Shown here one piece after another: positions 1 to 64,000 of a DNA stretch of 64,000 bases. This DNA comes from a virus. The notes beneath the pieces were generated by a model. It did not search any database. It saw only the letters and a list, made by a program, of their open reading frames with translations, and was not told where the DNA came from. The translations under genes and the position numbers were made by a program. The first letter of the stretch is position 1. Each line of letters starts with the position of its first letter. The stretch spans positions 124,001-188,000 of IMG/VR virus record IMGVR_UViG_3300035137_000026. One strand, 5' to 3'.

Positions 1-2
1 AT

Positions 3-3000
3 TTGCTATATGCTGATCCTACTCTGGGTGGCGGGTACTTCTTTGGAGACTCCTTCAATAGTGCCGAGAAAATTGAGGTGGGTTCTGATCTACTAGACAC
101 AGACGAGTGCTTTATCGGACAGAATGAGGGAGTTATTCTTCTTCCACTAGATGGAGATCCGGACGCACCGAGAATCAAATCCTATACAATAAACAAGCCT
201 AGCAATGGAAGTGCTGGAAATAATTACGAAACTGATGTTTTGGGCAAAGATGAGATTGAGGCTATCGGAGATAGTGAGCCCAATACTTGGTATGAGTATG
301 AGCGGGTGACAGCCTACGAGTCCGATACACCGCTTGTCTTTGACCTAACCATTACCCTCGACAAGATCTCAGTTATTAATCATATACATATTAACCCTAT
401 TAACTTCGGAACGCCATCGCCGGTGTCCATCGTGACGCTCGAGACCTCTAAAGATGGCCTTGAGTATGTGTCGGTTAAGGACGAGGTGCCAATCAAAGAC
501 TTCGTTTCAGAAGAGGAAGACAATGTATTTGATCTGTCGCCAGCTACCGCAAAGTATGCTGGTCAAGGGTTCTACTCCTTCCTGCCTCGGAAGGCTCAGT
601 TTGTGCATGTCGTTCTGGAACAATACACACCTTATGCTATTAATACGATAGACGGTTCGCTTCTCCGCTATGCTATTGGCATCAGAGATATCAATATTCT
701 GGGTCGCAGGTTCAAGACAGAAGGCTCTCTGATCTCTGTGCCAGTGAATATTGGCGAGGAAGCTCGTAAGATCGCCCTGTGGGCCTCTGAGAACCCCGTA
801 GAGGTTAGCATGCTGTCTGATATCACTCATGCTATTTCAGAGAATGACGGAGCTACCTGGAGGCCCATACAGCCCCAGAGACGCTCTGGGTTCGATGTAC
901 CTGAGGTGATTGACTATAACACCATTGCAAAAGGTGCCATTGAGACAGATATTGCAGTTAAAACTCTTCGTCATAAAATAAGCATGACTAGAAACACCGA
1001 TGCGTTCTCGGGTAACGTGACTCTCAAAGAAGAGAAAGAAACCAACATTGATGTGCTGAACGTACCTACAGGCGGAGACTTCTCCTTCACAACTACTCAG
1101 CCTCCTATCAGGGAAACTGTTAGGGTGATACTCCCGTTCTACGGAAGCTTCTCCTGTCCCACTGCAGCATATGGTCCTTCCATAGTTGGCCAATCACAGC
1201 CAATGGATCTAGACTTCCTCGAGTTCAATGTGGATGTACCGGCTATCGGCACTCTAAGATATAAGCTACCGTTTAAGAACATTCCTAATCTGCCTGAGCA
1301 TATTCGGGTATTTGTGAATGGCGAACAAATAGAATACTGCTCTAAGAGCGATGAAGGTATCGGCAGCGTGTCTGGCACACAGTCTTTTACCAGCTATGAT
1401 GTGGTGGATGAGAATAGCAAAGTCTATTTCCTGAATAAGGGTGGTGCAGAAATACAATTTGGCTGGACAGATGCGGCTGGTATTCTTAGAGGGTTTCTTC
1501 CTCCTACAGGTGCCAAGATTGAGGTATGTCTGGATGGAGACAACCCTCGTCTCGAGCTAACAGATGCAGGCTATGTTCTATTGCTCGCTGGAAGTAGCGA
1601 TGGCTTTAAGGAGAACGTCAGCTTAATATCTATGAACAATCTGTCAGACGAAGAAGCAGTTGATGTGGCTATTGAGATTCCAGCTGGGCGGGACAAGGTG
1701 GAAATCTCTAGTTCACAGCCGGTAAACACGAGTGCTTTGTCGTCCAAGAAGAGGCTAAAGTTTCCTGCCAAGGCAGGCTATAAAACCATGTATGATTCCA
1801 CCCAGGTAACCAGAACACTATCTCCAATTAATATTCCACAATCCCGTCTACTGGTTGATAGTTCTTCTGATCCTGTAGAGGAAGAACTAGATCAGGGCAT
1901 GCAGACTATCGTTCTAGAAGCTGAAGATGGCATGCTGCCTCCAGTCTTCCTTGAGGATATGGACACATGGCAGATTGTAGAATACGATATTGATACTGGA
2001 GAGCCACTGATATCAGGCCTACAGTTCACAAACAAAGTAGAATATATTGATGGCCGACAAGAGCTGATGACGTGGAGTGGCACCGAGTGGGAGTCCGATC
2101 CATCAGCTTATAGCTTTGATGCTTACTCTGGCCGGGTCTATACCGGCAGTTTGCCGTACACAGATCGGAAGACAATGTTCCATTGTAAGGCTCTGTCGGT
2201 GACAGTAGTTCCACCAGACAAGTGGGAATACTACAAAACATCTGTTCACGGTCGCATGAATACACAGAAAATCGTGATCAATCCAGAGTATGTAGTAACA
2301 CACACAAGAATTATGGCTGTGGATGGTACCTCGACGCCAGTTCAGAGTGTAGAGTTAATTGGAGAGCAGGATAAGGGGCACGACTGGTTCAAGCAGAAGT
2401 TGGTTAAAGGTACCGTTGTCATGGACGATAGCTTGTTCCCAGAAAGCGTGAAGCGTAAGGAAGTCCCGTACATTGATGGGTATACAGAGTTACACGACAC
2501 TGTACAGATTGAAAATGAGGAAATTGTCTTTACGCCTATCGGCGGTAACCTTTACACATACACACTAGAGCTAATCAGCGATAGCCAGGCTATCGTTGGG
2601 CAGCCAGGCTTTGCTGCTGTGCGTTCAACGATCAATCCTGTTACTGAGGAAAGCCTATTTGTGGTCTATTCAGCCACAACACCTAGTGCTCCAGGCGAAT
2701 GGACCTTCGAGACTCAGGTAGATGGCTCCTGCTTGATAACCGTATACGTACATGCATCGGTCGACCCAACAGAGAGAGACCATACGGCCAGCTACAAATA
2801 TGCCGTGATTGATCCTGGCGTTGATATGGATGGTCTGTACTCTGTTGACTATGAGACTGGCACTATGCACTTTGCTACTGCTATTGAGCTATCTGGTAAT
2901 ATACAGTATGAAGTATCTGCTTATTCAGCCTTCTATAATATTGCTGAGATTGTGCCTGATGGCGACATCAAAGAGATTGATGAAGAAGGTATGAAGATTA

Positions 3001-3197
3001 CACTGAGTACTGCTTTGGGTATGAGATTCCTGAAGATGACTACAGCTATGAAGGCTCGGCCTGCCTATGCCAAAGTGGTCTATGACTACTACAAGAAGTC
3101 TACTGAGTCTCTAGCAGATTTAGAACCATACTTCTCACCAATCTGTAAAGACATCGCATTGAAGGCTGTAACGGTGAGCACGATAGAGGAGTTATAA
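3..3197 (+). CDS. Large tail/baseplate-like structural protein (5' partial)
   Basis: The frame is open from the left edge, so the true start probably lies outside the window; at least 1064 residues are present. The protein is rich in beta-strand, Gly, Asp and Ser/Thr, with no enzymatic motif I recognise. Around residues 105-215 it has a discoidin (F5/8 type C)-like pattern: strands ending in TSKDG, then a long acidic loop and a strand reading FVHVVLEQ. Such jelly-roll modules are common in phage tail and baseplate proteins. It overlaps the next gene by one base (TAATG), so the two are probably translated together as part of a virion operon. The structural role is inferred from composition, size and neighbours; the exact position in the particle is unknown. 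Confidence 0.7.
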   Translation: MLYADPTLGGGYFFGDSFNSAEKIEVGSDLLDTDECFIGQNEGVILLPLDGDPDAPRIKSYTINKPSNGSAGNNYETDVLGKDEIEAIGDSEPNTWYEYERVTAYESDTPLVFDLTITLDKISVINHIHINPINFGTPSPVSIVTLETSKDGLEYVSVKDEVPIKDFVSEEEDNVFDLSPATAKYAGQGFYSFLPRKAQFVHVVLEQYTPYAINTIDGSLLRYAIGIRDINILGRRFKTEGSLISVPVNIGEEARKIALWASENPVEVSMLSDITHAISENDGATWRPIQPQRRSGFDVPEVIDYNTIAKGAIETDIAVKTLRHKISMTRNTDAFSGNVTLKEEKETNIDVLNVPTGGDFSFTTTQPPIRETVRVILPFYGSFSCPTAAYGPSIVGQSQPMDLDFLEFNVDVPAIGTLRYKLPFKNIPNLPEHIRVFVNGEQIEYCSKSDEGIGSVSGTQSFTSYDVVDENSKVYFLNKGGAEIQFGWTDAAGILRGFLPPTGAKIEVCLDGDNPRLELTDAGYVLLLAGSSDGFKENVSLISMNNLSDEEAVDVAIEIPAGRDKVEISSSQPVNTSALSSKKRLKFPAKAGYKTMYDSTQVTRTLSPINIPQSRLLVDSSSDPVEEELDQGMQTIVLEAEDGMLPPVFLEDMDTWQIVEYDIDTGEPLISGLQFTNKVEYIDGRQELMTWSGTEWESDPSAYSFDAYSGRVYTGSLPYTDRKTMFHCKALSVTVVPPDKWEYYKTSVHGRMNTQKIVINPEYVVTHTRIMAVDGTSTPVQSVELIGEQDKGHDWFKQKLVKGTVVMDDSLFPESVKRKEVPYIDGYTELHDTVQIENEEIVFTPIGGNLYTYTLELISDSQAIVGQPGFAAVRSTINPVTEESLFVVYSATTPSAPGEWTFETQVDGSCLITVYVHASVDPTERDHTASYKYAVIDPGVDMDGLYSVDYETGTMHFATAIELSGNIQYEVSAYSAFYNIAEIVPDGDIKEIDEEGMKITLSTALGMRFLKMTTAMKARPAYAKVVYDYYKKSTESLADLEPYFSPICKDIALKAVTVSTIEEL

Positions 3198-5377
3198 TGG
3201 CATCGCTAGCTACAACATACAAAGAGTACATTCTAGAGCAGTTAATGCTTAAGTATCTATATGATGGTGAGATTCCCACATCAGACGACATCGAGGATGA
3301 TCTAGAAACCTATATGGAAGTTCATCCTGACATGGACGAACCAGCCTCAAAGAGATTTGACTGGTCCGTCAAGCCCGGAGAGAACTCAAGAGCTAGTAAG
3401 ATCCAAGATATCGCTCATTATGTATCCCAGGATGTAGGTGTTGTAACAAGAGAATTCTATCGGATTGCCGAGGTGTCAAGTCGGTTCTATGATCGCTGGT
3501 CTTCTGAGATGAAGCGTCTGAGTGGTTTTGCTCGTAAGCTCGAGCAGAGAGCTGACTCTCTATTGTTGCTGGCGGGTGATACTACAGGATTCTTTGCATA
3601 TGTTGGCGATGTGTTTGCTGACATGTCGAAGGTGGACACAGAGCTAACTGATGCTCGAGTAGACCTACATGAGACGGCGGTCACCATCAACCCATCACAC
3701 GACGAGCTTACAGGACAGGGAGCCCTACTAGACCTGGGGGACATGACAGAGAACGATGTGTCCTTTACGCCCTTGTCCCAGCATCCAGGCATTGCATACA
3801 TGACAACAGGCGACGGCAACATGCTGTCTAATATCTTTGAGACAAATAGCTCCACCTGGGTCGGCCGGGTGGTGTCTGACAGTGCTGGTGATATGGTATG
3901 CGAGCTAAAGGCAAGACTGTCTAATAATACAGATCTGGAGGTCTCTCGTATTGCAGTTGAATTTGTCGGCCCGTTGGGAACAACAAGCTCTACGGTAACA
4001 TGCCTCTATTCTGAGGACGGTTACGTTTGGAACTTAGTTCCTTCTGTAAATGCCACCAAGACCCTAGAGCGTAATATGTCCTGGATCTTCTCTCTAACTA
4101 CCATGAGATGGGTCAAGTTCATATTTCGGAAGACAGCTCCGGACAACGTGGACAACGAGTATATTTTCTCTATTTCCTATGTCAGAATCTATGGTAATGA
4201 TTACGATTCAGATGTGGGTAACACCTTCTACTCAACAGCTATGCAGGCTCTCGATGCAGAGAGCAATCCAATCCTCTTCTCTCTGGTAGCGCTCAATACA
4301 TGTCAAGAGACTCCAGCAAATACAGGAATCACTTACTACTTGTCTGCATCAAGGGATGGAGATATCTGGACTGACTGGATGGGTATTAGCCACTCGGAAG
4401 CTGATGAGGTGTTGTATCCTAAGATTATTAATCTAAGTGGTGCCAACTGGAAGGACAATACAGAGTTTGACGACATCACACTCCTTAATGACACAGTTAC
4501 GGCTAGCAGCGTGGCTCAAATGCAGCTGACTAATGAATTCAGCAACACCACGCTTGACCTTCTTGGTTATAAGTTCAAGAATACTTCCTTTGGTGTTGTC
4601 AACACAGCCATCACGGTGAGCGAAGGTGAGGATCCAGATCTGATTGGTAACAGTGTAGTCGTCTGGCGTAATGTTCGATACCGTCCAGACACAGACTATC
4701 CAGATACCCTGACCGTTCGAAGTAACCCACGGGGATGGGGTATTAATGGCAGTGACTACGTCTGCTATTTTGAAGTGGTAGACTCTGATGGAATCATCCT
4801 TGATTTCGGTGAGCGTACATGCACGATTGACGGTGCCCCATATAGTGGCGTCGTTCAGGTCGATTCTGGTATTCACAAGTTCACAACCCAAGCAGAAAAT
4901 TGGTTTGACATCGCAGATAATATTACGGATGGAGGCTATGCTTCACCTAGCCACGTAGGCTCAACAGAAGAGCTAGAAGCCCTTGATCCTCTGTATCCGT
5001 ATAACCACAAACTAATTATTGAAGGATTCCCGTATGTTACTGGATTCCAGGGCGAGAAAGCCTACACAGGAACAGATATATCTGCAGAGTTCTATGCAAC
5101 TCGTACTAGCTTATTTGACTTAGAAAACAACCATGATACCTACGGATACTTCTCCGTCAGGAGGGTAGGCTCAGAGAGCAGCCCCACTCTAGCCGTAATT
5201 ATGCATTACGATGCCAGCAATCCTGACTATGCCAATGAATTAAATGTAGTTAAGTGGCGCTCCGGAGCAAGCGACACCACTATGTATAAGTATGCTAAAC
5301 TTAAAGCAGTTCTTTGGACCAACGATGCTGGTGTTACACCATCATTGACATCCTACAGGCTGAAGCTGGGGATGTAG
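3197..5377 (+). CDS. Tail structural protein with discoidin-like module
   Basis: A 726-residue protein whose ATG overlaps the preceding stop (TAATG). The first ~160 residues are mostly helical and include a charged, possibly coiled-coil stretch (about 95-160). From about 235 to 335 lies a beta-rich segment resembling a discoidin/galactose-binding fold (YSEDGYVWN, then MRWVKFIF, then VRIYGND), a pattern that also occurs in the protein encoded just upstream. The rest is beta-rich without known catalytic residues. Position between a large tail protein and fibre-like genes supports a baseplate or tail role. No specific family is recognised; assignment is by context and fold impression. Confidence 0.65.
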   Translation: MASLATTYKEYILEQLMLKYLYDGEIPTSDDIEDDLETYMEVHPDMDEPASKRFDWSVKPGENSRASKIQDIAHYVSQDVGVVTREFYRIAEVSSRFYDRWSSEMKRLSGFARKLEQRADSLLLLAGDTTGFFAYVGDVFADMSKVDTELTDARVDLHETAVTINPSHDELTGQGALLDLGDMTENDVSFTPLSQHPGIAYMTTGDGNMLSNIFETNSSTWVGRVVSDSAGDMVCELKARLSNNTDLEVSRIAVEFVGPLGTTSSTVTCLYSEDGYVWNLVPSVNATKTLERNMSWIFSLTTMRWVKFIFRKTAPDNVDNEYIFSISYVRIYGNDYDSDVGNTFYSTAMQALDAESNPILFSLVALNTCQETPANTGITYYLSASRDGDIWTDWMGISHSEADEVLYPKIINLSGANWKDNTEFDDITLLNDTVTASSVAQMQLTNEFSNTTLDLLGYKFKNTSFGVVNTAITVSEGEDPDLIGNSVVVWRNVRYRPDTDYPDTLTVRSNPRGWGINGSDYVCYFEVVDSDGIILDFGERTCTIDGAPYSGVVQVDSGIHKFTTQAENWFDIADNITDGGYASPSHVGSTEELEALDPLYPYNHKLIIEGFPYVTGFQGEKAYTGTDISAEFYATRTSLFDLENNHDTYGYFSVRRVGSESSPTLAVIMHYDASNPDYANELNVVKWRSGASDTTMYKYAKLKAVLWTNDAGVTPSLTSYRLKLGM

Positions 5378-5412
5378 TCAGTATTAGGGTATAATAGATT
5401 CGGAGGCTTGTA

Positions 5413-6852
5413 ATGACAACGACATATGGATTCAACTGGTCGTGGGTGAGCAATACTGATGCAACTTTGAATAAATCAGGTGTGGTGTACCAAGGCGGCG
5501 GGACAATCTATGCATTTCGCCAGCCCTCTGGCGGAGCAATTAGCTCAGCTGATCTTACTGCATTTGGCAAGTCGGTAGGACAGAATCTACAGAAGGTTCA
5601 CAGTGATTGGCGGACATACATTCGCCCAATTCTGAATTCCCTACCAGCAGGCAACGCTGACACACGATGGAGTACAGAGATTGGCAAGGGACTGCCCAGT
5701 AAGATTGACTGTTTTGCTTATGGTGTCCAGGGAACAACACTATTTGTGTTCAATGATGCTACTAGCAGCAAAGCAGATGGTAGATACTGGGACTCTACAG
5801 AGTATCGTCCCAAGACTATCGCAGAAGCCTTCGAAGATGTCTACCAGGCGCTCTCAGAGATTGAGACAACGTTAGATGACGATACTACGGTAGATTTAGA
5901 CCCACTGTGGGCTGCTATCGGTGAGGCCTATCGAGATACTGATAGGGCCACAACAGTAGGAAGCCTGGATAGTCGTGTTGGTACACTTGAGACGTATATC
6001 TCACAGCTAAACGACGACATCTATGAGCCTACAACATACCCTTACCAGATCGGGACTCCTCTACCATATAGCATTGCTACAATGCTCAATGAGCTGTTGG
6101 TTCTTCATAACTCAGGTGGTTGGGGAGCAGATCCGAGTGATGTGAGTCATGCTGGCATTATGCCTAGTGCACATACGCACGCATTCGATGAGGTGCTTCC
6201 TCCTCCAGCGCCGGCCAACACCCAAGGCCGCTCTGGTTCCTATACAACACTAGAGAATGAGGTCCTTAGACTACGATGGGAAATTCAACGTACTCGAGGC
6301 TCTACAAGTTGGTACTCGGACGTTACCTACCCTTATGGTGGAGTGGCCGACCTTAAGAACCACATCTTGGCTGTAGGCAGCGGTACACCATCAGCCAGCA
6401 ACCCACATGGTCAGAACTACATCGACATGGGAGTTGACACTTACCTGGATGCAATTGTTTCTTTTACGGGGATGTCTAACTACACAGACTCGAACCCCAC
6501 TTACACAAGTACCAACTATATTACACAGAGTGACTCTCTACAGGATGCTGTTAGCGATCTGGATGCAGCATTATACTCAGCCCTCGGTACAGCGGTCGTT
6601 CGCATGGACTATGGTCCATATGATCGCTCTGGACTCTCAGAGACTGAGAGAATGCAGAATCCTATTGTTGTAAGCCATAGCTTCAGCCGTAAGCCTGTGA
6701 TCAACGTGATCGACGCCGCACCGGAGGATGGTGCCGACTATTGGGGCATGTACAGCTCTCCTGACTACGACGTGGAAATTGACTATCCAAATAACGACAC
6801 ATTCAGAGTATGGACCGATGCAGCCATCGTTGAGATAATTGCATTCTTCTAG
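5413..6852 (+). CDS. Tail fibre-like protein
   Basis: 479 residues, preceded by a clear ribosome binding site (GGAGG, 6 bases before ATG). The middle contains a His-x-His motif (SAHTHAFDEV), which in many phage fibres sits in metal-binding shaft or tip regions. The C-terminus (HSFSRKPVINVID, ending in VEIIAFF) matches the general pattern of a small domain found at the ends of phage fibre proteins, where HN/HS-x-x-x-x-P-x-V-x-V-x-D begins a beta-sandwich. Helical linker segments lie near residues 140-220. The likely role is host recognition or a fibre connector. Which receptor it binds cannot be read from the sequence. Confidence 0.6.
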   Translation: MTTTYGFNWSWVSNTDATLNKSGVVYQGGGTIYAFRQPSGGAISSADLTAFGKSVGQNLQKVHSDWRTYIRPILNSLPAGNADTRWSTEIGKGLPSKIDCFAYGVQGTTLFVFNDATSSKADGRYWDSTEYRPKTIAEAFEDVYQALSEIETTLDDDTTVDLDPLWAAIGEAYRDTDRATTVGSLDSRVGTLETYISQLNDDIYEPTTYPYQIGTPLPYSIATMLNELLVLHNSGGWGADPSDVSHAGIMPSAHTHAFDEVLPPPAPANTQGRSGSYTTLENEVLRLRWEIQRTRGSTSWYSDVTYPYGGVADLKNHILAVGSGTPSASNPHGQNYIDMGVDTYLDAIVSFTGMSNYTDSNPTYTSTNYITQSDSLQDAVSDLDAALYSALGTAVVRMDYGPYDRSGLSETERMQNPIVVSHSFSRKPVINVIDAAPEDGADYWGMYSSPDYDVEIDYPNNDTFRVWTDAAIVEIIAFF

Positions 6853-6863
6853 GAGGGGTTTGA

Positions 6864-8783
6864 ATGGCAGGAACAAGGCTAGATAGATCTAATAGAGGCA
6901 AGGTGTCGTTTGGCACTGGTGCTCCTAGTTCATCTACTAGAGGCAATATTTATCTAGATGAGTCGAGTGGACTCTTGTATGTGAAGTCTGGGTCAACCTG
7001 GTACGTCTGTGGTGATAAGCTGTGGAACCTCGATGGCGGTAACATCGTTAATCGGAATAATTATCCACTTAAAATAACAGCTAGCGACGACTCTGAATTT
7101 ACTCTTAGCTCTAACAGCTCCTCAGATACTAGACTCACATTGGGGTCGGTTAATGCCGGCTCTGGTAGTGCTGAGCTATATATTGGTGGGTCTGAGACAG
7201 ATGAGCTTAACATCTCTGCCGTGACCTTCTTTATGCTTGGCTCCAATTCTTCGTATCTAGGAGTCAATGACGTAACGGTTTCAGATCTAACACTTACTGT
7301 AGACTGTTCAAACAACGGTGCTGGAGATGCACACGTTAAGATTGCAGGAGACAATAGTGTATCCTTGTGGACTGGCGAAAGCGATGGCTCGACAATTGCA
7401 CTATATGTCTCTGAGGTAGGAGCCGTTGGTATTGGAGCCGATCCGGGAAACTACGGAGTGGAGAGAGGTAGCCTAATTGTTGGCGATCTTACCTCGGGAA
7501 TGGCTGGGGCTGCCCTAAACATATGCGATATTACAAGCGTAGGAAATGTCAGCACATTCCGCCGAGATAGCAATACACTCAAGATCAACGAATATACCGC
7601 AACGACTGTAACAGAGTGGTATGACGGTGACTTCCCTAGCACAAGTCTTATCTATCGGCTGGATGGATCTGGTCATCACCATGCGGTTGACGGAACTACC
7701 AACCTACCTGCTTACAGTTTCATAAACAATGTAACAGCTGGGATGTATTACAACGACACTGATACTAGGTTAGAATGGAGTATTTCAACCAACCTGTTGA
7801 TGTATCTTAATTACAATGACGGACTAAGAGTGACGCTTGGTAACGGAACGGTTAACTTTTTGATTTCTGGAAACCAGATCTTTGACTGTAGTCTTACTGA
7901 AGTTGTTGTTAATAATGGCGGGCTTGATTCAGTAGACCTCCGTGTCGAGAGTGATAATTACAACAATATGCTGCGTGTAAATGCAGAATATGACCTCGTA
8001 GCCATCAGTAAGGATGGCGGTTGGACTACTGGCGGCCCCGCCGATGCGGCTCTAAATATATGCGACCACACAATGTTGCTAGGAGATGTAATCTACGACG
8101 TAGATTTTACAGATGCTACTTACTCAACTATTTCTCGTGTTCGTGCTCTAAGCATTAAGATGATTCCAACCGGTCTTAACGCCGGGGAAGATGCCCTGAC
8201 CAACTATACATTTGGTAATGGTACCTGGTTGACGGATTGTGGACCCACAGGAACGTGGACATATTCTTCCGGCTGGGTTATTCCCGGACAGACAGGTCGT
8301 GATATTGGATGTGCCCTAATCTTCCCTCTGATTCGCACTGGTAACTGGGAGTTTAAGGTTACATTTAGTACAGTTGCTCACACCGCATCTGATGAGACAC
8401 ACATCTCTCTTGGTGTAATATCTGTCGGTAACTTTACACCATTCCATACAGTTGCGGTATGTACATCAGCTGGAATTGCTGCTCCGCAGTTCTGTACATC
8501 CAACGGCAATGGTGGCTTTAATATGCAGCAGTCGGCTGGGTCGGCTGGCAGTTTGCCAGGCACCTTCTCGCTAGGTATACGGTATGAAAATGGCTGCTTC
8601 TTCCAATGGAATAACACTACTGGATCATGGCACACAACTGCATGGTCTGGTGTATTTGGAACTTCAGGAGGATGGTCTCAGTTTGGTATCGATCATCTTT
8701 ACTTCCTTGCAAGCAGCGAGGATGTGCTACAGTCCTCAAAAGATGTAACAGTAACAAACGTATACTTCGAATATCTAAACTAA
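6864..8783 (+). CDS. Tail fibre/appendage protein with internal AALNICD repeat
   Basis: 639 residues with a GGAGG ribosome binding site before ATG. The N-terminus (RSNRGKVSFGTG, then TRGNIYLDESSGLLYVKSG) is typical of phage fibres and appendages. The body is Asn/Ser/Gly-rich beta-structure, consistent with a beta-helical shaft. The motif AALNICD occurs twice, near residues 217 and 397, each after a Gly/Ala-rich turn, which points to repeated structural units. The last ~200 residues (from about 440) look like a separate beta-sandwich, lectin-like domain (SLGVISVGNF, GCFFQWNNTTG) that could bind carbohydrate. The fibre role is inferred from composition and position. Confidence 0.6.
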   Translation: MAGTRLDRSNRGKVSFGTGAPSSSTRGNIYLDESSGLLYVKSGSTWYVCGDKLWNLDGGNIVNRNNYPLKITASDDSEFTLSSNSSSDTRLTLGSVNAGSGSAELYIGGSETDELNISAVTFFMLGSNSSYLGVNDVTVSDLTLTVDCSNNGAGDAHVKIAGDNSVSLWTGESDGSTIALYVSEVGAVGIGADPGNYGVERGSLIVGDLTSGMAGAALNICDITSVGNVSTFRRDSNTLKINEYTATTVTEWYDGDFPSTSLIYRLDGSGHHHAVDGTTNLPAYSFINNVTAGMYYNDTDTRLEWSISTNLLMYLNYNDGLRVTLGNGTVNFLISGNQIFDCSLTEVVVNNGGLDSVDLRVESDNYNNMLRVNAEYDLVAISKDGGWTTGGPADAALNICDHTMLLGDVIYDVDFTDATYSTISRVRALSIKMIPTGLNAGEDALTNYTFGNGTWLTDCGPTGTWTYSSGWVIPGQTGRDIGCALIFPLIRTGNWEFKVTFSTVAHTASDETHISLGVISVGNFTPFHTVAVCTSAGIAAPQFCTSNGNGGFNMQQSAGSAGSLPGTFSLGIRYENGCFFQWNNTTGSWHTTAWSGVFGTSGGWSQFGIDHLYFLASSEDVLQSSKDVTVTNVYFEYLN

Positions 8784-8794
8784 GGAACTTCACT

Positions 8795-9148
8795 ATGTAT
8801 AATAAGTTTAGACAAGGGGTTATCGGCTGTATTAGGAAACCTACTCTTAAGGAACTTCGCCGGTCACTTGAGGCAGGTACTCGAGAAAAGATTGTCGATA
8901 AGCTTCGCAACACAGACCCTGTTGATGTGATTGTGGTCAGTAGTGATGAAGACAAAATCGATCTAAAACTTCAGAGAGAGCAGGAAGAAGCTGAAGAAAA
9001 TGCTTGTATTGAGTCGCTTGTAGAAGAAGTATATGGTGGTCTACTGGTGGCAGAGATCTCCGTCGAGGAGATTCCCACCAAGAAACCTAAGCGTAAGAAG
9101 AGAACTACAAAGAAGAGAGTTACGAAGAAGACTACTGAAGCTTCCTAG
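8795..9148 (+). CDS. Small protein with Lys-rich C-terminal tail
   Basis: 117 residues starting at the ATG a few bases after the upstream fibre gene, preceded by AAGGAAC. The frame is open further upstream, but that part overlaps the fibre gene and is not believed. The N-terminal half is helical and charged (TLKELRRSLEAGTREKIVD), followed by a short beta stretch (PVDVIVVSSDEDK), an acidic region, and a strongly basic tail of Lys/Arg/Thr (TKKPKRKKRTTKKR). Such tails often bind nucleic acid or the virion interior. No family is recognised. Its last 17 bases overlap the 3' end of the convergent gene on the other strand. Confidence 0.6.
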   Translation: MYNKFRQGVIGCIRKPTLKELRRSLEAGTREKIVDKLRNTDPVDVIVVSSDEDKIDLKLQREQEEAEENACIESLVEEVYGGLLVAEISVEEIPTKKPKRKKRTTKKRVTKKTTEAS

Positions 9149-9344
9149 CTAATTCCAACAGCTCCCGAGTCTCGGCCTCGAGCTGCTCTACGAGTTGTGT
9201 CAATTCCTCAATCCTATTCTGTCCAAGCACATTCAGTCTGTTTAGCTGGTTAATGCTCCCGCCTCCTTGGACGAGGACGGCAAGTTGTCTTACGGTAGTC
9301 TCTAGATCGTCTAGTCGCTTACGTTCTGTGGTAGTTAGCGCCAT
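9132..9344 (-). CDS. Small coiled-coil protein
   Basis: 70 residues, almost entirely heptad-like helix with a Gly-rich break in the middle (VQGGGSINQL) separating two coiled-coil segments. The C-terminal half (QLVEQLEAETRELLELARKL) is a strong coiled coil. It abuts the methyltransferase-like gene upstream (shared base at 9344). It is the last gene of the - strand block and converges with the + strand operon, their ends overlapping by 17 bases with no terminator visible between. Function unknown; an oligomerising structural or accessory protein is possible. Confidence 0.6.
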   Translation of the reverse strand: MALTTTERKRLDDLETTVRQLAVLVQGGGSINQLNRLNVLGQNRIEELTQLVEQLEAETRELLELARKLQ

Positions 9345-9919
9345 TAGTCTGTTCTCCTAAAGGTAGTATGTATCAACATATTGCCACGGTGGTTATCTTT
9401 AATGTGCTCGCTAGTGTATTCAGGGTGGTCTGCTAGAAACTTATCTACTGCTCGTCTGACGCCTCTAAGGAAATCATAGTCATCAACTAAAATCCACTCA
9501 CATACCTTATGTGATATTTCCATGTCATGAAGGCAGCCTTTGTAGGAATGGTCGCCATCAATATGTATAAAATCATATTTGCCACCATATAGTTCGTTAT
9601 TCCTTTGGCTGTCAAATAATACCAAGTTCACATTGAATTCCCTAAGGATTTTAGGTGCTAGGTCGGTAAAGAGTCCACTGACTCCCCCGTGAGCATTTCC
9701 GTTGTTGTCTAGGCCTATAAACTCAGCCTGATGACATGCACTTAGGAAAGCAAAAGCAGAGTATCCAGCTCGCACACCGATTTCACATATACGCTTGGGT
9801 TTCAAACGCTTGGCAATGGCGTGCTTGTTTCTGTAATAGTGTTCTACTTTAGGGTTTGTAGGGAAAGACTTTCTTTCGCCGTCCCACCACATTTCAGCCA
9901 ATTCATTCCACCAATCCAT
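9344..9919 (-). CDS. SAM-dependent methyltransferase (Methyltransf_24-like)
   Basis: 191 residues. The start at 9919 is chosen because TAAGGA, which overlaps the previous stop, lies 8 bases upstream; an upstream in-frame ATG would overlap that gene. Motif I is visible as ICEIGVRAGYSA (SAM-binding Gly loop), followed by an acidic strand end (FIGLDNNGN), then FIHIDGDHSYKGC and WILVDDYD, the pattern of the class I methyltransferase family annotated as Methyltransf_24 and seen in glycan-modifying enzymes. It sits at the end of a run of glycosyltransferase and sulfotransferase-like genes, so a sugar or glycan substrate is likely. The substrate is an inference. Confidence 0.75.
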   Translation of the reverse strand: MDWWNELAEMWWDGERKSFPTNPKVEHYYRNKHAIAKRLKPKRICEIGVRAGYSAFAFLSACHQAEFIGLDNNGNAHGGVSGLFTDLAPKILREFNVNLVLFDSQRNNELYGGKYDFIHIDGDHSYKGCLHDMEISHKVCEWILVDDYDFLRGVRRAVDKFLADHPEYTSEHIKDNHRGNMLIHTTFRRTD

Positions 9920-9929
9920 TATGTTTTCC

Positions 9930-10745
9930 TTACCACCATGAGAGGTTAACATACCCAACCTGTTCAAGTAGTTCTTTTAGTTCGTCATCCTGGTGCAGGC
10001 ACTCATACTCTACTCCGAGTATCCGCTTCATGCCAGTAACATCTCCTGATAGTATCATGTTCTTGGCTTCATTAAAACCTTCCACCCCACGTTCTCTCTT
10101 GCATAGTAGAGTGCCATCCTCAGTAAGCCCAATTGGCCTCCAATCGTAGACGAAATCTAGGCCAGGCTTCCTCAGTTTAAGCCCACAGTACTTAAATAGG
10201 TCGCTTGCCAAGTTAATCCGACCCTCTAGCTCTTTGGCTGCATCTGTATCAACAGGGAATAGAAATCGGTTTTTGCAGGGTATTTTTAAGATATCTTTAA
10301 AGCGTGCAGCAACAGTTTGTGCTCTGTCTTCTCGTATTGCTTGGTCTTCGTGCTGATAGTGTACCTTATACCTTGCATAGGTTCTCCAGATTAGGGTGTT
10401 AAGAGAAAGCATCGGATCTCGCATCGAAATTACTACTGGTATTTGGGATCTTTTGGTTTGTAGAGTAGTTACTAAGGGTGAACCAGGAGTGTCATGGTGA
10501 CCATGCACCAGGATAACATCTTTCCCAGCTTTTTCTTCTGGAGTTAGGAAACTTAAAGCTGTTTTCTGAATCCATGACTGGTCTACTACAGTACAGGGAT
10601 TGTTCTCGAGCGAGAGTTTTCTGCCTCGGTTTTCCATAAATCTCTCGCCTTTCCAAAAGAATTTGTCTGGCGGATAGTTACTTTGGATTAGTCGACACAT
10701 AAACGTACCACCAGTGTGTGTGACGGTGTAGGCTATGGCTATCAT
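9930..10745 (-). CDS. Sulfotransferase-like protein (paralogue of 11469-12314)
   Basis: 271 residues, start overlapping the upstream stop as ATGA. The N-terminus reads AYTVTHTGGTF, a P-loop-like element in the place of the 5'-phosphosulfate loop, and further on VVISMRDPMLSLNTL resembles the 3'-phosphate-binding Arg segment of sulfotransferases. A second protein in the cluster (11469-12314) has the same layout, with YTIPHTGTHF, LRDPFLAIMT, a shared HCGL/YCGL region and the same ending GY-x-NL-x-WW. The two are clearly paralogous. Sulfate transfer to a glycan is plausible given the neighbouring glycosyltransferases, but the family match is weak and a different nucleotide-dependent transferase remains possible. 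Confidence 0.5.
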   Translation of the reverse strand: MIAIAYTVTHTGGTFMCRLIQSNYPPDKFFWKGERFMENRGRKLSLENNPCTVVDQSWIQKTALSFLTPEEKAGKDVILVHGHHDTPGSPLVTTLQTKRSQIPVVISMRDPMLSLNTLIWRTYARYKVHYQHEDQAIREDRAQTVAARFKDILKIPCKNRFLFPVDTDAAKELEGRINLASDLFKYCGLKLRKPGLDFVYDWRPIGLTEDGTLLCKRERGVEGFNEAKNMILSGDVTGMKRILGVEYECLHQDDELKELLEQVGYVNLSWW

Positions 10746-11467
10746 GTGGTTTCTGCTCCTTTAATTTTACTGGTCAGCTGGTCGTATGATTGTTTGGCGT
10801 AGTGCTCCCATCCTGTCCAGACGATACCATTCTTGTCCTGCCCACAATAATTCTGTGGTTCTTTTGCATCACAAGCAGTAAGCTCCATTTGTACAGTGGG
10901 CCAGCCAAGTATATGAGCAGCTTTTCGTGTGAAGTTAGCTAGCCTTTTGATTATGGTTCTGTCTTGTGCCCGAGAACACTCATAGCGAACCATGATCTTC
11001 TTGACATGGGAACCCCAGTTTTCGTTGACTCTCTTATCCATTTCAGCCAACATGTTTTCTAACTCTTTTGGATTTGGGCGCTTTATTCTCTTGGCCACGC
11101 CGAACTTTACCAGAAATCCTCCCTTAAGACGGAAGGCATATCTCACCCCGTCACCCAGGTCATAGTACTGACTGGTGGCCTCGTGGAATGGGGACCATAA
11201 GAAAGTATCAATCTTCCTGGGTATTTTATAAGCAACTGGCCTCATCATCTTTAGCTGATCCGGGGACAGTTTGTCTGCATAAGGCATCGTGAATTTTTTG
11301 CCTGGCACAAACTTTTTGAGAAATAACTCTAGACCTGCTCCCATGGCGGTGTAGGTGTCGGGCGTCTTAGTGCTAATACAATCACACATGCTAAAGCGTT
11401 TGATGTGACCTAGGGTAGAACGTTGACGACCCTTAACAGCTAACTGGATAAGTTCCTCGTTAGTCAT
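10742..11467 (-). CDS. Hypothetical protein between sulfotransferase-like genes
   Basis: 241 residues, start just after the upstream stop, end overlapping the next start (ATGA). I do not recognise a family. The sequence is basic and mixed alpha/beta with Cys residues scattered at both ends (MCDCIS near 27-32; TACDAKEPQNYC near 200). A central segment (WSPFHEATSQYYDLGDG) and helix (NPKELENMLAEMDKRV) are the most distinctive parts. Being sandwiched between two paralogous transferase-like genes and translationally coupled to one of them suggests it acts in the same glycan or surface-modification pathway. Confidence 0.6.
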   Translation of the reverse strand: MTNEELIQLAVKGRQRSTLGHIKRFSMCDCISTKTPDTYTAMGAGLELFLKKFVPGKKFTMPYADKLSPDQLKMMRPVAYKIPRKIDTFLWSPFHEATSQYYDLGDGVRYAFRLKGGFLVKFGVAKRIKRPNPKELENMLAEMDKRVNENWGSHVKKIMVRYECSRAQDRTIIKRLANFTRKAAHILGWPTVQMELTACDAKEPQNYCGQDKNGIVWTGWEHYAKQSYDQLTSKIKGAETT

Positions 11468-11468
11468 G

Positions 11469-12314
11469 TTACCACCATAGAAGATTGCTGTATCCAGCCT
11501 TGTCTAAAAGCTTCTTTAGAGGATCTTCCTTCTGCAGAAATTCAAATTCAAAGTTGCAGAATGCATTCTTCTGAATGTAGCTTACGTTGCCAGACTTGTA
11601 CTCTCGTTTCATCTGCTCGAATTGGCTATAGGCCTTGTCTTGGCCTGCTCCAGAACTCTTCTCTTGGCTGGTGTTGATGGGCTTCCAATTGTTTACAAAC
11701 TCTTGTGTTTGCTGGTTGTACTGTAGGCCACAGTGTTTGTAGAGATCTTTGGCTAGCGACGTGCGCCCCTGGGTGGTCTTCGACAACTCTCCGTCTATAG
11801 GGAATAGCAACATTCTGGCAGGCGGCACGACAAGTATATCCATAAAGGTTTGACAGATTCTTCTTGCTTCCTTGTGTCTTTGCTCTATCGGCCTTATATT
11901 GGGTAGTTTCCTACCGTATCCATACCAGCCCTGCCACGAACGAGTCATAATAGCTAGGAACGGGTCTCGTAGAGGAGACACAAATGATATATCGAGCGGA
12001 TCGGCGTGATGTAGAATCTTCATTATTGGCTTGCCTCTGTGCCAGTGATGCCCCTTAATAAGAAGCAACTCTAAATTACTCCACATCTTAAATACTTTGT
12101 CATCGGGCTTTGCAGACTTCTTAATCAGTATTCTGAGCTGATTACCACTAATAGGAGATTGGAAATTGTAGTCTTCATAGTTCATGCCATCATGATAGCG
12201 GTTGCCAAACCACATATCGTCAACTTGGCACCACTTGTTTGTACTCTGCCGCTGTAGATCCATTACAAAGTGAGTGCCAGTGTGGGGTATTGTATACGTA
12301 AAGATTGTTTTCAT
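11469..12314 (-). CDS. Sulfotransferase-like protein (paralogue of 9930-10745)
   Basis: 281 residues, start overlapping the upstream glycosyltransferase stop (ATGA). N-terminal YTIPHTGTHFVMDL gives the nucleotide-sulfate loop candidate and SFVSPLRDPFLAIMTRSW the Arg/Asp segment. The second half shares with its paralogue the motifs LLFPIDGE, DLYKHCGL and the terminal GYSNLLWW. Position directly behind GT9 enzymes suggests it decorates the glycan they build. Known sulfotransferases use PAPS; no PAPS-making gene is visible in this window, so donor and substrate are inference. Confidence 0.5.
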   Translation of the reverse strand: MKTIFTYTIPHTGTHFVMDLQRQSTNKWCQVDDMWFGNRYHDGMNYEDYNFQSPISGNQLRILIKKSAKPDDKVFKMWSNLELLLIKGHHWHRGKPIMKILHHADPLDISFVSPLRDPFLAIMTRSWQGWYGYGRKLPNIRPIEQRHKEARRICQTFMDILVVPPARMLLFPIDGELSKTTQGRTSLAKDLYKHCGLQYNQQTQEFVNNWKPINTSQEKSSGAGQDKAYSQFEQMKREYKSGNVSYIQKNAFCNFEFEFLQKEDPLKKLLDKAGYSNLLWW

Positions 12315-13201
12315 TGACCCATTAAATCCTGTAACTTTTTAACAACCTCAGCAGTTTCTAGCTCTTGAAACTTGTGTGGTGGAAGTTCATAAGCGTGAGT
12401 CCACTTTTCTTCATATGCCCAGTTTCCTGTCTCTCCTCCGTGCTGCATGACACTTCGTTGGTTGCCATGCTCGTCACGGGTAGGATAGAAGTATACAGAT
12501 GGTACACTATTTGTCCACGCCGCAGATAGCATGCTACTGTGCGCACCAATAAATCCCGCTGCCTCTCTAACGATAGCAGCTCCAAGACGTAAAGATGTTA
12601 GGTTAATCATATTGTGGATTTTGGGGCCAGATACATCAAGCACCTCGTCCTGACAACGAATACCCATGCGTCCCCGTTCTGAGTGTCCCAGGATAACAAC
12701 TGGAGTTCCTAGTCGTTGAAGCTCTTCTATTACTTCAATATACTTAAAGTCTGGGAAACACTTGTACTTCCCGTCCTTAGGATGTGGTCGACAGCCTCTA
12801 TGTGGAAGACCAGCAAATGGGTGAATAACAACATATGGCTCTTGTCTTATCTCGTCTAGAATCTTAGTCTCTGTTGGAGACAGATATAGCTTGTTTAGAC
12901 TTGGTTTAATTTGGTTGTTAGAAGCATATTTTTTTATGTCTTCTGTTAAAACCATTTGCTTCCACATCCGTTCGTCCGGATGCCCAGGCGGCTTCCAGTC
13001 ATGAGTAAGAATTGCATCGATATGGGGATTGAGTTCGATCAACTCTCTTGCTGTAGAAGAATGACATGTGATTATGGCTATAATTTTGATGTCTTTATCA
13101 TGCTTCTTTACGTTCTCGACTAGTTTCCACTGAGGCTTCTTGAAGTATGTGTATATAAAGTCTCCGACTCCCCCTCCTGCTCGTACATGTAATATGGTCA
13201 T
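12311..13201 (-). CDS. Glycosyltransferase family 9 (heptosyltransferase-like)
   Basis: 296 residues, ribosome binding site GGAGAT before ATG. It has the GT-B two-domain layout of ADP-heptose:LPS heptosyltransferases. The N-terminal part holds the Gly-rich turn (RAGGGVGDFIYTY) and a strand-helix unit ending in ELNPHIDAILTH. The C-terminal donor-binding part has YVVIHPFAGLPHRG, a PVVILGHSE strand, then GFIGAHSSMLSAAWTNSVPS and a final VYFYP, corresponding to the usual S/T-x-x-x-H-x-A-A element (here SSMLSAAW, lacking the usual His). It probably transfers a heptose-like sugar. The next gene encodes two more domains of this family, and heptose-activation genes lie at 54.7-57.3 kb. Confidence 0.7.
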   Translation of the reverse strand: MTILHVRAGGGVGDFIYTYFKKPQWKLVENVKKHDKDIKIIAIITCHSSTARELIELNPHIDAILTHDWKPPGHPDERMWKQMVLTEDIKKYASNNQIKPSLNKLYLSPTETKILDEIRQEPYVVIHPFAGLPHRGCRPHPKDGKYKCFPDFKYIEVIEELQRLGTPVVILGHSERGRMGIRCQDEVLDVSGPKIHNMINLTSLRLGAAIVREAAGFIGAHSSMLSAAWTNSVPSVYFYPTRDEHGNQRSVMQHGGETGNWAYEEKWTHAYELPPHKFQELETAEVVKKLQDLMGQ

Positions 13202-13203
13202 GC

Positions 13204-15183
13204 CTATCTCCTAAATTTCTTCTTGACTACTTCGGCAACCTGCTTAGCTCTTATGGCTAACATGCATTTAGAGTGTCCTCGAATTGTGTTTAGCTGCTTA
13301 CAGGGTATTCTACTGTTTCTCCAGCAAGGAATACAGTCCATATCTGATTTTATCACAGTCACATTATCGTAGCCCTTACATCGAGGCCTATAGTCTATAG
13401 GACCAAATAGAGCTATGGTGGGTATGTTTAGGGCCGCTCCGAAGTGAAGGAGGCTGGTGTCCACAGTAATGAGTCCATCGCACTGCTCAAGAATCGCTAT
13501 GGATTTCTGGAGTGGGAAGCCACAGGCATCAATCACGTTTTTGAAAACGTGTTCTCTTGAGTGATCAATTAATATTAGCTCAAAGTGTGGACCCAGCAAC
13601 TCAGATAGCTGGTGGAAGTACTTCTCAGGCCAGTTGCGATACATTTCGGCGCTTCGCAGCCCGACAGCTATCTTTGGCTTATTAGAGGATACCGTCTTTG
13701 CAATGAAGTCTTTTGCCCACTGTCTATGGTCATCGTGTACTATATATTTAGGCTTTAGTTCATGTACGATTTCTCTGACTCCAGCTGCTTCAGCGTATAT
13801 CTCAACACGACTTTTCTGTACATCCTTGCCTGCAGCCACCCTAGCAGATTCGTATCTGGCACATGGCGATGATAGATCAATAATGGCGTAGTATCTTTTG
13901 GGATTGATATGTGCATCCGCATCTATTAGCCTATGAACACTAGGGTTATTTTGCAGAACAGGCCATAGTTTACTCTGGCAAGCGACCTCAATGCGTTTGT
14001 CTGGATGCTTTTCCTTGATAGCCTCGAGCGTGGGCGTAACCATTAACATATCACCAATACCGTCTGTAATTCGCCGCACCAGAATGACAGGGTCCTGATT
14101 CTTATCAGTAAGATCTTTGCCGTATGTTATGTGTGCGGCCGTTATGTAGTTACTAGTAATTTTCCTTCTGATTGCTACTTTCACATCTTCTGGTGTTACA
14201 CCAGTGAGGCACGCAAACTTATTACCCTGGCTCTTGGTGCATCGTGGGCTGTACCAACAGAACTGGCACGGGAGCTTCTTTAACAACACGGTGCAGTTGG
14301 AGTAGTAGTTGCATCTGCTCTCTGGGGGCACAGGACCAAAAATTGCAATGATTTTCTTTTGGAGTGCGCCGGCCAAATGAAGCATGCCGCTATCAGGACA
14401 GACAGTTACCTCACAGCAATCCATGATGGCCGCAACCTCCGTGAGCTTGTGATCTGCTATTATAGTTACGTTACTCTTCTTGTGTCTCTCCCATCTCTCG
14501 ACAGTGTTACCCCAGTCGAATAGAAAGACATGTAAGTCATCGTCTTCAGCCAACAAGTCTATTAGGGTGCCGATGTGATTGAGTGGCCATGTACGTCTGG
14601 CATCGTTGCTGCGAGCCTGGATGGCAATTAGAGTTTTTTGGCCTTTTACATGTTTCTTGATAAACCTGTCGGCCCACTTCCGTTCTTCCTTCTCAATAAT
14701 GTAGATTGGAATAGGATCTGCAGATACATCTATGCCTACGGCATTAGCAAACATGTCTATTCTGTTAGGTGGTATAGTTCCAGGCTTCTCTTGGTCTAAT
14801 CCAGTGGAGGTGATGTCTACAACATAATCGTATTCTGGGTCTCGAGCATCATGAAAAGGTATCAGCGTGTCTACATACGGATTATGTCTAATGATGTCAG
14901 CCAGTGCCCCCTGCGAGTACTTCATGTCAGTAGCATAGGTAATGTGACACTGTGGGATAACCATCTTAATAGCCTTAGTTATTGGCGTTGTCATGAGAAC
15001 ATCGCCAATACCACCCAACCTACGCTTCAAGCAGATTCGTGGGCTCACAGATCGCCTAAGCCTGCTGATCTTAATACGAGTTCCTTCGACCTTCTTCTTT
15101 GAGCTGGCGTTGACAACTCTAGCTGGCCTTGGGGATCTCCTATGTTTTGGGGTTATTACTCCATGCTTCATTTTGTTGGCCAT
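13204..15183 (-). CDS. Tandem double glycosyltransferase family 9 protein
   Basis: 659 residues containing two complete heptosyltransferase-like (GT9) units in one chain. Unit 1 spans about 45-345 (RRLGGIGDVLMTTP at its start; PDSGMLHLAGAL and IAIFGPVPPESRCNY at its end). Unit 2 spans about 365-659 (RRITDGIGDMLMVTP; TVDTSLLHFGAALN; IALFGPIDYRPRC). Both donor sites keep the conserved T/S-x-x-x-H-x-A-A motif and each ends with a Cys-rich tail, CQFCWYSPRC and CIPCWRNSRIPC. The N-terminal ~45 residues are very basic. Most family members are single-unit proteins of ~320-350 residues, so this is a tandem duplication or fusion and may add two sugars. Start is supported by AGAGG before ATG. Confidence 0.8.
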   Translation of the reverse strand: MANKMKHGVITPKHRRSPRPARVVNASSKKKVEGTRIKISRLRRSVSPRICLKRRLGGIGDVLMTTPITKAIKMVIPQCHITYATDMKYSQGALADIIRHNPYVDTLIPFHDARDPEYDYVVDITSTGLDQEKPGTIPPNRIDMFANAVGIDVSADPIPIYIIEKEERKWADRFIKKHVKGQKTLIAIQARSNDARRTWPLNHIGTLIDLLAEDDDLHVFLFDWGNTVERWERHKKSNVTIIADHKLTEVAAIMDCCEVTVCPDSGMLHLAGALQKKIIAIFGPVPPESRCNYYSNCTVLLKKLPCQFCWYSPRCTKSQGNKFACLTGVTPEDVKVAIRRKITSNYITAAHITYGKDLTDKNQDPVILVRRITDGIGDMLMVTPTLEAIKEKHPDKRIEVACQSKLWPVLQNNPSVHRLIDADAHINPKRYYAIIDLSSPCARYESARVAAGKDVQKSRVEIYAEAAGVREIVHELKPKYIVHDDHRQWAKDFIAKTVSSNKPKIAVGLRSAEMYRNWPEKYFHQLSELLGPHFELILIDHSREHVFKNVIDACGFPLQKSIAILEQCDGLITVDTSLLHFGAALNIPTIALFGPIDYRPRCKGYDNVTVIKSDMDCIPCWRNSRIPCKQLNTIRGHSKCMLAIRAKQVAEVVKKKFRR

Positions 15184-15195
15184 GCAGAGCCTCTG

Positions 15196-15777
15196 TTAGG
15201 TGGTTTTGATGAACTCGAAATTAATTGATGGCTTGAAGTTCTCGTCGTCGAAATACTCCGCCTCTGTAGTACCAAAGACCTCGCCGGTAGCATGAAAGCT
15301 GCCAGGCTCTGCATTGTGGACTGTATAAACAAGGTGGGTTACGAGCATAGTCTTGTCAGCTAGAATTTCACCAATCTTGTCACCTAGTTCTGTGTGGAAT
15401 CTAGGTTCGTCAGAATTCAGCATCCGTGTCCGAATGTTGTCAACTCTACGCTGGCTTGGATAGTCGCCCAACTTGATTTCCATTCGGAAGATGTTGGGGC
15501 GGCTTCTCATGAGAGTCTTGCAGTACTGCTGTGCTCTCTCTAGGCTCATGCTGCGGATGTCAGTAATGCCTGCCATTGGTGGCGGACTGGCTGGGTCCAT
15601 ATCGTAATAGTCATATGTAACCCTCATGCGCTGAACACCTTTGCCACTAGCATTAATAGCCTTGACAATGCTGCTCTGATCTTTGGCATACTCGGCAACT
15701 TCCTGATGTGTGGGGTTCCGGCCGAAAAGACCAGACGATGGATTTCTTACTGCATTGGGATCGAACTCTTTAGTCAT
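15196..15777 (-). CDS. Hypothetical protein
   Basis: 193 residues, start overlapping the upstream stop (ATGA). No recognised family. The N-terminal 25 residues are disordered-looking (Asn/Pro/Ser), then come a helix (THQEVAEYAKDQSSIVKAI), beta strands (RMRVTYDYYDMDP), a helix with conserved-looking charges (LERAQQYCKTLMRSRPNIF) and a C-terminal beta region (THLVYTVHNAEPGSFH). It lies between the sigma-like gene and the glycan cluster and is translationally coupled to the former. Confidence 0.6.
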   Translation of the reverse strand: MTKEFDPNAVRNPSSGLFGRNPTHQEVAEYAKDQSSIVKAINASGKGVQRMRVTYDYYDMDPASPPPMAGITDIRSMSLERAQQYCKTLMRSRPNIFRMEIKLGDYPSQRRVDNIRTRMLNSDEPRFHTELGDKIGEILADKTMLVTHLVYTVHNAEPGSFHATGEVFGTTEAEYFDDENFKPSINFEFIKTT

Positions 15778-16355
15778 TTTTGACTCCTCCAGTTTAATGT
15801 CTCTTGCAAGTCAGACAGCATCGTAGCAACTGTTCTTCTGTCTATTTTTAGTAACTTAGCAAGTCCTTGAGCTGTGAGCTGCCTCTGATCAGCTGCAAGT
15901 ATCATATATATAAGATATTTTTCGCTTCTTGTAAAGCATTTTCCTACATATCTGTCTTCCCATAGGATATTTGGGACGGTCCAATAGAACTCCTCATCCA
16001 GGGCATACTCACCACCAGTATCAACGAGACCACTAGGCTCCTCTAATGGACACATGTACTTTTCAACTCTGGAGAGCATGTCGGCTACCCGTCTAGGTAT
16101 CTGAGCCTCTAGGTAAGGCACAATAGAACTAGTATACTTCTTGTGCTCTCTAAACAGCTGTTCACAAAGCATAAACAACTCTGATTCAGCTTCAGCTGCC
16201 AGCAACCCCTTCTTCATGAGAGACCTCTTAGCCCAGCCTAACAGAGGCCTAAGCAATATATAGAATGCATAGACCCTGTCCTGCTGGCTAGTCTCAGGAG
16301 TGTAGAATATGGCTCTCTCGTATTTACGAAAGAGGTGTTTGCGGCGTAGCTTCAT
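15774..16355 (-). CDS. Possible sigma-factor-like or HTH transcription protein
   Basis: 193 residues, ATG overlapping the thyX stop (ATGA). The all-helical N-terminal two-thirds (ESELFMLCEQLFREHKKY, VPYLEAQIPRRVADMLSRV) resembles the layout of sigma region 2, including a helix after which an Ile-Pro-Arg-Arg stretch occurs. The last 35 residues form a helix-turn-helix (LTAQGLAKLLKIDRRTVATM) like region 4 or other DNA-binding proteins. A middle acidic segment (EEPSGLVDTGGEYALDEEF) links them. Phages often encode late-gene sigma factors of this size. The similarity is only at pattern level; a DNA-binding protein of another type is the alternative. Confidence 0.45.
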   Translation of the reverse strand: MKLRRKHLFRKYERAIFYTPETSQQDRVYAFYILLRPLLGWAKRSLMKKGLLAAEAESELFMLCEQLFREHKKYTSSIVPYLEAQIPRRVADMLSRVEKYMCPLEEPSGLVDTGGEYALDEEFYWTVPNILWEDRYVGKCFTRSEKYLIYMILAADQRQLTAQGLAKLLKIDRRTVATMLSDLQETLNWRSQK

Positions 16356-19162
16356 TCGACTACTGATGGGCCGATCGCTGGATGTTGGTACTCCGGAAGG
16401 AATCTCTCGGCGTGGCCGTCATACATAGCTGGCAATCTGTCGTTGAAGGCTCTTAAGATCTCTAGAGCACAGCCTCTGATGATTGGGTGAGCTGGCTTAT
16501 CACATCTCATATTGAAAACGTGCATCCACTCTCTTAGGTTGGCGGATATAACAATCTCAGACTTAAGACCAATAGGTAACACGGATCTAGCAATCTGAGC
16601 CTTGACACCCATGTCGATAAGCTTCATGTAGTGCTGCTCACAGTGGCGCATGGCAGCTTCCCACTCGTCTTGCTGCTCGGGTGTCATACCAGGCTGCTTA
16701 ACAACTGTAATCTCAGCATCGAACTTGCCTCTGGAGTAATTACAATACCTTGTAGACTCCTGTGCAAAGCTAGCAATCCTGTGACGTACTAGCTCGTGAG
16801 TGTTTCCAGACCAAAATGCTTTGCCATTTCGTCTAACATATAGTGTCCCATTGGGGACTGTAACGCAACGAATCTTGCCCTTGTAATGTTTCTTAGACCA
16901 GTGTTTCTTATTAAATAGATGTTCGTTAGTCCTATCGGTTACAGACACAATGTACTGGATTACTTTGTTGGTGATGGTATTCCCATTCTTCATTTCTCGT
17001 GACTGGCCTCGCCTGTCGTCGGTTCTTATAGAGGCACATCGCCCACCCTTCATAAATAGCTCTTGTAGGTCCCCAGCAAATCCATAGCTAGCTGTATATA
17101 CAACAGTATGGCCGTTCTCTTTATGAATGTTACCGTCTCCAGCCACGACGCCTTCCAAGAATGCTCTAATGTAGTTTGAGTTAGCATGTTTAATCCAGGT
17201 TGGACATCTGCCAGTATATGTTTTCTTCTGGTCTCTAGGGAACCACTTTCTAAGAAACTTATATAGCTCAGTGTTGTTTATTCGAAAACCGTCAGGTTTC
17301 TCTTGAAACTTCCATCCTAATCCGCTTAGTACTTTCTTAATATATCGTCTTCCAGATTCTTTAGTCTGCGAGATAGTTACTCGTCCACCAGTGTCTTTAC
17401 TCTTCCATAATGAACCATCAGTGATCCATATACCCATAAATCTAGCAAAGTCTAGTTTGTGTATTTGTGGAAAGAGATAAGCATATGGAGAGTCTTTACG
17501 AAAGCAGTTCTCCCCTATGTCTCGGAATAGCCCTCTAAGAAATTTTACCCGCCGCCCATAGATCTCTTCTGCTCTACTAATTTTCCAATTTTTGTCTTTC
17601 CTTGAATCGTAGTGAAACCAGAACATTCTGTGATTCGGAGTAACTGCAAAGTCTACAATGGTAGACTTGCCGTAGATAAGTTCGCCATCCCAATCTTCTT
17701 CTGTATAATCTAATCTTTTCTGGTACTCTGCGCCTTCTGTCTCAGTATTCATTGTTAAAAACAAATCATCATCTGTTGTGTCTTCAAATTTCTTCCAGCC
17801 ATCATAGGTTAGGACTTCTGTCTGATCGTCATAACATAGTCCTCGGTCGGCGCTAATACGAGCTGAGGCCATTGCATGCTCAAGCATCGCATGGTGGCCC
17901 CTGTCCCTAAGCATCCTAATGAACTTAGGAGCAGACTCCTCTGTGATCTTGTCCTCTGACTTATAACAGTTTCCGATCCACATCGACTTTCCATTATCTC
18001 TGATGCAGATGATACCATTGTCAGTAGAGGGGCAATACACCTTGCCACTATACTCTTCTTCAATCAACTGGTCTGGCTTAATGATCCAAGAATCTCGTTG
18101 GGATTCTTCAGCATAATATATCCCATTACAGTTTCTCCAGTGTTCTGAATCCATGAACCCAACTGATGCGTTCTTTCCTGTTAGTATCCATAATTCCTGA
18201 ACTTGATCGACTAGGGCCTTGTTGATTGACAGATATCTTTCCGTCCTCGTTGTATTTCCAGAACCGTCACCCATATATAGAATGTCTAGAAAATAACTGA
18301 TCATTTCAGAAGATAGCTCCCTAACCAAGTTTGGTATCCTCTTATTCTCAGAATAGCGACCACAATGTTCTTCGACCCACTCTACAAAAGGTCTACCCTC
18401 CCAGATTCTAAAAGTATGGATGTGTAATCTCCTAGAATCTGGTATCACTGAGAACTGGAGACCTAGTTCGATTAAGGCTTCTTCTATCTTATAATACAGC
18501 TGTTCGTGTATACTCTGTGTAATTCCAATGTAAGATCCAGACCCTTTTGGCTTTCCGATGTGGCCTTCGGCAATGTAGGCTGCAAGAATAGTTAGGAAAT
18601 CTTGATTAACTTCATATGTCTTGCCTTTAATAGTTGTCTCATGTGATGGGTTTCTAGAGACGTATTTATAGTCATTTGTCTGAATATATTTTGTACAATT
18701 GTCTTCTCGTTGCAGTATGCTATCCTTGAAATATTTTGGAACCCACCATCCGTAATTGCGCTTATCATCTTTTAAACAACGTGCTTCCACAAAGCCATAT
18801 GGCTTAATAGTATCCTGGTGATGTGCCTTGCATGCAAACATTCTATGGTCGGGCGTTACTCTAAATTTAATATTTCTATGTCTTGAAGATAGCAAGCTCC
18901 CGCTAAAATCTTTTGCTACCATCTTTGATGGTTGGTATTGGAGCTGTTTCGTGTCACTGTTAAAGGTCAGCACTTTGTTAGTCGGCTCTATGGCTGAAGC
19001 TTCCTTCCATCCTTCGTCTGTTAGTATTTCAGTGTCCGGATGCAGGCACGTGCGCCCAACTCTCTCCAGCCACTGCTCTATAGTGGCGTATCCCTCTGGA
19101 ATGTGGAATACAATCTCATCAACCTTTGGTTCTGCTACTCTCATTTTGAACTCCATACCCAT
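16352..19162 (-). CDS. thyX: Flavin-dependent thymidylate synthase with two inteins
   Basis: 936 residues encoding a ThyX of about 231 extein residues (usual size) interrupted twice. ThyX makes dTMP from dUMP using FAD, NADPH and methylene-tetrahydrofolate. Extein 1 is residues 1-38 (to VGRT), extein 2 is 399-442 (CYKSEDKITEES to SADRGL) and extein 3 is 788-936, starting THELVRH. The ThyX signature RHR-x7-S is seen as RHRIASFAQES across the second junction. Both inteins are inserted in the most conserved active-site motifs, as inteins usually are. Start at 19162 is uncertain: a GGAG six bases before the in-frame ATG at 19144 makes that start at least as likely. The sigma-like gene is coupled downstream. 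Confidence 0.93.
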   Translation of the reverse strand: MGMEFKMRVAEPKVDEIVFHIPEGYATIEQWLERVGRTCLHPDTEILTDEGWKEASAIEPTNKVLTFNSDTKQLQYQPSKMVAKDFSGSLLSSRHRNIKFRVTPDHRMFACKAHHQDTIKPYGFVEARCLKDDKRNYGWWVPKYFKDSILQREDNCTKYIQTNDYKYVSRNPSHETTIKGKTYEVNQDFLTILAAYIAEGHIGKPKGSGSYIGITQSIHEQLYYKIEEALIELGLQFSVIPDSRRLHIHTFRIWEGRPFVEWVEEHCGRYSENKRIPNLVRELSSEMISYFLDILYMGDGSGNTTRTERYLSINKALVDQVQELWILTGKNASVGFMDSEHWRNCNGIYYAEESQRDSWIIKPDQLIEEEYSGKVYCPSTDNGIICIRDNGKSMWIGNCYKSEDKITEESAPKFIRMLRDRGHHAMLEHAMASARISADRGLCYDDQTEVLTYDGWKKFEDTTDDDLFLTMNTETEGAEYQKRLDYTEEDWDGELIYGKSTIVDFAVTPNHRMFWFHYDSRKDKNWKISRAEEIYGRRVKFLRGLFRDIGENCFRKDSPYAYLFPQIHKLDFARFMGIWITDGSLWKSKDTGGRVTISQTKESGRRYIKKVLSGLGWKFQEKPDGFRINNTELYKFLRKWFPRDQKKTYTGRCPTWIKHANSNYIRAFLEGVVAGDGNIHKENGHTVVYTASYGFAGDLQELFMKGGRCASIRTDDRRGQSREMKNGNTITNKVIQYIVSVTDRTNEHLFNKKHWSKKHYKGKIRCVTVPNGTLYVRRNGKAFWSGNTHELVRHRIASFAQESTRYCNYSRGKFDAEITVVKQPGMTPEQQDEWEAAMRHCEQHYMKLIDMGVKAQIARSVLPIGLKSEIVISANLREWMHVFNMRCDKPAHPIIRGCALEILRAFNDRLPAMYDGHAERFLPEYQHPAIGPSVVE
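16802..17836 (-). mobile_element. ThyX intein 2 (LAGLIDADG type, 345 aa)
   Basis: Residues 443-787 of the ThyX precursor. It begins with Cys in the block A pattern (CYDDQTEVLTYDGW), has a block B-like FAVTPNHRMF, two LAGLIDADG-type endonuclease motifs (FMGIWITDGSL and FLEGVVAGDGN), and ends NGKAFWSGN followed by Thr of the extein. The C-terminal Asn is kept, but the residue before it is Gly rather than the usual His. Boundaries were set by rejoining ADRGL with THELVRHR, which restores the normal ThyX motif. Splicing with +1 Thr is known for other inteins. Confidence 0.88.
17969..19048 (-). mobile_element. ThyX intein 1 (LAGLIDADG type, 360 aa)
   Basis: Residues 39-398 of the ThyX precursor. 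It starts CLHPDTEILTDEGW (block A), has block B-like FRVTPDHRMF, LAGLIDADG-type motifs LAAYIAEGHI and LDILYMGDGSG, and ends NGKSMWIGN before Cys. Removing it joins GRT to CYKSEDKI, the expected ThyX sequence. As in intein 2, the penultimate residue is Gly, not His, and the ends of the two inteins share the pattern NGK-x-x-W-x-GN, so they are probably related copies. Confidence 0.88.
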
Positions 19163-19187
19163 GCTCTATGGTGCTCTGATTTGCTCA

Positions 19188-19793
19188 TTATTCCCAACCT
19201 CTGATTTTGTCTGCATACTTCTTAGTTAGCTCGTCGTAGAAGAGGTACTTGAAGCCTTGTTTCTCGCAGAACTCAATATCCTTCTTCTTATACTTGTTAT
19301 AGATGATAATGATAGTCTTTGCTGCATCATCGGGATAACACTTCTTGAAGCGTCTGAGTTTGTTCCGGCTGCGGGCATCCATATATCCCTTAACCTCTAC
19401 CCAGCCCTGCTCTAATCCATCGGGTAGCTTCTTTCTGCCACGTATCTCAAAGTCCATTACATATACATGAGGTTTGGTCTTGTACCCCTCAAATGTAAAG
19501 GCCCGCTCCTCATACTTCCAGGGCACTCCTAAGTGCTGGAGTATCCTTGCGAAGTTTGCCTCTGTGGCCGACTTGAAGGAGTATGCGGGATGTACATCTT
19601 TCCGTACACCCTTCTTTGTCCGTGCAAAGTTGGCAGCCACAGTCTTGATTGTCTTAGACCCACGGCTGGACTTCGCTGTTTTCTTGTCACCACAATCTAC
19701 ACAGACAATCTTCATTGCCATCTTGTAGCCATCGCCCAAGTAAAACAATTCCTTGCCGCATACACTACAGCAAACAATTCTACTTCCTACCAT
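19188..19793 (-). CDS. Endonuclease I-like PD-(D/E)XK nuclease
   Basis: 201 residues; AAGGA lies 9 bases before the ATG. The N-terminus has a zinc-ribbon pattern (CCSVCGKE, later VCVDCGDKK). The nuclease core follows: a conserved Glu in SATEANFAR (~95), an Asp strand YVMDFEIRG (~130) and the V-E-V-K-G motif (WVEVKGYM, ~152), the arrangement seen in T7 endonuclease I-type and related PD-(D/E)XK enzymes that resolve branched DNA. The C-terminus is basic and helical. In a phage with its own replication genes a junction-resolving or DNA-degrading role is likely. The zinc ribbon is an addition to the T7-type enzyme. Confidence 0.65.
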   Translation of the reverse strand: MVGSRIVCCSVCGKELFYLGDGYKMAMKIVCVDCGDKKTAKSSRGSKTIKTVAANFARTKKGVRKDVHPAYSFKSATEANFARILQHLGVPWKYEERAFTFEGYKTKPHVYVMDFEIRGRKKLPDGLEQGWVEVKGYMDARSRNKLRRFKKCYPDDAAKTIIIIYNKYKKKDIEFCEKQGFKYLFYDELTKKYADKIRGWE

Positions 19794-19798
19794 TTACA

Positions 19799-20209
19799 TC
19801 ATCCTTCCATATTAGTAACAAGTTGTTTCTGCTTTAACCCCTCGTTCCAGTCTTGTATTTTTACAGATTTCTTCCAGTTGCAGGAATTGCCATCCTCATC
19901 TGGAATATTACACTCATACTCAGCCGTGACTGTCTTCTCCTTGAGGTTCTTGGCAATACTCGGGATTACCCATTTGCCACAGACCTCGCAGCGCCTGTAG
20001 GCACCAGTAGTCAGCTGAATATCGTCTACGCTAGCCTCAATATCCACCTCTGGGACGAGCAGGGAGATTCGGATGAGTGCTTCATTCTCTTCTGGTACAA
20101 CATGGAGCTGGACTGCGTCTACTGTCTCAAGTTCCATGTCATTCAGGAATATAGAGATGTCGCCGGCCGCATCTCTAAGAATCTTAAGTTTGACTGTCGG
20201 TTTTGGCAT
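19799..20209 (-). CDS. Hypothetical protein with zinc-finger-like Cys pairs
   Basis: 136 residues, AGGAG before ATG. The first ~70 residues are beta-rich (FLNDMELETVDAVQLHVVP, ISLLVPEVDIEA). After that come CEVCGK (~74) and ECNIPDEDGNSC (~100), together a possible four-Cys metal site. The family is not recognised. It overlaps the 3' end of the preceding gene by 26 bases and is one of a row of small Cys-pair proteins between 19.2 and 22.8 kb. Confidence 0.6.
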   Translation of the reverse strand: MPKPTVKLKILRDAAGDISIFLNDMELETVDAVQLHVVPEENEALIRISLLVPEVDIEASVDDIQLTTGAYRRCEVCGKWVIPSIAKNLKEKTVTAEYECNIPDEDGNSCNWKKSVKIQDWNEGLKQKQLVTNMEG

Positions 20210-20480
20210 CGTCGTCTCCTAGCATAATATGTGGGTACGGCTCGGCTTCTTTGACCGACTGTAGCATGCTCTCGGGGATTTTGATTGTCAAGCCCTTCTT
20301 GTCATCGGACATTGCTTCTTGTTCTTCATCCTCTTCTCCTACACAGACGTAATCAAATGTCCACTTAGATGAGACCCAGTGACAGCTGGAGCATTCTACC
20401 GGCTCATCCATACCATCATCGTAGCGGCCATCATATTCGAATTCTTGCATACAGTTTGGGCAATTTAGGATAATTGTCAT
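20184..20480 (-). CDS. Small zinc-ribbon protein
   Basis: 98 residues. Start placed at 20480, where GGAGG stands 7 bases upstream; a second in-frame ATG at 20540 overlaps the stop of the gene before (ATGA) and could give a 20-residue extension. It contains NCPNCMQEF near residue 7 and ECSSCHWVSS near 32, a four-Cys zinc ribbon, followed by an acidic linker and a C-terminal segment (LTIKIPESMLQSVKEAEPYP). Function unknown. Confidence 0.6.
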   Translation of the reverse strand: MTIILNCPNCMQEFEYDGRYDDGMDEPVECSSCHWVSSKWTFDYVCVGEEDEEQEAMSDDKKGLTIKIPESMLQSVKEAEPYPHIMLGDDDAKTDSQT

Positions 20481-20536
20481 GGGTTCCTCCAGCGTGGCAA
20501 CTGTTAAATTTTGCTCACTTGGACATCCGTACATAC

Positions 20537-20707
20537 TCATTTGTATTTCTCCCAGCATGGCTTGCAGTACCATTCCATGCTCTCTACTGTGAACTCGCTA
20601 TCTGGTGTAAACCTGCTTGGTGCCTTCCAGGAGACAAATCTCCCGCAGCAACAGCAGTTTGGGTTTACTATCCGAACTTTCGGCTTGGTATTTTTCTCGT
20701 TGGCCAT
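20537..20707 (-). CDS. Very small Cys-rich zinc-ribbon protein (56 aa)
   Basis: ATG at 20707 with GGGAG just upstream, stop TGA at 20537-20539. The 56-residue product carries CCCCGRF near residue 18 and YCKPCWEKY near the C-terminus, so two Cys pairs about 25 residues apart, typical of a single zinc ribbon. It overlaps the end of the upstream nuclease-like gene by 40 bases, and its stop overlaps a possible start of the next gene (ATGA). Function unknown, but the strong ribosome site and preserved Cys pairs argue for a real gene. Confidence 0.6.
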   Translation of the reverse strand: MANEKNTKPKVRIVNPNCCCCGRFVSWKAPSRFTPDSEFTVESMEWYCKPCWEKYK

Positions 20708-21183
20708 TTGTACTCCCTCGGATGTGGAATCTTAGCCTTTGGCTTAGCTGGTACTATCTCCTCTGCTGGCTGAGATGCCTCCACTGCTTCTGAGACTCTC
20801 TGAGACAGCTCCTCTGCCGTGATCTTCTTCTCGTCATACTTGACAACCAGATAGGCCCATCCAGCCTTCTCAGCGGCCTCCTGCTTCTCCCAGTCGGCCT
20901 CCATCCGCTTCCTGTAGTTCCTCTTGGCTTCTTCTCCAGTGACGCCTCCGAAATACACAGGCCTAAAATGGTGTTCGCCATGCACCTCGACCACAATATT
21001 CAGTCCCAGAACAACCCAATCAAACTTCTCTCTTCCTGAGGCGAACGATGGATTTACTTGGTTGACTGGATACTCCTGTCTTACTTGGTAGTTTGGGAAC
21101 AGCTCCGTCAGCAGATTTCCGACGTGCTTGTGCATCTGGCTAGCATTCTTTGCTAGCTGTTGGGGTGTCTTAGCTCGTTTCAT
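20668..21183 (-). CDS. VSR/DUF559-like endonuclease-fold protein
   Basis: 171 residues from the ATG at 21183 (an ATG at 21210 is also in frame but lacks a ribosome site). The core pattern is a helix with LTELFPNYQVRQEYPV, then KFDWVVLGLNIVVEVHGEHHF and later GWAYLVVKYDE. This is the layout of the very-short-patch-repair/DUF559 branch of PD-(D/E)XK nucleases, with Asp in FDWV and Glu in VEVHGEHH as candidate metal ligands. The C-terminus is Lys/Pro-rich. It could be a DNA-nicking or homing-type enzyme; the substrate is not known. Confidence 0.5.
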   Translation of the reverse strand: MKRAKTPQQLAKNASQMHKHVGNLLTELFPNYQVRQEYPVNQVNPSFASGREKFDWVVLGLNIVVEVHGEHHFRPVYFGGVTGEEAKRNYRKRMEADWEKQEAAEKAGWAYLVVKYDEKKITAEELSQRVSEAVEASQPAEEIVPAKPKAKIPHPREYKWPTRKIPSRKFG

Positions 21184-21553
21184 AGATCGGTAGCCTTGCC
21201 ATCTCTTCATTCATGATACGTCTCTGCTCTTCTTGAGCTTTAGTCTCTCCCTCTGGTGGTTTCTCTAGAACCTCTTCTACGGGGAGTGCAAGCAACCATT
21301 CTTCAAGCCAGTATGGTAGTTGAAACACAAGCTGGTGTGGGTTGTCTCTGTCCTGTCTTATCTGTACTTCACCATCTTTTTGTAGCTTGCTGGCGTCTAT
21401 CTCGCCCTCTTGTGCAAGCTTCATAAGTACATGCTGTAGCTCTACTTTGATGGCATAAATACTACGGCTAGTGATGCTTTCTCCAATGTGTTTCTCAATC
21501 GCCTCGGAGATTCTTCTGTATATTTCCTTCCGCTGTTCGGTTTGGTTTTTCAT
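21170..21553 (-). CDS. Hypothetical helical protein
   Basis: 127 residues, coupled by a 4-base overlap (ATGA) to the gene upstream. Mostly charged helices (YRRISEAIEKHIGESI, KVELQHVLMKLAQEGEI), a short beta stretch (HQLVFQLPYWLEEW) and an acidic Glu/Gln-rich C-terminus. The alternation resembles a winged-helix-like DNA-binding layout but without a clear recognition helix. No family recognised. Confidence 0.55.
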   Translation of the reverse strand: MKNQTEQRKEIYRRISEAIEKHIGESITSRSIYAIKVELQHVLMKLAQEGEIDASKLQKDGEVQIRQDRDNPHQLVFQLPYWLEEWLLALPVEEVLEKPPEGETKAQEEQRRIMNEEMARLPIYETS

Positions 21554-21873
21554 ACGAATCTCTCCTCTTTGTTTTTTACCATTGGTGGCATTATATTAAG
21601 GTAGCCCTGTGACTGGGCAAACTGAACTAGAGCCCGCCACAGACTTTGATCCTCTATCTTCTTGAGGCTATGAGTACAGTCTTCCACGTATGCCATCTGC
21701 TTAAGGTTGTCTAGGAATATCATGTAGCGTTTACCTTGATAGCCGATGGTTACTCTATGCTCCCATCGGTAGTATGGTAGCAGATCTACATTCACGTTCT
21801 CTTCGCCATTAGCAAGTGCCACGTTTACTGGTAGAGGAAATCGCTTCTCGTTTACAAGGTAAAATCCTGGCAT
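21550..21873 (-). CDS. Hypothetical protein
   Basis: 107 residues, AAGGAG before the ATG, overlapping the 3' end of the Cas4-like gene upstream by 22 bases and the next start by 4. Beta-rich N-terminal half (FYLVNEKRFPLPVNVALANG, YRWEHRVTIGYQGKRYMIF) followed by a helix (LWRALVQFAQSQGY). No family or catalytic motif recognised. Confidence 0.55.
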   Translation of the reverse strand: MPGFYLVNEKRFPLPVNVALANGEENVNVDLLPYYRWEHRVTIGYQGKRYMIFLDNLKQMAYVEDCTHSLKKIEDQSLWRALVQFAQSQGYLNIMPPMVKNKEERFV

Positions 21874-22568
21874 ACCTTACACTCCTTGCAGGCATATGGG
21901 TTCGCATGCTGAGTTCTGGAACGAATGCCGCATTCTACATGGTACAACATCTTTCGAATTCCTTCCATGGCTTTTGGGCTAAAAGTTGACGTGGTGACAC
22001 TTATTTTGTCAATAGACTCGTCTACGTCTATTGAGATGTAAGTAATCGTCTCTCCACGCCCGCTATAGAAGGCATAAGCTATTGCTTTTATTGCCGGATC
22101 CGTGGCTGCCTGACGAAGCGAGAGTCCCTTCCTGTCTAGATTAATAAGAACTGTGTTCTGGGGTTTCTCGAGATCTACCTTGACAATGTCCACCTGAGCC
22201 TTCAGGACACTTGTGCCTATCCGGATGGTACTCTCTGCTTCTACTCCAGCTGTTGGCATCATCCAGTCAGACATGTCGTACTTGCAATAATCAGTGAATT
22301 TATGGGCTGCTGCCAGCGAGATCTTAGTGGATTCTGTGGCTGGTAGATGTTCTGCCGCCGGCCACCAAATCTTATCCCATGCCTGTCTTAGTTTCCGTGG
22401 GCTGACGATACTATCTTTGAGGCAAGCATGTCTTTCGGCCTCTATGATTGCTGCTCTGATCTTCTGTTCTGTGAATGTGAGTGGTTTAGCTACAATCCTT
22501 GTTGCGCCCTTAGCCTGAAGAACAGGGCAATAAACGTAACACGCTATGTCGAGTGGGCTGAGGTACAT
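21852..22568 (-). CDS. Cas4/RecB-like nuclease with Fe-S cysteine pattern
   Basis: 238 residues, start overlapping the upstream stop (TAATG). The N-terminus (SPLDIACYVYCPVLQ) and the C-terminal CKECKVC provide Cys residues spaced as in Cas4/AddB-type nucleases, where they hold an iron-sulfur cluster. The nuclease core is seen in KAQVDIVKVD (metal-binding Asp) and VLINLDRKG, where D-x-K stands in for the usual E-x-K, followed by a helix with QAATDPAIKAIAYA, the QxxxY-like motif region. A second, more canonical protein of this type is at 26040-27011. The presence of Cas4-like genes does not imply CRISPR; phages use them in recombination and DNA processing. Confidence 0.55.
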   Translation of the reverse strand: MYLSPLDIACYVYCPVLQAKGATRIVAKPLTFTEQKIRAAIIEAERHACLKDSIVSPRKLRQAWDKIWWPAAEHLPATESTKISLAAAHKFTDYCKYDMSDWMMPTAGVEAESTIRIGTSVLKAQVDIVKVDLEKPQNTVLINLDRKGLSLRQAATDPAIKAIAYAFYSGRGETITYISIDVDESIDKISVTTSTFSPKAMEGIRKMLYHVECGIRSRTQHANPYACKECKVCQDFTL

Positions 22569-22729
22569 TACTCGTCGTCGTCAAGATCGTAGTGGCTCTC
22601 CATTTCGCTGAGTACGTTGAATGGCTGCTCTACGAAATGGCTTCGGTCTGCATTACAGGCGGGACAGTTGGTTGTTACACCATACTCTCCCTCGAATTCA
22701 TTTCCGCAATTACTGCACTGATAAATCAT
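22568..22729 (-). CDS. Rubredoxin-like zinc-ribbon small protein (53 aa)
   Basis: ATG at 22729 with GGAGGAAC in front; stop TAA overlaps the next ATG (TAATG). The product starts MIYQCSNCGNEF and has NCPACNAD 17 residues later, a compact four-Cys zinc ribbon/rubredoxin knuckle pair, then an acidic tail ending YDLDDDE. Such small ribbons are common in phage genomes, with unknown roles. Good ribosome site, intact Cys pairs and stop-start coupling support it. Confidence 0.65.
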   Translation of the reverse strand: MIYQCSNCGNEFEGEYGVTTNCPACNADRSHFVEQPFNVLSEMESHYDLDDDE

Positions 22730-22886
22730 CTTGTTCCTCCTCTAAATCTCCTGTGATTTCATCTAAGAGATCCGCTACCCGTTCTGCACTGTCAGTAGCG
22801 TGGTCAATAATTCTGGCCACAGTTTCTGTTTTAGCGGCCATCTCTACAGCCTTAGTGGCTGCGACTGCTCCGATAAGTTGTTTCAT
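22710..22886 (-). CDS. Small acidic helical protein (58 aa)
   Basis: Start at 22886 chosen for GGAGG four bases upstream. The N-terminal ~20 residues are Ala-rich and hydrophobic (IGAVAATKAVEMAAK), followed by a charged amphipathic helix and an acidic tail (ITGDLEEEQDDLS). It might be a short membrane-associated helix, but no clear transmembrane segment is present. Function unknown; it overlaps the next small gene by 20 bases. Confidence 0.45.
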   Translation of the reverse strand: MKQLIGAVAATKAVEMAAKTETVARIIDHATDSAERVADLLDEITGDLEEEQDDLSVQ

Positions 22887-22931
22887 GAATCCTCCAACAC
22901 TCAACATAACGCATTACTCATACAGCGACAA

Positions 22932-25400
22932 CTAAAAATCATTAGCTGCTCTGTTTTCTGCTAGGAAGGCCTTACGGTCCTTCTGATCCTGGATGGCAGT
23001 TTGTAGTTCAACAGCTCGATACTGTCCTGCATAGCCGTAGAGATCCAGGAATTCTCTGCCTTCGTATCCAGAGACCTTATTCTTACCGAACTTTACCCAG
23101 ATTCTAGGTAGTATGTCCCCATGCTTATCTTCGTGTATAAGGATAGCGCTGTCTTCATCACAATGGTGTAGATCATTGTACAAGTGAATGATTACACTGG
23201 CATCGTACTGTAGTGCCCTGGATTCTGCGATTGCCAAGTTGGTTGGCCTCTCACCAGGAGCTAACTTTCTATATTCCACTGTGGATACGATAGTAATGTG
23301 GTTGGCTACCGTCATGTTTTTCATTAGATTGCTCAACCGTTTGACTCGCTCGTGACCCTGTAACTCAGACAAGTCTGGATACTTGTGGAAGTTGTCACAG
23401 AACAGAACGACGTTCTTCTCTGGATATTTTTCTCTATACTTCCTTACCAGAGCTTCTGCGTACATTAGAGACTGTCCGTCACTAGCATCACGAATGACAA
23501 TCCTCTCGTCTCTAATTGCCTGAATAACTTTGTTGTATCCCTGCTCTCTGAGTTGTGGTACGAACTCATATCCATCCTGCATTTTCCAGTAGTTTGGACT
23601 CGAGACATGGTTCAGTCTGAGCTGAAGCGTCTCTGTAGCGCAGCAGACCATCTTGTATAGGATGAATCTGGCGGCATCATCAATGGAATGGTAAATACAG
23701 ATGGCATTGTTTCGCTCTTCGTTTGCTATCTCCCAGGCCATTTGGCTAGCGAATGTTGTCTTGCCGGCCTGCTCCGAACCACCAACAAATACTAGATTGT
23801 CTGATCTCCAGTCATCATCTAGGTGAGCAGCGATACCACCCAAGCCCCATGGCTTCATAAAGAACCCTGCGAATTCTCCACTCTTCTGCTCGTCAGCTTC
23901 CTTCTGAGCCAATACTGTGCCTAGAACTGTGTTCTCGTCGCTCTCCTGTTGTACGGCCTTGTTGATCTCACCTAACTGGTGCTGGGCCTGAATCAGGGCC
24001 ATCTCTGCCTTTTCTGGGTTCTTCTGTACTTCCCAGGTCAGGGCTTCAATGACTGCTTTCTTTTTATGTTGTATGTTTGCTTCCTTCTCGCTTCTGAGAC
24101 GCTTCACCTCAGACATGATGATCGCAATATCATGGCCTGTCATCCTGGAGACCTGCTTAGCCATCTCCTGCTGGCGGATATGACTCTTCTCAGACACGAT
24201 TATCTGAGCCATCTTTTGGGCTATCTCTGACTTCTTGTCCTCATCCAAATCTTCCTTCTCTGCCTGTTCTTCCATGAACTTGGCAAGCCTCCATTCGAAT
24301 GCTGTCCATTTCTTTAGCCGAACGAACTCATCAATGCCCCTAGCTCTCAGCAGATCGTCTGGATCTTCTCCGCTGGGTAGCTGAATAAGTTTGACCCTGA
24401 AGTCTTTCTCTTGGGCGAACTTCTCATCCAAGGCTTTTCTAACAGCCTCTTCTCCTGCGTCATCGCTATCGAAGACTAGGATGAGGTTGAACACCCCACA
24501 TCTCTTCAGTAAGTTAACGTGGTGGTCTGTGAGTGCTGTACCTAGAGTGCAGCAGCAGTTCATTAGACCATGGTGTCTAGCTGTAATGACGTCAGCTTGA
24601 CCCTCGAAGATGTACAGAGGGCTGGCTGCTGTCTTTGCTACATCAAAGCCGTAGAGACGTGATCCCTTATTGAAGATGGCGCACTCGAGCCCCGTACCTC
24701 TAGTGTTGATATACTTTGGGCCACTGGTTTGGTCACCTTTTTTGTGCTTCAAGTTTTTAGCACTGAAGCCTACTGGCCTACCCTTGTCATCATAGACTGT
24801 GAATAACAGATTGTGTTTGTCGAATAAGTTCGATCTATCCAGGTCAACTGCACTTAGGAATTTTGGCTCATAGCCAGCCTTCTTCATTGTTTCCATGAAC
24901 TCTTTGTAGTTGACTGTCCCAATCCCCCAGCTTGCAAGCTTTGATCTCTCCCAACTCCGGCGGTCAATCTCATAGTCAACCGTTGAGTAGTCCCCAAAGT
25001 TTGGATTACTAACCAGCTTGGCCGCTAGTGCATAAGCTGAGTATGTTCTGTATTCGTATATCTCTTCCGGTGTTAGATCTTCCAGCTCTACTTGAACTCC
25101 GAACTTTTCTGCGAGATACATGACGTTCTCTTCAATGAATCCTCTGCCGGATATTGGCTTGCCCTCGAGGTAGTGTGCCGCCAGGAAGATACCAGCTGAG
25201 CATCCACATGCAAAGCAGTTCGCTCTATACTGGTCTATCTCACCACGACATGACATTGATGGGTGAGTGTCATTATGGTCCGGGTGAATGCAGTTGAAAT
25301 CCTTGCTTGTGTCAATCCCATGTTCCTCAAGGTATTGTTCAAGATAGGGCTCTAGGGCCTCGCTCATTGCATCCAGGTTAACCAGTCTCTGCTTCATCAT
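22932..25400 (-). CDS. DNA primase-helicase fusion (DnaG-type primase + DnaB-like helicase)
   Basis: 822 residues starting at the ATG that overlaps the upstream stop (TAATG at 25400). N-terminal zinc-binding domain: C37, H42, C62 and C65 (CIHPDH, CFACG). TOPRIM catalytic region at about 262-337, with FEGQADVITA and LVFDSDDAGEEA carrying the acidic metal-binding residues. A helical linker (~365-500) leads to a RecA-type helicase domain with Walker A GGSEQAGKTT (540-549), and the later VVLFCDNFHK and ADHITIVSTVEY-like strands fit motifs H2 and H3. It would unwind DNA and lay primers at the phage fork, together with the phage's DnaE pieces. Organisation is like T7 gp4 in combining both activities, though its domains look DnaG/DnaB-like. 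Confidence 0.88.
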   Translation of the reverse strand: MMKQRLVNLDAMSEALEPYLEQYLEEHGIDTSKDFNCIHPDHNDTHPSMSCRGEIDQYRANCFACGCSAGIFLAAHYLEGKPISGRGFIEENVMYLAEKFGVQVELEDLTPEEIYEYRTYSAYALAAKLVSNPNFGDYSTVDYEIDRRSWERSKLASWGIGTVNYKEFMETMKKAGYEPKFLSAVDLDRSNLFDKHNLLFTVYDDKGRPVGFSAKNLKHKKGDQTSGPKYINTRGTGLECAIFNKGSRLYGFDVAKTAASPLYIFEGQADVITARHHGLMNCCCTLGTALTDHHVNLLKRCGVFNLILVFDSDDAGEEAVRKALDEKFAQEKDFRVKLIQLPSGEDPDDLLRARGIDEFVRLKKWTAFEWRLAKFMEEQAEKEDLDEDKKSEIAQKMAQIIVSEKSHIRQQEMAKQVSRMTGHDIAIIMSEVKRLRSEKEANIQHKKKAVIEALTWEVQKNPEKAEMALIQAQHQLGEINKAVQQESDENTVLGTVLAQKEADEQKSGEFAGFFMKPWGLGGIAAHLDDDWRSDNLVFVGGSEQAGKTTFASQMAWEIANEERNNAICIYHSIDDAARFILYKMVCCATETLQLRLNHVSSPNYWKMQDGYEFVPQLREQGYNKVIQAIRDERIVIRDASDGQSLMYAEALVRKYREKYPEKNVVLFCDNFHKYPDLSELQGHERVKRLSNLMKNMTVANHITIVSTVEYRKLAPGERPTNLAIAESRALQYDASVIIHLYNDLHHCDEDSAILIHEDKHGDILPRIWVKFGKNKVSGYEGREFLDLYGYAGQYRAVELQTAIQDQKDRKAFLAENRAANDF

Positions 25401-26014
25401 TATTCCATGCCCTTTTCGTCCCACCAGCGGAGTGTTTCTTTGTACTCCAGAACTATGTTGGCTGCTTCTTCCATGTTGTCTACCTCAAATGGATAGACAC
25501 CTCTAGTCTTTTCATTCCATGGCTGTTTCATCATAATCGGAATCGGCCCATCGATGTCAGCCAATACCCTGGGATCATCATCAATGATAAAATCAGCCTC
25601 TACGCATTGTTTCGAGTGTACCGAGTCCACCATAAACAGATAGTACTTCATGTTGGGGAAGTATCTCTTCAGCCATACATCTTTCTCTGGTGGGCAGCGG
25701 TCCCAGTTAAGCACTTTGGTAACAAAGCATATCTCTGCACCAGCATCGGCAAGTCTCTGGACCTGCTTAATGGCTCCTGGGAATGGCGGAATATCCTCGA
25801 AGAATCCCTTGTCACAGATTTCATCGTACAGCTCTCTGTGATCAGTATACTTTGCCTGTTGCTCTGGAGTCATCCTTTCCCAGACTAGTTGTGCTGTCTT
25901 GGGTTTGTAGGCATCGTCCTTCGTCATCTTGATACCATACAGCTCTTCAACCTTCTTAAAGGAAGTGGTTGTAAAGTCCGCAATGGTGCCATCCATATCT
26001 ACTATGACTCTCAT
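25400..26014 (-). CDS. 5'(3')-deoxyribonucleotidase-like HAD phosphatase
   Basis: 204 residues; start at 26014 has GGAGAG just upstream, whereas the longer frame would overlap the nuclease gene. The HAD motif I is at the very N-terminus (VIVDMDGTIADF, with D6 and D8 the nucleophile and acid/base), motif II in CFVTKVLNW, and a motif III-like FIIDDDPRVLAD near residue 145. This matches the NT5C family that dephosphorylates deoxynucleoside monophosphates. It may tune nucleotide pools or help host-DNA salvage. It is coupled to the primase-helicase by a TAATG overlap. Confidence 0.78.
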   Translation of the reverse strand: MRVIVDMDGTIADFTTTSFKKVEELYGIKMTKDDAYKPKTAQLVWERMTPEQQAKYTDHRELYDEICDKGFFEDIPPFPGAIKQVQRLADAGAEICFVTKVLNWDRCPPEKDVWLKRYFPNMKYYLFMVDSVHSKQCVEADFIIDDDPRVLADIDGPIPIMMKQPWNEKTRGVYPFEVDNMEEAANIVLEYKETLRWWDEKGME

Positions 26015-26039
26015 CGTTCTCTCCGTTGTTTGTGGAACC

Positions 26040-27011
26040 TTATCCGTCGGTTGCGCACTGGTCTTTCCAGTCGCAGTAGGCACAGTGCCAGTCGCCAAGT
26101 TTATTGCTCTTAGCGTTGGGGTTCTTTACCCATCTCTCATACTTGCCTTTTGCAATCTTACCTTCAGAATACAGTCTTTCAACTGTAGCTGCATCGTATT
26201 CGACCATGTATTCTTTTTTGGGTAGGGTTTTCTTGCGCAGGATCTTAATCAGCTCTTTATATCGACCATGCATGTCTTCTATTGTAAAGGGCTGGAGTGA
26301 TGGTCCTTCCTGGAATGCATTCCAGTATGGTCCTGGAATCTGCTGCCAGTAGCACTGGTGCTTGCCATCATTCCGCTTCTGGAAGCCTACCTTGAACTCT
26401 ACCCTTGCACCACTAGCTCTATCCATATAGAAAATTCTATATTCATCGAGCACATCCTTATACTCCCAGGCATAGAGCAGTGCCTGAAGGAAGTGGCTTT
26501 CTTTCGGCTGGCCGGCAATAAACCGGCCAGTCTCCTTCTCCCTCTTTACTCCATGGATCTCCTTCTGGTTTGGGTACTCTGCGTAGGTCTTCATCTCTAT
26601 ACCCATCAGCTTACCTGTCATGGGATTCCTGAGGATAGCATCCATCTCTCCAGAAAGCACAAGCTCTTTATTGAAGAACTTCACGTTGTTAGATACCCAG
26701 AGACCCATCTCTTTCCAGAGTTTAATCTGCATTCTCTCCAGTTGTTTGCCTATTCGGCCTGTCTGGTGGAGCTTGATACCTCCTGGATTGCTCTTGGGTA
26801 TGTCGTTGGTTCTATAGAACACCTGTCGGTGACACTTACCCAAGACAACCTTACGCTTGCCATCTTGGTAGGCTACCGAGGCCTCTGATGGCCAGAGACC
26901 CTGACGTCTCTTATCGAAGGCCCTGTGTCTCTCAGCAAGTATAGACTCATCTTCTTCTGCGATCAGAGAAAATACTGGCTGGTTATTCATCGTATAGGAT
27001 TGGCGGCTCAT
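26040..27011 (-). CDS. Cas4/RecB-like PD-(D/E)XK nuclease with Fe-S cysteines
   Basis: 323 residues; AAGGA lies before the ATG. The nuclease core is clear: LSGEMDAILRN (metal-binding Asp) and MGIEMKTYAEY (E-x-K). An N-terminal Cys (KCHRQVFYR, ~60) and a C-terminal trio (WHCAYCDWKDQC) are placed as in Cas4 and AddB, where four Cys hold a 4Fe-4S cluster. A helix with SHFLQALLYAWEY corresponds to the QhxxY motif. The likely role is 5'-3' or end-processing exonuclease in phage recombination, near RecA and the replisome genes. The related, more divergent gene at 21852-22568 suggests two paralogues. Confidence 0.75.
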   Translation of the reverse strand: MSRQSYTMNNQPVFSLIAEEDESILAERHRAFDKRRQGLWPSEASVAYQDGKRKVVLGKCHRQVFYRTNDIPKSNPGGIKLHQTGRIGKQLERMQIKLWKEMGLWVSNNVKFFNKELVLSGEMDAILRNPMTGKLMGIEMKTYAEYPNQKEIHGVKREKETGRFIAGQPKESHFLQALLYAWEYKDVLDEYRIFYMDRASGARVEFKVGFQKRNDGKHQCYWQQIPGPYWNAFQEGPSLQPFTIEDMHGRYKELIKILRKKTLPKKEYMVEYDAATVERLYSEGKIAKGKYERWVKNPNAKSNKLGDWHCAYCDWKDQCATDG

Positions 27012-27282
27012 GCTTCGGCTTCCTTATGTATTTATCGTCCATGTACTCTCGCCCTTTGAACAGGCAACCAACATCTGGGACGCATTGGTTCTTCTCTAAC
27101 TCAGCTACCTTCTGAGCAAGGTGCTGGATCAACTCCACCATGCACCACTTCTTGCGGCGATGTCTTACAAGGATTGCTCCAGGCTTGCTCGAGAGTATCT
27201 TTCTTCCTCTAGCAGATGCTTGCTCATCACATGTCTTCTTGGCTGGCCATGGTGCTACTAGAGGTGCTGGTTTCTTGGCCAT
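26983..27282 (-). CDS. Hypothetical basic protein
   Basis: 99 residues, AAGGAG before ATG, overlapping the next gene's 5' end by 29 bases. The N-terminus is Lys/Pro/Ala-rich (KKPAPLVAPWPAKK), followed by RKKWCMVELIQHLAQKVAELEK (amphipathic helix) and a Cys-containing CVPDVGCLF. No family recognised. It may be an accessory of the Cas4-like nuclease to which it is coupled. Confidence 0.5.
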   Translation of the reverse strand: MAKKPAPLVAPWPAKKTCDEQASARGRKILSSKPGAILVRHRRKKWCMVELIQHLAQKVAELEKNQCVPDVGCLFKGREYMDDKYIRKPKHEPPILYDE

Positions 27283-27288
27283 GCCTGT

Positions 27289-27873
27289 CTACTCCTTCTC
27301 CTTCGATGGGAACCTAACGACATTGCCTGGGCGTTCGCTTGGAAGAACTACATCACTCTCTGCCTCAACGTCTTCTGGCGGGGCTGTCTCTTCCTCATCT
27401 ACAGGCTGCATATAGCAGTCACAGTTGTGTTTACAGTCACAGTCTAACGTACAGTTCTGGTCATTGCCTTGATGTTCTGTCTGTGCTCCCTCAGCTTCTG
27501 CCTGCATTTGTGCTATCTGTGCCTGGATCTGCTTTTGCATTTCCTTCTGACGCTGGATAATCTTGTCAGCCACGTCCGTCTTGTAACGCTGCTCAATCTC
27601 CTCCTGTGTGAAGAGACCTTTCTCAACCATCATGGCTGTCAGCATCTGCATTGTCAGCCTAGCTGTATCCAGCACCATGCCGATATTCTCCTGGGATCGG
27701 GCAATCTGTACCATCCCCATCTCTAGGTTCTGCACGGCTCCCACTAGAATCTGAAATTCATCTGGTGGTCCCTCGGCTGGCATACCATCTGGTGACAGAA
27801 TTGCAGGGTTTGGAGTGCCGGCCTTCTGAAGCATCTGGCGAACAATCTCCTGTACTCGTTTATCTTCACTCAT
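27289..27873 (-). CDS. Coiled-coil protein with Gln-rich helix and Cys/His cluster
   Basis: 194 residues, start at 27873 with AAGGAGAT upstream; a longer in-frame start would overlap the exonuclease gene. The centre is a long coiled coil (residues ~45-130) ending in a Gln-rich helix (IIQRQKEMQKQIQAQIAQM). Then comes an unusual cluster, CTLDCDCKHNCDCY, six Cys and one His in 14 residues, followed by an acidic tail. The cluster could bind metal. No family recognised. Confidence 0.55.
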   Translation of the reverse strand: MSEDKRVQEIVRQMLQKAGTPNPAILSPDGMPAEGPPDEFQILVGAVQNLEMGMVQIARSQENIGMVLDTARLTMQMLTAMMVEKGLFTQEEIEQRYKTDVADKIIQRQKEMQKQIQAQIAQMQAEAEGAQTEHQGNDQNCTLDCDCKHNCDCYMQPVDEEETAPPEDVEAESDVVLPSERPGNVVRFPSKEKE

Positions 27874-27884
27874 CCTATATCTCC

Positions 27885-28832
27885 TTAGTGCATAATCCGT
27901 GGTGTGTCTTTCGGGGTTACACTGTTGCGGTCTCTCATCCACTTACCACAATCCTTACAGCGCAGTCTCTTGTACTTATATAGCTTGGTATATGAGTATC
28001 CTCTGTACTCTAGATTAGTACCACCACATGCTGGGCAGTGCAGTATATCGTCATCAATAAGTAGGTTCCAGTTCGGCATACTGGCTGCCAGTGGCATCAG
28101 TTTTTCTGTAATGTCTCTTTGGGTGCGAACATCCTGTACGTTGTATTCTGCAATAATTTCCATAGCCTCTACGTCGTGTGCTTTAGCTCGTCTCCAGATA
28201 TACAGTGGCACCTCAGACTTCTGTTCGTCGCATCTAAATGCTCGAGCGATAGTCTTCAGCTTGTTGTTGTTTAGCCTCAGGTTCTTCTTAGCAATTCTCC
28301 AGGTATCAATATGTACTGGCTTGGGGATTACTGGAAGCCCATGCATGAGACACCGTGTCTGAATGAACGGGAAGTCAAATCCTGGAGAGAAGTGTCCGAT
28401 TAGCACATCTGCCTCTTCCATGATCTTAACTACGTCTTTCAGTAAGTATAGGTCCCTTTTCTCGACTGGTAGCTCATCCCAACCAGAATAGTCCCACATC
28501 CGCATGACTACTGGCTCTGGCTCGTCGTGCCACCAGTAGCCGAAGCAGATCATCTCTCCAAATTCGGCAGACAGATCGGTGGCTTCAATGTCGAAGTACA
28601 TAATCTTAGCCTTGCTTATTTGGGTGGCTATTGATGATCCGTATGGTAACTTAGGAGGCTTATTGCGCTTGTCCTTGTGCCGGCGAATAATACCCTGAAC
28701 GGCCTTAGTAGTCCTTTGTGGGAATCCTTTGCTAGCCAGTATCTCTGCGATCTCTCGTGCTAGCTTATTGCCAGCGTGCTTGATGACCAACTGTCTCTCT
28801 TTGTCGGTCCATTTATCATGTGTGTCTTCCAT
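27885..28832 (-). CDS. DEDD 3'-5' exonuclease with N-terminal Myb-like and C-terminal zinc ribbon
   Basis: 315 residues encoded directly after the last DnaE piece. Exonuclease core: MYFDIEATDLSA (Exo I, D-x-E), GHFSPGFDFPFI (Exo II, Asp), AEYNVQDVRTQ (Exo III, Y-x3-D), as in DnaQ-type and YprB/RNase H-fold exonucleases. The first ~55 residues form a helix-turn-helix (WTDKERQLVIKHAG, then TTKAVQGIIRRH) like Myb/SANT domains, and the C-terminus holds CPACGG and CKDCGK, a zinc ribbon. Lying four bases upstream-to-downstream from dnaE suggests it serves as the proofreading subunit, but that is an inference; DnaE itself shows no exonuclease motifs. Confidence 0.7.
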   Translation of the reverse strand: MEDTHDKWTDKERQLVIKHAGNKLAREIAEILASKGFPQRTTKAVQGIIRRHKDKRNKPPKLPYGSSIATQISKAKIMYFDIEATDLSAEFGEMICFGYWWHDEPEPVVMRMWDYSGWDELPVEKRDLYLLKDVVKIMEEADVLIGHFSPGFDFPFIQTRCLMHGLPVIPKPVHIDTWRIAKKNLRLNNNKLKTIARAFRCDEQKSEVPLYIWRRAKAHDVEAMEIIAEYNVQDVRTQRDITEKLMPLAASMPNWNLLIDDDILHCPACGGTNLEYRGYSYTKLYKYKRLRCKDCGKWMRDRNSVTPKDTPRIMH

Positions 28833-28836
28833 GTGT

Positions 28837-30939
28837 CTATCTCATCCTTTTCATATTTGTTGCGACAGCCAATGCTTGCTGATAGGCCGTGTGGCTAACA
28901 TCCTCACGGGGGATGAACTCTACCAGTGTGCCGTCTTGTACCGTGAGTGTAATCGGGTGAATGTGTCCAGCCTCATTGTCCTCAGTTACTAGCTCAAGAT
29001 CATTGATAATCACCTTGATGAGTGGTGGAGAATCATCACTTTCAGGTGCCGTAACCCTAACACTCCCACTAACAATATTGACTGTGTCTTCTTCGAGGCA
29101 CTTTTCTAGCTTTCTCCACTGTCGGGGGAAGATGGTTGCTTCCATTCGGCCCGACTTGTCCTCGATGTTGACTACGGCCATGTTCATGCCACTCTTGGTC
29201 CTAATCTTTCTGATTGCTGACACAACCACTGGGATATTGATTGGCATCCCATCTTCAATTCCTTCTCCCTCCTTTAGCGCAGCAACGGTGTGTCGTGCGA
29301 GTCTAGAAAGACCAGGGTACTCGTCCATAGGATGTCCCGTCAAGTAAAATCCTAGCGTCTGACGCTCGAGCGCTAGCCTGTCTTGTCTTGAACCCTCATC
29401 TATCTCATTCATCTCCGGTAGTTGTGGCTCTTCCGGAATTTTGTATGGCTTTGGTTCTTTAAGCCGTTTTGGTTCTCTTCCCTTGGGGTTCTTCTTCCAC
29501 TTCTTGATTTTCTCGTCTCTTATGCTTTGCTTTACATCAAAGTCTATCTGGCAGGCCTTCTCCTTCTCCTTGATTTTGGCTACACGTTCTACCCATTTAG
29601 GATGTTTCTCATAATACTTATACAGCTCGTCCAGGTTTTTTACCAGTTGTCCTCTGGAGAATTCTGTTATTTCTCCAAGAGCACCACATGCTGCGAGAGC
29701 TTTAACGGTCCCCTTGTTGATCTTCCGTTGGACCATCTCTTCTAGAGACTTGAATGGCCCGTTGGTGTTCCTCTCTTCCACGAGTGCATCACAAGCTTTT
29801 GGTCCTAATCCTTTGATTCCGGCCAGTCCAAATATTATCGTTCCATTGTTGATGGTGAACATTCCCTCTGAGATATTTACATCAGGTGGCTGGATTGGAA
29901 TCTCTGCCTCTCTGCAGGCATAGATATACTTCACCAGATCCTCCTGATCCTTGAAGGATGCATTTAATAAGGCGGTATAGAACTCTGTAGGGTAATGAGT
30001 TCTTAGCCATGCTGTCTGGTACGAGATAATTGAGTAGGCAACACTGTGACTGTTACAAGTCACAATACCCTGGTCTGTTACGAAGGTATGGTTTGGCGCT
30101 GCCATTTCTACATCGTACACATTCTCCTTCCCGCAGGGTTCTATGCTACGGATGGCTACAGGTTGAGTATACAAACCACGTTCTCCCATCCTAGTCCGCC
30201 CCATGGTATAGTATGCTTTCTTATGGCAGGAGACACAGTACGTTGCGAGATTATCTAGGCTGTTGTTGCTGTGGTTTCTGTCTATGTGATGTATCTCGAG
30301 ACGCTGGTGTGTATGTTGGCAGCACTTGGCTTCACATTGGTTGGCCTTCTGGGAATTTAAAGCATATGGTATCAGGTTGCTATTTGAGTGGTGCCTTGGG
30401 TCATTAGCGGAACCTTTGTTAGTAAATCTGTATGTGGTATCTTGAGGTACATGCCCTGAGTTTATGTATAGGCGATCTTTGGGCTTTAGCTCTGCAGTAG
30501 TCTTCTCTCCATTAGTGGTCGGAAACTTGTGGTTCTCAGTGACCACAATACTGCGTCCATCTTCGGTTGTAATTCGGAATACAGATCTGGTACCTGCATA
30601 TCTAATGTCTACGATTCTATTCTTCCGTAACTTGCCGTCTTGACACATAGAGAATGCCGTCCCATATCCATATCGTCTATATCTGTAAGCTAGCGACGGT
30701 TTACCAATATTTCTAGCATATTCGGGATCGTTTGCTAGTTTGTACATCTGTTCGATGGTGGCCCGAAACTTATTTCTCTTCTGATGACCGACACGATATA
30801 ATGTTTCTTGCCCGCTTATGCATTTGTTGAAACAATTAGAGGCCACCGACCCGTTATTTAGAACAAAGTTGTGATCAGCCTCAAGGCCAATGTCGAACAC
30901 TTTCTGTTGGCCGAGGCTCTTACGGCTAATAATTTTCAT
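28837..30939 (-). CDS. dnaE: DNA polymerase III alpha, C-terminal piece, with split-intein C-half and an HNH intein
   Basis: 700 residues. Residues 1-35 are a C-terminal split-intein half. Extein residues 36-39 (CFNK) follow, then a 257-residue HNH intein (40-296), then DnaE again from SHSVAYSIISYQTAW. Removing both gives CFNKSHSVAYS, the exact motif at which cyanobacterial DnaE is split. The remaining DnaE part contains a helix-hairpin-helix (IKGLGPKACDALVEE) and an OB-fold (INIPVVVSAIRKIRT) for DNA binding. It must be joined in trans with the product of 34415-37267 to form an active polymerase. Start is supported by TAGGA before ATG. The two tail-like genes at 30960-34392 lie between the two halves. 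Confidence 0.93.
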   Translation of the reverse strand: MKIISRKSLGQQKVFDIGLEADHNFVLNNGSVASNCFNKCISGQETLYRVGHQKRNKFRATIEQMYKLANDPEYARNIGKPSLAYRYRRYGYGTAFSMCQDGKLRKNRIVDIRYAGTRSVFRITTEDGRSIVVTENHKFPTTNGEKTTAELKPKDRLYINSGHVPQDTTYRFTNKGSANDPRHHSNSNLIPYALNSQKANQCEAKCCQHTHQRLEIHHIDRNHSNNSLDNLATYCVSCHKKAYYTMGRTRMGERGLYTQPVAIRSIEPCGKENVYDVEMAAPNHTFVTDQGIVTCNSHSVAYSIISYQTAWLRTHYPTEFYTALLNASFKDQEDLVKYIYACREAEIPIQPPDVNISEGMFTINNGTIIFGLAGIKGLGPKACDALVEERNTNGPFKSLEEMVQRKINKGTVKALAACGALGEITEFSRGQLVKNLDELYKYYEKHPKWVERVAKIKEKEKACQIDFDVKQSIRDEKIKKWKKNPKGREPKRLKEPKPYKIPEEPQLPEMNEIDEGSRQDRLALERQTLGFYLTGHPMDEYPGLSRLARHTVAALKEGEGIEDGMPINIPVVVSAIRKIRTKSGMNMAVVNIEDKSGRMEATIFPRQWRKLEKCLEEDTVNIVSGSVRVTAPESDDSPPLIKVIINDLELVTEDNEAGHIHPITLTVQDGTLVEFIPREDVSHTAYQQALAVATNMKRMR
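30052..30822 (-). mobile_element. DnaE HNH intein (257 aa), four residues after the trans-splice site
   Basis: Residues 40-296 of the C-terminal DnaE piece. Starts CISGQETLYRVG (block A), block B TENHKF, an HNH endonuclease with paired Cys (QCEAKCCQHTH, RLEIHHIDRNHSNN, YCVSCHKKAY), and block F YDVEMAAPNHTFV ending TCN before Ser. The penultimate residue is Cys, not His. An HNH domain inside an intein is rarer than LAGLIDADG. Boundaries come from restoring CFNK-SHSVAYS. Confidence 0.85.
30835..30939 (-). mobile_element. Split DnaE intein, C-terminal half (35 aa)
   Basis: Residues 1-35 of the C-terminal DnaE piece: MKIISRKSLGQQKVFDIG, then DHNFVLNNG, ending SVASN before Cys. This is closely similar in length and sequence pattern to the C-halves of cyanobacterial DnaE split inteins, which splice in trans. 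Its partner is at 34415-34726. Confidence 0.92.
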
Positions 30940-30959
30940 GTATTTTCCTACTGGTATGC

Positions 30960-33707
30960 TCAGATGGCCCCTAGTGCCTCGCTATATATCTCAAGGTTGG
31001 CGAAAACCCCGCCTAGTTGGTCATTGCCAGACAAGAATTGACATATGTCAATTCGGTCTAGATCATCTGGTATAACAGCAGATGTGTCTTGCGCCTTGTC
31101 TGCGTCAACCATTAGTCGGACATCATCAGGTTTCCAATGTATGTATCCACGGTGTTGATTGCCGTCACAGATATTGCCATCTACCGGTAACTGCACTGAG
31201 TATGCCCCGCCAACCCGTATGTAAGTTGACAGCCTGTTACTAGCTGAAAGGTTCATGAATGTCCATATCGCATCATTGCTTGATCCACCATCGCTAAACA
31301 CAAGAAATTGCCGATAAACACTTGGGGTAAAGTCTGGCAGCATAAAGTCAAATCCACAAGTATTTCTACCTCCGCTTCCGACTCCACCAAGATTTCCATC
31401 ATCGCTCTTAAATCTTAGTTGATCCTTAGATCTCGTCTCAGCTGAAGCTCCGGTAATTATTGGTGATGTAGCATAATCATAGTTCTCACATTGTGCGTAC
31501 CAAATATAAATATCTTCTGTTACACCATCCCCTGCAAATGTGACGTCGTTATCATTTTCTGCGACAAACACACTCCAATAATGTGAAGCAGCAGTACCAG
31601 TAATTTTTAGTACCACCAAAACAAAACCATCACCCAAGTCCTCGATGTATGGCAGAGCACCATTGCCGTTTGTTCCTATAGCAACATTAGCCAAGTCGAA
31701 GTGTGCATATGCTCCTGTTATGGAGTCAACTACCTTAATCCACTCCTTGTCACCTGCTTTAAAGACTGCGCTGAATGTCCAATCGTCAGCTGTAAGCGTT
31801 ATATTTGTCCGAACGCTATGAGTATCGTTATCTACACTACAGACAACTGCATCCATTTGAATTCCTGGGCCGGGTCCATCAATGGAATCAGAGTTGATAG
31901 TACATCGTGTTTTGGTCCATACGGCATTATTAAAGTCATCGCAATACGTAAATAGATTCTGTGACTGAGGTTCTGATAGTCCTCCCTTGATGATTCTCTT
32001 CTGTGTCGGGCGGGCCACACACCGCAACGCTTCTTCTCCAGCTAGATAATATCGTCGTGGTGGAACCTTCTCTAAGGTAATCTTATCAAATTCTACGTAT
32101 CCGTCAGTACTTGCAAGTGCATATAGGAAAGGACCTCGTACAGCAGAAGCGGTATATGATACATCAAAGTACTGCCAGTCTGTGCTGGTGGTAAGATTGA
32201 AGCTAGCACTCCCAATGTTAGATACCCGAGGAGTGGTCACTCCATCGCTTCTACCGAATCCTGTTATTCTGTATCTCTCACCTGGCTCACATTGATGTAG
32301 TTGCCGTGCAAATGGGTTGGTTGTCCCATCATATGCAATTCTAAGGCACCTAGAACCATCTACTGGATCACTTTGCTTAGTGAGTACTGCATCATTCTGA
32401 GCATCCCATCTAGCAACACCGGGAAGCTCCATATCTCCATCCTCTAGATATATACGCTTTATTACGATGTTATCAAACTCTGAGTATCCAGAAGCACCCC
32501 AGTTATAAAGTCTTATATCGCCTGCGCTTGTTACGAATACCTCGTCTAACTCTTGCCACTCGTTGCTGATTGTGCCAGTCCAAATTGAGGTACCACCCCA
32601 GAGGATTCTAGGGTACCCGGAGCTGCCGTCGCCACGGGCTCTACCAGTGATACGGTATGTCTTGTTTGGTGTGAGAACCTGTTGATAGGCATACGCATTC
32701 ATTGTACCATCATAGGCTACACGTAGTACCTGTCTTACTCCATATGACTCCTTAGTCAAAATAGCATCATTCCAAGGAGTCCAGTCGGAAGTTGACTCTC
32801 TTTCCATGTCACCGTCATTAACTACATTTCCGTCCGGCTCTGCTTTGTCTACATATGCAGGATAGTTTCTGGTCTTTAGGATTGGTGCAGCAGTGCCTTT
32901 GGCTAGCTGGGGCCACTGACCCCAAAACTTTGCTGATAGTTTTGCCGCTAGATCATCTTGTACATGTGTATCAAGCCAATCTTGGCCAATCCAGGTAGCG
33001 GCATAGAGTATATCTCCATCAAATGGTTGATTAGCTACTCTTGAACCAAAGTGGAATTCATTAGCGCCATTCAGAGTGGAGTGATATGATGATACATCAA
33101 CTGCCGAACCGCTAGGTAAGCCGTTAACATATATCTGAGCATATCCATTTCTATCTACAAATACCCATGCATCGTAATACCTACCTGTAATTAGGGTGTC
33201 TGAATATATGCCTATATAGCCACTTGAGTCATGTAAGACAACACGCAGTCTATGTGATGATGTGAATGTCCATTCCCAACCAACATTGCCAGTTCTAGTT
33301 GCTAAGATAGATCGATGTGCGGAATCATCAGTACAATTGAAAATTATTCCTGATACTATATCCTCGGTCGATACCTGACCAAATGTTGCATTCCCAGCCT
33401 TATAAAAATCGCTTCCTGCTCCGGAGAAGCGTACAGAACGGTCCATTGGCCCAAGTGCTATAGATCCTTGCCGATACTCTGGCTGCGTGCCACCAGTTTG
33501 TCTAGTAAGAATTTCCCCATATTTCCAAGGAGCAAGATCAGTACTATTGGCATCTATTCCTCTATACCTGTATAGAGGAGATTTGGTTTGTCCATTGATA
33601 GTTAGAAACTCAGACAGTCGGGCTATGCCATTGATGGGCATGTCTGGCTTATCTTTGTACAGCTCAAATGTCTTGAAGGCTGATGGTCTGGAACTACGTA
33701 TGATCAT
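30960..33707 (-). CDS. Modular adhesin/tail protein with LamG-like and repeated carbohydrate-binding-like domains
   Basis: 915 residues. About 90-270 is a concanavalin/LamG-like fold (SVRFSGAGSDFYKAG, DGDILYAATWIG). Two tandem repeats follow at about 300-420 and 425-545: each starts with DGDME, continues with LTK then RVAYDGT/RIAYDGT, N-x-FAR or NAYAYQ, and YRITGRARGDG/YRITGFGRSDG, as in CBM4/9-type carbohydrate-binding modules. A third similar sandwich (~570-740) and a second LamG-like part (~745-915) end the protein. It is a likely receptor-binding or tail protein. Unusually, it is transcribed with replication genes and sits between the two halves of the split dnaE. It follows the preceding gene by one base with no clear ribosome site, so it is probably coupled. 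Confidence 0.65.
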   Translation of the reverse strand: MIIRSSRPSAFKTFELYKDKPDMPINGIARLSEFLTINGQTKSPLYRYRGIDANSTDLAPWKYGEILTRQTGGTQPEYRQGSIALGPMDRSVRFSGAGSDFYKAGNATFGQVSTEDIVSGIIFNCTDDSAHRSILATRTGNVGWEWTFTSSHRLRVVLHDSSGYIGIYSDTLITGRYYDAWVFVDRNGYAQIYVNGLPSGSAVDVSSYHSTLNGANEFHFGSRVANQPFDGDILYAATWIGQDWLDTHVQDDLAAKLSAKFWGQWPQLAKGTAAPILKTRNYPAYVDKAEPDGNVVNDGDMERESTSDWTPWNDAILTKESYGVRQVLRVAYDGTMNAYAYQQVLTPNKTYRITGRARGDGSSGYPRILWGGTSIWTGTISNEWQELDEVFVTSAGDIRLYNWGASGYSEFDNIVIKRIYLEDGDMELPGVARWDAQNDAVLTKQSDPVDGSRCLRIAYDGTTNPFARQLHQCEPGERYRITGFGRSDGVTTPRVSNIGSASFNLTTSTDWQYFDVSYTASAVRGPFLYALASTDGYVEFDKITLEKVPPRRYYLAGEEALRCVARPTQKRIIKGGLSEPQSQNLFTYCDDFNNAVWTKTRCTINSDSIDGPGPGIQMDAVVCSVDNDTHSVRTNITLTADDWTFSAVFKAGDKEWIKVVDSITGAYAHFDLANVAIGTNGNGALPYIEDLGDGFVLVVLKITGTAASHYWSVFVAENDNDVTFAGDGVTEDIYIWYAQCENYDYATSPIITGASAETRSKDQLRFKSDDGNLGGVGSGGRNTCGFDFMLPDFTPSVYRQFLVFSDGGSSNDAIWTFMNLSASNRLSTYIRVGGAYSVQLPVDGNICDGNQHRGYIHWKPDDVRLMVDADKAQDTSAVIPDDLDRIDICQFLSGNDQLGGVFANLEIYSEALGAI

Positions 33708-33708
33708 T

Positions 33709-34392
33709 TTATTCTAGAACGAAAGTGCAGCTAACAGAGAGATCTTCGGCATCATTATTTGTTCCGTTAGCATCTGTTGTGATTTCTATGTCGTCATCGA
33801 TGGAGACTGCATAATCTGTATCTATATCTACTGTGGTATGCACCCAAGATGTAGAAACGTCTCGTCCTTCGTTAGAATTGGTAGTACAAACTTGAGTTCC
33901 ACCAATAGAGACGTTAACTCTTGGTTGACTGGCTCCGGTATCTGCTGAAACTACACGATGAGATATTCTGGCTAGATATGCATTTCCTAGTCTCCACTGT
34001 ATATATGTTGCTAAGTCATTTAGGACAAGATCTGTATCGGCGGCATCGGCAAATAGGCCAGGTATATTTATATCTAGCTGCTGAACACGAGAAGTAGGAC
34101 CAAACTGGATCTCGTCATCACTGACACCCAATGGATATCCAGCTATTGTTACAGTACCACTAGAATAGTCAGTAATTATTCCGTAATACCAAGTACCGCC
34201 AGATTGGCGATAACGTATTGGACGACCGACCTTAAACTTCAGCTGATTATCTGAGTCGTCTGTGACAGTGAAGCTTGATCCGGATACTCGAGTGAACGAG
34301 TTGCCACCGAACCATGCTTCTGATATAGAGAAATCACTAACAATTTCATGATAATCCAGCTCTTTAGAAAATGGATTATACTTATAGGGCAT
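33709..34392 (-). CDS. Small tail-like structural protein
   Basis: 227 residues, strong GGAGGTGG before ATG. The N-terminus MPYKYNPFSKELDYHE matches the start pattern often seen in phage tail/fibre proteins (P-x-K-x-N-P-F-x-x-x-L-D). The rest is beta-rich, Asp/Ser/Thr-rich (SSGTVTIAGYPLG, VNVSIGGTQVC), with no catalytic motif. It is one base from the modular adhesin gene and probably works with it. Like that gene it is placed inside the split dnaE region. Confidence 0.55.
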   Translation of the reverse strand: MPYKYNPFSKELDYHEIVSDFSISEAWFGGNSFTRVSGSSFTVTDDSDNQLKFKVGRPIRYRQSGGTWYYGIITDYSSGTVTIAGYPLGVSDDEIQFGPTSRVQQLDINIPGLFADAADTDLVLNDLATYIQWRLGNAYLARISHRVVSADTGASQPRVNVSIGGTQVCTTNSNEGRDVSTSWVHTTVDIDTDYAVSIDDDIEITTDANGTNNDAEDLSVSCTFVLE

Positions 34393-34414
34393 TCACCGCC
34401 ACCTCCACAGTTAA

Positions 34415-34726
34415 TTATAGTATTTCTGCCAGTTCATGTATAGTATACAGGCTATGATTCTCTTTGTATATGGTGTCAATATCTAGCATTGTGCCATCAA
34501 TTGTAAGGAACTTATGATCCTTGGTGGCTTGAATAACAGTCCCGTCCTCGAGGGTGTATTCAAAGGTTTCCTGCTCGCCATTATCGTGCCACTGGCTGAT
34601 GGGTTGTATGGTAATAAGGCCGTTGCTGATTGAGTAGACATTACATTCCAGTTTATTACCTACAATATCCCCAATTCTCATGGGCCCAAACTCTACTGTG
34701 AGCACCTCAGTTTCGTATGTCAGACA
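34415..34726 (-). mobile_element. Split DnaE intein, N-terminal half (103 aa)
   Basis: Residues 848-950 of the middle DnaE piece. It begins CLTYETEVLTVEFG, has ISQWHDNGEQETFEY and block B ATKDHKF, and stops after EIL. The pattern follows cyanobacterial DnaE N-halves (about 102-123 residues) closely. The extein before it ends AGFAKY, the usual DnaE split point. Partner: 30835-30939. Confidence 0.92.
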
Positions 34727-37267
34727 ATATTTGGCGAAACCGGCAATATCGTCAAATAGCTTAGTAGCAATGCTCTCAGAGATACCATTTGTTATGCATC
34801 CGTTGACGAATTTCTCCCGCTCGGGCTCCATCTTCTCCCGGATCTTCTTGCCAATGATCTGCCTCATATTGTCGGCTTCGGGTAATGTATATCCAGCCAA
34901 ATCTGTACAGATCTTCATAATTTGCTCCTGGAAGCAATTATGGGAGACCACTCCATCAGCTATAAAGTACGGAAAGCTCTGGTCCTGCATCTGGATATCA
35001 TAACATTCTGCCAGTTTGGGTTCTGCTGTAAGGACGTCGAGGTCTTGTGCCTTGTATTCTACATATACTGGAAACGTATCTTGCAGGTATGAAATTCTGT
35101 ATGCTTCTTTATATACTGACAAGAAGCCTGGTATCCTCCAGACGTAGGAGTTGTTTCCCTGTGGTCTATACATCCCACTGCCATGAAGGCTACGTTGTAA
35201 CTGTTTCTTGTGAGATGGAGACTTATAGAATAGTTGCGAGCTTTTAATTAGCTGTCTTAATAGCTTTCTAGCTATAGGTGGATAATAACTATTTCCTATC
35301 CTGCACTTGTAATACTTACCGGGTAGCTTAGGAGCAATGAGGCTACAAAATGCATATCTGTCTACAATATATATGTAATTATCGGAGATACGATATGCTA
35401 TCTTCAGCGAACGCAATAAATCTCCAATGTCTAACAATAGCTTGTGAGAAACAGACCGATAGTAAATTAAGTTCTTTCCGTAGTGGCCGTCTGCGTCCCA
35501 TATTCCACGAAGTAGCTCTACCCTTGATCTTTCATTGAAGTCTCGGAACTGTGTGGGAAGTGTTTTGGTATGTGATTTACTTATCCATTGACCGACTCCA
35601 TACTGTTTATCTAGAAAATTAGTTGGTGGAGATTTTCTAGGAGCAGTATTAAATTTCGAATAAGCATACCATGCTCTTGTGTTTTGATAATATTTGGGCT
35701 CGCCGCCAAAAACTCTTGATATCTCTTCAGAAATCCATTTAGCCTGTTCCTCTGTGCTACATGTAATGGTTTTAGTCCCTGGCTTCATTTCTCCGTTTCC
35801 GATGAGAAGCCCCAATATGTAAGCCTTATCTGAAATGTCGATCAGGTTACTATTAGTTGCCCACTGACTGTATAATACAGATCCACATCGGTCGATTTGC
35901 CCAGATAATTGAGTAGATAAATTGCACTTTAGGTCTTTTGTAGCACAGTCACCATCTGTTGTAAGCCAAACGTGATCATCTGATGATTGAATTTCTTGCT
36001 TGGTAGACAAGCCTATCCGTAGTGTTCTCTTTTGGCTTTTGTATACCTTATCTACTTTTCCTGTCCATATTTTGTGCCCGTCAGTGGTTAGAATACTACT
36101 GCCCGGTTGGATTTCTTCTATCTTTTGAGTTCCGTCCTCAGTGCTAATAGTAGTCCCTGCCGGTAGGCACATTACACCATAAGTTGATTTAAGGATGGGC
36201 TCCAGTTTTCTGTCTGGGTATTTAACCTCGGCCCCATTACGACCTGCAACATACTGGTTTGTGAGTCCTGTATTGAGTGGACCTGGCCTAAAGAGTGCTG
36301 TGATGGTCGACAGGTCGTCAATCGACTCTGGGTGGATCTTGATGCATAGATCTCTAAAGCCCGATGAAGTCTCAAACTGAAATATTCCATCCAGCTTTCC
36401 CTGTTGAAATGCATTTGTAAACACCTCCTGATCGTGCTCGTTAATTGCATTAATATCTATGTCAATACCTTGATGCTTCTTAATCAGCCTAATAGCTTCC
36501 TGAATCACGGTCAGGTTCTTTAACCCAAGGAAGTCGTACTTAACCAGCCCAATATCTTCGACATCATTCATGTCGAATTGTGATGTTATCTCTCCACCCT
36601 TACCACGGAATAGTGGGATATGGGCTTGGATTTCACTATCGGAGATCACGACACCAGCAGCATGAACGCCCGCCTGTTTATTGAGGTTCTCAGCTTTCTG
36701 TGCAAATTCAACTACTTGTGGCCATTGGGTATTAAGAATATCTGGCTCAGCCTCGATAACTCGTTCGAAAGAGAGTGCCTTGCCTGCGTCATCTGGCGGT
36801 ATCATGTTGGCAAGTTTATCTCCGACACTTCGATCAAATCCAAGTACTCTAGCAAAATCCCTGAGGCTTCCACGTGGCTTGAACACAGCATAAGTCCCAA
36901 TCTGTGCAACTTTGTCAGCCCCATACTTCCCTCGGACATACTCAATCACCTCACCTCGACGTTCCTTGCAGAAATCAATGTCTAAGTCAGGGCTTGCCAT
37001 TCTTGTATAAAATACAGGAGCAGTTGGCTTGCAGTCTGTTGCTTTGATCACATAGGCTACGGCAGAGTTACAAGCATTCGTTACTTGAACTTCACTTTCT
37101 TGTAAGTATAGCAGATAATCTATCGTATTATCTTTGCCATGTTCTTTGTGAAATAATAGCCAATCTAGTTCGTCGTTGAACCACTGGATGACCGCCTCTT
37201 GTCTATCAATATCGACTTTGTCCAGTATCCGTTGTCTATAAATTTCTGTCGCTTCCGAATAAGGCAT
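34415..37267 (-). CDS. dnaE: DNA polymerase III alpha, palm/fingers piece, with LAGLIDADG intein and split-intein N-half
   Basis: 950 residues. DnaE sequence begins about residue 90 (MASPDLDIDFC), which carries the palm aspartates (D94, D96, D98). The third catalytic Asp is D245 in VKYDFLGL. A 411-residue intein (367-777) is inserted after KSTYGVM; without it the normal motif GVMCFQEQIMKI is restored. Extein 778-847 ends at FAKY and is followed by the split-intein N-half. The first ~89 residues do not look like DnaE and overlap an endonuclease gene, although AGGATACAAT before the ATG supports translation from here. Either they form an added tail after the gene was split, or this region is part of an intron and the true coding starts near residue 90. 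Confidence 0.9.
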   Translation of the reverse strand: MPYSEATEIYRQRILDKVDIDRQEAVIQWFNDELDWLLFHKEHGKDNTIDYLLYLQESEVQVTNACNSAVAYVIKATDCKPTAPVFYTRMASPDLDIDFCKERRGEVIEYVRGKYGADKVAQIGTYAVFKPRGSLRDFARVLGFDRSVGDKLANMIPPDDAGKALSFERVIEAEPDILNTQWPQVVEFAQKAENLNKQAGVHAAGVVISDSEIQAHIPLFRGKGGEITSQFDMNDVEDIGLVKYDFLGLKNLTVIQEAIRLIKKHQGIDIDINAINEHDQEVFTNAFQQGKLDGIFQFETSSGFRDLCIKIHPESIDDLSTITALFRPGPLNTGLTNQYVAGRNGAEVKYPDRKLEPILKSTYGVMCLPAGTTISTEDGTQKIEEIQPGSSILTTDGHKIWTGKVDKVYKSQKRTLRIGLSTKQEIQSSDDHVWLTTDGDCATKDLKCNLSTQLSGQIDRCGSVLYSQWATNSNLIDISDKAYILGLLIGNGEMKPGTKTITCSTEEQAKWISEEISRVFGGEPKYYQNTRAWYAYSKFNTAPRKSPPTNFLDKQYGVGQWISKSHTKTLPTQFRDFNERSRVELLRGIWDADGHYGKNLIYYRSVSHKLLLDIGDLLRSLKIAYRISDNYIYIVDRYAFCSLIAPKLPGKYYKCRIGNSYYPPIARKLLRQLIKSSQLFYKSPSHKKQLQRSLHGSGMYRPQGNNSYVWRIPGFLSVYKEAYRISYLQDTFPVYVEYKAQDLDVLTAEPKLAECYDIQMQDQSFPYFIADGVVSHNCFQEQIMKICTDLAGYTLPEADNMRQIIGKKIREKMEPEREKFVNGCITNGISESIATKLFDDIAGFAKYCLTYETEVLTVEFGPMRIGDIVGNKLECNVYSISNGLITIQPISQWHDNGEQETFEYTLEDGTVIQATKDHKFLTIDGTMLDIDTIYKENHSLYTIHELAEIL
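34937..36169 (-). mobile_element. DnaE LAGLIDADG intein (411 aa)
   Basis: Residues 367-777 of the palm piece. Starts CLPAGTTISTEDG, block B SSDDHVWL, endonuclease motifs AYILGLLIGNGEM and LLRGIWDADGHY, ends FIADGVVSHN before Cys. Has the canonical His-Asn-Cys C-terminal triad. Boundaries are set by restoring YGVM-CFQEQIMK. Confidence 0.92.
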
Positions 37268-37953
37268 ATTGTATCCTGTTGATAGATATATTTTACAAAT
37301 GAATATACTCCTGCCTTGTTGTATATCCTAATTTGCCATGTGTTGGTTCTCTTATCGTTATACCATCTTGGTCCAAATTTACTGAGAGAAATATATAAAT
37401 GCTCAAAGAACGGATTGCGGCATCCAGTAAAAGATAAATGTAAATAATTGTGCTCCTTTACTTTGTTAACAAAGACACAACCATCTCCATCAAAAATGCC
37501 CCGGATAAAGTCCGGTGTGTATTCTCCTAGGTTTACCGTGGGCCAAGATAAGACATTGCTCTTGGTGGATATTAGACCAAACAATTCTAGCTGACTTACT
37601 ATTTGGGGGTCTCTGGTCTTTATGCTATATGTTCTAGCTCCGGCTTGTGGCTGGTAGGTATACAGCTTTTTGTTTGGGGTCAGTATTTGGTGTACTTCTT
37701 GTGCTAGCTGTAGGTCTTTGGTAGTAATGTCTAATATGGGGCTACCTTTACCATGATATAGGTTTCCGTCAGCCCAAACTAATCCTAAGATATATGCAGA
37801 TATACTGTTGATATCCTCAAAAATATTATTATCAGGATTCAGTCTACTAAACCCTGAACATGATCATGAGCAATATTTTTGTTTCGGTTTCTTTGGTTTG
37901 TAGAATAGGCGATTACAAGCCTGACATCTTTGCTCTTTGTGTGTTCCTGACAT
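37165..37953 (-). pseudogene. LAGLIDADG homing endonuclease interrupting dnaE, with in-frame TGA
   Basis: Reading from the ATG at 37953, the frame encodes an N-terminal Cys cluster (RCQACNRLF, KYCS), then a TGA codon at 37864-37866, then SCSGF and two LAGLIDADG-type motifs (AYILGLVWADGNL near residue 48, FIRGIFDGDGCV near 147) to a TAG at 37165. The stop sits inside the usual YCS-x-x-C zinc element, where Arg (CGA) is expected, so a single base change would restore it. It is either a nonsense-inactivated gene or begins after the TGA from a non-ATG codon. It lies exactly between the DnaE PHP piece and palm piece, so it marks the insertion that split the gene, as free-standing endonucleases do in some T4-like phage nrd and polymerase genes. 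Confidence 0.7.
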
Positions 37954-37965
37954 GCTCGAAGTATA

Positions 37966-39195
37966 TTATGGCTTGTAAAACTTGTCAAACTCTGCTTTTG
38001 GAAGTTCTTCGAAGTCAATAATTGGCCTTTGTGCTCGCCCCACCCCTAAAAATCTCTCAAAGTATAGCCCGTATTTGATGGGATCAACATTCGTGATACC
38101 CACACAATAGCAGACTAATGAGCCCGCACCCGACCCTCGGCCTGGGCCTACGGGAATTCCCTGTAATTTTGCCCAGTTGATAAAGTCTGCCACCACTAAG
38201 AAGTAGGTTGGGAATCCCATCTGGTCTATCATATCAAGCTCATAGGCTAACCTTTCTTGGTATTCTGTTGTGCCATCGCCGAATAATTCTGCAAATCCTT
38301 CTTTAGCAAGCTCACTAAGAACCTCGCTTGCTGTTTTGCCGTCTGGTAGTTCGAATATCGGCCAGATGGTTTGATCATACTTCCAGGTACAATTGCATTT
38401 GTCAGCAATTTCTTGAGTAATATTGAGGGCGTGGTGCTCCTTCTCCTCAAACATTTCTTCCATCTCTTCTCTAGACTTGAAGTACAGCTGGTCCGTGTCA
38501 AACTCGAGGTCTCCTGCTGCCAGCTTACAGATGGCATTATGTAGCTCCCAGTCAGCACTCTCCTGGTAGTGGGAGTCTTGGGTAGCTACTATGGGAACAT
38601 CGAACATGCCTGAGATCTCAAACAGGGTCTCCTTAAGCTCATCCTCCCAGTCGTAGCCATGGTTCTGTACTTCAATGTAGAAGTCATCACCAAACATGTC
38701 GACCATCTCTCGAATGTGCATCTTGGCCTCGGTTATACGCCCGTCCAGAAGGAACTGGCTTAGCCTACCAGCTGGACATCCAGACAACACAACAATACCC
38801 TCCTTGTGTGCCTCAAGTACCTCACTGTCAATTCTTGGCTTATAGTAGAAACCATCCATCCAGCCAATGGATGTCAGTCTGAATATGTTCCTAAGACCAG
38901 CCTCATTCTTGGCTAGCATGGTAAGATGGTAGGATGTCTTTCTGTGGTTGTCTAACTTATTCTTTGTAAACCTGGACTCGGGAGCTACATATGCTTCGAA
39001 TCCGTATATTGGCTTGACCTCTGCCTTCTCACACTCCTTCTTGAACTTAAGCATACCGCCACAGCGACCGTGGTCGGTGAGGGCTACGGCATTCATGCCT
39101 AGCTTGGCAGCTTTGGTGGCGATTTGCTTACAGCTCTGGGCTCCATCTTGGGGTGAGTAATCACTGTGAGTATGTAGGTGTATGAAATTCTTCAT
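37966..39195 (-). CDS. dnaE: DNA polymerase III alpha, N-terminal PHP piece
   Basis: 409 residues, AGAGGATAAG before ATG. The PHP domain is complete at the start: HLHTHSDYSPQDG (H6, H8, H10, D12), LTDHGRCGG, and the later GFEAYVAPES. The palm begins with GIPVGPGRGSGAGSLVCY and continues to YFERFL, after which conserved DnaE sequence stops at about residue 383 and a 26-residue non-DnaE tail (GVGRAQRPIIDFEELPKAEF) follows. In intact DnaE the next residues are the PD-x-DID palm motif, which here begins the next protein piece. Together the three pieces give about 1140 extein residues, normal for DnaE. Function in trans with the other pieces is presumed. Confidence 0.9.
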   Translation of the reverse strand: MKNFIHLHTHSDYSPQDGAQSCKQIATKAAKLGMNAVALTDHGRCGGMLKFKKECEKAEVKPIYGFEAYVAPESRFTKNKLDNHRKTSYHLTMLAKNEAGLRNIFRLTSIGWMDGFYYKPRIDSEVLEAHKEGIVVLSGCPAGRLSQFLLDGRITEAKMHIREMVDMFGDDFYIEVQNHGYDWEDELKETLFEISGMFDVPIVATQDSHYQESADWELHNAICKLAAGDLEFDTDQLYFKSREEMEEMFEEKEHHALNITQEIADKCNCTWKYDQTIWPIFELPDGKTASEVLSELAKEGFAELFGDGTTEYQERLAYELDMIDQMGFPTYFLVVADFINWAKLQGIPVGPGRGSGAGSLVCYCVGITNVDPIKYGLYFERFLGVGRAQRPIIDFEELPKAEFDKFYKP

Positions 39196-39196
39196 C

Positions 39197-39364
39197 TTAT
39201 CCTCTAGCTATGGAAACAACTTGTGCCACGTGCACAAATCCCATGCTACTGAGTATATCATAGAACTCGGTCTTTGCGAGCTGGAAGTCGTCTTCTGTTT
39301 TGTCTGTATAGACTATTAACTGAATGGAGAGATGGTAAGTGGAGTATATGAGCTTGCATACACA
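39197..39364 (-). pseudogene. Possible frameshifted small gene upstream of dnaE
   Basis: Open frame of about 55 codons ending TAA at 39197-39199, with coding-like residues (KLIYSTYHLSIQLIVYTDK, then FYDILSSMGFVHVAQVV) in a beta-alpha-beta-like order but no start codon in frame. An ATG one base out of frame (ATGCAAGCTC) would give M-KLIYSTYH if one base were removed. No ribosome site is obvious. Either a frameshifted gene or chance. Confidence 0.3.
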
Positions 39365-39374
39365 CTAGAAGTGC

Positions 39375-40019
39375 TTAGTCGCTAGAGTCCTGATGAGGTT
39401 CATTCAGCATCGCCTCTAACACTATTTTGCTCCACCCTTCGAGGTTTATCAATTTAGATGCTTCCTGTACAGTGAACCATTGACAATCAGCAATAGTGTC
39501 TTCACGAGGCTGTGGGTATTCTGTCTCGGCTTCCGGAATGTCCACTATCAATACATACCCAAGATGAACTCTGCCCACAGGGTCTGAGTCGTCATAGATT
39601 ATGCCAAACTCCTCGGTATTATTGATAGTCTGATTGTATGTGTCTCCCCACTCAAGCTCCTCAAGTAGCTCTCTGGTGACAGCTTTACTCAGAATCATGT
39701 TGATTCCAAGTGTTCGGTCATCATCCTGTGGGTTGATGTGTCCGCCAATGCCAATTGACCACTTGTTATGAAGTCGTACCTCGCCAGACTTCTTAGATCT
39801 TAGATAAGCGAGGATGGTATTTCCACGACGGATGACTACATATGGAATAATCTGCTTCTGGTCTTCATTTGTCTCAGCAGCTGCTCTTTCAGTGAAGTAG
39901 GCATGGTCTGCACAGCCATACTTCATATGATGAATGTCCTTGTCGTTGGTGGAAAATCTTGGTAGGCCGCTAAAGCCATCCATGTATTTGGCGTCAAATA
40001 CCCAAATGCTCTCTGTCAT
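39375..40019 (-). CDS. Nudix hydrolase
   Basis: 214 residues, start overlapping the upstream stop (ATGA). The Nudix box is present in slightly extended form: GGHINPQDD followed by AVTRELLEEL-EW, giving the R-E-x-x-E-E core. A beta strand before it (IAYLRSKKSG, NKWSIGIGG) fits the fold. Family members hydrolyse nucleoside diphosphates linked to another group. Here the long N-terminal extension (~50 residues with FDAKYMDGFSGLPRF) is similar to Nudix proteins annotated in other phages as phosphoesterases. Substrate unknown; nucleotide-pool cleaning or cofactor turnover is likely. Confidence 0.8.
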   Translation of the reverse strand: MTESIWVFDAKYMDGFSGLPRFSTNDKDIHHMKYGCADHAYFTERAAAETNEDQKQIIPYVVIRRGNTILAYLRSKKSGEVRLHNKWSIGIGGHINPQDDDRTLGINMILSKAVTRELLEELEWGDTYNQTINNTEEFGIIYDDSDPVGRVHLGYVLIVDIPEAETEYPQPREDTIADCQWFTVQEASKLINLEGWSKIVLEAMLNEPHQDSSD

Positions 40020-40216
40020 TTGTTGCTCCTATAAACCTTCTCGAATGGCTCTTGGTGAGGACACACGATCAGTACTCTGGTCTCCCTGCTGGTTGACTTA
40101 AGCTTCTGGACCTTACAGTCAGGATACTTGCTTGTTACATGCTGCATGGCGGGATTACTACAACTGCCGATGATGAATATGATAAGTCCGACGAGGATGG
40201 AAAATGCTGTCTTCAT
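40016..40216 (-). CDS. Small lipoprotein
   Basis: 66 residues, AGGAAC before ATG. Signal sequence MKTAFSILVGLIIFIIGSC with a lipobox-like IGSC, giving a lipid-linked Cys at residue 19, then a short polar domain with two more Cys (YPDCKVQ, VLIVCPH) that could form a disulfide. Might be an outer-membrane spanin-type or superinfection-related lipoprotein; the lysis genes are, however, 20 kb away. Its membrane partner could be the protein encoded just upstream. Confidence 0.6.
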   Translation of the reverse strand: MKTAFSILVGLIIFIIGSCSNPAMQHVTSKYPDCKVQKLKSTSRETRVLIVCPHQEPFEKVYRSNK

Positions 40217-40226
40217 TATACGGTTC

Positions 40227-40424
40227 CTAAGGAAAAGAGTTACTGTTGTCCTTTATACCATTGGCAGACTTGCGGTGCAACCGGTCTCTGAATCTGTACC
40301 ATAGGCTAACTAGCTTGACAACCAGGGCAATGCCGCATGCAACGGCAATTAGAAATGCCCACTTGATGACACAACATATTGCAATACAGACGCACGTTAG
40401 CAGAAATAGATGCCACAATCTCAT
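40227..40424 (-). CDS. Small double-membrane-span protein (65 aa)
   Basis: Start at 40424 overlaps the upstream stop (ATGA) with GAGG in front. Nearly the whole N-terminal two-thirds is hydrophobic (LWHLFLLTCVCIAICCVIKW, then FLIAVACGIALVVKLVSLW), giving two closely spaced membrane helices with several Cys, then a basic tail. It may form a pair with the lipoprotein gene downstream. Holin-like size, but no direct evidence for that role. Confidence 0.55.
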   Translation of the reverse strand: MRLWHLFLLTCVCIAICCVIKWAFLIAVACGIALVVKLVSLWYRFRDRLHRKSANGIKDNSNSFP

Positions 40425-40837
40425 TTTAATACCTCTAGTACCCCAACTACTTGGTCCAAACTGCAGCAAATATAGTCAAACATCTTAACCATCAACTCAG
40501 GCTCGCCATTCTCCAGCAAGAGAATAGTCTTCTTGCCTTGTCCAACGGCCCAACCCATCTCCATGCCAAATGGTTGTACTCCTACAAATACATCAGCCCA
40601 CTGCATAGCTTCCATATCAGATAAGAAGCCCTGCTCTGCTAATGGATGATGAAGGTAGTCCCTGTATTCTTGGGGAGTCCAGTCCTGCCAGTCTGGATCT
40701 ATGTCGTACCAGTGAAAGCCATCCTGGCCTTCGGCTGGGTGCCTAAAGTCATAGACCTCGTGACCAGCCGCAGTAAGCCTTCGAACCACCTCTGGTTGGA
40801 ACTTATTCCTCCAGCTACTAGCTACATATATCTTCAT
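40421..40837 (-). CDS. Nucleoside 2-deoxyribosyltransferase-like protein
   Basis: 138 residues, GGAG before ATG. N-terminal strand and loop MKIYVASSWRN is characteristic of the nucleoside 2-deoxyribosyltransferase/RCL superfamily, followed by a helix (EVVRRLTAAGHEVYDF), an acidic central part, DMEAMQWADVFVGVQPF and a final GMEMGWAVGQGKKTILLL with the Glu-containing E-x-G-x-A motif of the family. These enzymes cleave or exchange N-glycosidic bonds of deoxynucleosides or their monophosphates. Fits the cluster of nucleotide-metabolism genes here. Confidence 0.7.
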   Translation of the reverse strand: MKIYVASSWRNKFQPEVVRRLTAAGHEVYDFRHPAEGQDGFHWYDIDPDWQDWTPQEYRDYLHHPLAEQGFLSDMEAMQWADVFVGVQPFGMEMGWAVGQGKKTILLLENGEPELMVKMFDYICCSLDQVVGVLEVLK

Positions 40838-40838
40838 A

Positions 40839-41105
40839 CTAATACTCCGTAGACCCTAGCAGCCCTCTACCAAACACCTCTGTCCACTCCTTGGCTGTTT
40901 TCTCCGTAGGTGTTTTGCCATTGGTCTCTGGGTCTGTTTCGTCAAAGAGCTTTAATGTCTGCTCGTCGGCCAGCTCCTGCCACTCTATTTCATCCTCATA
41001 GTCCTCTCTCTTCTCTCCTATCTGCTCGTACCAAACGGTCAAGGCGTCTTCCTTGTCGTTGGCGATTACCCATTCCTGTTCGTTGAAAAATACGTGTAAG
41101 CTCAT
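40839..41105 (-). CDS. Hypothetical acidic protein
   Basis: 88 residues, start overlapping the upstream uracil-DNA glycosylase stop (ATGA). Strongly acidic (EDYEDEIEWQELADEQ), with an N-terminal beta strand (LHVFFNEQEWVIANDK). No family recognised. Its acidity and coupling to a uracil-DNA glycosylase make a DNA-mimic regulator conceivable, but nothing more direct supports that. Confidence 0.5.
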   Translation of the reverse strand: MSLHVFFNEQEWVIANDKEDALTVWYEQIGEKREDYEDEIEWQELADEQTLKLFDETDPETNGKTPTEKTAKEWTEVFGRGLLGSTEY

Positions 41106-41743
41106 TTGATCTTGTCCTTGTATGTATCACGGAAATACTGCATATATTTCCATACTTTAAGCTTCATAGCCCTCTGTTCATCTGGCCATCTGGCCTTATG
41201 TAAGATAGCAGCAGGATGTGTCATTGTAAACATCGGGATACCATCACGGTCCTGCCACTTGCCCTCCCAGGCTCCCACACGTGCAGATGCGTTGGCGGTT
41301 AGCTGGGCAAGGGCTGTTCTGCCACAAGCAATTAGTACCTTGGGCTTCAGGATGGTGATAGCCTTCTCTACGAATGGCCAGCACCTAACAATCTGCGTCT
41401 GCTTGGGGGTGTAGTTCTGTTTGCTCTCGTGTTTGGCTGCTGTGGGACGACAGAAAACACTGTTCATAATGATCATGTCTTCCTTAGTGTCTATGCCGAT
41501 AGCTCCCATTATCTTATCCAGCAACTCACCAGCCGGCCCAACAAATGGCAACATCTTCTGCTGCTCTACCTTACCTGGGGCCTCTCCAATCATGAGGATT
41601 GGAGCCTTGGGATTGCCCCGGTATACAATAGGAGCGCATCCATGCTCAGACAGTGTACAGCGTGTACATCCGAACTTGAATGCGGCATCAAAGTTACCCC
41701 AAACTACAGTCTCCATCGCCTGTTTGTAAAAGTTGTCTTTCAT
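41102..41743 (-). CDS. Uracil-DNA glycosylase, family 4-type
   Basis: 213 residues, coupled to the upstream gene (ATGA overlap). Motif A is seen in LMIGEAPGKVE and FVGPAGELL, motif B near the end as MTHPAAILH, and IACGRTALAQL between them. Cys residues in GCTRCTL (25-28) and later positions fit the Fe-S cluster of family 4 enzymes, although the usual four-Cys set should be checked. It removes uracil from DNA. A phage-encoded enzyme suggests repair of its own genome or attack on uracil-containing DNA. The genome's own uracil content is unknown. Confidence 0.8.
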   Translation of the reverse strand: MKDNFYKQAMETVVWGNFDAAFKFGCTRCTLSEHGCAPIVYRGNPKAPILMIGEAPGKVEQQKMLPFVGPAGELLDKIMGAIGIDTKEDMIIMNSVFCRPTAAKHESKQNYTPKQTQIVRCWPFVEKAITILKPKVLIACGRTALAQLTANASARVGAWEGKWQDRDGIPMFTMTHPAAILHKARWPDEQRAMKLKVWKYMQYFRDTYKDKIK

Positions 41744-42432
41744 CTGAACAGTGTCTTCCTAACATTTTCCTTGCCACTGCCGTGTGGGAAGAAACAGATC
41801 ACCTTATTCTTGTCACGAAGCTTCTCGTCGTGCATACAAACCTTGCACTTGTCGCACTTGATGCCGTGAGTCTCCTGGATACAGGGCACCATATTAAGGC
41901 CTTGGAAGGTGAATGGTCTCTTAAATGGTTTAGACCAGACCATACACACAGCATAACCACGTTCCATGGCATACTTGGCATCTTCTACTATCTCGCAGCT
42001 GGCGAGCACAGACACTTTGCCCCAACTCTCACGAGGAACTTCCCTCCAGGCATGGGTATAAGTCCAAGCCTTCTGGTTGTGCTCATTCATGTAGTCCTCA
42101 GCCGCAGAGGCTACAATTTTGGTAGCTCTAGACGTGCGGCAATCGCCAACCACATGTAGTCTTAGTGGAGCGCTACCCTTCATATTGCGGATAGCTTTGG
42201 CTTCTTCTCTGGCAATGTCAATAGGTCTGGTTTTGCCGGTTTGCTTAGCCACCTTATTCATCCTACGAAGGTGAAAACCAGAGTGTCCGTGCTGGGCATA
42301 ACAACCACAGTCTAGAAATGGGCATGTCTTGGGACACGATTGGATTGGTGCATATGTACACGACACCGGCCCTGTCTTAGAGTTCTGACTCTTGTCTACT
42401 GCGATTACTGACTTGATTACTTTTATTGTCAT
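41740..42432 (-). CDS. Cysteine-rich hypothetical protein
   Basis: 230 residues; start at 42432 chosen for AGAGGTAAG upstream. The N-terminal part reads KTGPVSCTYAPIQSCPKTCP followed by FLDCGCYAQHG, giving several closely spaced Cys, and a second group is near the C-terminus (KCDKCKVCMHD, then VICFFPHGSG). The middle has a beta-alpha pattern (LRLHVVGDCRTSRATKI, VLASCEIVEDA). The Cys arrangement suggests metal or Fe-S binding. I have seen this pattern in phage and plasmid proteins without known function, and do not assign one. Confidence 0.6.
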   Translation of the reverse strand: MTIKVIKSVIAVDKSQNSKTGPVSCTYAPIQSCPKTCPFLDCGCYAQHGHSGFHLRRMNKVAKQTGKTRPIDIAREEAKAIRNMKGSAPLRLHVVGDCRTSRATKIVASAAEDYMNEHNQKAWTYTHAWREVPRESWGKVSVLASCEIVEDAKYAMERGYAVCMVWSKPFKRPFTFQGLNMVPCIQETHGIKCDKCKVCMHDEKLRDKNKVICFFPHGSGKENVRKTLFR

Positions 42433-42443
42433 TTTCTTACCTC

Positions 42444-42698
42444 TTAGTGTGGATACAGAGCACATACTACCTTGGCTCCGTTTACTCCTATAGCCAGACT
42501 ACCAGAGTCCTGAATGGCTTTGATGTATGGACGATTTAGCTCGGGGTGCTCAAACAAAATTGCTTCCCAAACATCATCCACATAATAAACCGGCTGTTCC
42601 TTATCGAATCTATCTTCTTCTAGGAACAAGACCACCGTCTCGTTTGGGTCTAGCTCCTGAAGTCGCTCTATTAGTTCGTGTACTTTTATTGCTCTCAC
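42444..42698 (-). CDS. Small hypothetical protein (GTG start)
   Basis: 84 residues from GTG at 42698, with AAGGAAT upstream. The N-terminus [20 protein letters not shown] is typical of a widespread small phage/bacterial protein (x-V-x-E-L-I-x-x-L-x-x-L-x-P-x-x-x-V) of unknown function. The acidic C-terminal part ends VVCALYPH. It overlaps the reading frame of the next small gene by about 90 bases. Confidence 0.6.
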   Translation of the reverse strand: MRAIKVHELIERLQELDPNETVVLFLEEDRFDKEQPVYYVDDVWEAILFEHPELNRPYIKAIQDSGSLAIGVNGAKVVCALYPH

Positions 42699-42879
42699 CG
42701 TGCAGCGATTCCTTCAACTTGCCAACAGTGTCTAACATCTTGTTCGCAAGATAGTCGTTGTCGTACATTGTGTATCGGGGGATTTTGCAGATCAGAAGCT
42801 CTAGCTCTCTAATGTATCGGCTTGTGCTGATTCTTCGTTGCTCGAGCTTGGCTGCTCGCTTGTCTCCTCTTCGGGACAC
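42610..42879 (-). CDS. Small basic protein overlapping the recA 3' end
   Basis: 89 residues beginning with GTG at 42879, with AGAGG seven bases upstream, inside the last 79 bases of recA in another frame. It starts [16 protein letters not shown], continues with a helical segment ([29 protein letters not shown]) and ends in an Arg-rich tail. It overlaps the next gene over about 90 bases. The good ribosome site and coding-like stretch between recA and the next gene support it; the double overlap lowers confidence. Function unknown. Confidence 0.42.
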
Positions 42880-43868
42880 CCTAAACCTCTCAAATCTAGA
42901 ACTTCATTCTTGATTGCGTTTCTGAGGTCGTCGTTTTCCTTCAGATAAGAGATGGCATTTTCTCTGCCCTGGCCAATCCTATCATCCTTATAGCTGTACC
43001 AGGCACCAGCCTTTCTGACGACATCGTCCTCAACGGCTAAGTCAAGGATCTCTGCTATCTGGTCTATGCCTATGCCGTAACGGATGTCGAACTCAGCTTC
43101 TCTAAATGGCGGAGCCAGCTTGTTCTTGACGACCTTGACCTTTGTGCGGTTACCAATTATCTTGTCACCCCGTTTGATGGCACCGATTCTACGGATGTCT
43201 AGCCTTTGACTAGCATAGAATTTCAGAGCACCACCACCAGTAGTGGTCTCAGGACTACCAAACATTACACCAATCTTCATTCTGATCTGGTTCACGAAGA
43301 TGATGATACAGCCTGTCTGATTCACTGTGCCTGCCAGCTTTCTCATTGCCTGGCTCATCATTCTAGCCTGCAGCCCTACGTGAGAGTCACCCATCTCACC
43401 CTCCAGCTCCTTCTGTGGCACTAGTGCAGCAACAGAGTCGATTACGATTAGGCCAACCTCACCGCTCTTGGCTAGCATGTCGGCTAGCTCGAGGGCCTGC
43501 TCACCGTAGTCTGGCTGGGACACAAGTAGTTTGTCTAGGTCTACGCCTAAATGCTTAGCATAGGTTGGATCTAGTGAATGCTCGGCATCAATAAATGCAC
43601 AGATCTTGTCCTGCATCTGAGCGCTGGCCACAGCGTGGAGGCATAATGTGGTCTTCCCGCTGGATTCGGGGCCATAGATCTCTACAATGCGGCCCTTGCG
43701 GTAGCCACCAATACCTAGCGCTGAATCTACATTAATTGAGCCTGACGGCACAATGTTGTTTGGGTCCACAACTGGCTCATCAGTGAGCTTCATTAGAATA
43801 CCCTTACCAAATTTCTTTTCTACGGACCCTTTCACGAGGTCGAGCGCTTTCTCCATGTTTGGACTCAT
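42801..43868 (-). CDS. recA: Recombinase RecA
   Basis: 355 residues, AGAGG before ATG, full bacterial-type RecA without an intein. Walker [10 protein letters not shown] (66-74), Walker [13 protein letters not shown], the catalytic Glu region ([10 protein letters not shown]), loop L1 ([13 protein letters not shown]), and loop L2 with [24 protein letters not shown]. The C-terminal tail is acidic and Ser-rich ([15 protein letters not shown]), as in RecA. It catalyses ATP-dependent strand exchange. Most phages use UvsX or a single-strand annealing protein, so a RecA so close to the cellular type is notable. Works with the Cas4-like nucleases and SSB candidates in this block. Confidence 0.96.
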
Positions 43869-43894
43869 GTTTTACCTCTAACTGTGTGAAATGT

Positions 43895-44737
43895 TTACTG
43901 ATTCAGGTGCTTTTCAATAATACGTTCAATATAATTAAAACTATCTATGGCATCCTGCATAGTTTCTGCTCGTGTGGCAAAGACGTTATCACAAAGCTCT
44001 TTTGCTTTCTCTAGCTGTTCCTGCTGTTCCGCTTCTGTGCGTTCCCTCTCACGCTTTACTACCTCGAGGACAGTATAGAGGTCTTTGACGACCTTAGGAA
44101 TCCTTTTGGCCTTCTTGGGCTTGGCAAGGTTGGGGTTGGATGGGGGCATGTGTGGTAGAGCCATTTGCTCTCTCTTCTTTTTATCTTTCTTCATGGTTTC
44201 GCCTGCAGAAGATTTTAGTTTGGCTGCAACTATCTCCTCAATTCTACGCTTACACCCTTTACGGAAACCATCTATGTCCTCAACACCCCACAAGGCAATA
44301 AGTTCTTCCAGGGATATATCTTTGATGGTCTGGTTGTCCGTAACGGCGTAGTCTGTGAATTTCCAGCTAGTTTTGTATGAGCATTGAGGGCAGATTGAGT
44401 TAGAACCGGCGGCGAGTGACATAATAGACTGCCAAATGTGTTCGCACTTGGGGCAAGTAATGTCGACCTGATAGTCGTCCATAGGAATGCGATGTTCTTT
44501 GTTGAATAGGAATGCGCTGGCTGATTTTTCGTATTCCAGCTCTTCCTCTTTCAGCTCCTTGCCTTGTTCTCTCATGACTCGATAGAGAGCCACGTCGTCG
44601 ATTGCACGAGTAATAACCTTCATCCACAAGTCTGTGGTGAAGCTTTTGCTCAGGACGTCGGTTCTACTACTTAGCTGAATGAGCCGGTCTTCTTCGTCAA
44701 CTTTTTCGTATGATGGTCTAGTCAGTAAGGATTTCAT
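43895..44737 (-). CDS. Hypothetical protein with central zinc ribbon and C-terminal coiled coil
   Basis: 280 residues, overlapping the protease gene upstream by 20 bases. The middle (about 96-125) has CPKCEHIW and CPQCSYKTSW, a four-Cys zinc ribbon. It is followed by SLEELIALWGVEDIDGFRK, a Lys-rich low-complexity stretch, and a C-terminal coiled coil (KRERERTEAEQQEQLEKAK). The layout resembles structural or assembly chaperone proteins of phages, e.g. baseplate hub assembly proteins, but no family can be claimed. Confidence 0.55.
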   Translation of the reverse strand: MKSLLTRPSYEKVDEEDRLIQLSSRTDVLSKSFTTDLWMKVITRAIDDVALYRVMREQGKELKEEELEYEKSASAFLFNKEHRIPMDDYQVDITCPKCEHIWQSIMSLAAGSNSICPQCSYKTSWKFTDYAVTDNQTIKDISLEELIALWGVEDIDGFRKGCKRRIEEIVAAKLKSSAGETMKKDKKKREQMALPHMPPSNPNLAKPKKAKRIPKVVKDLYTVLEVVKRERERTEAEQQEQLEKAKELCDNVFATRAETMQDAIDSFNYIERIIEKHLNQ

Positions 44738-45356
44738 GTACGTCTTGAAAAGCTACGCTGGTGTTAGCTATGGCCTCTTTATCACTCAGGACCTCTTCTG
44801 CGTCAAGCACCAAATTGTCTGCGTGTGTTCGGGTCCAGACCATATTATAGTACAGCCAGCTTCTCAAGGCGTCAACAACAAATTTGCGAAATATATACAT
44901 ATCTAGGCCATCTTCGGCGGCTACATACATCGACATGAGGTATCCCTTCATCTCGAGGTAGGCTCTGCCATTGGATGGCCAGGGTAGAAGGAACAAGACT
45001 CCAAGGATGCCAGTGATGATTACGAATATCTTAAGGCCGAATCCGCATGCTAGGATCATGAAGAAAAACAAGAAGACTGATAGCACCTGCGGGCATAAGT
45101 ACATCCACAGGAAGTTGAATGTGCCAAGCTCATTCCAGTCTACCAGGTGCTGATACTCATGGGAGAGCATCTCAAAGCTGCTGGTCTGTCTGCTTGGCAT
45201 CCAGATTGTATTGGGAGACGTGGTTGTGCCAGACGCTTGTAGCTTCTGTGGCATTCGCCGCCAAAACCAGTTCTCATCCTTATACTTTATCTCTGATTTA
45301 GGGTATCTTGCTTTAATCTTATCAGCTAGTTCGTGGTACCGCTGTAAATGCGTCAT
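44718..45356 (-). CDS. Membrane-bound HExxH metallopeptidase-like protein
   Basis: 212 residues, start with GAGGTGG upstream. Zincin motif SHEYQHLVDW (H66-E-x-x-H70) comes just before two hydrophobic segments (FLWMYLCPQVLSVFLFFFM and FVIITGILGVLFLLPWP). A further E-x-x-G-Y-containing stretch after them (AYLEMKGYLMSMYVAAED) could supply the third zinc ligand. The N-terminus contains KIKARYPKSEIKYKD. The protein looks like a membrane metalloprotease related to M48/DUF4157-type families. A phage-encoded membrane protease could act on host envelope or defence proteins; the target is unknown. Confidence 0.6.
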   Translation of the reverse strand: MTHLQRYHELADKIKARYPKSEIKYKDENWFWRRMPQKLQASGTTTSPNTIWMPSRQTSSFEMLSHEYQHLVDWNELGTFNFLWMYLCPQVLSVFLFFFMILACGFGLKIFVIITGILGVLFLLPWPSNGRAYLEMKGYLMSMYVAAEDGLDMYIFRKFVVDALRSWLYYNMVWTRTHADNLVLDAEEVLSDKEAIANTSVAFQDVHEILTD

Positions 45357-45393
45357 GTTGCCACCTCATACATAACCATATTACTATTTGACT

Positions 45394-48300
45394 CTAGCTA
45401 CAACCAGTGCTTTCGCCACATTGCGGACAGACATAACATGCGCCAGCTCTGCCAGTAATTGTCTGGCATCTTGGGCATGGAGGGCCATCAAATGATATGT
45501 TAGCTTTGACTATGTTGCTGTTTGGCATCTGCATTTCATTAATGAATGTTTCGTCGTCATCTTCATCCATGAAGTTAAGCTTTAACCACCTGAATATGTA
45601 GTCCATTACTGACTGGGCAAAGCGTACGTCCTCATTCTGTGTGACGCCAGCTGGTTCAAACTTAGAGCCAACAAACTTGTCCACGAATGTCTCGAGCGGC
45701 ACGCCATATTGAAGCCCGAGAGATACAGCTGTGGCCATACCATCCATAAGCCCCTGAACAGTTGTTCCCTGCTTCTGGGTGCGAATGAAGATCTCTCCAA
45801 GATCACCCTCTTCGTAGGTACTACAGGTAAGATAGCCCTTCAGCCCAGCCACATTGAACTTATGGGTTAGAGACTGCCTGGTCTCTGGCAGCTTTTTCCT
45901 GTAGGCTGTCCATCTCTCGTCGTTGGGTTCGGTTACCTCTTCAATCTCGTCCTTCTTGGCAGTCAATGGTTGCATAGCCTTGCAACCATCCCTGTAGATG
46001 GCAATTGACTTAAGGCCCTTCTCCCAAGCATAGAGGTAAGCCTCTATCACATTGTCCACAGTAGCATTAGCTGGCATATTGACCGTCTTGCTGATTGCGC
46101 CATTCAGGAATTTCTGACAGTCAGCCATCATCTTGATGTGGTCAAATGGTGTTATCTCATTGGCTGTCTTGAGGACATCCGGGTTGTCGAATACACGTCC
46201 AACCTCTACGCAGCTAGGCTCTATCTCTATAGTCCCTCCACCAGTCAACTGCTTGTAGGCCTTGAGGGCATACAGTGGCTCAATGCCGGTGCTATCACAG
46301 TCCATTAGGAAACTAATGGTTCCCGTAGGTGCCAAACATGTCAGCTGAGAGTTCCTGATGCCATGCTCCTTAGCAGTCGCTACAAGCTCATCATTTCTGG
46401 TTAGCCTCTCAACCAGCTCTAGGTTTCTCTCTATATTATCGGCATAGGCAATGTATGATCCCATTCTCTGAGCTAACTTTATACTCATGTTGTAGGCTGC
46501 TGCTGTCATTGTCATGGTAATCATAGCAGCTTCTTCTCGGGCGGCTTGGCTGTCGTATGGGATGCCCAGTCTCATAAGATAGGCACCAAGGTTGGTAAAT
46601 CCTAGTCCTAGAGGTCTGGTATGGGTAGCAACGTGTCTGCTCTGCTCAGTAGGATAGTCTGCGGGCTCAATCATAATATCCTGGGCCGTTACTATGATGG
46701 CAATGTCCTCTTTAAGCTGCTTGGTATTGAACCGTCCGTCACCTGTAAGGTACTTTACTAGGTTCATAGAAGCCAGATTACAAGCAGAGCCATTGATTGC
46801 CACATGTTCAGCACATGGGTTTGAGCACTCGATGTCTCCTAGAGAAGGCACGGGATTATCCTTATTGATTCTGTCACAAAACTGGATACCTGGGTCTCCG
46901 GTAGCCCAAGCAACTCGAGCAATCCTTTCGAATAGCTCTCTTGCTCTGACTGTTCTGGCTACTTTACCGTCTCCACGGTTGACTAGCGCCCAATCTTGGT
47001 CCTTTGTCACAGCCATCATGAACTCATCTGTCACCATGATGGAGTGATTGGCATTCTGGAAGGCTACCGTAGCATAGGCCTCCTCATGTGGAATACCGTT
47101 CTCGATGAGCGTCTGAGCCTTCTTCTCCTCAAGAAGCTTGCAGTCGATGAACTCTTCAATATCAGGGTGGTCAACATCCATAATGACCATCTTGGCTGAC
47201 CTACGTGTCTTTCCACCACTACGTATGGAGCCCGCTACCTGGTCCCAGATCTTCATGAAGCTTAGGGGGCCTGAGGCTACGCCTCTGTTACTTAGAGGCT
47301 CTCCCTGGGCTCTGAGGTGGCTCACATTGACACCTGCACCTGAGCCACTCTTGAAGGTCATACCTTCTCTGACTCCGTGTTGTAGAATGTCTTCCATGTT
47401 GTCATCGATACCATAGATAAAACAATTGTGAACTCTTATTCCATTAGTGTAATAATCCCCAGTATCTGTTTGGATGTCATAAACTTGGTGTTCTCCTAGA
47501 GATTCTATTTTTTTAATTGTAAGTCTGCGATATTTTTCTATTCTCTGTCCCTTGTCTCTATTTTGTCCTAAAGATTGGATTAGTTTGTCTTGCTTGTCCT
47601 GACCAATGAACCCAATTAACTCTTGGAATTTCTTACACTCAGAATGAATATGAATAGATAGACAATGCATCGGCTTGTGGTGTTGCCTTTTGTCCTCTTT
47701 AATTCCTCGTCTTGAGAAGATACCTAGCCTTTGTAATAATAGCTGAATTCCTTCAATAACTTTTGGTGAGATAGTTGAAATGCCGACTTCGGTTGACCCA
47801 GAACTATTTGTTGTACAGTATCCATCAGCCTGAAACCATGCCCGAAGATAAGCGATAACTGGTCCTAGATGTGGTGTTGTAAACAAAAACTCTGGGATTT
47901 CCATACTTTCTTGTTTTTTTAAAAGCCCCCAGTTCTCTACGAACGTTCGTGCATTTTCACCGTAGCTTCTTAACCGTTGGTACTCGAAGCCTTTGTTGGT
48001 TGTGCAGCTACGGATTTTGTAATATGTATCCGGAAAAACTCTAACAAAAGCTTTTTCCAGAGCCTCTAGTTCATCAGAGTTTATAGATATGCCTTCTAGT
48101 ATTAGCAGGGTGTTCTCGTATTGCCTAACAAATCCGTCGCTTTGTAGCCAGCCTGCTAAATATGCTTCCTGGCAAATGGAAGTATCGTAATTATGTCCCG
48201 AATTAATACTTGGTGCATTGCTCCAGAGTAGCATGTCTCCTGTTTGTAGTTGCCTGGCTTCAACAAAACATCGTTCTTGCTTCGATGGTTCAAATTCTTT

Positions 48301-48864
48301 CTTCCATCCATTAGCTTTATATACACGATGATCTGGCGTAACATCTAATTGCAAACCCGATTTAGTTGTAATCCTTAATACTTCTTTCTTTCCATTGTTT
48401 TTAGTACCCAGAACTATTTGGCCATTTGCAAGTGTCAGCCCTACCATATCTTTATCTACGATTTCTTGTATTGTAAGCAGTCCTTTGTTCTTGGTATTGA
48501 TTCTTGCCCATCCGGGCTGGCAAGCTGCTACCTGATTGTCGTTCTCTGCTACCCCAACATTGAACCAAACTGGGCTATTGAATGCTGCTCTCTGGTCCAG
48601 CAGAATCTCTTCCAGTGAGTGCATGAATTTATGTGCCTGTTCTTCGCTCTCAAAGTATCCCTGCTCCTGTCCCCAGAGCATTATCTGCCTAGCAATTCTA
48701 CCCACTAAAGTGAGAACACTGTTCTCGTTATAGTGGAAGTATTTAGAGGCGGCAATGGTAGCTGCTCTGTCGGACCAGTGCTTGGGAATTTCTATGTTGT
48801 CTTTTTCGAAGATCACTTCTCCGCTAGGCTCGGTGATCTTTACGTTTGTGTGACGTGTCTTCAT
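45394..48864 (-). CDS. nrdJ: Adenosylcobalamin-dependent ribonucleotide reductase (class II) with intein
   Basis: 1156 residues, GGGAG before ATG; 790 remain after removing one intein (115-480). Extein motifs: FNSPVWFNVGV, QVAA-CFIYGIDDNMEDIL (restored by splicing), FKSGSGAGVNVS, GGKTRRSAKMV, NPCAEHV and SACNLASMNLV. The C-terminus is Cys-rich (CPRCQTITGRAGACYVCPQC) as in NrdJ, where it re-reduces the active site. No NrdB or NrdD partner is seen, which fits the single-subunit class II enzyme that needs vitamin B12 from the host. It makes deoxyribonucleotides and, with ThyX and the nucleotidase, supplies phage DNA synthesis. Confidence 0.95.
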   Translation of the reverse strand: MKTRHTNVKITEPSGEVIFEKDNIEIPKHWSDRAATIAASKYFHYNENSVLTLVGRIARQIMLWGQEQGYFESEEQAHKFMHSLEEILLDQRAAFNSPVWFNVGVAENDNQVAACQPGWARINTKNKGLLTIQEIVDKDMVGLTLANGQIVLGTKNNGKKEVLRITTKSGLQLDVTPDHRVYKANGWKKEFEPSKQERCFVEARQLQTGDMLLWSNAPSINSGHNYDTSICQEAYLAGWLQSDGFVRQYENTLLILEGISINSDELEALEKAFVRVFPDTYYKIRSCTTNKGFEYQRLRSYGENARTFVENWGLLKKQESMEIPEFLFTTPHLGPVIAYLRAWFQADGYCTTNSSGSTEVGISTISPKVIEGIQLLLQRLGIFSRRGIKEDKRQHHKPMHCLSIHIHSECKKFQELIGFIGQDKQDKLIQSLGQNRDKGQRIEKYRRLTIKKIESLGEHQVYDIQTDTGDYYTNGIRVHNCFIYGIDDNMEDILQHGVREGMTFKSGSGAGVNVSHLRAQGEPLSNRGVASGPLSFMKIWDQVAGSIRSGGKTRRSAKMVIMDVDHPDIEEFIDCKLLEEKKAQTLIENGIPHEEAYATVAFQNANHSIMVTDEFMMAVTKDQDWALVNRGDGKVARTVRARELFERIARVAWATGDPGIQFCDRINKDNPVPSLGDIECSNPCAEHVAINGSACNLASMNLVKYLTGDGRFNTKQLKEDIAIIVTAQDIMIEPADYPTEQSRHVATHTRPLGLGFTNLGAYLMRLGIPYDSQAAREEAAMITMTMTAAAYNMSIKLAQRMGSYIAYADNIERNLELVERLTRNDELVATAKEHGIRNSQLTCLAPTGTISFLMDCDSTGIEPLYALKAYKQLTGGGTIEIEPSCVEVGRVFDNPDVLKTANEITPFDHIKMMADCQKFLNGAISKTVNMPANATVDNVIEAYLYAWEKGLKSIAIYRDGCKAMQPLTAKKDEIEEVTEPNDERWTAYRKKLPETRQSLTHKFNVAGLKGYLTCSTYEEGDLGEIFIRTQKQGTTVQGLMDGMATAVSLGLQYGVPLETFVDKFVGSKFEPAGVTQNEDVRFAQSVMDYIFRWLKLNFMDEDDDETFINEMQMPNSNIVKANISFDGPPCPRCQTITGRAGACYVCPQCGESTGCS
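47425..48522 (-). mobile_element. NrdJ intein (LAGLIDADG type, 366 aa)
   Basis: Residues 115-480. Starts CQPGWARINTKNKG (block A), block B LDVTPDHRVY, endonuclease motifs YLAGWLQSDGFV and YLRAWFQADGYC, and ends NGIRVHN before Cys. Canonical His-Asn-Cys end. Insertion is in the conserved Q-V-A-A-C motif of NrdJ; removal restores QVAACFIYG. Confidence 0.93.
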
Positions 48865-48865
48865 G

Positions 48866-49237
48866 TTAGTAGTACTCCCAGTAATCTAAGTTGTGTATAT
48901 GAATTTGATACTGTGTCTCAGCTAGGTGACCAAGACATTCTTCCAGATCATTCTGACAGTTGGGGTCGCACCATTTCTTAATCCCCTCGAGAGCGGCATC
49001 CTTCTCTTCTAGCTCCTCAACACACTCAGAGTCACCACAGTCGATGTATATAGGCACAGGCACTAGGATCCTCTTGCTCTTTACGCACTTGTAGTACTTA
49101 GTGCGCCACTTCTCAATCACCTGCACCTCAGCCTGCTTTGGCTCTTCGTGGGCTGTGACTATGAGGAGATAATTTATAAGTAGACCGACTGAGGCCAGGA
49201 TAAAAACTGCTATTACTAGTGCCTTATACTTATACAT
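48866..49237 (-). CDS. Single-span membrane protein with extracytoplasmic Cys-rich domain
   Basis: 123 residues, start at 49237 overlapping the upstream stop (TAATG) with AGAGGAG before it. One N-terminal membrane helix (LVIAVFILASVGLLINYLLI) is followed by a charged domain with several Cys (YKCVKSKR, IDCGDSECVEELEE, WCDPNCQNDLEECLG) and a helical end. It has the topology of an inner-membrane spanin (i-spanin), but it lacks a visible coupled lipoprotein partner nearby, so this remains a guess. Coupled to the proteasome-like gene. Confidence 0.5.
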   Translation of the reverse strand: MYKYKALVIAVFILASVGLLINYLLIVTAHEEPKQAEVQVIEKWRTKYYKCVKSKRILVPVPIYIDCGDSECVEELEEKDAALEGIKKWCDPNCQNDLEECLGHLAETQYQIHIHNLDYWEYY

Positions 49238-49782
49238 TATCTCCTCTTTATTGATTTGATGTAACACCGGCCACCACATGACGTGATGTGTTTAATAGCT
49301 GCCTTGACAGCGCTGTTAACAGCGGTTTTTCCGTCAATACCCTGTTTCTTGCATGCGAACAATGCGCCCAGGGCGATGTCCGTGCCTGAACCTGTTGCAA
49401 TATAGCCGCCATGGGGTATTTTGTGTATTTGGTAGTCTCCCTCAACGGTATAAATGCCTGTAGGAGAGATAAGTACAATATCTACTGGATGTTGATCTGT
49501 GGGCTTGTCATCATACTTACCCACCAGGTCATCCTGAGTGATTTTTGTCTTGATAGCATCTCTAAGCTTCCTAAGATCTCGCACGCTTAACAGTCTATCT
49601 GGCAAGTCAGTACATTCACGGATGATGTCTGCTACCCTGTATGACCTAGAGAAGCCTATGATGTAGTTGCCCCTAGTAATTAGCTTGCTGCCAGTCTCGT
49701 ACATGGTATCGCCGGCTGTACCCATACTGTCTGAAGCAATCCAGTATCTTTCTCCATCGTCGTATGCAGCAATAACTGTCAT
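49237..49782 (-). CDS. Proteasome beta/HslV-like Ntn hydrolase
   Basis: 181 residues, GAGG before ATG. The start MTVIAAYDDG would expose Thr as residue 1 after Met removal. Counting from that Thr, Asp17 falls in YWIASDSMG and Lys32 in TGSKLI, within one position of the Thr1-Asp17-Lys33 triad of HslV/proteasome beta. The G-x-T-x-G-x-T spacing (GTAGDT) and the late GSGTDIALGALFAC and AAIKHITS-CGG match the same fold. So a Thr-type self-activating protease or related Ntn hydrolase is likely. No HslU-like ATPase is in the window. The phage's own methionine aminopeptidase (58512-59351) could do the required N-terminal trimming. Confidence 0.68.
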   Translation of the reverse strand: MTVIAAYDDGERYWIASDSMGTAGDTMYETGSKLITRGNYIIGFSRSYRVADIIRECTDLPDRLLSVRDLRKLRDAIKTKITQDDLVGKYDDKPTDQHPVDIVLISPTGIYTVEGDYQIHKIPHGGYIATGSGTDIALGALFACKKQGIDGKTAVNSAVKAAIKHITSCGGRCYIKSIKRR

Positions 49783-49966
49783 CTAGAACCTCACGTCTAC
49801 AAATGCGGACCAATCATCGACTACTACCTCAAGATTGCTGTCGTTGAGAAGCTCGGTTCACTCGATACAGCGCTTTACATTGTCTTCTAGCTGTATCTGC
49901 ATGTCCTTGGGGATTATGGTGAGCGTCGTCGTACGAAACATTAATTGTTATCTTGAAATGTCTCAT
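49783..49966 (-). pseudogene. Disrupted small gene (frameshift plus in-frame TGA)
   Basis: The ATG at 49966 opens MRHFKITINVSYDD. A shift by one base gives coding-like text TLTIIPKDMQIQLEDNVKRC-IE, then a TGA, then in the same frame TELLNDSNLEVVVDDWSAF and a TAG at 49783. The pieces resemble a small phage protein of ~60 residues of the type x-x-LEDNV-x-x-C-x-x-x-x-LL-x-DS-x-LE. Read separately the frames give only 27- to 45-residue products. It is either decayed or carries sequence errors. Confidence 0.4.
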
Positions 49967-49971
49967 TGCTA

Positions 49972-50178
49972 CTATCCACTATCATCAAAGTTGCGTACTG
50001 TATTGCTATGGCCACACTTTACGCACTTGCAGTAGCTGTCATTATCCCACTCTAGCTCTGTGGTACTCTCAGAGCCTTTATCCCACATAGTAGTGTAGGC
50101 AAAGACACTGAGCACGAATGGTTCGTAACTACCACACTCTGGGCATTTCATGCCTTCTAGACAGTTAACGTTGGCCAT
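49972..50178 (-). CDS. Small zinc-ribbon protein (68 aa)
   Basis: GGGAGAGC before ATG. CPECGSYEPF near residue 12 and CKCVKCGHSN near residue 50 form a four-Cys zinc ribbon with a long insert (SVFAYTTMWDKGSES). Function unknown; one of at least eight such small ribbons in this block. Confidence 0.6.
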   Translation of the reverse strand: MANVNCLEGMKCPECGSYEPFVLSVFAYTTMWDKGSESTTELEWDNDSYCKCVKCGHSNTVRNFDDSG

Positions 50179-50716
50179 TGTGCTCTCCCTTGATCACAAA
50201 ATCTCTCTGAATCCGAGCATCACCAGACAGGGCGTAACCCATAAGTTCCAGAATCTTGCGTAACTCAGTGAGTGTATCACAAGTCTTCACCCAAAAAGTG
50301 TGGATAACTTTCTGATTTGCAATTGCACTATCCAGCTCTTTTACAGCGAGGGTGGCTGCAATTTTACAGCTCTCGGCAGCTAGTGGCTTGCCAGTTTTCT
50401 GCTGTGTTTCGGCTCGCAAGTCGTTGTATGTAGTGTTGTATTTGTCGCTCTTGGACTGCTCCATGATAGCTAGCTGTACCTGCTGTGAGTCCCTAAAGTA
50501 GGCTGCCCTCTGGTACTTTGTCCAAACTTCTTGACCAAGGTTGACAATTGCCTGGAAGGTCACATCCTCTGGAATCTCCACGAGAAAATGCTTCTTCCAC
50601 TCGAGCATTGTTTTTCCTTCGACAAGAAAGTTTTCGTCGAGGTGTTCCTTGACTGCTGAGCAAAACTTCTGGGTCTCACGCAACCTCTTTGCTATTCGTT
50701 CTTTACTCTCGCTCAT
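50165..50716 (-). CDS. Hypothetical helical protein
   Basis: 183 residues, GAGG before the ATG. All-helical, with Lys/Glu-rich segments (FCSAVKEHLDENFLVEGK, IPEDVTFQAIVNLGQEVWTK, KPLAAESCKIAATLAVKELD). No family recognised. Overlaps the following small zinc-ribbon gene by 14 bases and the preceding gene by 14. The size and neighbours suggest an accessory replication or recombination factor, but that is only context. Confidence 0.55.
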   Translation of the reverse strand: MSESKERIAKRLRETQKFCSAVKEHLDENFLVEGKTMLEWKKHFLVEIPEDVTFQAIVNLGQEVWTKYQRAAYFRDSQQVQLAIMEQSKSDKYNTTYNDLRAETQQKTGKPLAAESCKIAATLAVKELDSAIANQKVIHTFWVKTCDTLTELRKILELMGYALSGDARIQRDFVIKGEHNGQR

Positions 50717-51221
50717 CTTCTACCTCTACCCTTATGTCACCCTTCTTGATGATGACTGTGCCTCCACCAAGAAGACTTTTAATCCTTAATAGGTTCTCTG
50801 CTTCTGACTCGGTGAGCTGGATGTCACCTACGCCTATGCCAACAGACACGCCCACCTTGGTCTCTACAGTGAACTCTACTTGCTCTTCCTCTATCTCATC
50901 TTGGTGTGCCAGTGCCGCCGCAATAACGTCAAGATCCTCTACAACCCCCATTCTGATGGCCTTGTTCTGCTCCTTGGGCTCTAGCTGTTTAAGGTCTGGC
51001 AGGGTCCACAGTAGAGTGGTCTCTCTAGGTACCCATGTCTTAGCCATCTTGCCAAAAGTAATGGTTGGAATGTCTTCGTTGCTGTGGGGCTTGAAAGACG
51101 ACATGTCCTGGATATGGAACTCTATCTTTAGGTCAGCCTTCTGTTGTATTACTGACGTAATACGATCTACTAGCCCAAGCTGTTCCTTGCTAGCCTTCCA
51201 GACAAATACGTTTACTTTCAT
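50703..51221 (-). CDS. Hypothetical alpha/beta protein
   Basis: 172 residues, AGGAG before ATG. The N-terminal half has a Rossmann-like strand-helix-strand order (KVNVFVWKASKEQLGLVDRI, KIEFHIQDM, PTITFGKMAKTW), followed by an acidic helix (VIAAALAHQDEIEEEQ) and a Gly-rich beta hairpin (GVSVGIGVGDIQL, GGGTVIIKKGDI). No family recognised. Confidence 0.55.
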   Translation of the reverse strand: MKVNVFVWKASKEQLGLVDRITSVIQQKADLKIEFHIQDMSSFKPHSNEDIPTITFGKMAKTWVPRETTLLWTLPDLKQLEPKEQNKAIRMGVVEDLDVIAAALAHQDEIEEEQVEFTVETKVGVSVGIGVGDIQLTESEAENLLRIKSLLGGGTVIIKKGDIRVEVEDERE

Positions 51222-51230
51222 GGCGTGCTC

Positions 51231-51632
51231 CTACCATAACACAGAGTACTTAATCACGGTTACATCTCCCACCTTAGAATTTCCAGGCCAATCCCTAAGA
51301 AACTTGATAAACCGAATGGGTCCAAGCGCTATGAACATCGACGGTGTGGGTACTAGCACAAGCTGTGGAATGATTTGGTCCGGCTGCGGGATTCCATACT
51401 CCATTAGTTTGTTCTCGCCACAGATTCTGCGTATGTATTCGCATGTCTTGTCGCTTACGGCGCATACGCCACGGTGGGTGTCTGTCATGTAGAGTAGGTT
51501 CTTGTGGTCATGGCTGTAAATAAAGCAAATATCTCCAAGGATGTTGTATTTATCTCTAATATAGGCTTTGTATAAGTCTCTGTACAGATTGAGGATTTTG
51601 AGTCGGGCGGCTTTAGATATGGTAGAAAGCAT
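51231..51632 (-). CDS. Hypothetical protein
   Basis: 133 residues, GGAGAA before ATG. Helical N-terminus (KAARLKILNLYRDLYKAY), then strands and Cys-containing segment (GVCAVSDKTCEYIRRICG), and a hydrophobic beta-rich end (LVLVPTPSMFIALGPI). No family recognised. Confidence 0.5.
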   Translation of the reverse strand: MLSTISKAARLKILNLYRDLYKAYIRDKYNILGDICFIYSHDHKNLLYMTDTHRGVCAVSDKTCEYIRRICGENKLMEYGIPQPDQIIPQLVLVPTPSMFIALGPIRFIKFLRDWPGNSKVGDVTVIKYSVLW

Positions 51633-51635
51633 GTG

Positions 51636-51863
51636 TTATTCTCCAGGCTTAAAGAGACTAATGACACCATTAGCCTCTTCGTGGTAGTTATCTGTCCAGC
51701 CACGGAAGTTACAGTTCATACATTTCATGTAGGAGGACTTCTCCTCCTCCATCTTTTCACCAGGTGTGACGTCGATAGTACCGACAGACTCTACAACGAA
51801 TGTATGTGTCGTAACTATGCATATATACAAGGGCTGTTTACATCGTGGGCATTGAACAGGCAT
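51636..51863 (-). CDS. Small zinc-ribbon protein (75 aa)
   Basis: Start at 51863 with GGGAGTAATT in front. CPRCKQPLY at residue 5 and MKCMNCNFRGW near 47 provide the four Cys of a zinc ribbon; between them is a beta hairpin (TTHTFVVESVGTIDV). It ends three bases before the next gene. The 5' leader contains a motif also found upstream of 53329 (see findings). Confidence 0.6.
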   Translation of the reverse strand: MPVQCPRCKQPLYICIVTTHTFVVESVGTIDVTPGEKMEEEKSSYMKCMNCNFRGWTDNYHEEANGVISLFKPGE

Positions 51864-51931
51864 AATTACTCCCAGCAACGCACCAAACTACATGATGCGA
51901 CACTCTATTCTACTCTACTGGGAGGATTTGT

Positions 51932-52261
51932 CTACTGGTTTTTGATGTGCCAAGTGATGGTTTCCATAGGAGTTCCATCTCTGTATCCAGTATTATATAT
52001 TTTAGTATCACTGTAGTTATGGACTACTGACTCTATTGTCTCGAGTGTCTCGGTATCAGTGTCATCATAGCTACGATAACTGAAGGATACAGTGAAGAAG
52101 AAGTCGTTGTCTGCTTCGGCTTGGACGACATATAGCTTGTCTAGATCCAGAGCTAGCCACTGTTCTACTAGTGAGGATGGGCGGGCACCATTAATGCTGG
52201 TGGTTGGTAGGCGGGGACACCACGAGCAATACGCTGATGGTATATGGTCTACACCGAACAA
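51932..52261 (-). CDS. Hypothetical protein (start uncertain)
   Basis: Up to 109 residues from a TTG at 52261; the frame is open upstream to about 52372 with no ATG or GTG. The coding-like part is SLVEQWLALDLDKLYVVQAE, FFFTVSFSYRSYDD and the acidic TETLETIESVVHNY. Either it starts at TTG or the true start was lost. No family recognised. Confidence 0.4.
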   Translation of the reverse strand: MFGVDHIPSAYCSWCPRLPTTSINGARPSSLVEQWLALDLDKLYVVQAEADNDFFFTVSFSYRSYDDTDTETLETIESVVHNYSDTKIYNTGYRDGTPMETITWHIKNQ

Positions 52262-52281
52262 CCTAGGCGGAATGCTAGTTC

Positions 52282-52365
52282 TCAGTCTGGCAATGCTCCA
52301 AGCGGCTGGCCTTCCCAGAACCTTTTGCGCTGTGCGTGTGATAGGCCTTTGTTGAATTGTGACAT
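52282..52365 (-). CDS. Very short gene (27 aa)
   Basis: ATG at 52365 with AGAAGAA before it, stop TGA at 52282-52284. The 27-residue product begins MSQFNKGLSHAQRKRFWEG and ends with PLGALPD. A frameshift into the following open frame could make it the N-terminus of the hypothetical gene at 51932-52261. Possibly real, possibly broken. Confidence 0.3.
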   Translation of the reverse strand: MSQFNKGLSHAQRKRFWEGQPLGALPD

Positions 52366-52366
52366 G

Positions 52367-53329
52367 CTATTCTTCTTTTGGGAGGGGTCTAAGAACTGAC
52401 ATGAGATGCTCGTAGGAGGTTTGGAATCCGGCTGCTCCAGCATGGCCACCACCGGAGTTACATGGTCCTTTAGCTCCTAGCCTCTTGGCTAGCTCGCCGC
52501 AGTTGACGCCTTCCTTGATGGAGTAGAGGCTCACCACCCAGTATTCTGCTTTGTACAGTCTGAAAGCACAAACCATGTCGTATTCGGTCATATCGATGGC
52601 AACCTCGAACTGTCTCGAGCCACTCTGAGGGGTGTTGAGAGCAAATACCTTGTTGCCACAAAGGTCAGCCTTGAAGCCATTTTCCAAGGTCAAACTACGT
52701 AGCTGCTTATCGTTATAATCCTGGAGCACTTTGCCTTGCTGGATCATATTCTGGATAGCCTTAGCACCATCATCAGGTGCATTATTACCCATTGATAGCT
52801 GCTGCCGCCACCATTCCATGTTCTTGGCTGGTCGGGTCTCCATGTTCCTGAAATACATCTGTAGTGGAATCTGCTCGTCCTTCCAATCAAAGTGGGGGTA
52901 GTCCTTATTCCACACGTCATACTGGCTGATACGCTTGACGATTTCTGGCACAGGGCTCACAAAGAAGTGTTCCCAGCATAGCTCACAGGCTGCCCTAGGG
53001 CCTTCTAGGACCTTACCTTCCCAAGGTACCTTCCCGTTCTTGTAATTCTCCTGTATCCAGTTGTAGCTGGTGACATGGTGGTCGATCCAAACTAGGTCTG
53101 CCTTTTTAGTAAGCTCTGCCATTCTATCGTATGGCTGTAGAGAGAAGTCAACCACGTAGATCTTGTCATTCTCATAGTCTACCTGCGTGTCGTCGAATGG
53201 CTGTCCATAGTTGATGCGATAGAAGACGATGTCTTCTGACCTGACGCCTGTTGCCTCAAGGCCGAATGCTGTGATAGCACCCGAAGCATGCCCGTCCATG
53301 TCGTTGTGATGATAAATATGATGTTTCAT
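52367..53329 (-). CDS. DHH-family phosphoesterase
   Basis: 320 residues. Motif I HHNDMDGHASG, motif II VVDFSLQP, DHH motif LVWIDHHVTS, and the DHHA1-type end GPCNSGGGHAGAAGF place it in the RecJ/nano-RNase/PDE superfamily. Enzymes of this type degrade single-stranded DNA or short oligonucleotides (nanoRNase, pAp or c-di-nucleotides). At 320 residues and with only the DHH and DHHA1 parts, it is closer to the NrnA-type than to full RecJ. A role in recycling short nucleotides or in signalling breakdown is plausible. Confidence 0.85.
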   Translation of the reverse strand: MKHHIYHHNDMDGHASGAITAFGLEATGVRSEDIVFYRINYGQPFDDTQVDYENDKIYVVDFSLQPYDRMAELTKKADLVWIDHHVTSYNWIQENYKNGKVPWEGKVLEGPRAACELCWEHFFVSPVPEIVKRISQYDVWNKDYPHFDWKDEQIPLQMYFRNMETRPAKNMEWWRQQLSMGNNAPDDGAKAIQNMIQQGKVLQDYNDKQLRSLTLENGFKADLCGNKVFALNTPQSGSRQFEVAIDMTEYDMVCAFRLYKAEYWVVSLYSIKEGVNCGELAKRLGAKGPCNSGGGHAGAAGFQTSYEHLMSVLRPLPKEE

Positions 53330-53372
53330 TGCTCTAGCATCGCTCCAAACTACAGTTCTTGATGTCCTGAGA

Positions 53373-53984
53373 TTATTTGTCTAGAAGCTCATCGAGCTTC
53401 GCCTCGAGGCGCTCAACTTTGGCGTGGAGATCATCGTCTCTTGCCCAGCCATCCCACATTATGAGCAGTGGGAGAGCAGTCTGGAGCAGAGTAGCGATAG
53501 CTAGTGACTCATCGTGAGAGACTGTTACTGTTGCAGTCTTAGTCGTGTCGCCCTTCTTCTGATATACTGACCAGAAGAAGTTATCTCTGTCTGCAGGCTT
53601 GTCGATTGTTAGGTTGATTGTCTCTTGGCCTCTGTTTGCTGTGCCGGCACCCTTGTCGTGATAGATCTTGAGCTTGCCGTTATTCTTCTCAAACATCTTG
53701 TGGCCTGGAGCCCTGATGTACATGAGGATCTTGGGGATGTCTACCATACCCAGAGCCATGATCACCTTACTGTTCTCCCAGTCGTACTGGTTCTTGCCTA
53801 CAGCTGGGGCCATCTCTAAGAAGAGGCAGCCATCGTCCTTCTCACGACGGTCATCTGTGTAAGCTTTCTTCAGGTTTAGGCGCAATGCGCCAAACTTGCC
53901 TGTCACACCCTTGAAGAGTGCGAACTGGAGGGGGGCCTTAAGTCTTCTCTGTCTGTCCTGGAATGTTTCGTTCTGTTCTGTCAT
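53373..53984 (-). CDS. Possible single-stranded DNA-binding-like protein, function unassigned
   Basis: 203 residues, AAGGAAG before ATG. A beta-rich core (PLQFALFKGVTGKFGALRL, GCLFLEMAPAVG, SKVIMALGMVDIPKILMYI, ETINLTIDKPADRDNFFW, KTATVTVSHDESLAI) is followed by a helical C-terminus that ends with an acidic coiled coil (AKVERLEAKLDELL). Such PC4/PurA-like beta sheets are typical of ssDNA-binding proteins, but I cannot claim the family. The SpoVG-like protein at 58088 is the stronger SSB candidate. Confidence 0.45.
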   Translation of the reverse strand: MTEQNETFQDRQRRLKAPLQFALFKGVTGKFGALRLNLKKAYTDDRREKDDGCLFLEMAPAVGKNQYDWENSKVIMALGMVDIPKILMYIRAPGHKMFEKNNGKLKIYHDKGAGTANRGQETINLTIDKPADRDNFFWSVYQKKGDTTKTATVTVSHDESLAIATLLQTALPLLIMWDGWARDDDLHAKVERLEAKLDELLDK

Positions 53985-54252
53985 CTGTTTCTTCCTTTTT
54001 GTTCTTTACCCATGTTTCTTTCATGTGTAAGCCTTGAGCCATCAAAGCGTTTCCTAATGTAGGCTGTGTGGCAAACCTTGTCAAGATTTTTTCGGAGGAT
54101 AAACCACGACAACCTTCTAATGACTCACCAACACTAAACAATAAAGTTGCGAGGATGCTAATAAGTTCGTTTGGCGTTAGCTTCTCATTGTTAATTACTT
54201 CTACTATGTTTTCTGTGATTTTCAGAGTCTTTTCTTTGTTGTTCTCTTGCAT
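53938..54252 (-). CDS. Hypothetical helical protein
   Basis: 104 residues. Mostly helices (TENIVEVINNEKLTPNELIS, ATLLFSVGESLEGC) and a hydrophilic C-terminus rich in Lys/Glu/Thr. Overlaps both neighbours in different frames (62 bases upstream, 47 downstream). No family recognised. Confidence 0.5.
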   Translation of the reverse strand: MQENNKEKTLKITENIVEVINNEKLTPNELISILATLLFSVGESLEGCRGLSSEKILTRFATQPTLGNALMAQGLHMKETWVKNKKEETDDRTERNIPGQTEKT

Positions 54253-54484
54253 GTTCTTTCTTGCACCACTCGTGTAGGAATGCTTCGAATTCGTCTATGG
54301 GGCCTTCCCTGAGACGGTTGTATGGAATGATTTTCTTACAGCCTCGAGGGCATTCCCACTCAAGGACTGTTTCTCGTGATTCTCCATATCTGGCTGCAAC
54401 CAAGATGAACTCGGCCTTACACTTGGAGCACCTTGGCAGTTTTCTCAGTCTGTATGTTGACTGAGCATGTGCACTTCTAGACAT
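54191..54484 (-). CDS. Zinc-ribbon protein (97 aa)
   Basis: Starts MSRSAHAQSTYRLRKLPRC. CSKCKAEFI (~19) and CPRGCKKII (~45) give the four zinc-binding Cys, then a helical, basic C-terminus (EWCKKEHAREQQRKDSENHR). Function unknown. Overlaps the next gene by 62 bases. Confidence 0.55.
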   Translation of the reverse strand: MSRSAHAQSTYRLRKLPRCSKCKAEFILVAARYGESRETVLEWECPRGCKKIIPYNRLREGPIDEFEAFLHEWCKKEHAREQQRKDSENHRKHSRSN

Positions 54485-54488
54485 TGTA

Positions 54489-54704
54489 TTATCCGTTCGC
54501 TGTGTCGATGATCTTCCTGACCATCTCTAAGTTATTCTTGATAGCGATTAGCCGGTTCTCTAGGTTGGTGATGCCATCGTCGAATATCAGCTTTCTTACA
54601 GCTTCTAGCTCGTCTTGTGTGCGTAGCTCGCCTGCATTATTGTAGATCTTTACTATAAGTGATTCTAGGGTATTCATCCTTTCATCAAATGCTAGTTCCG
54701 ACAT
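54489..54704 (-). CDS. Small helical protein (71 aa)
   Basis: GGAGAACG before ATG; overlaps the end of the sugar-kinase gene by 16 bases. Two amphipathic helices (NTLESLIVKIYNNAGEL, NLENRLIAIKNNLEMVRKI) likely form a coiled coil. No family recognised. Confidence 0.5.
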   Translation of the reverse strand: MSELAFDERMNTLESLIVKIYNNAGELRTQDELEAVRKLIFDDGITNLENRLIAIKNNLEMVRKIIDTANG

Positions 54705-55657
54705 GTTAATCGTTCTCCAATGGGTTCATAGGCAAATTGAGTTGCTGCCTCGACTGCGATTCTAATCGCTTTATGAAGGCCTACTTTCTTTATACCCCAT
54801 TGGTAGCAGAATGTCACGTCGAAAACGTCTCCACATCCCGTAACGTCTGGTGATCCCTTGCATTTGCTTGGGTCTGGTGTGTAAGCAATGTGCTCTCGAT
54901 GGCTGGAATGTCTACCATCCCACATTTCAGCACCATTTGCACCTTTGGTTCTGAGGATGAAGTCTGTGCCAACTTCTGTGGCTAGCTCCACGGGTAATTT
55001 GCAGTTATATTTCCTGCAGGCTGCCTGATACTCTTGTGAGTTGAGCTTTAGGATAGTGGTGCCGAGGAACTTCCTTAAGTTAGCACGTCGGCTGTCTGTA
55101 TATACTGGGATGTTGGCATTGTGAGCCATAGCAATGAGACGTTGAGAGCGGTTCTTGTCAAAGAGCCCTTTCCTATAGTCTAGTAGTGTTACTATGGATA
55201 TATGTTCAGTTTCAATGGTATGTTGAATCCAATCAAACCATATTTGTTCCTCGTCGGAATCTTGGAACGGTTTAATGGTTGTCCTGTCGCTGTCTACTCG
55301 GAGTAGGTGGTAATATCGCTCGTTGTCAATGTATCGTATCTTAATAGCATTAGTGTTTTCTGAACGTACTGTGGGTGATATGACTGGTATACTGTACAGT
55401 CCTGACATCCAGTTTGATGTCTCGACGGATGTGTAAGTAGCGAAGATTAGAGGAATTTGGGCAGTTGCGGCATAGGCTGCTGCTAACCCGGCTCCTCCTG
55501 GGGTATCGGCTGGTCTTCCTGTAAGCATCGCTACCGGAATGGGAGCCTCGGGTGATAGCTTTGATACATTAACGTAGAATGTTCTATCGATTAGTAGATC
55601 ACCAATCAATAAAACCTTTGCCCTTGGGTCCACTGGGGTAGATTCTGTAGCTGTCAT
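54692..55657 (-). CDS. PfkB-family sugar kinase, heptose-7-phosphate kinase-like (RfaE/HldE N-domain type)
   Basis: 321 residues from the ATG at 55657. Start region LLIGDLLIDRTFYVNV and SPEAPIPVAML followed by PGGAGLAAAYAA are characteristic of the ADP-heptose-synthesis kinase RfaE/HldE; the anion-hole motif DVTGCGDVFDVTF with catalytic Asp is present near the end. These enzymes phosphorylate D-glycero-D-manno-heptose 7-phosphate at C1. The kinase is separate here, while the nucleotidyltransferase half is a different gene (56851-57285), as in organisms with HldA and HldC. The three GT9 heptosyltransferase domains at 12.3-15.2 kb fit the same pathway. The overlapping upstream gene is a cupin. 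Confidence 0.78.
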   Translation of the reverse strand: MTATESTPVDPRAKVLLIGDLLIDRTFYVNVSKLSPEAPIPVAMLTGRPADTPGGAGLAAAYAATAQIPLIFATYTSVETSNWMSGLYSIPVISPTVRSENTNAIKIRYIDNERYYHLLRVDSDRTTIKPFQDSDEEQIWFDWIQHTIETEHISIVTLLDYRKGLFDKNRSQRLIAMAHNANIPVYTDSRRANLRKFLGTTILKLNSQEYQAACRKYNCKLPVELATEVGTDFILRTKGANGAEMWDGRHSSHREHIAYTPDPSKCKGSPDVTGCGDVFDVTFCYQWGIKKVGLHKAIRIAVEAATQFAYEPIGERLTCRN

Positions 55658-56024
55658 TCGGGTAGTCCGTTGTCGACGCCTCAACAAACACTGTATTTCC
55701 TTCTTGGCCGTCTGGGCAATAGAAGGTATGGGGCGTATTCTGTTTAATAGTAATGGAAGAATATGGCTTAGTCAAGCGCATGGTATTTCGTTGGCCATTT
55801 TGGTTGACAAGCTCTACTGTTAGGTGACCTTCTGTGAGGATAAATGTCTCTACCTTATTGGCATGCCAGTGTAGGCTAACCTGTTGACCAGGGAATAGTG
55901 TCATGATTTTACAGGCATGGGGTTCTCGACAGATGATTCGTTCGGTTCCCCATACTTTCTCGTCGGTTGTTATTCTATGCGGGTCGTTCTGCCAAAAATG
56001 ATTGGCCTCTGACTCTAGTTGCAT
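55599..56024 (-). CDS. Cupin, mannose-6-phosphate isomerase type II-like
   Basis: 141 residues, GGAGCC before ATG. Cupin motifs: LHWHANKVETFILTEGHL with metal-binding His and Glu, then TPHTFYC for the last His. The N-terminus (VWGTERIICREPHACKI) resembles the C-terminal isomerase domain of GMP/phosphomannose isomerases and D-lyxose-type isomerases. Located between sugar-kinase and nucleotidyltransferase genes, so it most likely isomerises a sugar phosphate for the heptose-like pathway. Overlaps the kinase start by 59 bases. Confidence 0.68.
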   Translation of the reverse strand: MQLESEANHFWQNDPHRITTDEKVWGTERIICREPHACKIMTLFPGQQVSLHWHANKVETFILTEGHLTVELVNQNGQRNTMRLTKPYSSITIKQNTPHTFYCPDGQEGNTVFVEASTTDYPNDSYRIYPSGPKGKGFIDW

Positions 56025-56034
56025 CTCTTGGCTC

Positions 56035-56271
56035 CTATTCTGGGATCCGTCTTAGTAGCTCTGGATAGAATTTGATGTATGGTGAGCCCTTAATAATTTC
56101 CTTGGAGGCTTGCTTAAAGAGTTCGTCCAGCAGGTCGTCTTTTACCTGCTTAAAGATGTCATCACTATAATAGATCTTCTTCAAGATCGCCAGACATCTT
56201 TTGGTCTCACCAGTTACGTGCTCGTTTAAGAACTTCTTCTCAGCTAATGTTAGTTTCTTCTGTTTTGTCAT
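56035..56271 (-). CDS. Hypothetical Lys-rich helical protein (78 aa)
   Basis: Start at 56271 with AAGGAC upstream; an earlier in-frame ATG would lie further inside the broken thioesterase. Helical and basic (KKLTLAEKKFLNEHVTGETK, YYSDDIFKQVKDDLLDELF). No family recognised. Its 5' end overlaps the part of the thioesterase frame beyond the amber stop. Confidence 0.5.
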   Translation of the reverse strand: MTKQKKLTLAEKKFLNEHVTGETKRCLAILKKIYYSDDIFKQVKDDLLDELFKQASKEIIKGSPYIKFYPELLRRIPE

Positions 56272-56353
56272 TGTCCTTGCTAAAGTTGTGTGGGACCGCC
56301 TTCCCATCCTTGTCTACGGTTATGAATACTAGCTCTGCGGAGACTACGTCTCT
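56240..56353 (-). pseudogene. Thioesterase frame continuing past an amber stop
   Basis: After the TAG at 56354-56356 the same frame continues RDVVSAELVFITVDKDGKAV to a TGA at 56240, exactly the beta strand expected at the C-terminal end of YciA-type hotdog thioesterases. With it the protein would be about 135 residues, the usual size. So either the gene is truncated or the TAG is read through. Confidence 0.55.
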
Positions 56354-56647
56354 CTAGATGTTAGTAGATATCTTCCTAGTCTTTGCCCGGACTCTAACTG
56401 TGAAGGACAAAGTGCCACAATTGCCTATACTACAGAAGAACTCTACAATGTCGCCTTGATGGGCAGGACTCTTGAAGATTAGCTGTGATACCTTAAGGGT
56501 TACAAGCTGATTGGTCTCTAGCTGGCAGGTTGCATAGATGGCAGCAGCCTTATCAAGCCACTCCATCATACGCCCATCAAATAGTCTATTTGATGGGTTT
56601 AGGTCGCCAGGCATGACGATCTTTCTAAATGACATTGTCTTATCCAT
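56354..56647 (-). CDS. Hotdog-fold acyl-CoA thioesterase-like protein, truncated by TAG
   Basis: 97 residues from the ATG at 56647 (in-frame ATGs at 56668 and 56635 are possible). The hotdog signature is clear: RKIVMPGDLNPSNRLFDGRMMEWLDKAAAI, with the central helix starting after the Asn/Asp-Gly turn, as in YciA/BfiT-like acyl-CoA thioesterases (usually 130-150 residues). The frame stops with TAG just before the last strand. In a phage such an enzyme is unusual; it could trim acyl-CoA or modify a lipid. Its role here is not known. Confidence 0.6.
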   Translation of the reverse strand: MDKTMSFRKIVMPGDLNPSNRLFDGRMMEWLDKAAAIYATCQLETNQLVTLKVSQLIFKSPAHQGDIVEFFCSIGNCGTLSFTVRVRAKTRKISTNI

Positions 56648-56861
56648 GGCCTGGTATCCATTCTGCATTGCCTACATATTCCATATTTTCAAACTTGCAT
56701 CTGTAGTATACAATTCCGTCTTTCATGTTATAGGAAGCAATAGCGCCTTGGGCTCCCCACGGCTTGGGTTCTGTGATAATCATGAGGGACGCTCCAAATC
56801 TCTCGTCATGATCTGGATTGATTTGCACGATGTCACCGGGGACTAGCTGTCTAGATTGCAT
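56640..56861 (-). CDS. Small beta-rich protein (73 aa)
   Basis: Start at 56861 with AAGGCAAC upstream. Begins MQSRQLVPGDIVQINPDHDE, an SH3-like barrel start (P-G-D-I-V-x-I), and continues with strands (SLMIITEPKPWGAQGAI, GIVYYRCKFENMEYVG). Resembles small KOW/SH3-like phage proteins. Function unknown. Overlaps the nucleotidyltransferase gene by 11 bases and the thioesterase by 8. Confidence 0.5.
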   Translation of the reverse strand: MQSRQLVPGDIVQINPDHDERFGASLMIITEPKPWGAQGAIASYNMKDGIVYYRCKFENMEYVGNAEWIPGHG

Positions 56862-57285
56862 TTTGTTGCCTTGTGGTTGAGATATCTCCATCTTTGTCGT
56901 GGAGTCTTGGGACGATACATACAGGCCATCTATCTGAGCCTACTATCTCTCTTACATCGGGCCAATCACTGCCCTTGATTATCATATCGGGCTTAAATTC
57001 GTCTATAGCCTGCTTAAGGTCTGTGTCTGTGTCAAATACTTTTACCTCTACCTGTGGGTAACACATGTTCTTGATGGACCAGGCTGCTTCGGCCTCTAAA
57101 ATATGAGCGGTCCTTTGGGTAGAGTTTTCTATGGGTCGGCTATGACCCTTAAGTGCTCTTACTGAGTCGTCGCTGTTTATTAGTACTAGCACCTCTCCGT
57201 AATTGGACCATTTAAGAGCCAATTCTAGTAGGTATTGGTGTCCAGTATGGAACAGGTCGAAACAGCCATTTAGCACTATCTTCAT
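56851..57285 (-). CDS. Cytidylyltransferase-type nucleotidyltransferase (RfaE C-domain-like)
   Basis: 144 residues, start overlapping the upstream stop (ATGA). HxGH motif FDLFHTGHQYLLE right after the first strand (IVLNGCFD), and the later strand with SDDSVRALKGHSRPI plus IIKGSDWPD give the nucleotide-binding signature of the RfaE C-terminal domain/HldE ADP-heptose synthase and glycerol-3-phosphate cytidylyltransferase. With the separate kinase gene at 54692-55657 it could form a two-subunit ADP-heptose-like sugar-activating system. Confidence 0.75.
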   Translation of the reverse strand: MKIVLNGCFDLFHTGHQYLLELALKWSNYGEVLVLINSDDSVRALKGHSRPIENSTQRTAHILEAEAAWSIKNMCYPQVEVKVFDTDTDLKQAIDEFKPDMIIKGSDWPDVREIVGSDRWPVCIVPRLHDKDGDISTTRQQNAI

Positions 57286-58079
57286 AGTGTGAACCTGTAG
57301 AGGCTAGCTAGCCTCTCTCCAATCTGTTTAGCAAGTTCTCTGTCCTGCTTTATGCCTTCGTACCGGGTGACAGCAGCTGACCCTTGGAGCCATTCTGATA
57401 GTTGGGTAAGCTTAGTATGCTCGGGCTGTGGGCCACGATCTAGGAGAGCATTGCGGAATGCTATGTCTATTCTCTGTAGGCTAGTCGGTGCCTGGAGTGT
57501 GTCAAGTGTACATACTTTCCCCCAGGCAGGATTGATGCATGGATAGAACTTGCCTATATTGGCTAGAATTGCGTCTGCTCTATGGAAGAGAATGTCTCCA
57601 GGGTGAAACATTGGGTTACAGCCAGTGGGCATAAAGAACTTCTGTAAGTGCATATACTGGTGTAGTAGCTCGAGGATATCGTCTAGGCTGTCATCTTGGT
57701 AGATAATGTCGCTAGCGAATGGAATGACATGTAGCCACCTGGCATTCATCCAGCCACATCTACCGGAGAGTATGTGCTTTGCCCAGTCGAATAGGTTGGC
57801 GAATATGATGGGGCTCCCGGAACTACCATAGGATATGGTTCGGAATCCCGTCGGATTGCCGGACTTAAAGGATGGATTTATAAGGGATTCTACTGTATCC
57901 ACATAAAGGCACAGTATGCCAGGGGGCTCGGACTCTATCCCATAAATCCTGTTGCCTGCAGGATATAGGCCTACCAGGTGTGTGCCCATATCTTCTTCTC
58001 TGAGCAGGTCCTCGGCTGTAGCCAATAGGATGTCCCACTGGTCTTGAGGTAATCCGTAGTAGAACTCAGATGTCTGCAT
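57282..58079 (-). CDS. Nucleotidyltransferase-like protein
   Basis: 265 residues, AGGAGAC before ATG. N-terminal pattern LVGLYPAGNRIYGIESEPPG corresponds to the G-x-x-x-x-G sugar/nucleotide-binding turn of the large nucleotidyltransferase superfamily, with Asp in LCLYVD as a possible metal ligand. A later helix-rich part (DSLDDILELLHQYMHLQK, GDILFHRADAILANIG) follows the architecture of the protein at 61143-62117. I infer membership from these motifs only. Coupled to the cytidylyltransferase gene. Confidence 0.5.
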   Translation of the reverse strand: MQTSEFYYGLPQDQWDILLATAEDLLREEDMGTHLVGLYPAGNRIYGIESEPPGILCLYVDTVESLINPSFKSGNPTGFRTISYGSSGSPIIFANLFDWAKHILSGRCGWMNARWLHVIPFASDIIYQDDSLDDILELLHQYMHLQKFFMPTGCNPMFHPGDILFHRADAILANIGKFYPCINPAWGKVCTLDTLQAPTSLQRIDIAFRNALLDRGPQPEHTKLTQLSEWLQGSAAVTRYEGIKQDRELAKQIGERLASLYRFTL

Positions 58080-58087
58080 TTAGTCTC

Positions 58088-58489
58088 CTAGAAGGGTACG
58101 TCGTCGTCGCCGATCCCTGAAGAGTCTTTTGGTTTCGACTTTCCTTTGCCTCCACCATTGCCTTCACTCTCCTTGGCGAAGTAGGCTGTCTCTACCTCTG
58201 CACGGATGTGCTCGAGGAGATCGTTGCCAGGACCTCCGCCCTCTTCTTCACGTACAATGGTGATGACTGGATGGTACTTGGGCTTACCGTTCTCGTCTGT
58301 CTCGCTCTTCTCATCTTTACGGGATGGTAGACCGATTTCGACTCCACCGTTCTTGCTCTGGAAGAGCTTAAAGCCTTTCCATGTCATGTGAGTTTCATCC
58401 CCACCGTCAAGGCTGAACTGCACGTCAGCAAAGCCCATCAGTTTGCCGCTTGCGTATTTGTGTACCCAGACCTTTGTTACTTTCAACAT
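58088..58489 (-). CDS. SpoVG-like ssDNA-binding candidate with SSB-type acidic tail
   Basis: 133 residues, start at 58489 with AGGAGC upstream. The first ~100 residues follow the SpoVG pattern: LKVTKVWVHKYASGKLMGFA, ending GFKLFQSKNGGVEIGLPSRKDE and KYHPVITI, then a C-terminal helix. After a Gly/Lys-rich linker it ends GDDDVPF, the conserved acidic tip that in bacterial and phage SSBs recruits partner proteins. SpoVG proteins bind nucleic acid. The combination suggests a SpoVG-derived ssDNA-binding protein of the replisome. Not proven; no OB-fold SSB is visible elsewhere in the window. Confidence 0.65.
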   Translation of the reverse strand: MLKVTKVWVHKYASGKLMGFADVQFSLDGGDETHMTWKGFKLFQSKNGGVEIGLPSRKDEKSETDENGKPKYHPVITIVREEEGGGPGNDLLEHIRAEVETAYFAKESEGNGGGKGKSKPKDSSGIGDDDVPF

Positions 58490-58511
58490 GCTTTCTGCTC
58501 CTAAATAAATG

Positions 58512-59351
58512 TTAGAGCCTCCACCTTGAGACTCCAACCAGGTCAACAATCTGACCATTGATAATACCGAACGTAGTCTCGAAGTGGCTTGCTAGGTCGC
58601 CACTAATAGTGGCGACTTCCCAGCCGTCTGTTCCGATACACGTCGGACTTATGAAAGAACTATCACTGTCATAACCTGGATTGACAAAGATAGGTTCTGC
58701 ACAAAAGCAGATACCTTCAAATAGAGTCACAGGTAAGAACTCACCGGGTGCGTTATGTATTGACGGTGCTTCGTGTAGCATGTATCCTATCCCGTGTCCC
58801 GTCATAGATACAACCTGCTTCAGGTGCTGTGCTCTTGCGGTTTCTCTAATAATTGTTGCTATCTCCATAGTATCTTTTGGTTGCTGCTTGACTATATTAC
58901 TTAATGCTTTCTGTGGTGCATTTACCCATTCTGATTTAGAGCCTACTCTGGTTGTGAATGCAGCATCCAAGTTTAACCATCTATCTCCATAACGTATACA
59001 AACACCACAGTCAACAGAAACTATATCCCCAGTTTTGGTGGGTGTGTTGTTTGGCCGACCATGGGCAACGACATTGTTGATAGATATACAGATGGCATGG
59101 TTAAATGGTTCTCCAAGGTAGTTCTGTTGAACTGTAAATGGAAAGTCAATTATCCTATAGGCATTATTCTGTCCGAATATTTTATTGCAGGCTGAGATAA
59201 ATCTGCCCTCTAAGTGATTTGTATCTCCCTCAGCCACCTTATTATATAGCTGTCTAAGGACCTCGCCGAACTTCTCTCCAGTATCCTGGTAGAGTTCCAT
59301 GGCTTCTGCAGATTTCTTGATGGGAATCTGGGGGGCGGTTGGCGATGTCAT
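58512..59351 (-). CDS. Methionine aminopeptidase type I (M24)
   Basis: 279 residues; AAGGATAA before ATG. Key residues: H97 (VVAHGRP), metal ligands D114 (VSVDCGV), D129 (LNLDAAFT), H185 (MTGHGIGYMLHEAPSI), E218 (CAEPIF) and E244 (GWEVATI). The two Asp ligands are 15 apart instead of the usual 11, because of a four-residue insert between the strands. It removes N-terminal Met from nascent proteins. A sigma-70-like promoter stands just upstream (59380-59407). Its most interesting potential substrate is the phage's own proteasome-like protein. Confidence 0.9.
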   Translation of the reverse strand: MTSPTAPQIPIKKSAEAMELYQDTGEKFGEVLRQLYNKVAEGDTNHLEGRFISACNKIFGQNNAYRIIDFPFTVQQNYLGEPFNHAICISINNVVAHGRPNNTPTKTGDIVSVDCGVCIRYGDRWLNLDAAFTTRVGSKSEWVNAPQKALSNIVKQQPKDTMEIATIIRETARAQHLKQVVSMTGHGIGYMLHEAPSIHNAPGEFLPVTLFEGICFCAEPIFVNPGYDSDSSFISPTCIGTDGWEVATISGDLASHFETTFGIINGQIVDLVGVSRWRL

Positions 59352-59379
59352 ACATTTATCCTTGTCTGTATCTTACCTT

Positions 59380-59407
59380 ATCATAGTCTAATTTTGTATA
59401 TAGTCAA
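59380..59407 (-). promoter_or_regulatory. Sigma-70-like promoter for the aminopeptidase gene
   Basis: Read on the - strand: TTGACT (59402-59407), 16-base spacer, TATGAT (59380-59385), 28 bases before the ATG region. Both hexamers match the sigma-70 consensus at 5 of 6 positions. The region is AT-rich and intergenic. Confidence 0.55.
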
Positions 59408-59412
59408 GCAGT

Positions 59413-59673
59413 TTATGTGTTTTCTTGGAGTTCTTGATACATCTCCTGAAGTGCTATCTTATAGGCCGATTCGGGTGTATGTGATTCGAACATGTTTCCA
59501 TCAGCATTGCGAGCTGAAAGTAGACAGACCATCTGTCCCTCATCTGGAAGTTCTCTTTGGGCTGATTTAAGTGTACGCAGTGCGTCACTAGTTGAGTCAA
59601 AGACATCAAACCATTCCATGTCGTTGTCGTCTGCGTACGTAACGGCTTCAACTAATTGTTCTGTGCTAGTCAC
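59413..59673 (-). CDS. Small acidic hypothetical protein (GTG start)
   Basis: 86 residues starting at GTG with GGAGGTGAGC in front. Acidic and helical (YADDNDMEWFDVFDSTSD, LRTLKSAQRELPDEG, SAYKIALQEMYQELQEN). No family recognised. Confidence 0.5.
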   Translation of the reverse strand: MTSTEQLVEAVTYADDNDMEWFDVFDSTSDALRTLKSAQRELPDEGQMVCLLSARNADGNMFESHTPESAYKIALQEMYQELQENT

Positions 59674-59710
59674 TCTAGCTCACCTCCATGGCTAGAGCAT
59701 AGCAAGGAGC

Positions 59711-60313
59711 TTAGTTAGAAGCAAATCGAGACCGAAGTTTCTTGGCGAGGCTCAGACGGCGGGTAACTTTGGCCTTGAGGTTTGCCTGCTCTCTCTTGTA
59801 GCAAGCCTTAGGATCCTCTCTGTCTAGGCACCATGATGGCTTGTAGTTCTTGGCCTTACATGCTGTACCACAGGCATAGTACGTTAGGGTCTCCCTGATG
59901 CTGTCTGGGCAGACAGCTCTAGCCTCTGCAAGCCAGTTAGCACCACACAGGGCCTGTCCTTCAATGGTATCCATGAAGTGTGGGCAGTTGGCGGCGCAAT
60001 CCCTACCACACTGCAGCAAACCTTTCTCCTTAGCTGGACCCTTCTTCTTAAGGGACAAGACGTCCGGACGGAATCTGCTCTCCCAGTGAGCCATTGATAT
60101 CAGCAGATAAGGATCATGCTTGTACTCTGCGGCAGCCCTGTCAACTGCCTCGGCGATTTCATTAGCGTAGATAGTGTTTCGCTTCCGTGGATGACCTGGT
60201 TCCTTGTCAATCATAAACATGACTGCATTCTGGGTTCCCATGTTGCCGTCTCCATGGGCAGCTAGGGCTACCATAGAGAAAAGGGCGGTTAGGAAAAGAA
60301 CTTTCAATCTCAT
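59711..60313 (-). CDS. Secreted lysozyme-like/transglycosylase SLT protein
   Basis: 200 residues, start at 60313 with AAGGAGTAA upstream. Signal peptide MRLKVLFLTALFSMVALAAHG. The mature part follows a lytic transglycosylase pattern: AAAEYKHDPYLLISMAHWESRF with the catalytic Glu in ESRF, then GLLQCG and a helical region with LTYYACGTAC. The many Cys (CGRDCAANC, CGANW, YACGTACK, SWCLD, KACYK) likely form disulfides, supporting export. It cleaves peptidoglycan glycan strands for entry or lysis. Neighbouring amidase suggests a lysis role. Confidence 0.7.
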   Translation of the reverse strand: MRLKVLFLTALFSMVALAAHGDGNMGTQNAVMFMIDKEPGHPRKRNTIYANEIAEAVDRAAAEYKHDPYLLISMAHWESRFRPDVLSLKKKGPAKEKGLLQCGRDCAANCPHFMDTIEGQALCGANWLAEARAVCPDSIRETLTYYACGTACKAKNYKPSWCLDREDPKACYKREQANLKAKVTRRLSLAKKLRSRFASN

Positions 60314-60331
60314 TTGTTTACTCCTTAGTTG

Positions 60332-60369
60332 TGTACATGTATTGTACATCTAGTGCATAGGCTCTATGC
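60332..60369. repeat. Palindromes in the lysis intergenic region
   Basis: Two TGTACA palindromes separated by five bases (60332-60337 and 60343-60348) and, 6 bases on, an inverted repeat GCATAG-gct-CTATGC (60355-60369). They lie just upstream of the lysozyme-like gene and downstream of a TATAAT on the - strand at 60389-60394. This could be an operator or RNA hairpin. No matching -35 at a normal distance was found. Confidence 0.35.
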
Positions 60370-60399
60370 CTAATACAAAAATTGCAGTATTATACAAAA

Positions 60400-61056
60400 T
60401 TATGAAACGGAATGTTTCAATAGGTACTCTAGAGGATAGCGGCCGTCAGCGTGTCCAGCGAAGTCACGGTGTGCAACCACACCTGGCCCAGGTTGTGCCC
60501 TGGGAGGTATCCTCCAGCCTTTAATCTTTCTTTTCTTTGCATTCAACCCAATTGTGGGGAATACATACGGTATATGTAGTTTCTTGCACAGGAACGGGAC
60601 AATCTTTAACAGAGTATCTAGCTGCGCCTGTGTTGGAAGGACATACCGTTTGTCCTTCTTGTCTGCTAACCATGTCCACCACTCAGCTGGGATGGTCTCA
60701 AATTCCATGCCTTTAGCAAGCTTTGGCGCATACGGATTTACTATCTCAATACCAATACTTGTCTTGTTTAGCTGGTTTGCGTGTACCATCACGTCGTTTG
60801 CTAGGTCACCGTGACATGAAACCACACCGCTTCTGGCTAAGATGAGATGGACGCCGTACTTCTTTCTTGTTAGGGTCTTTTTACATCCTTCGGCTGTGCG
60901 CCCGGCTGTTTCGTGTAACACGAAATGTTGCAGTGGATGTTTTCTGGGCTTGCTCTTAAATAGGGGCTCGCCATCAAAAACAAAGTTTTTAACAATAACT
61001 CCGTCGGGTGGCTTGATGAAGTCGGCGTCTATAATAAAGTTGGATGTCTCTAGCAT
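60400..61056 (-). CDS. N-acetylmuramoyl-L-alanine amidase (Amidase_2 endolysin)
   Basis: 218 residues, GGAGGAATTC before ATG. Zinc ligands of the Amidase_2/PGRP fold: LQHFVLHETAG (first His), VMVHANQLNKTSIGIEIVNP (Glu region) and GVVAHRDFAGHADGRYP (second and later ligands, His and Asp). Cuts the amide bond between muramic acid and L-Ala. Without a signal peptide it needs a holin or other export. A good sigma-70-type promoter lies at 61081-61109. Confidence 0.82.
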   Translation of the reverse strand: MLETSNFIIDADFIKPPDGVIVKNFVFDGEPLFKSKPRKHPLQHFVLHETAGRTAEGCKKTLTRKKYGVHLILARSGVVSCHGDLANDVMVHANQLNKTSIGIEIVNPYAPKLAKGMEFETIPAEWWTWLADKKDKRYVLPTQAQLDTLLKIVPFLCKKLHIPYVFPTIGLNAKKRKIKGWRIPPRAQPGPGVVAHRDFAGHADGRYPLEYLLKHSVS

Positions 61057-61080
61057 CTGAATTCCTCCAATTTAGACACC

Positions 61081-61109
61081 ATCTTATCTCGGCTGCTATA
61101 ATCTGTCAA
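61081..61109 (-). promoter_or_regulatory. Sigma-70-like promoter for the amidase gene
   Basis: Read on the - strand: TTGACA (61104-61109, perfect), 17-base spacer, TAAGAT (61081-61086), then the GGAGG ribosome site and ATG at 61056. Perfect -35 and optimal spacing; the -10 matches at 4 of 6. Confidence 0.6.
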
Positions 61110-61142
61110 TGAATTACAGCTTCTGGGAAGGATTACGGTAGG

Positions 61143-62117
61143 TTATGGCAGTCCTAGGTGTTTGCTCATCTGCTCCATGGTGAAAGCCTCGATAGCTTTG
61201 TAGTTTGCATTTTCGGGGAGATTTGTTTTCTCCTGAGCAACTTCAAACTTGGTCTCTAGCTTATCAGCATGCTCGATGACCTGCTCAACCTCCCACTTGC
61301 CGTGCTTGATGTCAAGTATTAAGCTTGCCATTGGAAGGGGGAAGATTAACTCGCCTTGCTCGAGCAGCATAAGTCCCTCATACAGCAAGCGAATTAGGTG
61401 TGATGCAAACTTTGTATCGTATCCATGTTTAAGAACCAGCTCGCTGCGGTTAGTGGCCTTATCTAGCCTCTGCTTGAGCATTTTGTATGCCTTCTTGGCA
61501 TAAACACCAGGTTCAAAGCAAATGTCACCACAGTGGATATGGTGTCCTGTGTCCTTCTTCCAGAAGGTCTTGCTGTCTGGATCGCAATCTATCATGTGGT
61601 CATACACCTGACCCATAGTAAGCTTCGGGTCACAAAGTCCTAGGAAGTCATAGCCATTGCGTAGCTCATTGAAGTGATCCCGGCGGATAATCATCTTGTG
61701 CTTCTGTGCATGAGCATACCCGATGAACCTTGGGATACACTGTTGGCTAGGGAAGTGTTCCCTCATTGCTAGAAGTGCTTCACCAGAATCATTGCAAAAG
61801 GCCTTGGCCTTGTCGTGCGCGAATAGAATCTCAATTACATTAGGGTTGTTCTTGAGTGCTAGGTTGATAAACCTCCTGAACTCATAGAGCTTCCGGTCAA
61901 CTGCCTCAGCAGTATTCTTACCACTCTCATCCTTGTCAGCCTTAGAGAAATCTACCTCTTTAACTGACTGGAGGCCCAGTACATATTCCTTCGGTGGCAT
62001 AAAAATACCAACAAAATCCTCATCAGATTCTGGAGTGGAAGTGCCATACAGGTGTGATCCTACCACTATCTCAAGGATTTTGTTCTCTTCTGCCCGCTCT
62101 CTAAGTAAATCACTCAT
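61143..62117 (-). CDS. Predicted nucleotidyltransferase (RlaP-like)
   Basis: 324 residues, overlapping the upstream stop, with GGAGATAC upstream. N-terminal signature IVVGSHLYGTSTPESDEDFVGIFMP: the G-S-x-x-Y-G-T and S-D-x-D elements define the minimal nucleotidyltransferases predicted to accompany RNA ligases (RlaP/DUF3-type). Helical C-terminal half (YDMHMIDCDPD-like, FEPGVYAKKAYKMLKQRL, SHLIRLLYEGLMLLEQG). No RNA ligase is visible in the window. Function in RNA repair is known only for the family and is not certain here. Confidence 0.7.
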   Translation of the reverse strand: MSDLLRERAEENKILEIVVGSHLYGTSTPESDEDFVGIFMPPKEYVLGLQSVKEVDFSKADKDESGKNTAEAVDRKLYEFRRFINLALKNNPNVIEILFAHDKAKAFCNDSGEALLAMREHFPSQQCIPRFIGYAHAQKHKMIIRRDHFNELRNGYDFLGLCDPKLTMGQVYDHMIDCDPDSKTFWKKDTGHHIHCGDICFEPGVYAKKAYKMLKQRLDKATNRSELVLKHGYDTKFASHLIRLLYEGLMLLEQGELIFPLPMASLILDIKHGKWEVEQVIEHADKLETKFEVAQEKTNLPENANYKAIEAFTMEQMSKHLGLP

Positions 62118-62457
62118 CTTGGAGTATCTCTAATACTTTCTTAAGCTTCTCTGTACTAAGCTTCTTTAGTTCATCATCCTTGCATAGGCTCATAACTTTG
62201 TAGAGTATCCTTTTCCTGTATATGATCTTCCTGTGTTCATCGGTAATTGGTTCGATGTGATTGTGATTCCAGATGCCTGAGTGCCCGACCTTTTTGCCGT
62301 CTTGTTTGCGCCATCTCACCTCAGGAGCATGCTTGTTCCAGCCTGTAGTAATTACTTGGGTCTTGGTGGTTCTAATTACTTCCCTAAAGTAGTCAGGACC
62401 GTAGCGTCCCATTACGGTGACGTAGTCGCCAGTTTTAATGTCTTCGAGCGTGCTCAT
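62110..62457 (-). CDS. Small hypothetical protein, KOW/SH3-like start
   Basis: 115 residues, start overlapping the upstream stop (TAATG). Begins STLEDIKTGDYVTVMGRYGP, like KOW/SH3 modules, then REVIRTTKTQVITTGWN, a Trp/His-rich loop and a Lys-rich helical tail (LKKLSTEKLKKVLEILQ). No family recognised. Confidence 0.5.
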   Translation of the reverse strand: MSTLEDIKTGDYVTVMGRYGPDYFREVIRTTKTQVITTGWNKHAPEVRWRKQDGKKVGHSGIWNHNHIEPITDEHRKIIYRKRILYKVMSLCKDDELKKLSTEKLKKVLEILQDE

Positions 62458-62744
62458 TAGTATACCTGTTTAGCGTATTTCATGATCTGGGTGGTTTTCT
62501 GCTTATCAATATTGTCGAGTGTTATCTCTTCACAGTCAGTCCAGGTAAAGACTTGTATCCTTCTATGGCTATTGAAGCTAGCTCTAAGTAACATCATATC
62601 TAGTTTACTAGAGGCTTTTTTGTGGTCCTGGCCGCTATAGAGCATCTCTATTCCCTCGGTGCCAATACCCATGATACAGAACCAATGATCCTTAGGGTTC
62701 TCTTCCTCTACCTCTTGGCCACATGTCTCACATATTATAGTCAT
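62457..62744 (-). CDS. Hypothetical protein with N-terminal Cys pair
   Basis: 95 residues, GGAGATAAG before ATG. Begins MTIICETCGQEV and has another Cys in DHWFCIMG, so an incomplete zinc-ribbon pattern; later YSGQDHKKASSKLDMMLL and beta strand RRIQVFTWTDCEEI. No family recognised. The region upstream contains the degenerate frames described next. Confidence 0.5.
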   Translation of the reverse strand: MTIICETCGQEVEEENPKDHWFCIMGIGTEGIEMLYSGQDHKKASSKLDMMLLRASFNSHRRIQVFTWTDCEEITLDNIDKQKTTQIMKYAKQVY

Positions 62745-62748
62745 CTTA

Positions 62749-63172
62749 TCTCCAAAACTGCCACCACTTCTTGGGTGCTACTTCTTCCGGCTTCTCTATG
62801 GGTGATCACTTATTACACCAACCATCTTCGTTATGTTTTCTACATTCTTCGTAAGTTATGACGTTACCAATTATGAAGTTCCAGTGTGTTTATGTGTGTG
62901 CCCTGCATAGTTGTTCTTTATAGTACTGTCTTAAAGCCAAGTCCATGGTTAACATGGTTTGGTACAAGTCTGAGTCTATGTGATATATAGTATGCATGCC
63001 ATGATATAGCATGCTGTGTGGATGTATCTCTCCTGGTATGAAGTGTATGCAGCTGCCGTAATGGTGTTTGTCTGACTTTATGGTTTTTTCCTGGAAGGCA
63101 TCACAGTAATCAATGGTGGTAGTGGCTATATAATACCTTCAACCCTGTGTCTACATCTCTTACAGACGGCGG
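62749..63172 (-). pseudogene. Degenerate strip with two coding-like frames lacking starts and broken by stops
   Basis: No intact gene is visible between 62745 and 63125. One - strand frame reads coding-like text throughout: IDYCDAFQEKTIKSDKHH, then SCIHFIPGEIHPHSMLYHG, LYQTMLTMDLALRQYY, ended by TAA; next NFIIGNVITYEECRKHNEDG, a TGA, then SPIEKPEEVAPKKWWQFWR and TAA just upstream of the 62744 gene. Neither part has an ATG, GTG or TTG start. Remnants of at least two small genes, or genes with unusual starts, or sequence errors. Confidence 0.4.
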
Positions 63173-63248
63173 GTCCACATATCTCACGGTCATCCTCGTC
63201 AGTGGCATACATTCTGTGACCGAACATTGTGCAGGGTATCTTATTCAT
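63126..63248 (-). CDS. Very small Cys-containing protein (40 aa)
   Basis: ATG at 63248, GGAAGA before it, stop TAG at 63126. Begins MNKIPCTMFGHRMYATDEDD and has CGPAVCKRCRHRVEG at the end, giving four Cys in a possible zinc knuckle. Short, but the ribosome site and Cys spacing resemble tiny phage proteins with this start. Overlaps the end of the dATP/dGTP-hydrolase-like fragment by 8 bases. Confidence 0.5.
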   Translation of the reverse strand: MNKIPCTMFGHRMYATDEDDREICGPAVCKRCRHRVEGII

Positions 63249-63435
63249 CTTCTTCCACATTATGGTCTCCCCACATTAGGAATAGCAAGCAGCATCCTGC
63301 ATGAGCTAGGTGAGACTTGCCACTCTCCGGGTCCTTCTTCTCCCCGTCATACCATGCCGTCATATGCCTCATCAGGGCACCGAAGTATCGCTTCCTTAGG
63401 GGTCTCACGTGCTTCCAGTTGTCGTCTCCGGTAAA
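63241..63435 (-). pseudogene. C-terminal fragment of a dATP/dGTP diphosphohydrolase-like (DUF5664) protein
   Basis: Frame ending TAA at 63241. From about 63429 it reads GDDNWKHVRPLRKRYFGALM then RHMTAWYDGEKKDPESGKSH followed by LAHAGCCLLFLMW, the C-terminal half of DUF5664-type enzymes (normally preceded by a D-L-L-P-W-x-A region and F-G-A-x-K-Y). The N-terminal half is not present in this frame; directly upstream is the HNH endonuclease gene. So the gene is probably interrupted by that element and its first half should lie beyond the right edge. Confidence 0.6.
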
Positions 63436-63436
63436 T

Positions 63437-63943
63437 TCAGCTGTTGCTGTTGTCTCGCTTGATAAATTTAGCTGCTGTAGGCGACTGAAGATACCTAATC
63501 GCTTCTTTAAGGTCAGTGATATTGTCACCAAACATTCCAAGACCGTTGTTGCAGCGACTACATAAGTAGCCTCTTGCAAGTCCTGTTTTAGTGTCATGAT
63601 CAAGATGCATGGTGCATTCAGAAAACTTACGTTTACATATTGCGCATCTATTTTCTTGTTCTTGTAGTAGAAGTTTAACTGTTTCTTCGGTGAGCCCTCG
63701 GCTTCGAAGGATGCTTCTTCTTTTTGTTCTTCTATCCTTTGCTCTCGCCTTTGGGTCTGTGCGTCTACGTTCCCTATACTGAGCAAGCTTATGGGGATTG
63801 TCTCGTTCCCATTTTCGCCGGTTTTCTCGCTGTCTTTCGGCATATTCAGGATTCTGTTCTTTAAGCTGTTTATCGTAGCAGGCTCTGCACATCCCTCGTG
63901 AATGTACCACTCTATATTTATCGCATTTAGTGCAGTATTCCAT
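63437..63943 (-). CDS. HNH endonuclease VII-like (homing-type) nuclease
   Basis: 168 residues, GGAGGAGG before ATG. N-terminal zinc element YCTKCDKYR and MCRACYDKQ, a very basic linker (RRTDPKARAKDRRTKRRS), and a C-terminal HNH/Endo VII core: RCAICKRKF, MHLDHDTKTGLARGYLC-SRCNNGLGMFGDN. It ends a few bases before the DUF5664-like sequence resumes, suggesting it was inserted into that gene, as HNH elements commonly are in phage genes. It would cut DNA lacking the insertion. Confidence 0.8.
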   Translation of the reverse strand: MEYCTKCDKYRVVHSRGMCRACYDKQLKEQNPEYAERQRENRRKWERDNPHKLAQYRERRRTDPKARAKDRRTKRRSILRSRGLTEETVKLLLQEQENRCAICKRKFSECTMHLDHDTKTGLARGYLCSRCNNGLGMFGDNITDLKEAIRYLQSPTAAKFIKRDNSNS

Positions 63944-64000
63944 TCTTTCAATTCCTCCTCCAGGGAGGATAGCATAGAACTGGAATCTAACTCAAGTTTT

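What the first reader, a model, noticed from the sequence alone, without database searches (positions are those of the whole stretch)
30052..30834. A second intein of HNH type only four residues after the trans-splice junction
After the C-half of the split intein comes CFNK, then a complete 257-residue intein with an HNH domain, then SHSVAYS. Two inteins flank a four-residue extein. Order of splicing could matter, because the +1 Cys needed for trans-splicing is within four residues of the other splice site. HNH inteins are less common than LAGLIDADG ones, and the Cys before the final Asn replaces the usual His.
Basis: partly seen in the sequence, partly recalled or inferred. Interest (0 to 1): 0.72.

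Follow-up and report, generated by a model that had tools for sequence, protein, structure and literature searches.

The report
HNH intein beside a split intein
In an uncultivated phage, a self-splicing protein element of a family common in phage DNA polymerases sits only four amino acids after the point where the polymerase is stitched together from two separate polypeptides, an arrangement found in no other searched virus and one that makes interference between two neighbouring protein-splicing reactions directly testable.

Summary
On the minus strand, the 700-residue C-terminal DnaE piece (28837-30939) reads: 35-residue split-intein C-half, CFNK, a complete 257-residue intein with an HNH endonuclease domain (30052-30822), then SHSVAYS. 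The matching N-half ends the DnaE middle piece (34415-37267).

The HNH intein alone is ordinary: 48 distinct members of its family occupy the same DnaE site (FN[K/A/R/H]^SH, two of them offset by one codon) in viral contigs. Penultimate Cys is their commonest state (24 Cys, 19 Ser, 4 His, 1 Tyr), so it is a family trait, not a local substitution.

The split intein alone is also not unique: 20 viral contigs carry the same C-half with CFNK joined directly to [A/S]H, an empty HNH site. One, L040, is a syntenic sister.

What is unusual is the combination, found only here, including in a direct scan of 2.9 million viral contigs for the junction. Intein and extein trees conflict, so the HNH intein most likely invaded an already split gene laterally.

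Most likely it cis-splices first, giving IntC-CFNKSHSVAYS, and normal trans-splicing follows; either order yields the same product. Splicing, homing and ordering were not shown. New variant of a known kind.

The parts
30835..30939 (-). C-half (IntC, 35 aa) of the DnaE split intein, start of the 700-aa DnaE C-terminal piece
   Evidence: 67% identity to Npu IntC; PDB matches to DnaE inteins; 20 viral contigs carry homologous IntC-CFNK
30823..30834 (-). Four-residue extein CFNK; its Cys is the +1 nucleophile for trans-splicing and its Lys the -1 residue of the HNH intein
   Evidence: translation; contiguous with [A/S]H in intein-free alleles
30052..30822 (-). Complete 257-aa HNH intein (C1 ... 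C256-N257), inserted FNK^SHS
   Evidence: family alignments A1 and A4; TIGR01445 intein_Nterm above cut-off; AlphaFold model and Foldseek matches to inteins
30454..30822 (-). N-terminal splicing part of the HNH intein (residues 1-123): C1, block B T95-x-x-H98, and a family-specific helical insertion at about residues 22-51
30208..30336 (-). HNH domain (about residues 163-205): C163/C167 or C168, H178-H179, N-rich loop, C196-x-x-C199-H200
   Evidence: PHROG HNH families E 3e-6; Pfam HNH weak, below cut-off; residues listed
30052..30174 (-). C-terminal splicing part of the HNH intein (residues 217-257): block F D237 and H245, block G C256-N257; +1 residue is Ser
28837..30051 (-). C-extein: DnaE C-terminal part (SHSVAYS..., helix-hairpin-helix, OB fold)
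   Evidence: Pfam HHH_6 3.7e-21, tRNA_anti-codon 8.6e-9; NCBIfam PRK07373.1 1.5e-81
34415..34726 (-). N-half (IntN, 103 aa plus stop) of the split intein, end of the DnaE middle piece
   Evidence: 57% identity to Npu IntN; PDB E 6e-35
34415..37267 (-). DnaE middle piece (P0002, 950 aa) carrying a LAGLIDADG intein (34937-36169) and IntN
30960..34392 (-). Two ORFs between the split DnaE halves (227 aa unknown; 915 aa tail-like, CBM_4_9); L040 has one LamG-like ORF at the same place

Best explanation
A mobile HNH intein of a family common in phage DnaE genes moved laterally into a phage dnaE that was already split by a cyanobacterial-type DnaE split intein, landing four codons after the trans-splice site because both elements target the same conserved YxFNKSH motif. 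It works as a class 1 intein: C1 attacks the K39-C40 bond, Ser+1 takes over the chain, and N257 cyclises with help from block F H245, because the penultimate residue is Cys. Most likely the HNH intein folds and splices out of the C-terminal polypeptide on its own, leaving IntC-CFNKSHSVAYS; IntC then pairs with IntN and trans-splicing joins ...FAKY to CFNKSHSVAYS. The reverse order would give the same product. Shown: anatomy, exact boundaries, empty alleles, conserved catalytic residues, predicted fold, tree conflict. Inferred: splicing, order and endonuclease activity.
For: Exact empty alleles with the split intein present: L033-L052, 20 contigs, including the syntenic sister L040 with the same gene order. 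48 distinct family members at the same site in other viral dnaE genes. Catalytic positions C1, T95, H98, D237, H245, N257 are invariant in ten aligned members and +1 is Ser. AlphaFold mean pLDDT 82, splicing core above 90; Foldseek best matches are Ssp DnaB, Mtu RecA, Npu DnaB and DnaE inteins, E 1e-8 to 1e-6. Intein tree: window inside an 11-member clade (99/97) of phage inteins. Extein tree: window sister to split-only L040 (99/98), and grouping the window with the main HNH-clade exteins is rejected, p-AU 4.5e-5. Identity to L003: intein 50%, extein 32%. A cyanophage intein with an HNH_3 domain has been shown to excise in E. coli (PMC6293099).
Against: No protein data. The direction (split first, HNH second) rests on a tree with several long branches and on parsimony. 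No close allele of the window with an empty HNH site was found, so recent activity cannot be dated. The Pfam HNH model matches only below its cut-off.
Confidence: 0.82

Rival explanations
1. The two splicing reactions are coupled: the HNH intein must leave before IntN can assemble on IntC (or the reverse), so the adjacency regulates when active polymerase forms.
For: The two splice sites are separated by four residues, and in known inteins both extein junctions meet at one active site (established knowledge), so two assembled splicing domains would crowd each other. M. smegmatis DnaB shows that two inteins in one protein can splice at very different rates and respond to stress differently (PMC6195587 abstract).
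Against: Nothing computed here tests it. Both orders give the same product. The arrangement occurs once among 21 split alleles, so it is not a conserved regulatory feature.
Confidence: 0.15
2. The HNH intein no longer splices and stays in the polymerase.
For: Penultimate Cys instead of His; no expression data.
Against: Open frame, all class 1 catalytic residues and the +1 Ser kept. Cys or Ser is the commonest penultimate state in the family (43 of 48). It interrupts the conserved FNKSHS motif of a replicative polymerase, so retention should be lethal to its function.
Confidence: 0.05
3. Assembly or annotation artefact that juxtaposes two unrelated alleles.
For: The record is an uncultivated viral assembly and the junction was found only once.
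Against: Reading frame continuous through both junctions; GC of the intein (44.9%) matches its flanks (42.7 and 46.5%); synteny with L040 on both sides; the intein is only 58% identical to its nearest relative, so it is not a chimera with a sampled allele.
Confidence: 0.03

Closest known systems
Cyanobacterial DnaE split intein (Npu, Ssp DnaE)
   Same: Same insertion site Y^CFNK, homologous IntN (57%) and IntC (67% to Npu), a short IntC starting its own gene.
   Different: Phage-encoded; the halves lie about 3.5 kb apart on the same strand with tail-like genes between; a second intein follows after four residues.
Phage DnaE HNH inteins at FN[K/A/R/H]^SH (family defined here from IMG/VR)
   Same: Same site, same architecture with a helical insertion after block A, Cys or Ser before the final Asn, Ser+1.
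   Different: None of the 48 others has a split-intein C-half upstream.
Phage DnaE split-intein alleles L033-L052
   Same: IntC-CFNK followed by the same extein; L040 shares gene order.
   Different: HNH site empty; most have Ala where this intein would need a +1 nucleophile.
Neighbouring inteins MCM-a and MCM-d of haloarchaea
   Same: Two inteins close together in one replication gene (PMC10643990).
   Different: Both are continuous LAGLIDADG inteins and further apart; here one is split and acts in trans.
Cyanophage CL131 dCTP deaminase intein
   Same: Phage intein with an HNH_3 domain; splicing shown in E. coli (PMC6293099).
   Different: Different host protein, single intein.

Membership tests
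Class 1 intein | Cys or Ser at position 1 | tested here: met
   C1, invariant in 10 family members
Class 1 intein | Block B T-x-x-H | tested here: met
   T95 and H98
Class 1 intein | C-terminal Asn followed by Cys, Ser or Thr | tested here: met
   N257, then Ser
Class 1 intein | Penultimate His (usual, not obligatory) | tested here: not met
   Cys256; usual in this family. Known inteins without it splice (PMC5050341), so it is not treated as defining
Class 1 intein | Intein fold | tested here: met
   AlphaFold pLDDT 82 and Foldseek matches to solved inteins
Class 1 intein | Precise in-frame insertion with empty alleles | tested here: met
   L033-L052
Class 1 intein | Protein splicing | not testable with these tools
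   needs expression
HNH homing endonuclease | HNH motif with zinc cysteines | tested here: met
   C163/C167-8, HH178-179, N-rich loop, C196xxC199H200; PHROG HNH families 3e-6; Pfam below cut-off
HNH homing endonuclease | Lateral mobility | tested here: met
   intein and extein trees conflict, p-AU 4.5e-5
HNH homing endonuclease | Site-specific DNA cleavage | not testable with these tools
   needs assay
DnaE split intein | IntN ending one gene and IntC starting another, at Y^CFNK | tested here: met
DnaE split intein | Trans-splicing | not testable with these tools
   needs expression of both halves

The most novel reading that the evidence does not exclude
The adjacency couples the two reactions. 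The trans-splicing nucleophile and the HNH intein's first residue form a CFNKC (CxxxC) pair; a disulfide between them, or steric exclusion of one splicing domain by the other, would hold both reactions and make polymerase assembly conditional. Any coupling of this kind would be a natural two-step control on assembling a replicative polymerase from two genes.
Probability: 0.12. Interest if true: 0.78.

Novelty: new variant of a known kind. Interest (0 to 1): 0.5.

Why it matters
Each element belongs to a known kind, but the pair gives a natural construct in which a cis-splicing and a trans-splicing intein share a four-residue extein. It makes testable whether adjacent inteins interfere at the protein level, which the published work on neighbouring inteins that I could read addressed for homing, not splicing (PMC10643990). 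It also shows that a mobile HNH intein can settle in a gene already split by another intein with only 12 bp of native upstream sequence left beside its site, which constrains what its endonuclease can require. The CFNK extein could interest protein engineers who want two orthogonal splicing events close together.

Tried and rejected
Group I or II intron in the region: no Rfam match at E <= 1. Looking for the window's DnaE C-extein directly in viral contigs with a single sequence found nothing; the IntC and profile scans worked. IntN as single sequence and as a three-row alignment found no convincing viral relative (L021 is not DnaE), although tblastn within the IntC loci then found divergent IntN. 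No isolate phage in INPHARED carries this IntN; IntC hits there are weak and mostly UvsX-type; no plasmid hit. The direct junction scan N-CFNK-C-x-x-G returned 15 stretches, all short unrelated reading frames. An alignment of IntC rows with the full C-piece placed IntC against the HNH intein's own C-terminus, so it was not used for folding. Dassa 2009 and Caspi 2003 are not held.

Full report
1. Observation. The window is bases 124001-188000 of a 197,730-base virus record. ORF 28837-30939(-) encodes 700 aa: residues 1-35 MKIISRKSLGQQKVFDIGLEADHNFVLNNGSVASN, 36-39 CFNK, 40-296 the 257-aa intein, 297 onward SHSVAYS and the DnaE C-terminal domains. The partner ORF 34415-37267(-) contains DnaE NTPase and finger parts, a LAGLIDADG intein, and ends FAKY + a 103-aa IntN. 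IntN and IntC match solved DnaE inteins and are 57% and 67% identical to Npu sequences that I entered from memory.

2. What the HNH intein is. It has C1, T95/H98, D237/H245, N257 and Ser+1; these intein positions are invariant among ten members. The HNH part has two cysteine pairs, HH178-179 and H200; PHROG HNH families match at about 3e-6, Pfam HNH only below its cut-off. AlphaFold gives mean pLDDT 82 with a core above 90 and a disordered 128-158. Foldseek's best PDB matches are inteins.

3. How common it is. A profile scan of viral contigs returned 71 loci, of which 55 parse as an intein at the DnaE motif, giving 48 distinct sequences: 36 with the HNH motif and a dozen mini-inteins of 138-186 aa. 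In 46 of 48 the downstream extein begins SH; in two it begins C-S or S-S because the cut is one codon earlier. The penultimate residue is Cys 24, Ser 19, His 4, Tyr 1. Four loci in bacterial and archaeal assemblies carry relatives at or within one codon of this site. L018 and L020 carry the same family at Y^CFNK, which is the split-intein site itself. So one intein family has entered this conserved motif at several neighbouring codons.

4. How common the split allele is. The IntC profile scan returned 31 loci: 20 are DnaE IntC-CFNK followed directly by AH or SH (L033-L052), and 11 are a different split intein. Most of the 20 have Ala at the position where the HNH intein would need its nucleophile; L040, L042/L043, L051 and L052 have Ser. 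L040 has the same gene order as the window: DnaE-N with IntN, a LamG-like ORF, IntC-DnaE-C, an RNase H-like exonuclease, and further genes to a primase-helicase. It lacks both the HNH intein and the LAGLIDADG intein of P0002.

5. History. In the intein tree the window lies in an 11-member clade (99/97) with viral inteins whose hosts are not split. In the extein tree it is sister to L040 (99/98). Holding the window together with eight exteins of that HNH group costs 49 log-likelihood units, p-AU 4.5e-5; a first version that included L078 gave p-AU 1.8e-7 but L078 is itself displaced, so the second test is the one to cite. I named the groups after seeing the intein tree, not before, and several branches are long. 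The simplest reading is one gain of the HNH intein in an already split gene.

6. Uniqueness. A scan of the viral collection for N-C-F-N-K-C-x-x-G gave 15 stretches, none in a DnaE frame. The collection tools warn that records very near the window may be left out. Metagenome contigs and cyanobacterial genomes were not searched for the pair.

7. Mechanism. Class 1 splicing of the HNH intein is inferred from residues and fold. Loss of the penultimate His is known in phage inteins, and a block F His can serve (PMC5050341). That free IntC is largely unfolded before it meets IntN is established knowledge for Npu DnaE, recalled rather than tested; with it, HNH-first is the more likely order. Both orders give the same mature sequence. 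Coupling, by crowding or by a CFNKC disulfide, is possible and untested.

8. Verdict. Observation confirmed; interpretation partly supported. New variant of a known kind: two known elements in an arrangement not seen elsewhere in what I could search.

Noticed in passing
37966-39195 and 34415-37267 (-): DnaE is broken a second time: the first piece ends just after YFERFL and the second restarts with about 50 aa that realign to the same region, with GPGRGS-like residues replaced by VTNACNS. L035, L045, L051 and L052 show a similar 600-760 bp gap; L040 is unbroken.
   Followed up: partly
37268-37965 (-): Between those two DnaE pieces lies a LAGLIDADG-like reading frame with an in-frame stop.
   Followed up: no
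34937-36169 (-): LAGLIDADG intein in the DnaE middle piece (before CFQEQ), absent in L040, so this polymerase carries three different splicing elements.
   Followed up: partly
45394-48864 (-): Class II ribonucleotide reductase with a LAGLIDADG intein.
   Followed up: no
16352-19162 (-): Thymidylate synthase ORF of 936 aa with a LAGLIDADG match.
   Followed up: no
L018 6001-6837: Same HNH intein family inserted at Y^CFNK, the split-intein site itself.
   Followed up: partly
L008 4001-4774: Gordonia phage Wojtek DnaE intein against LuckyLeo's intein-free allele sits at SYSF^NIAH, leaving Asn at +1, which class 1 splicing should not allow.
   Followed up: partly
L053-L063: A different IntC-like segment fused to what looks like a UvsX/RecA C-terminal half; similar weak hits in T4-like isolates lie beside homing endonucleases.
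   Followed up: no
L040 8839-12558: Sister phage has an intein in the Walker A motif of its primase-helicase; the window's homologue at 22932-25424 appears intein-free.
   Followed up: no
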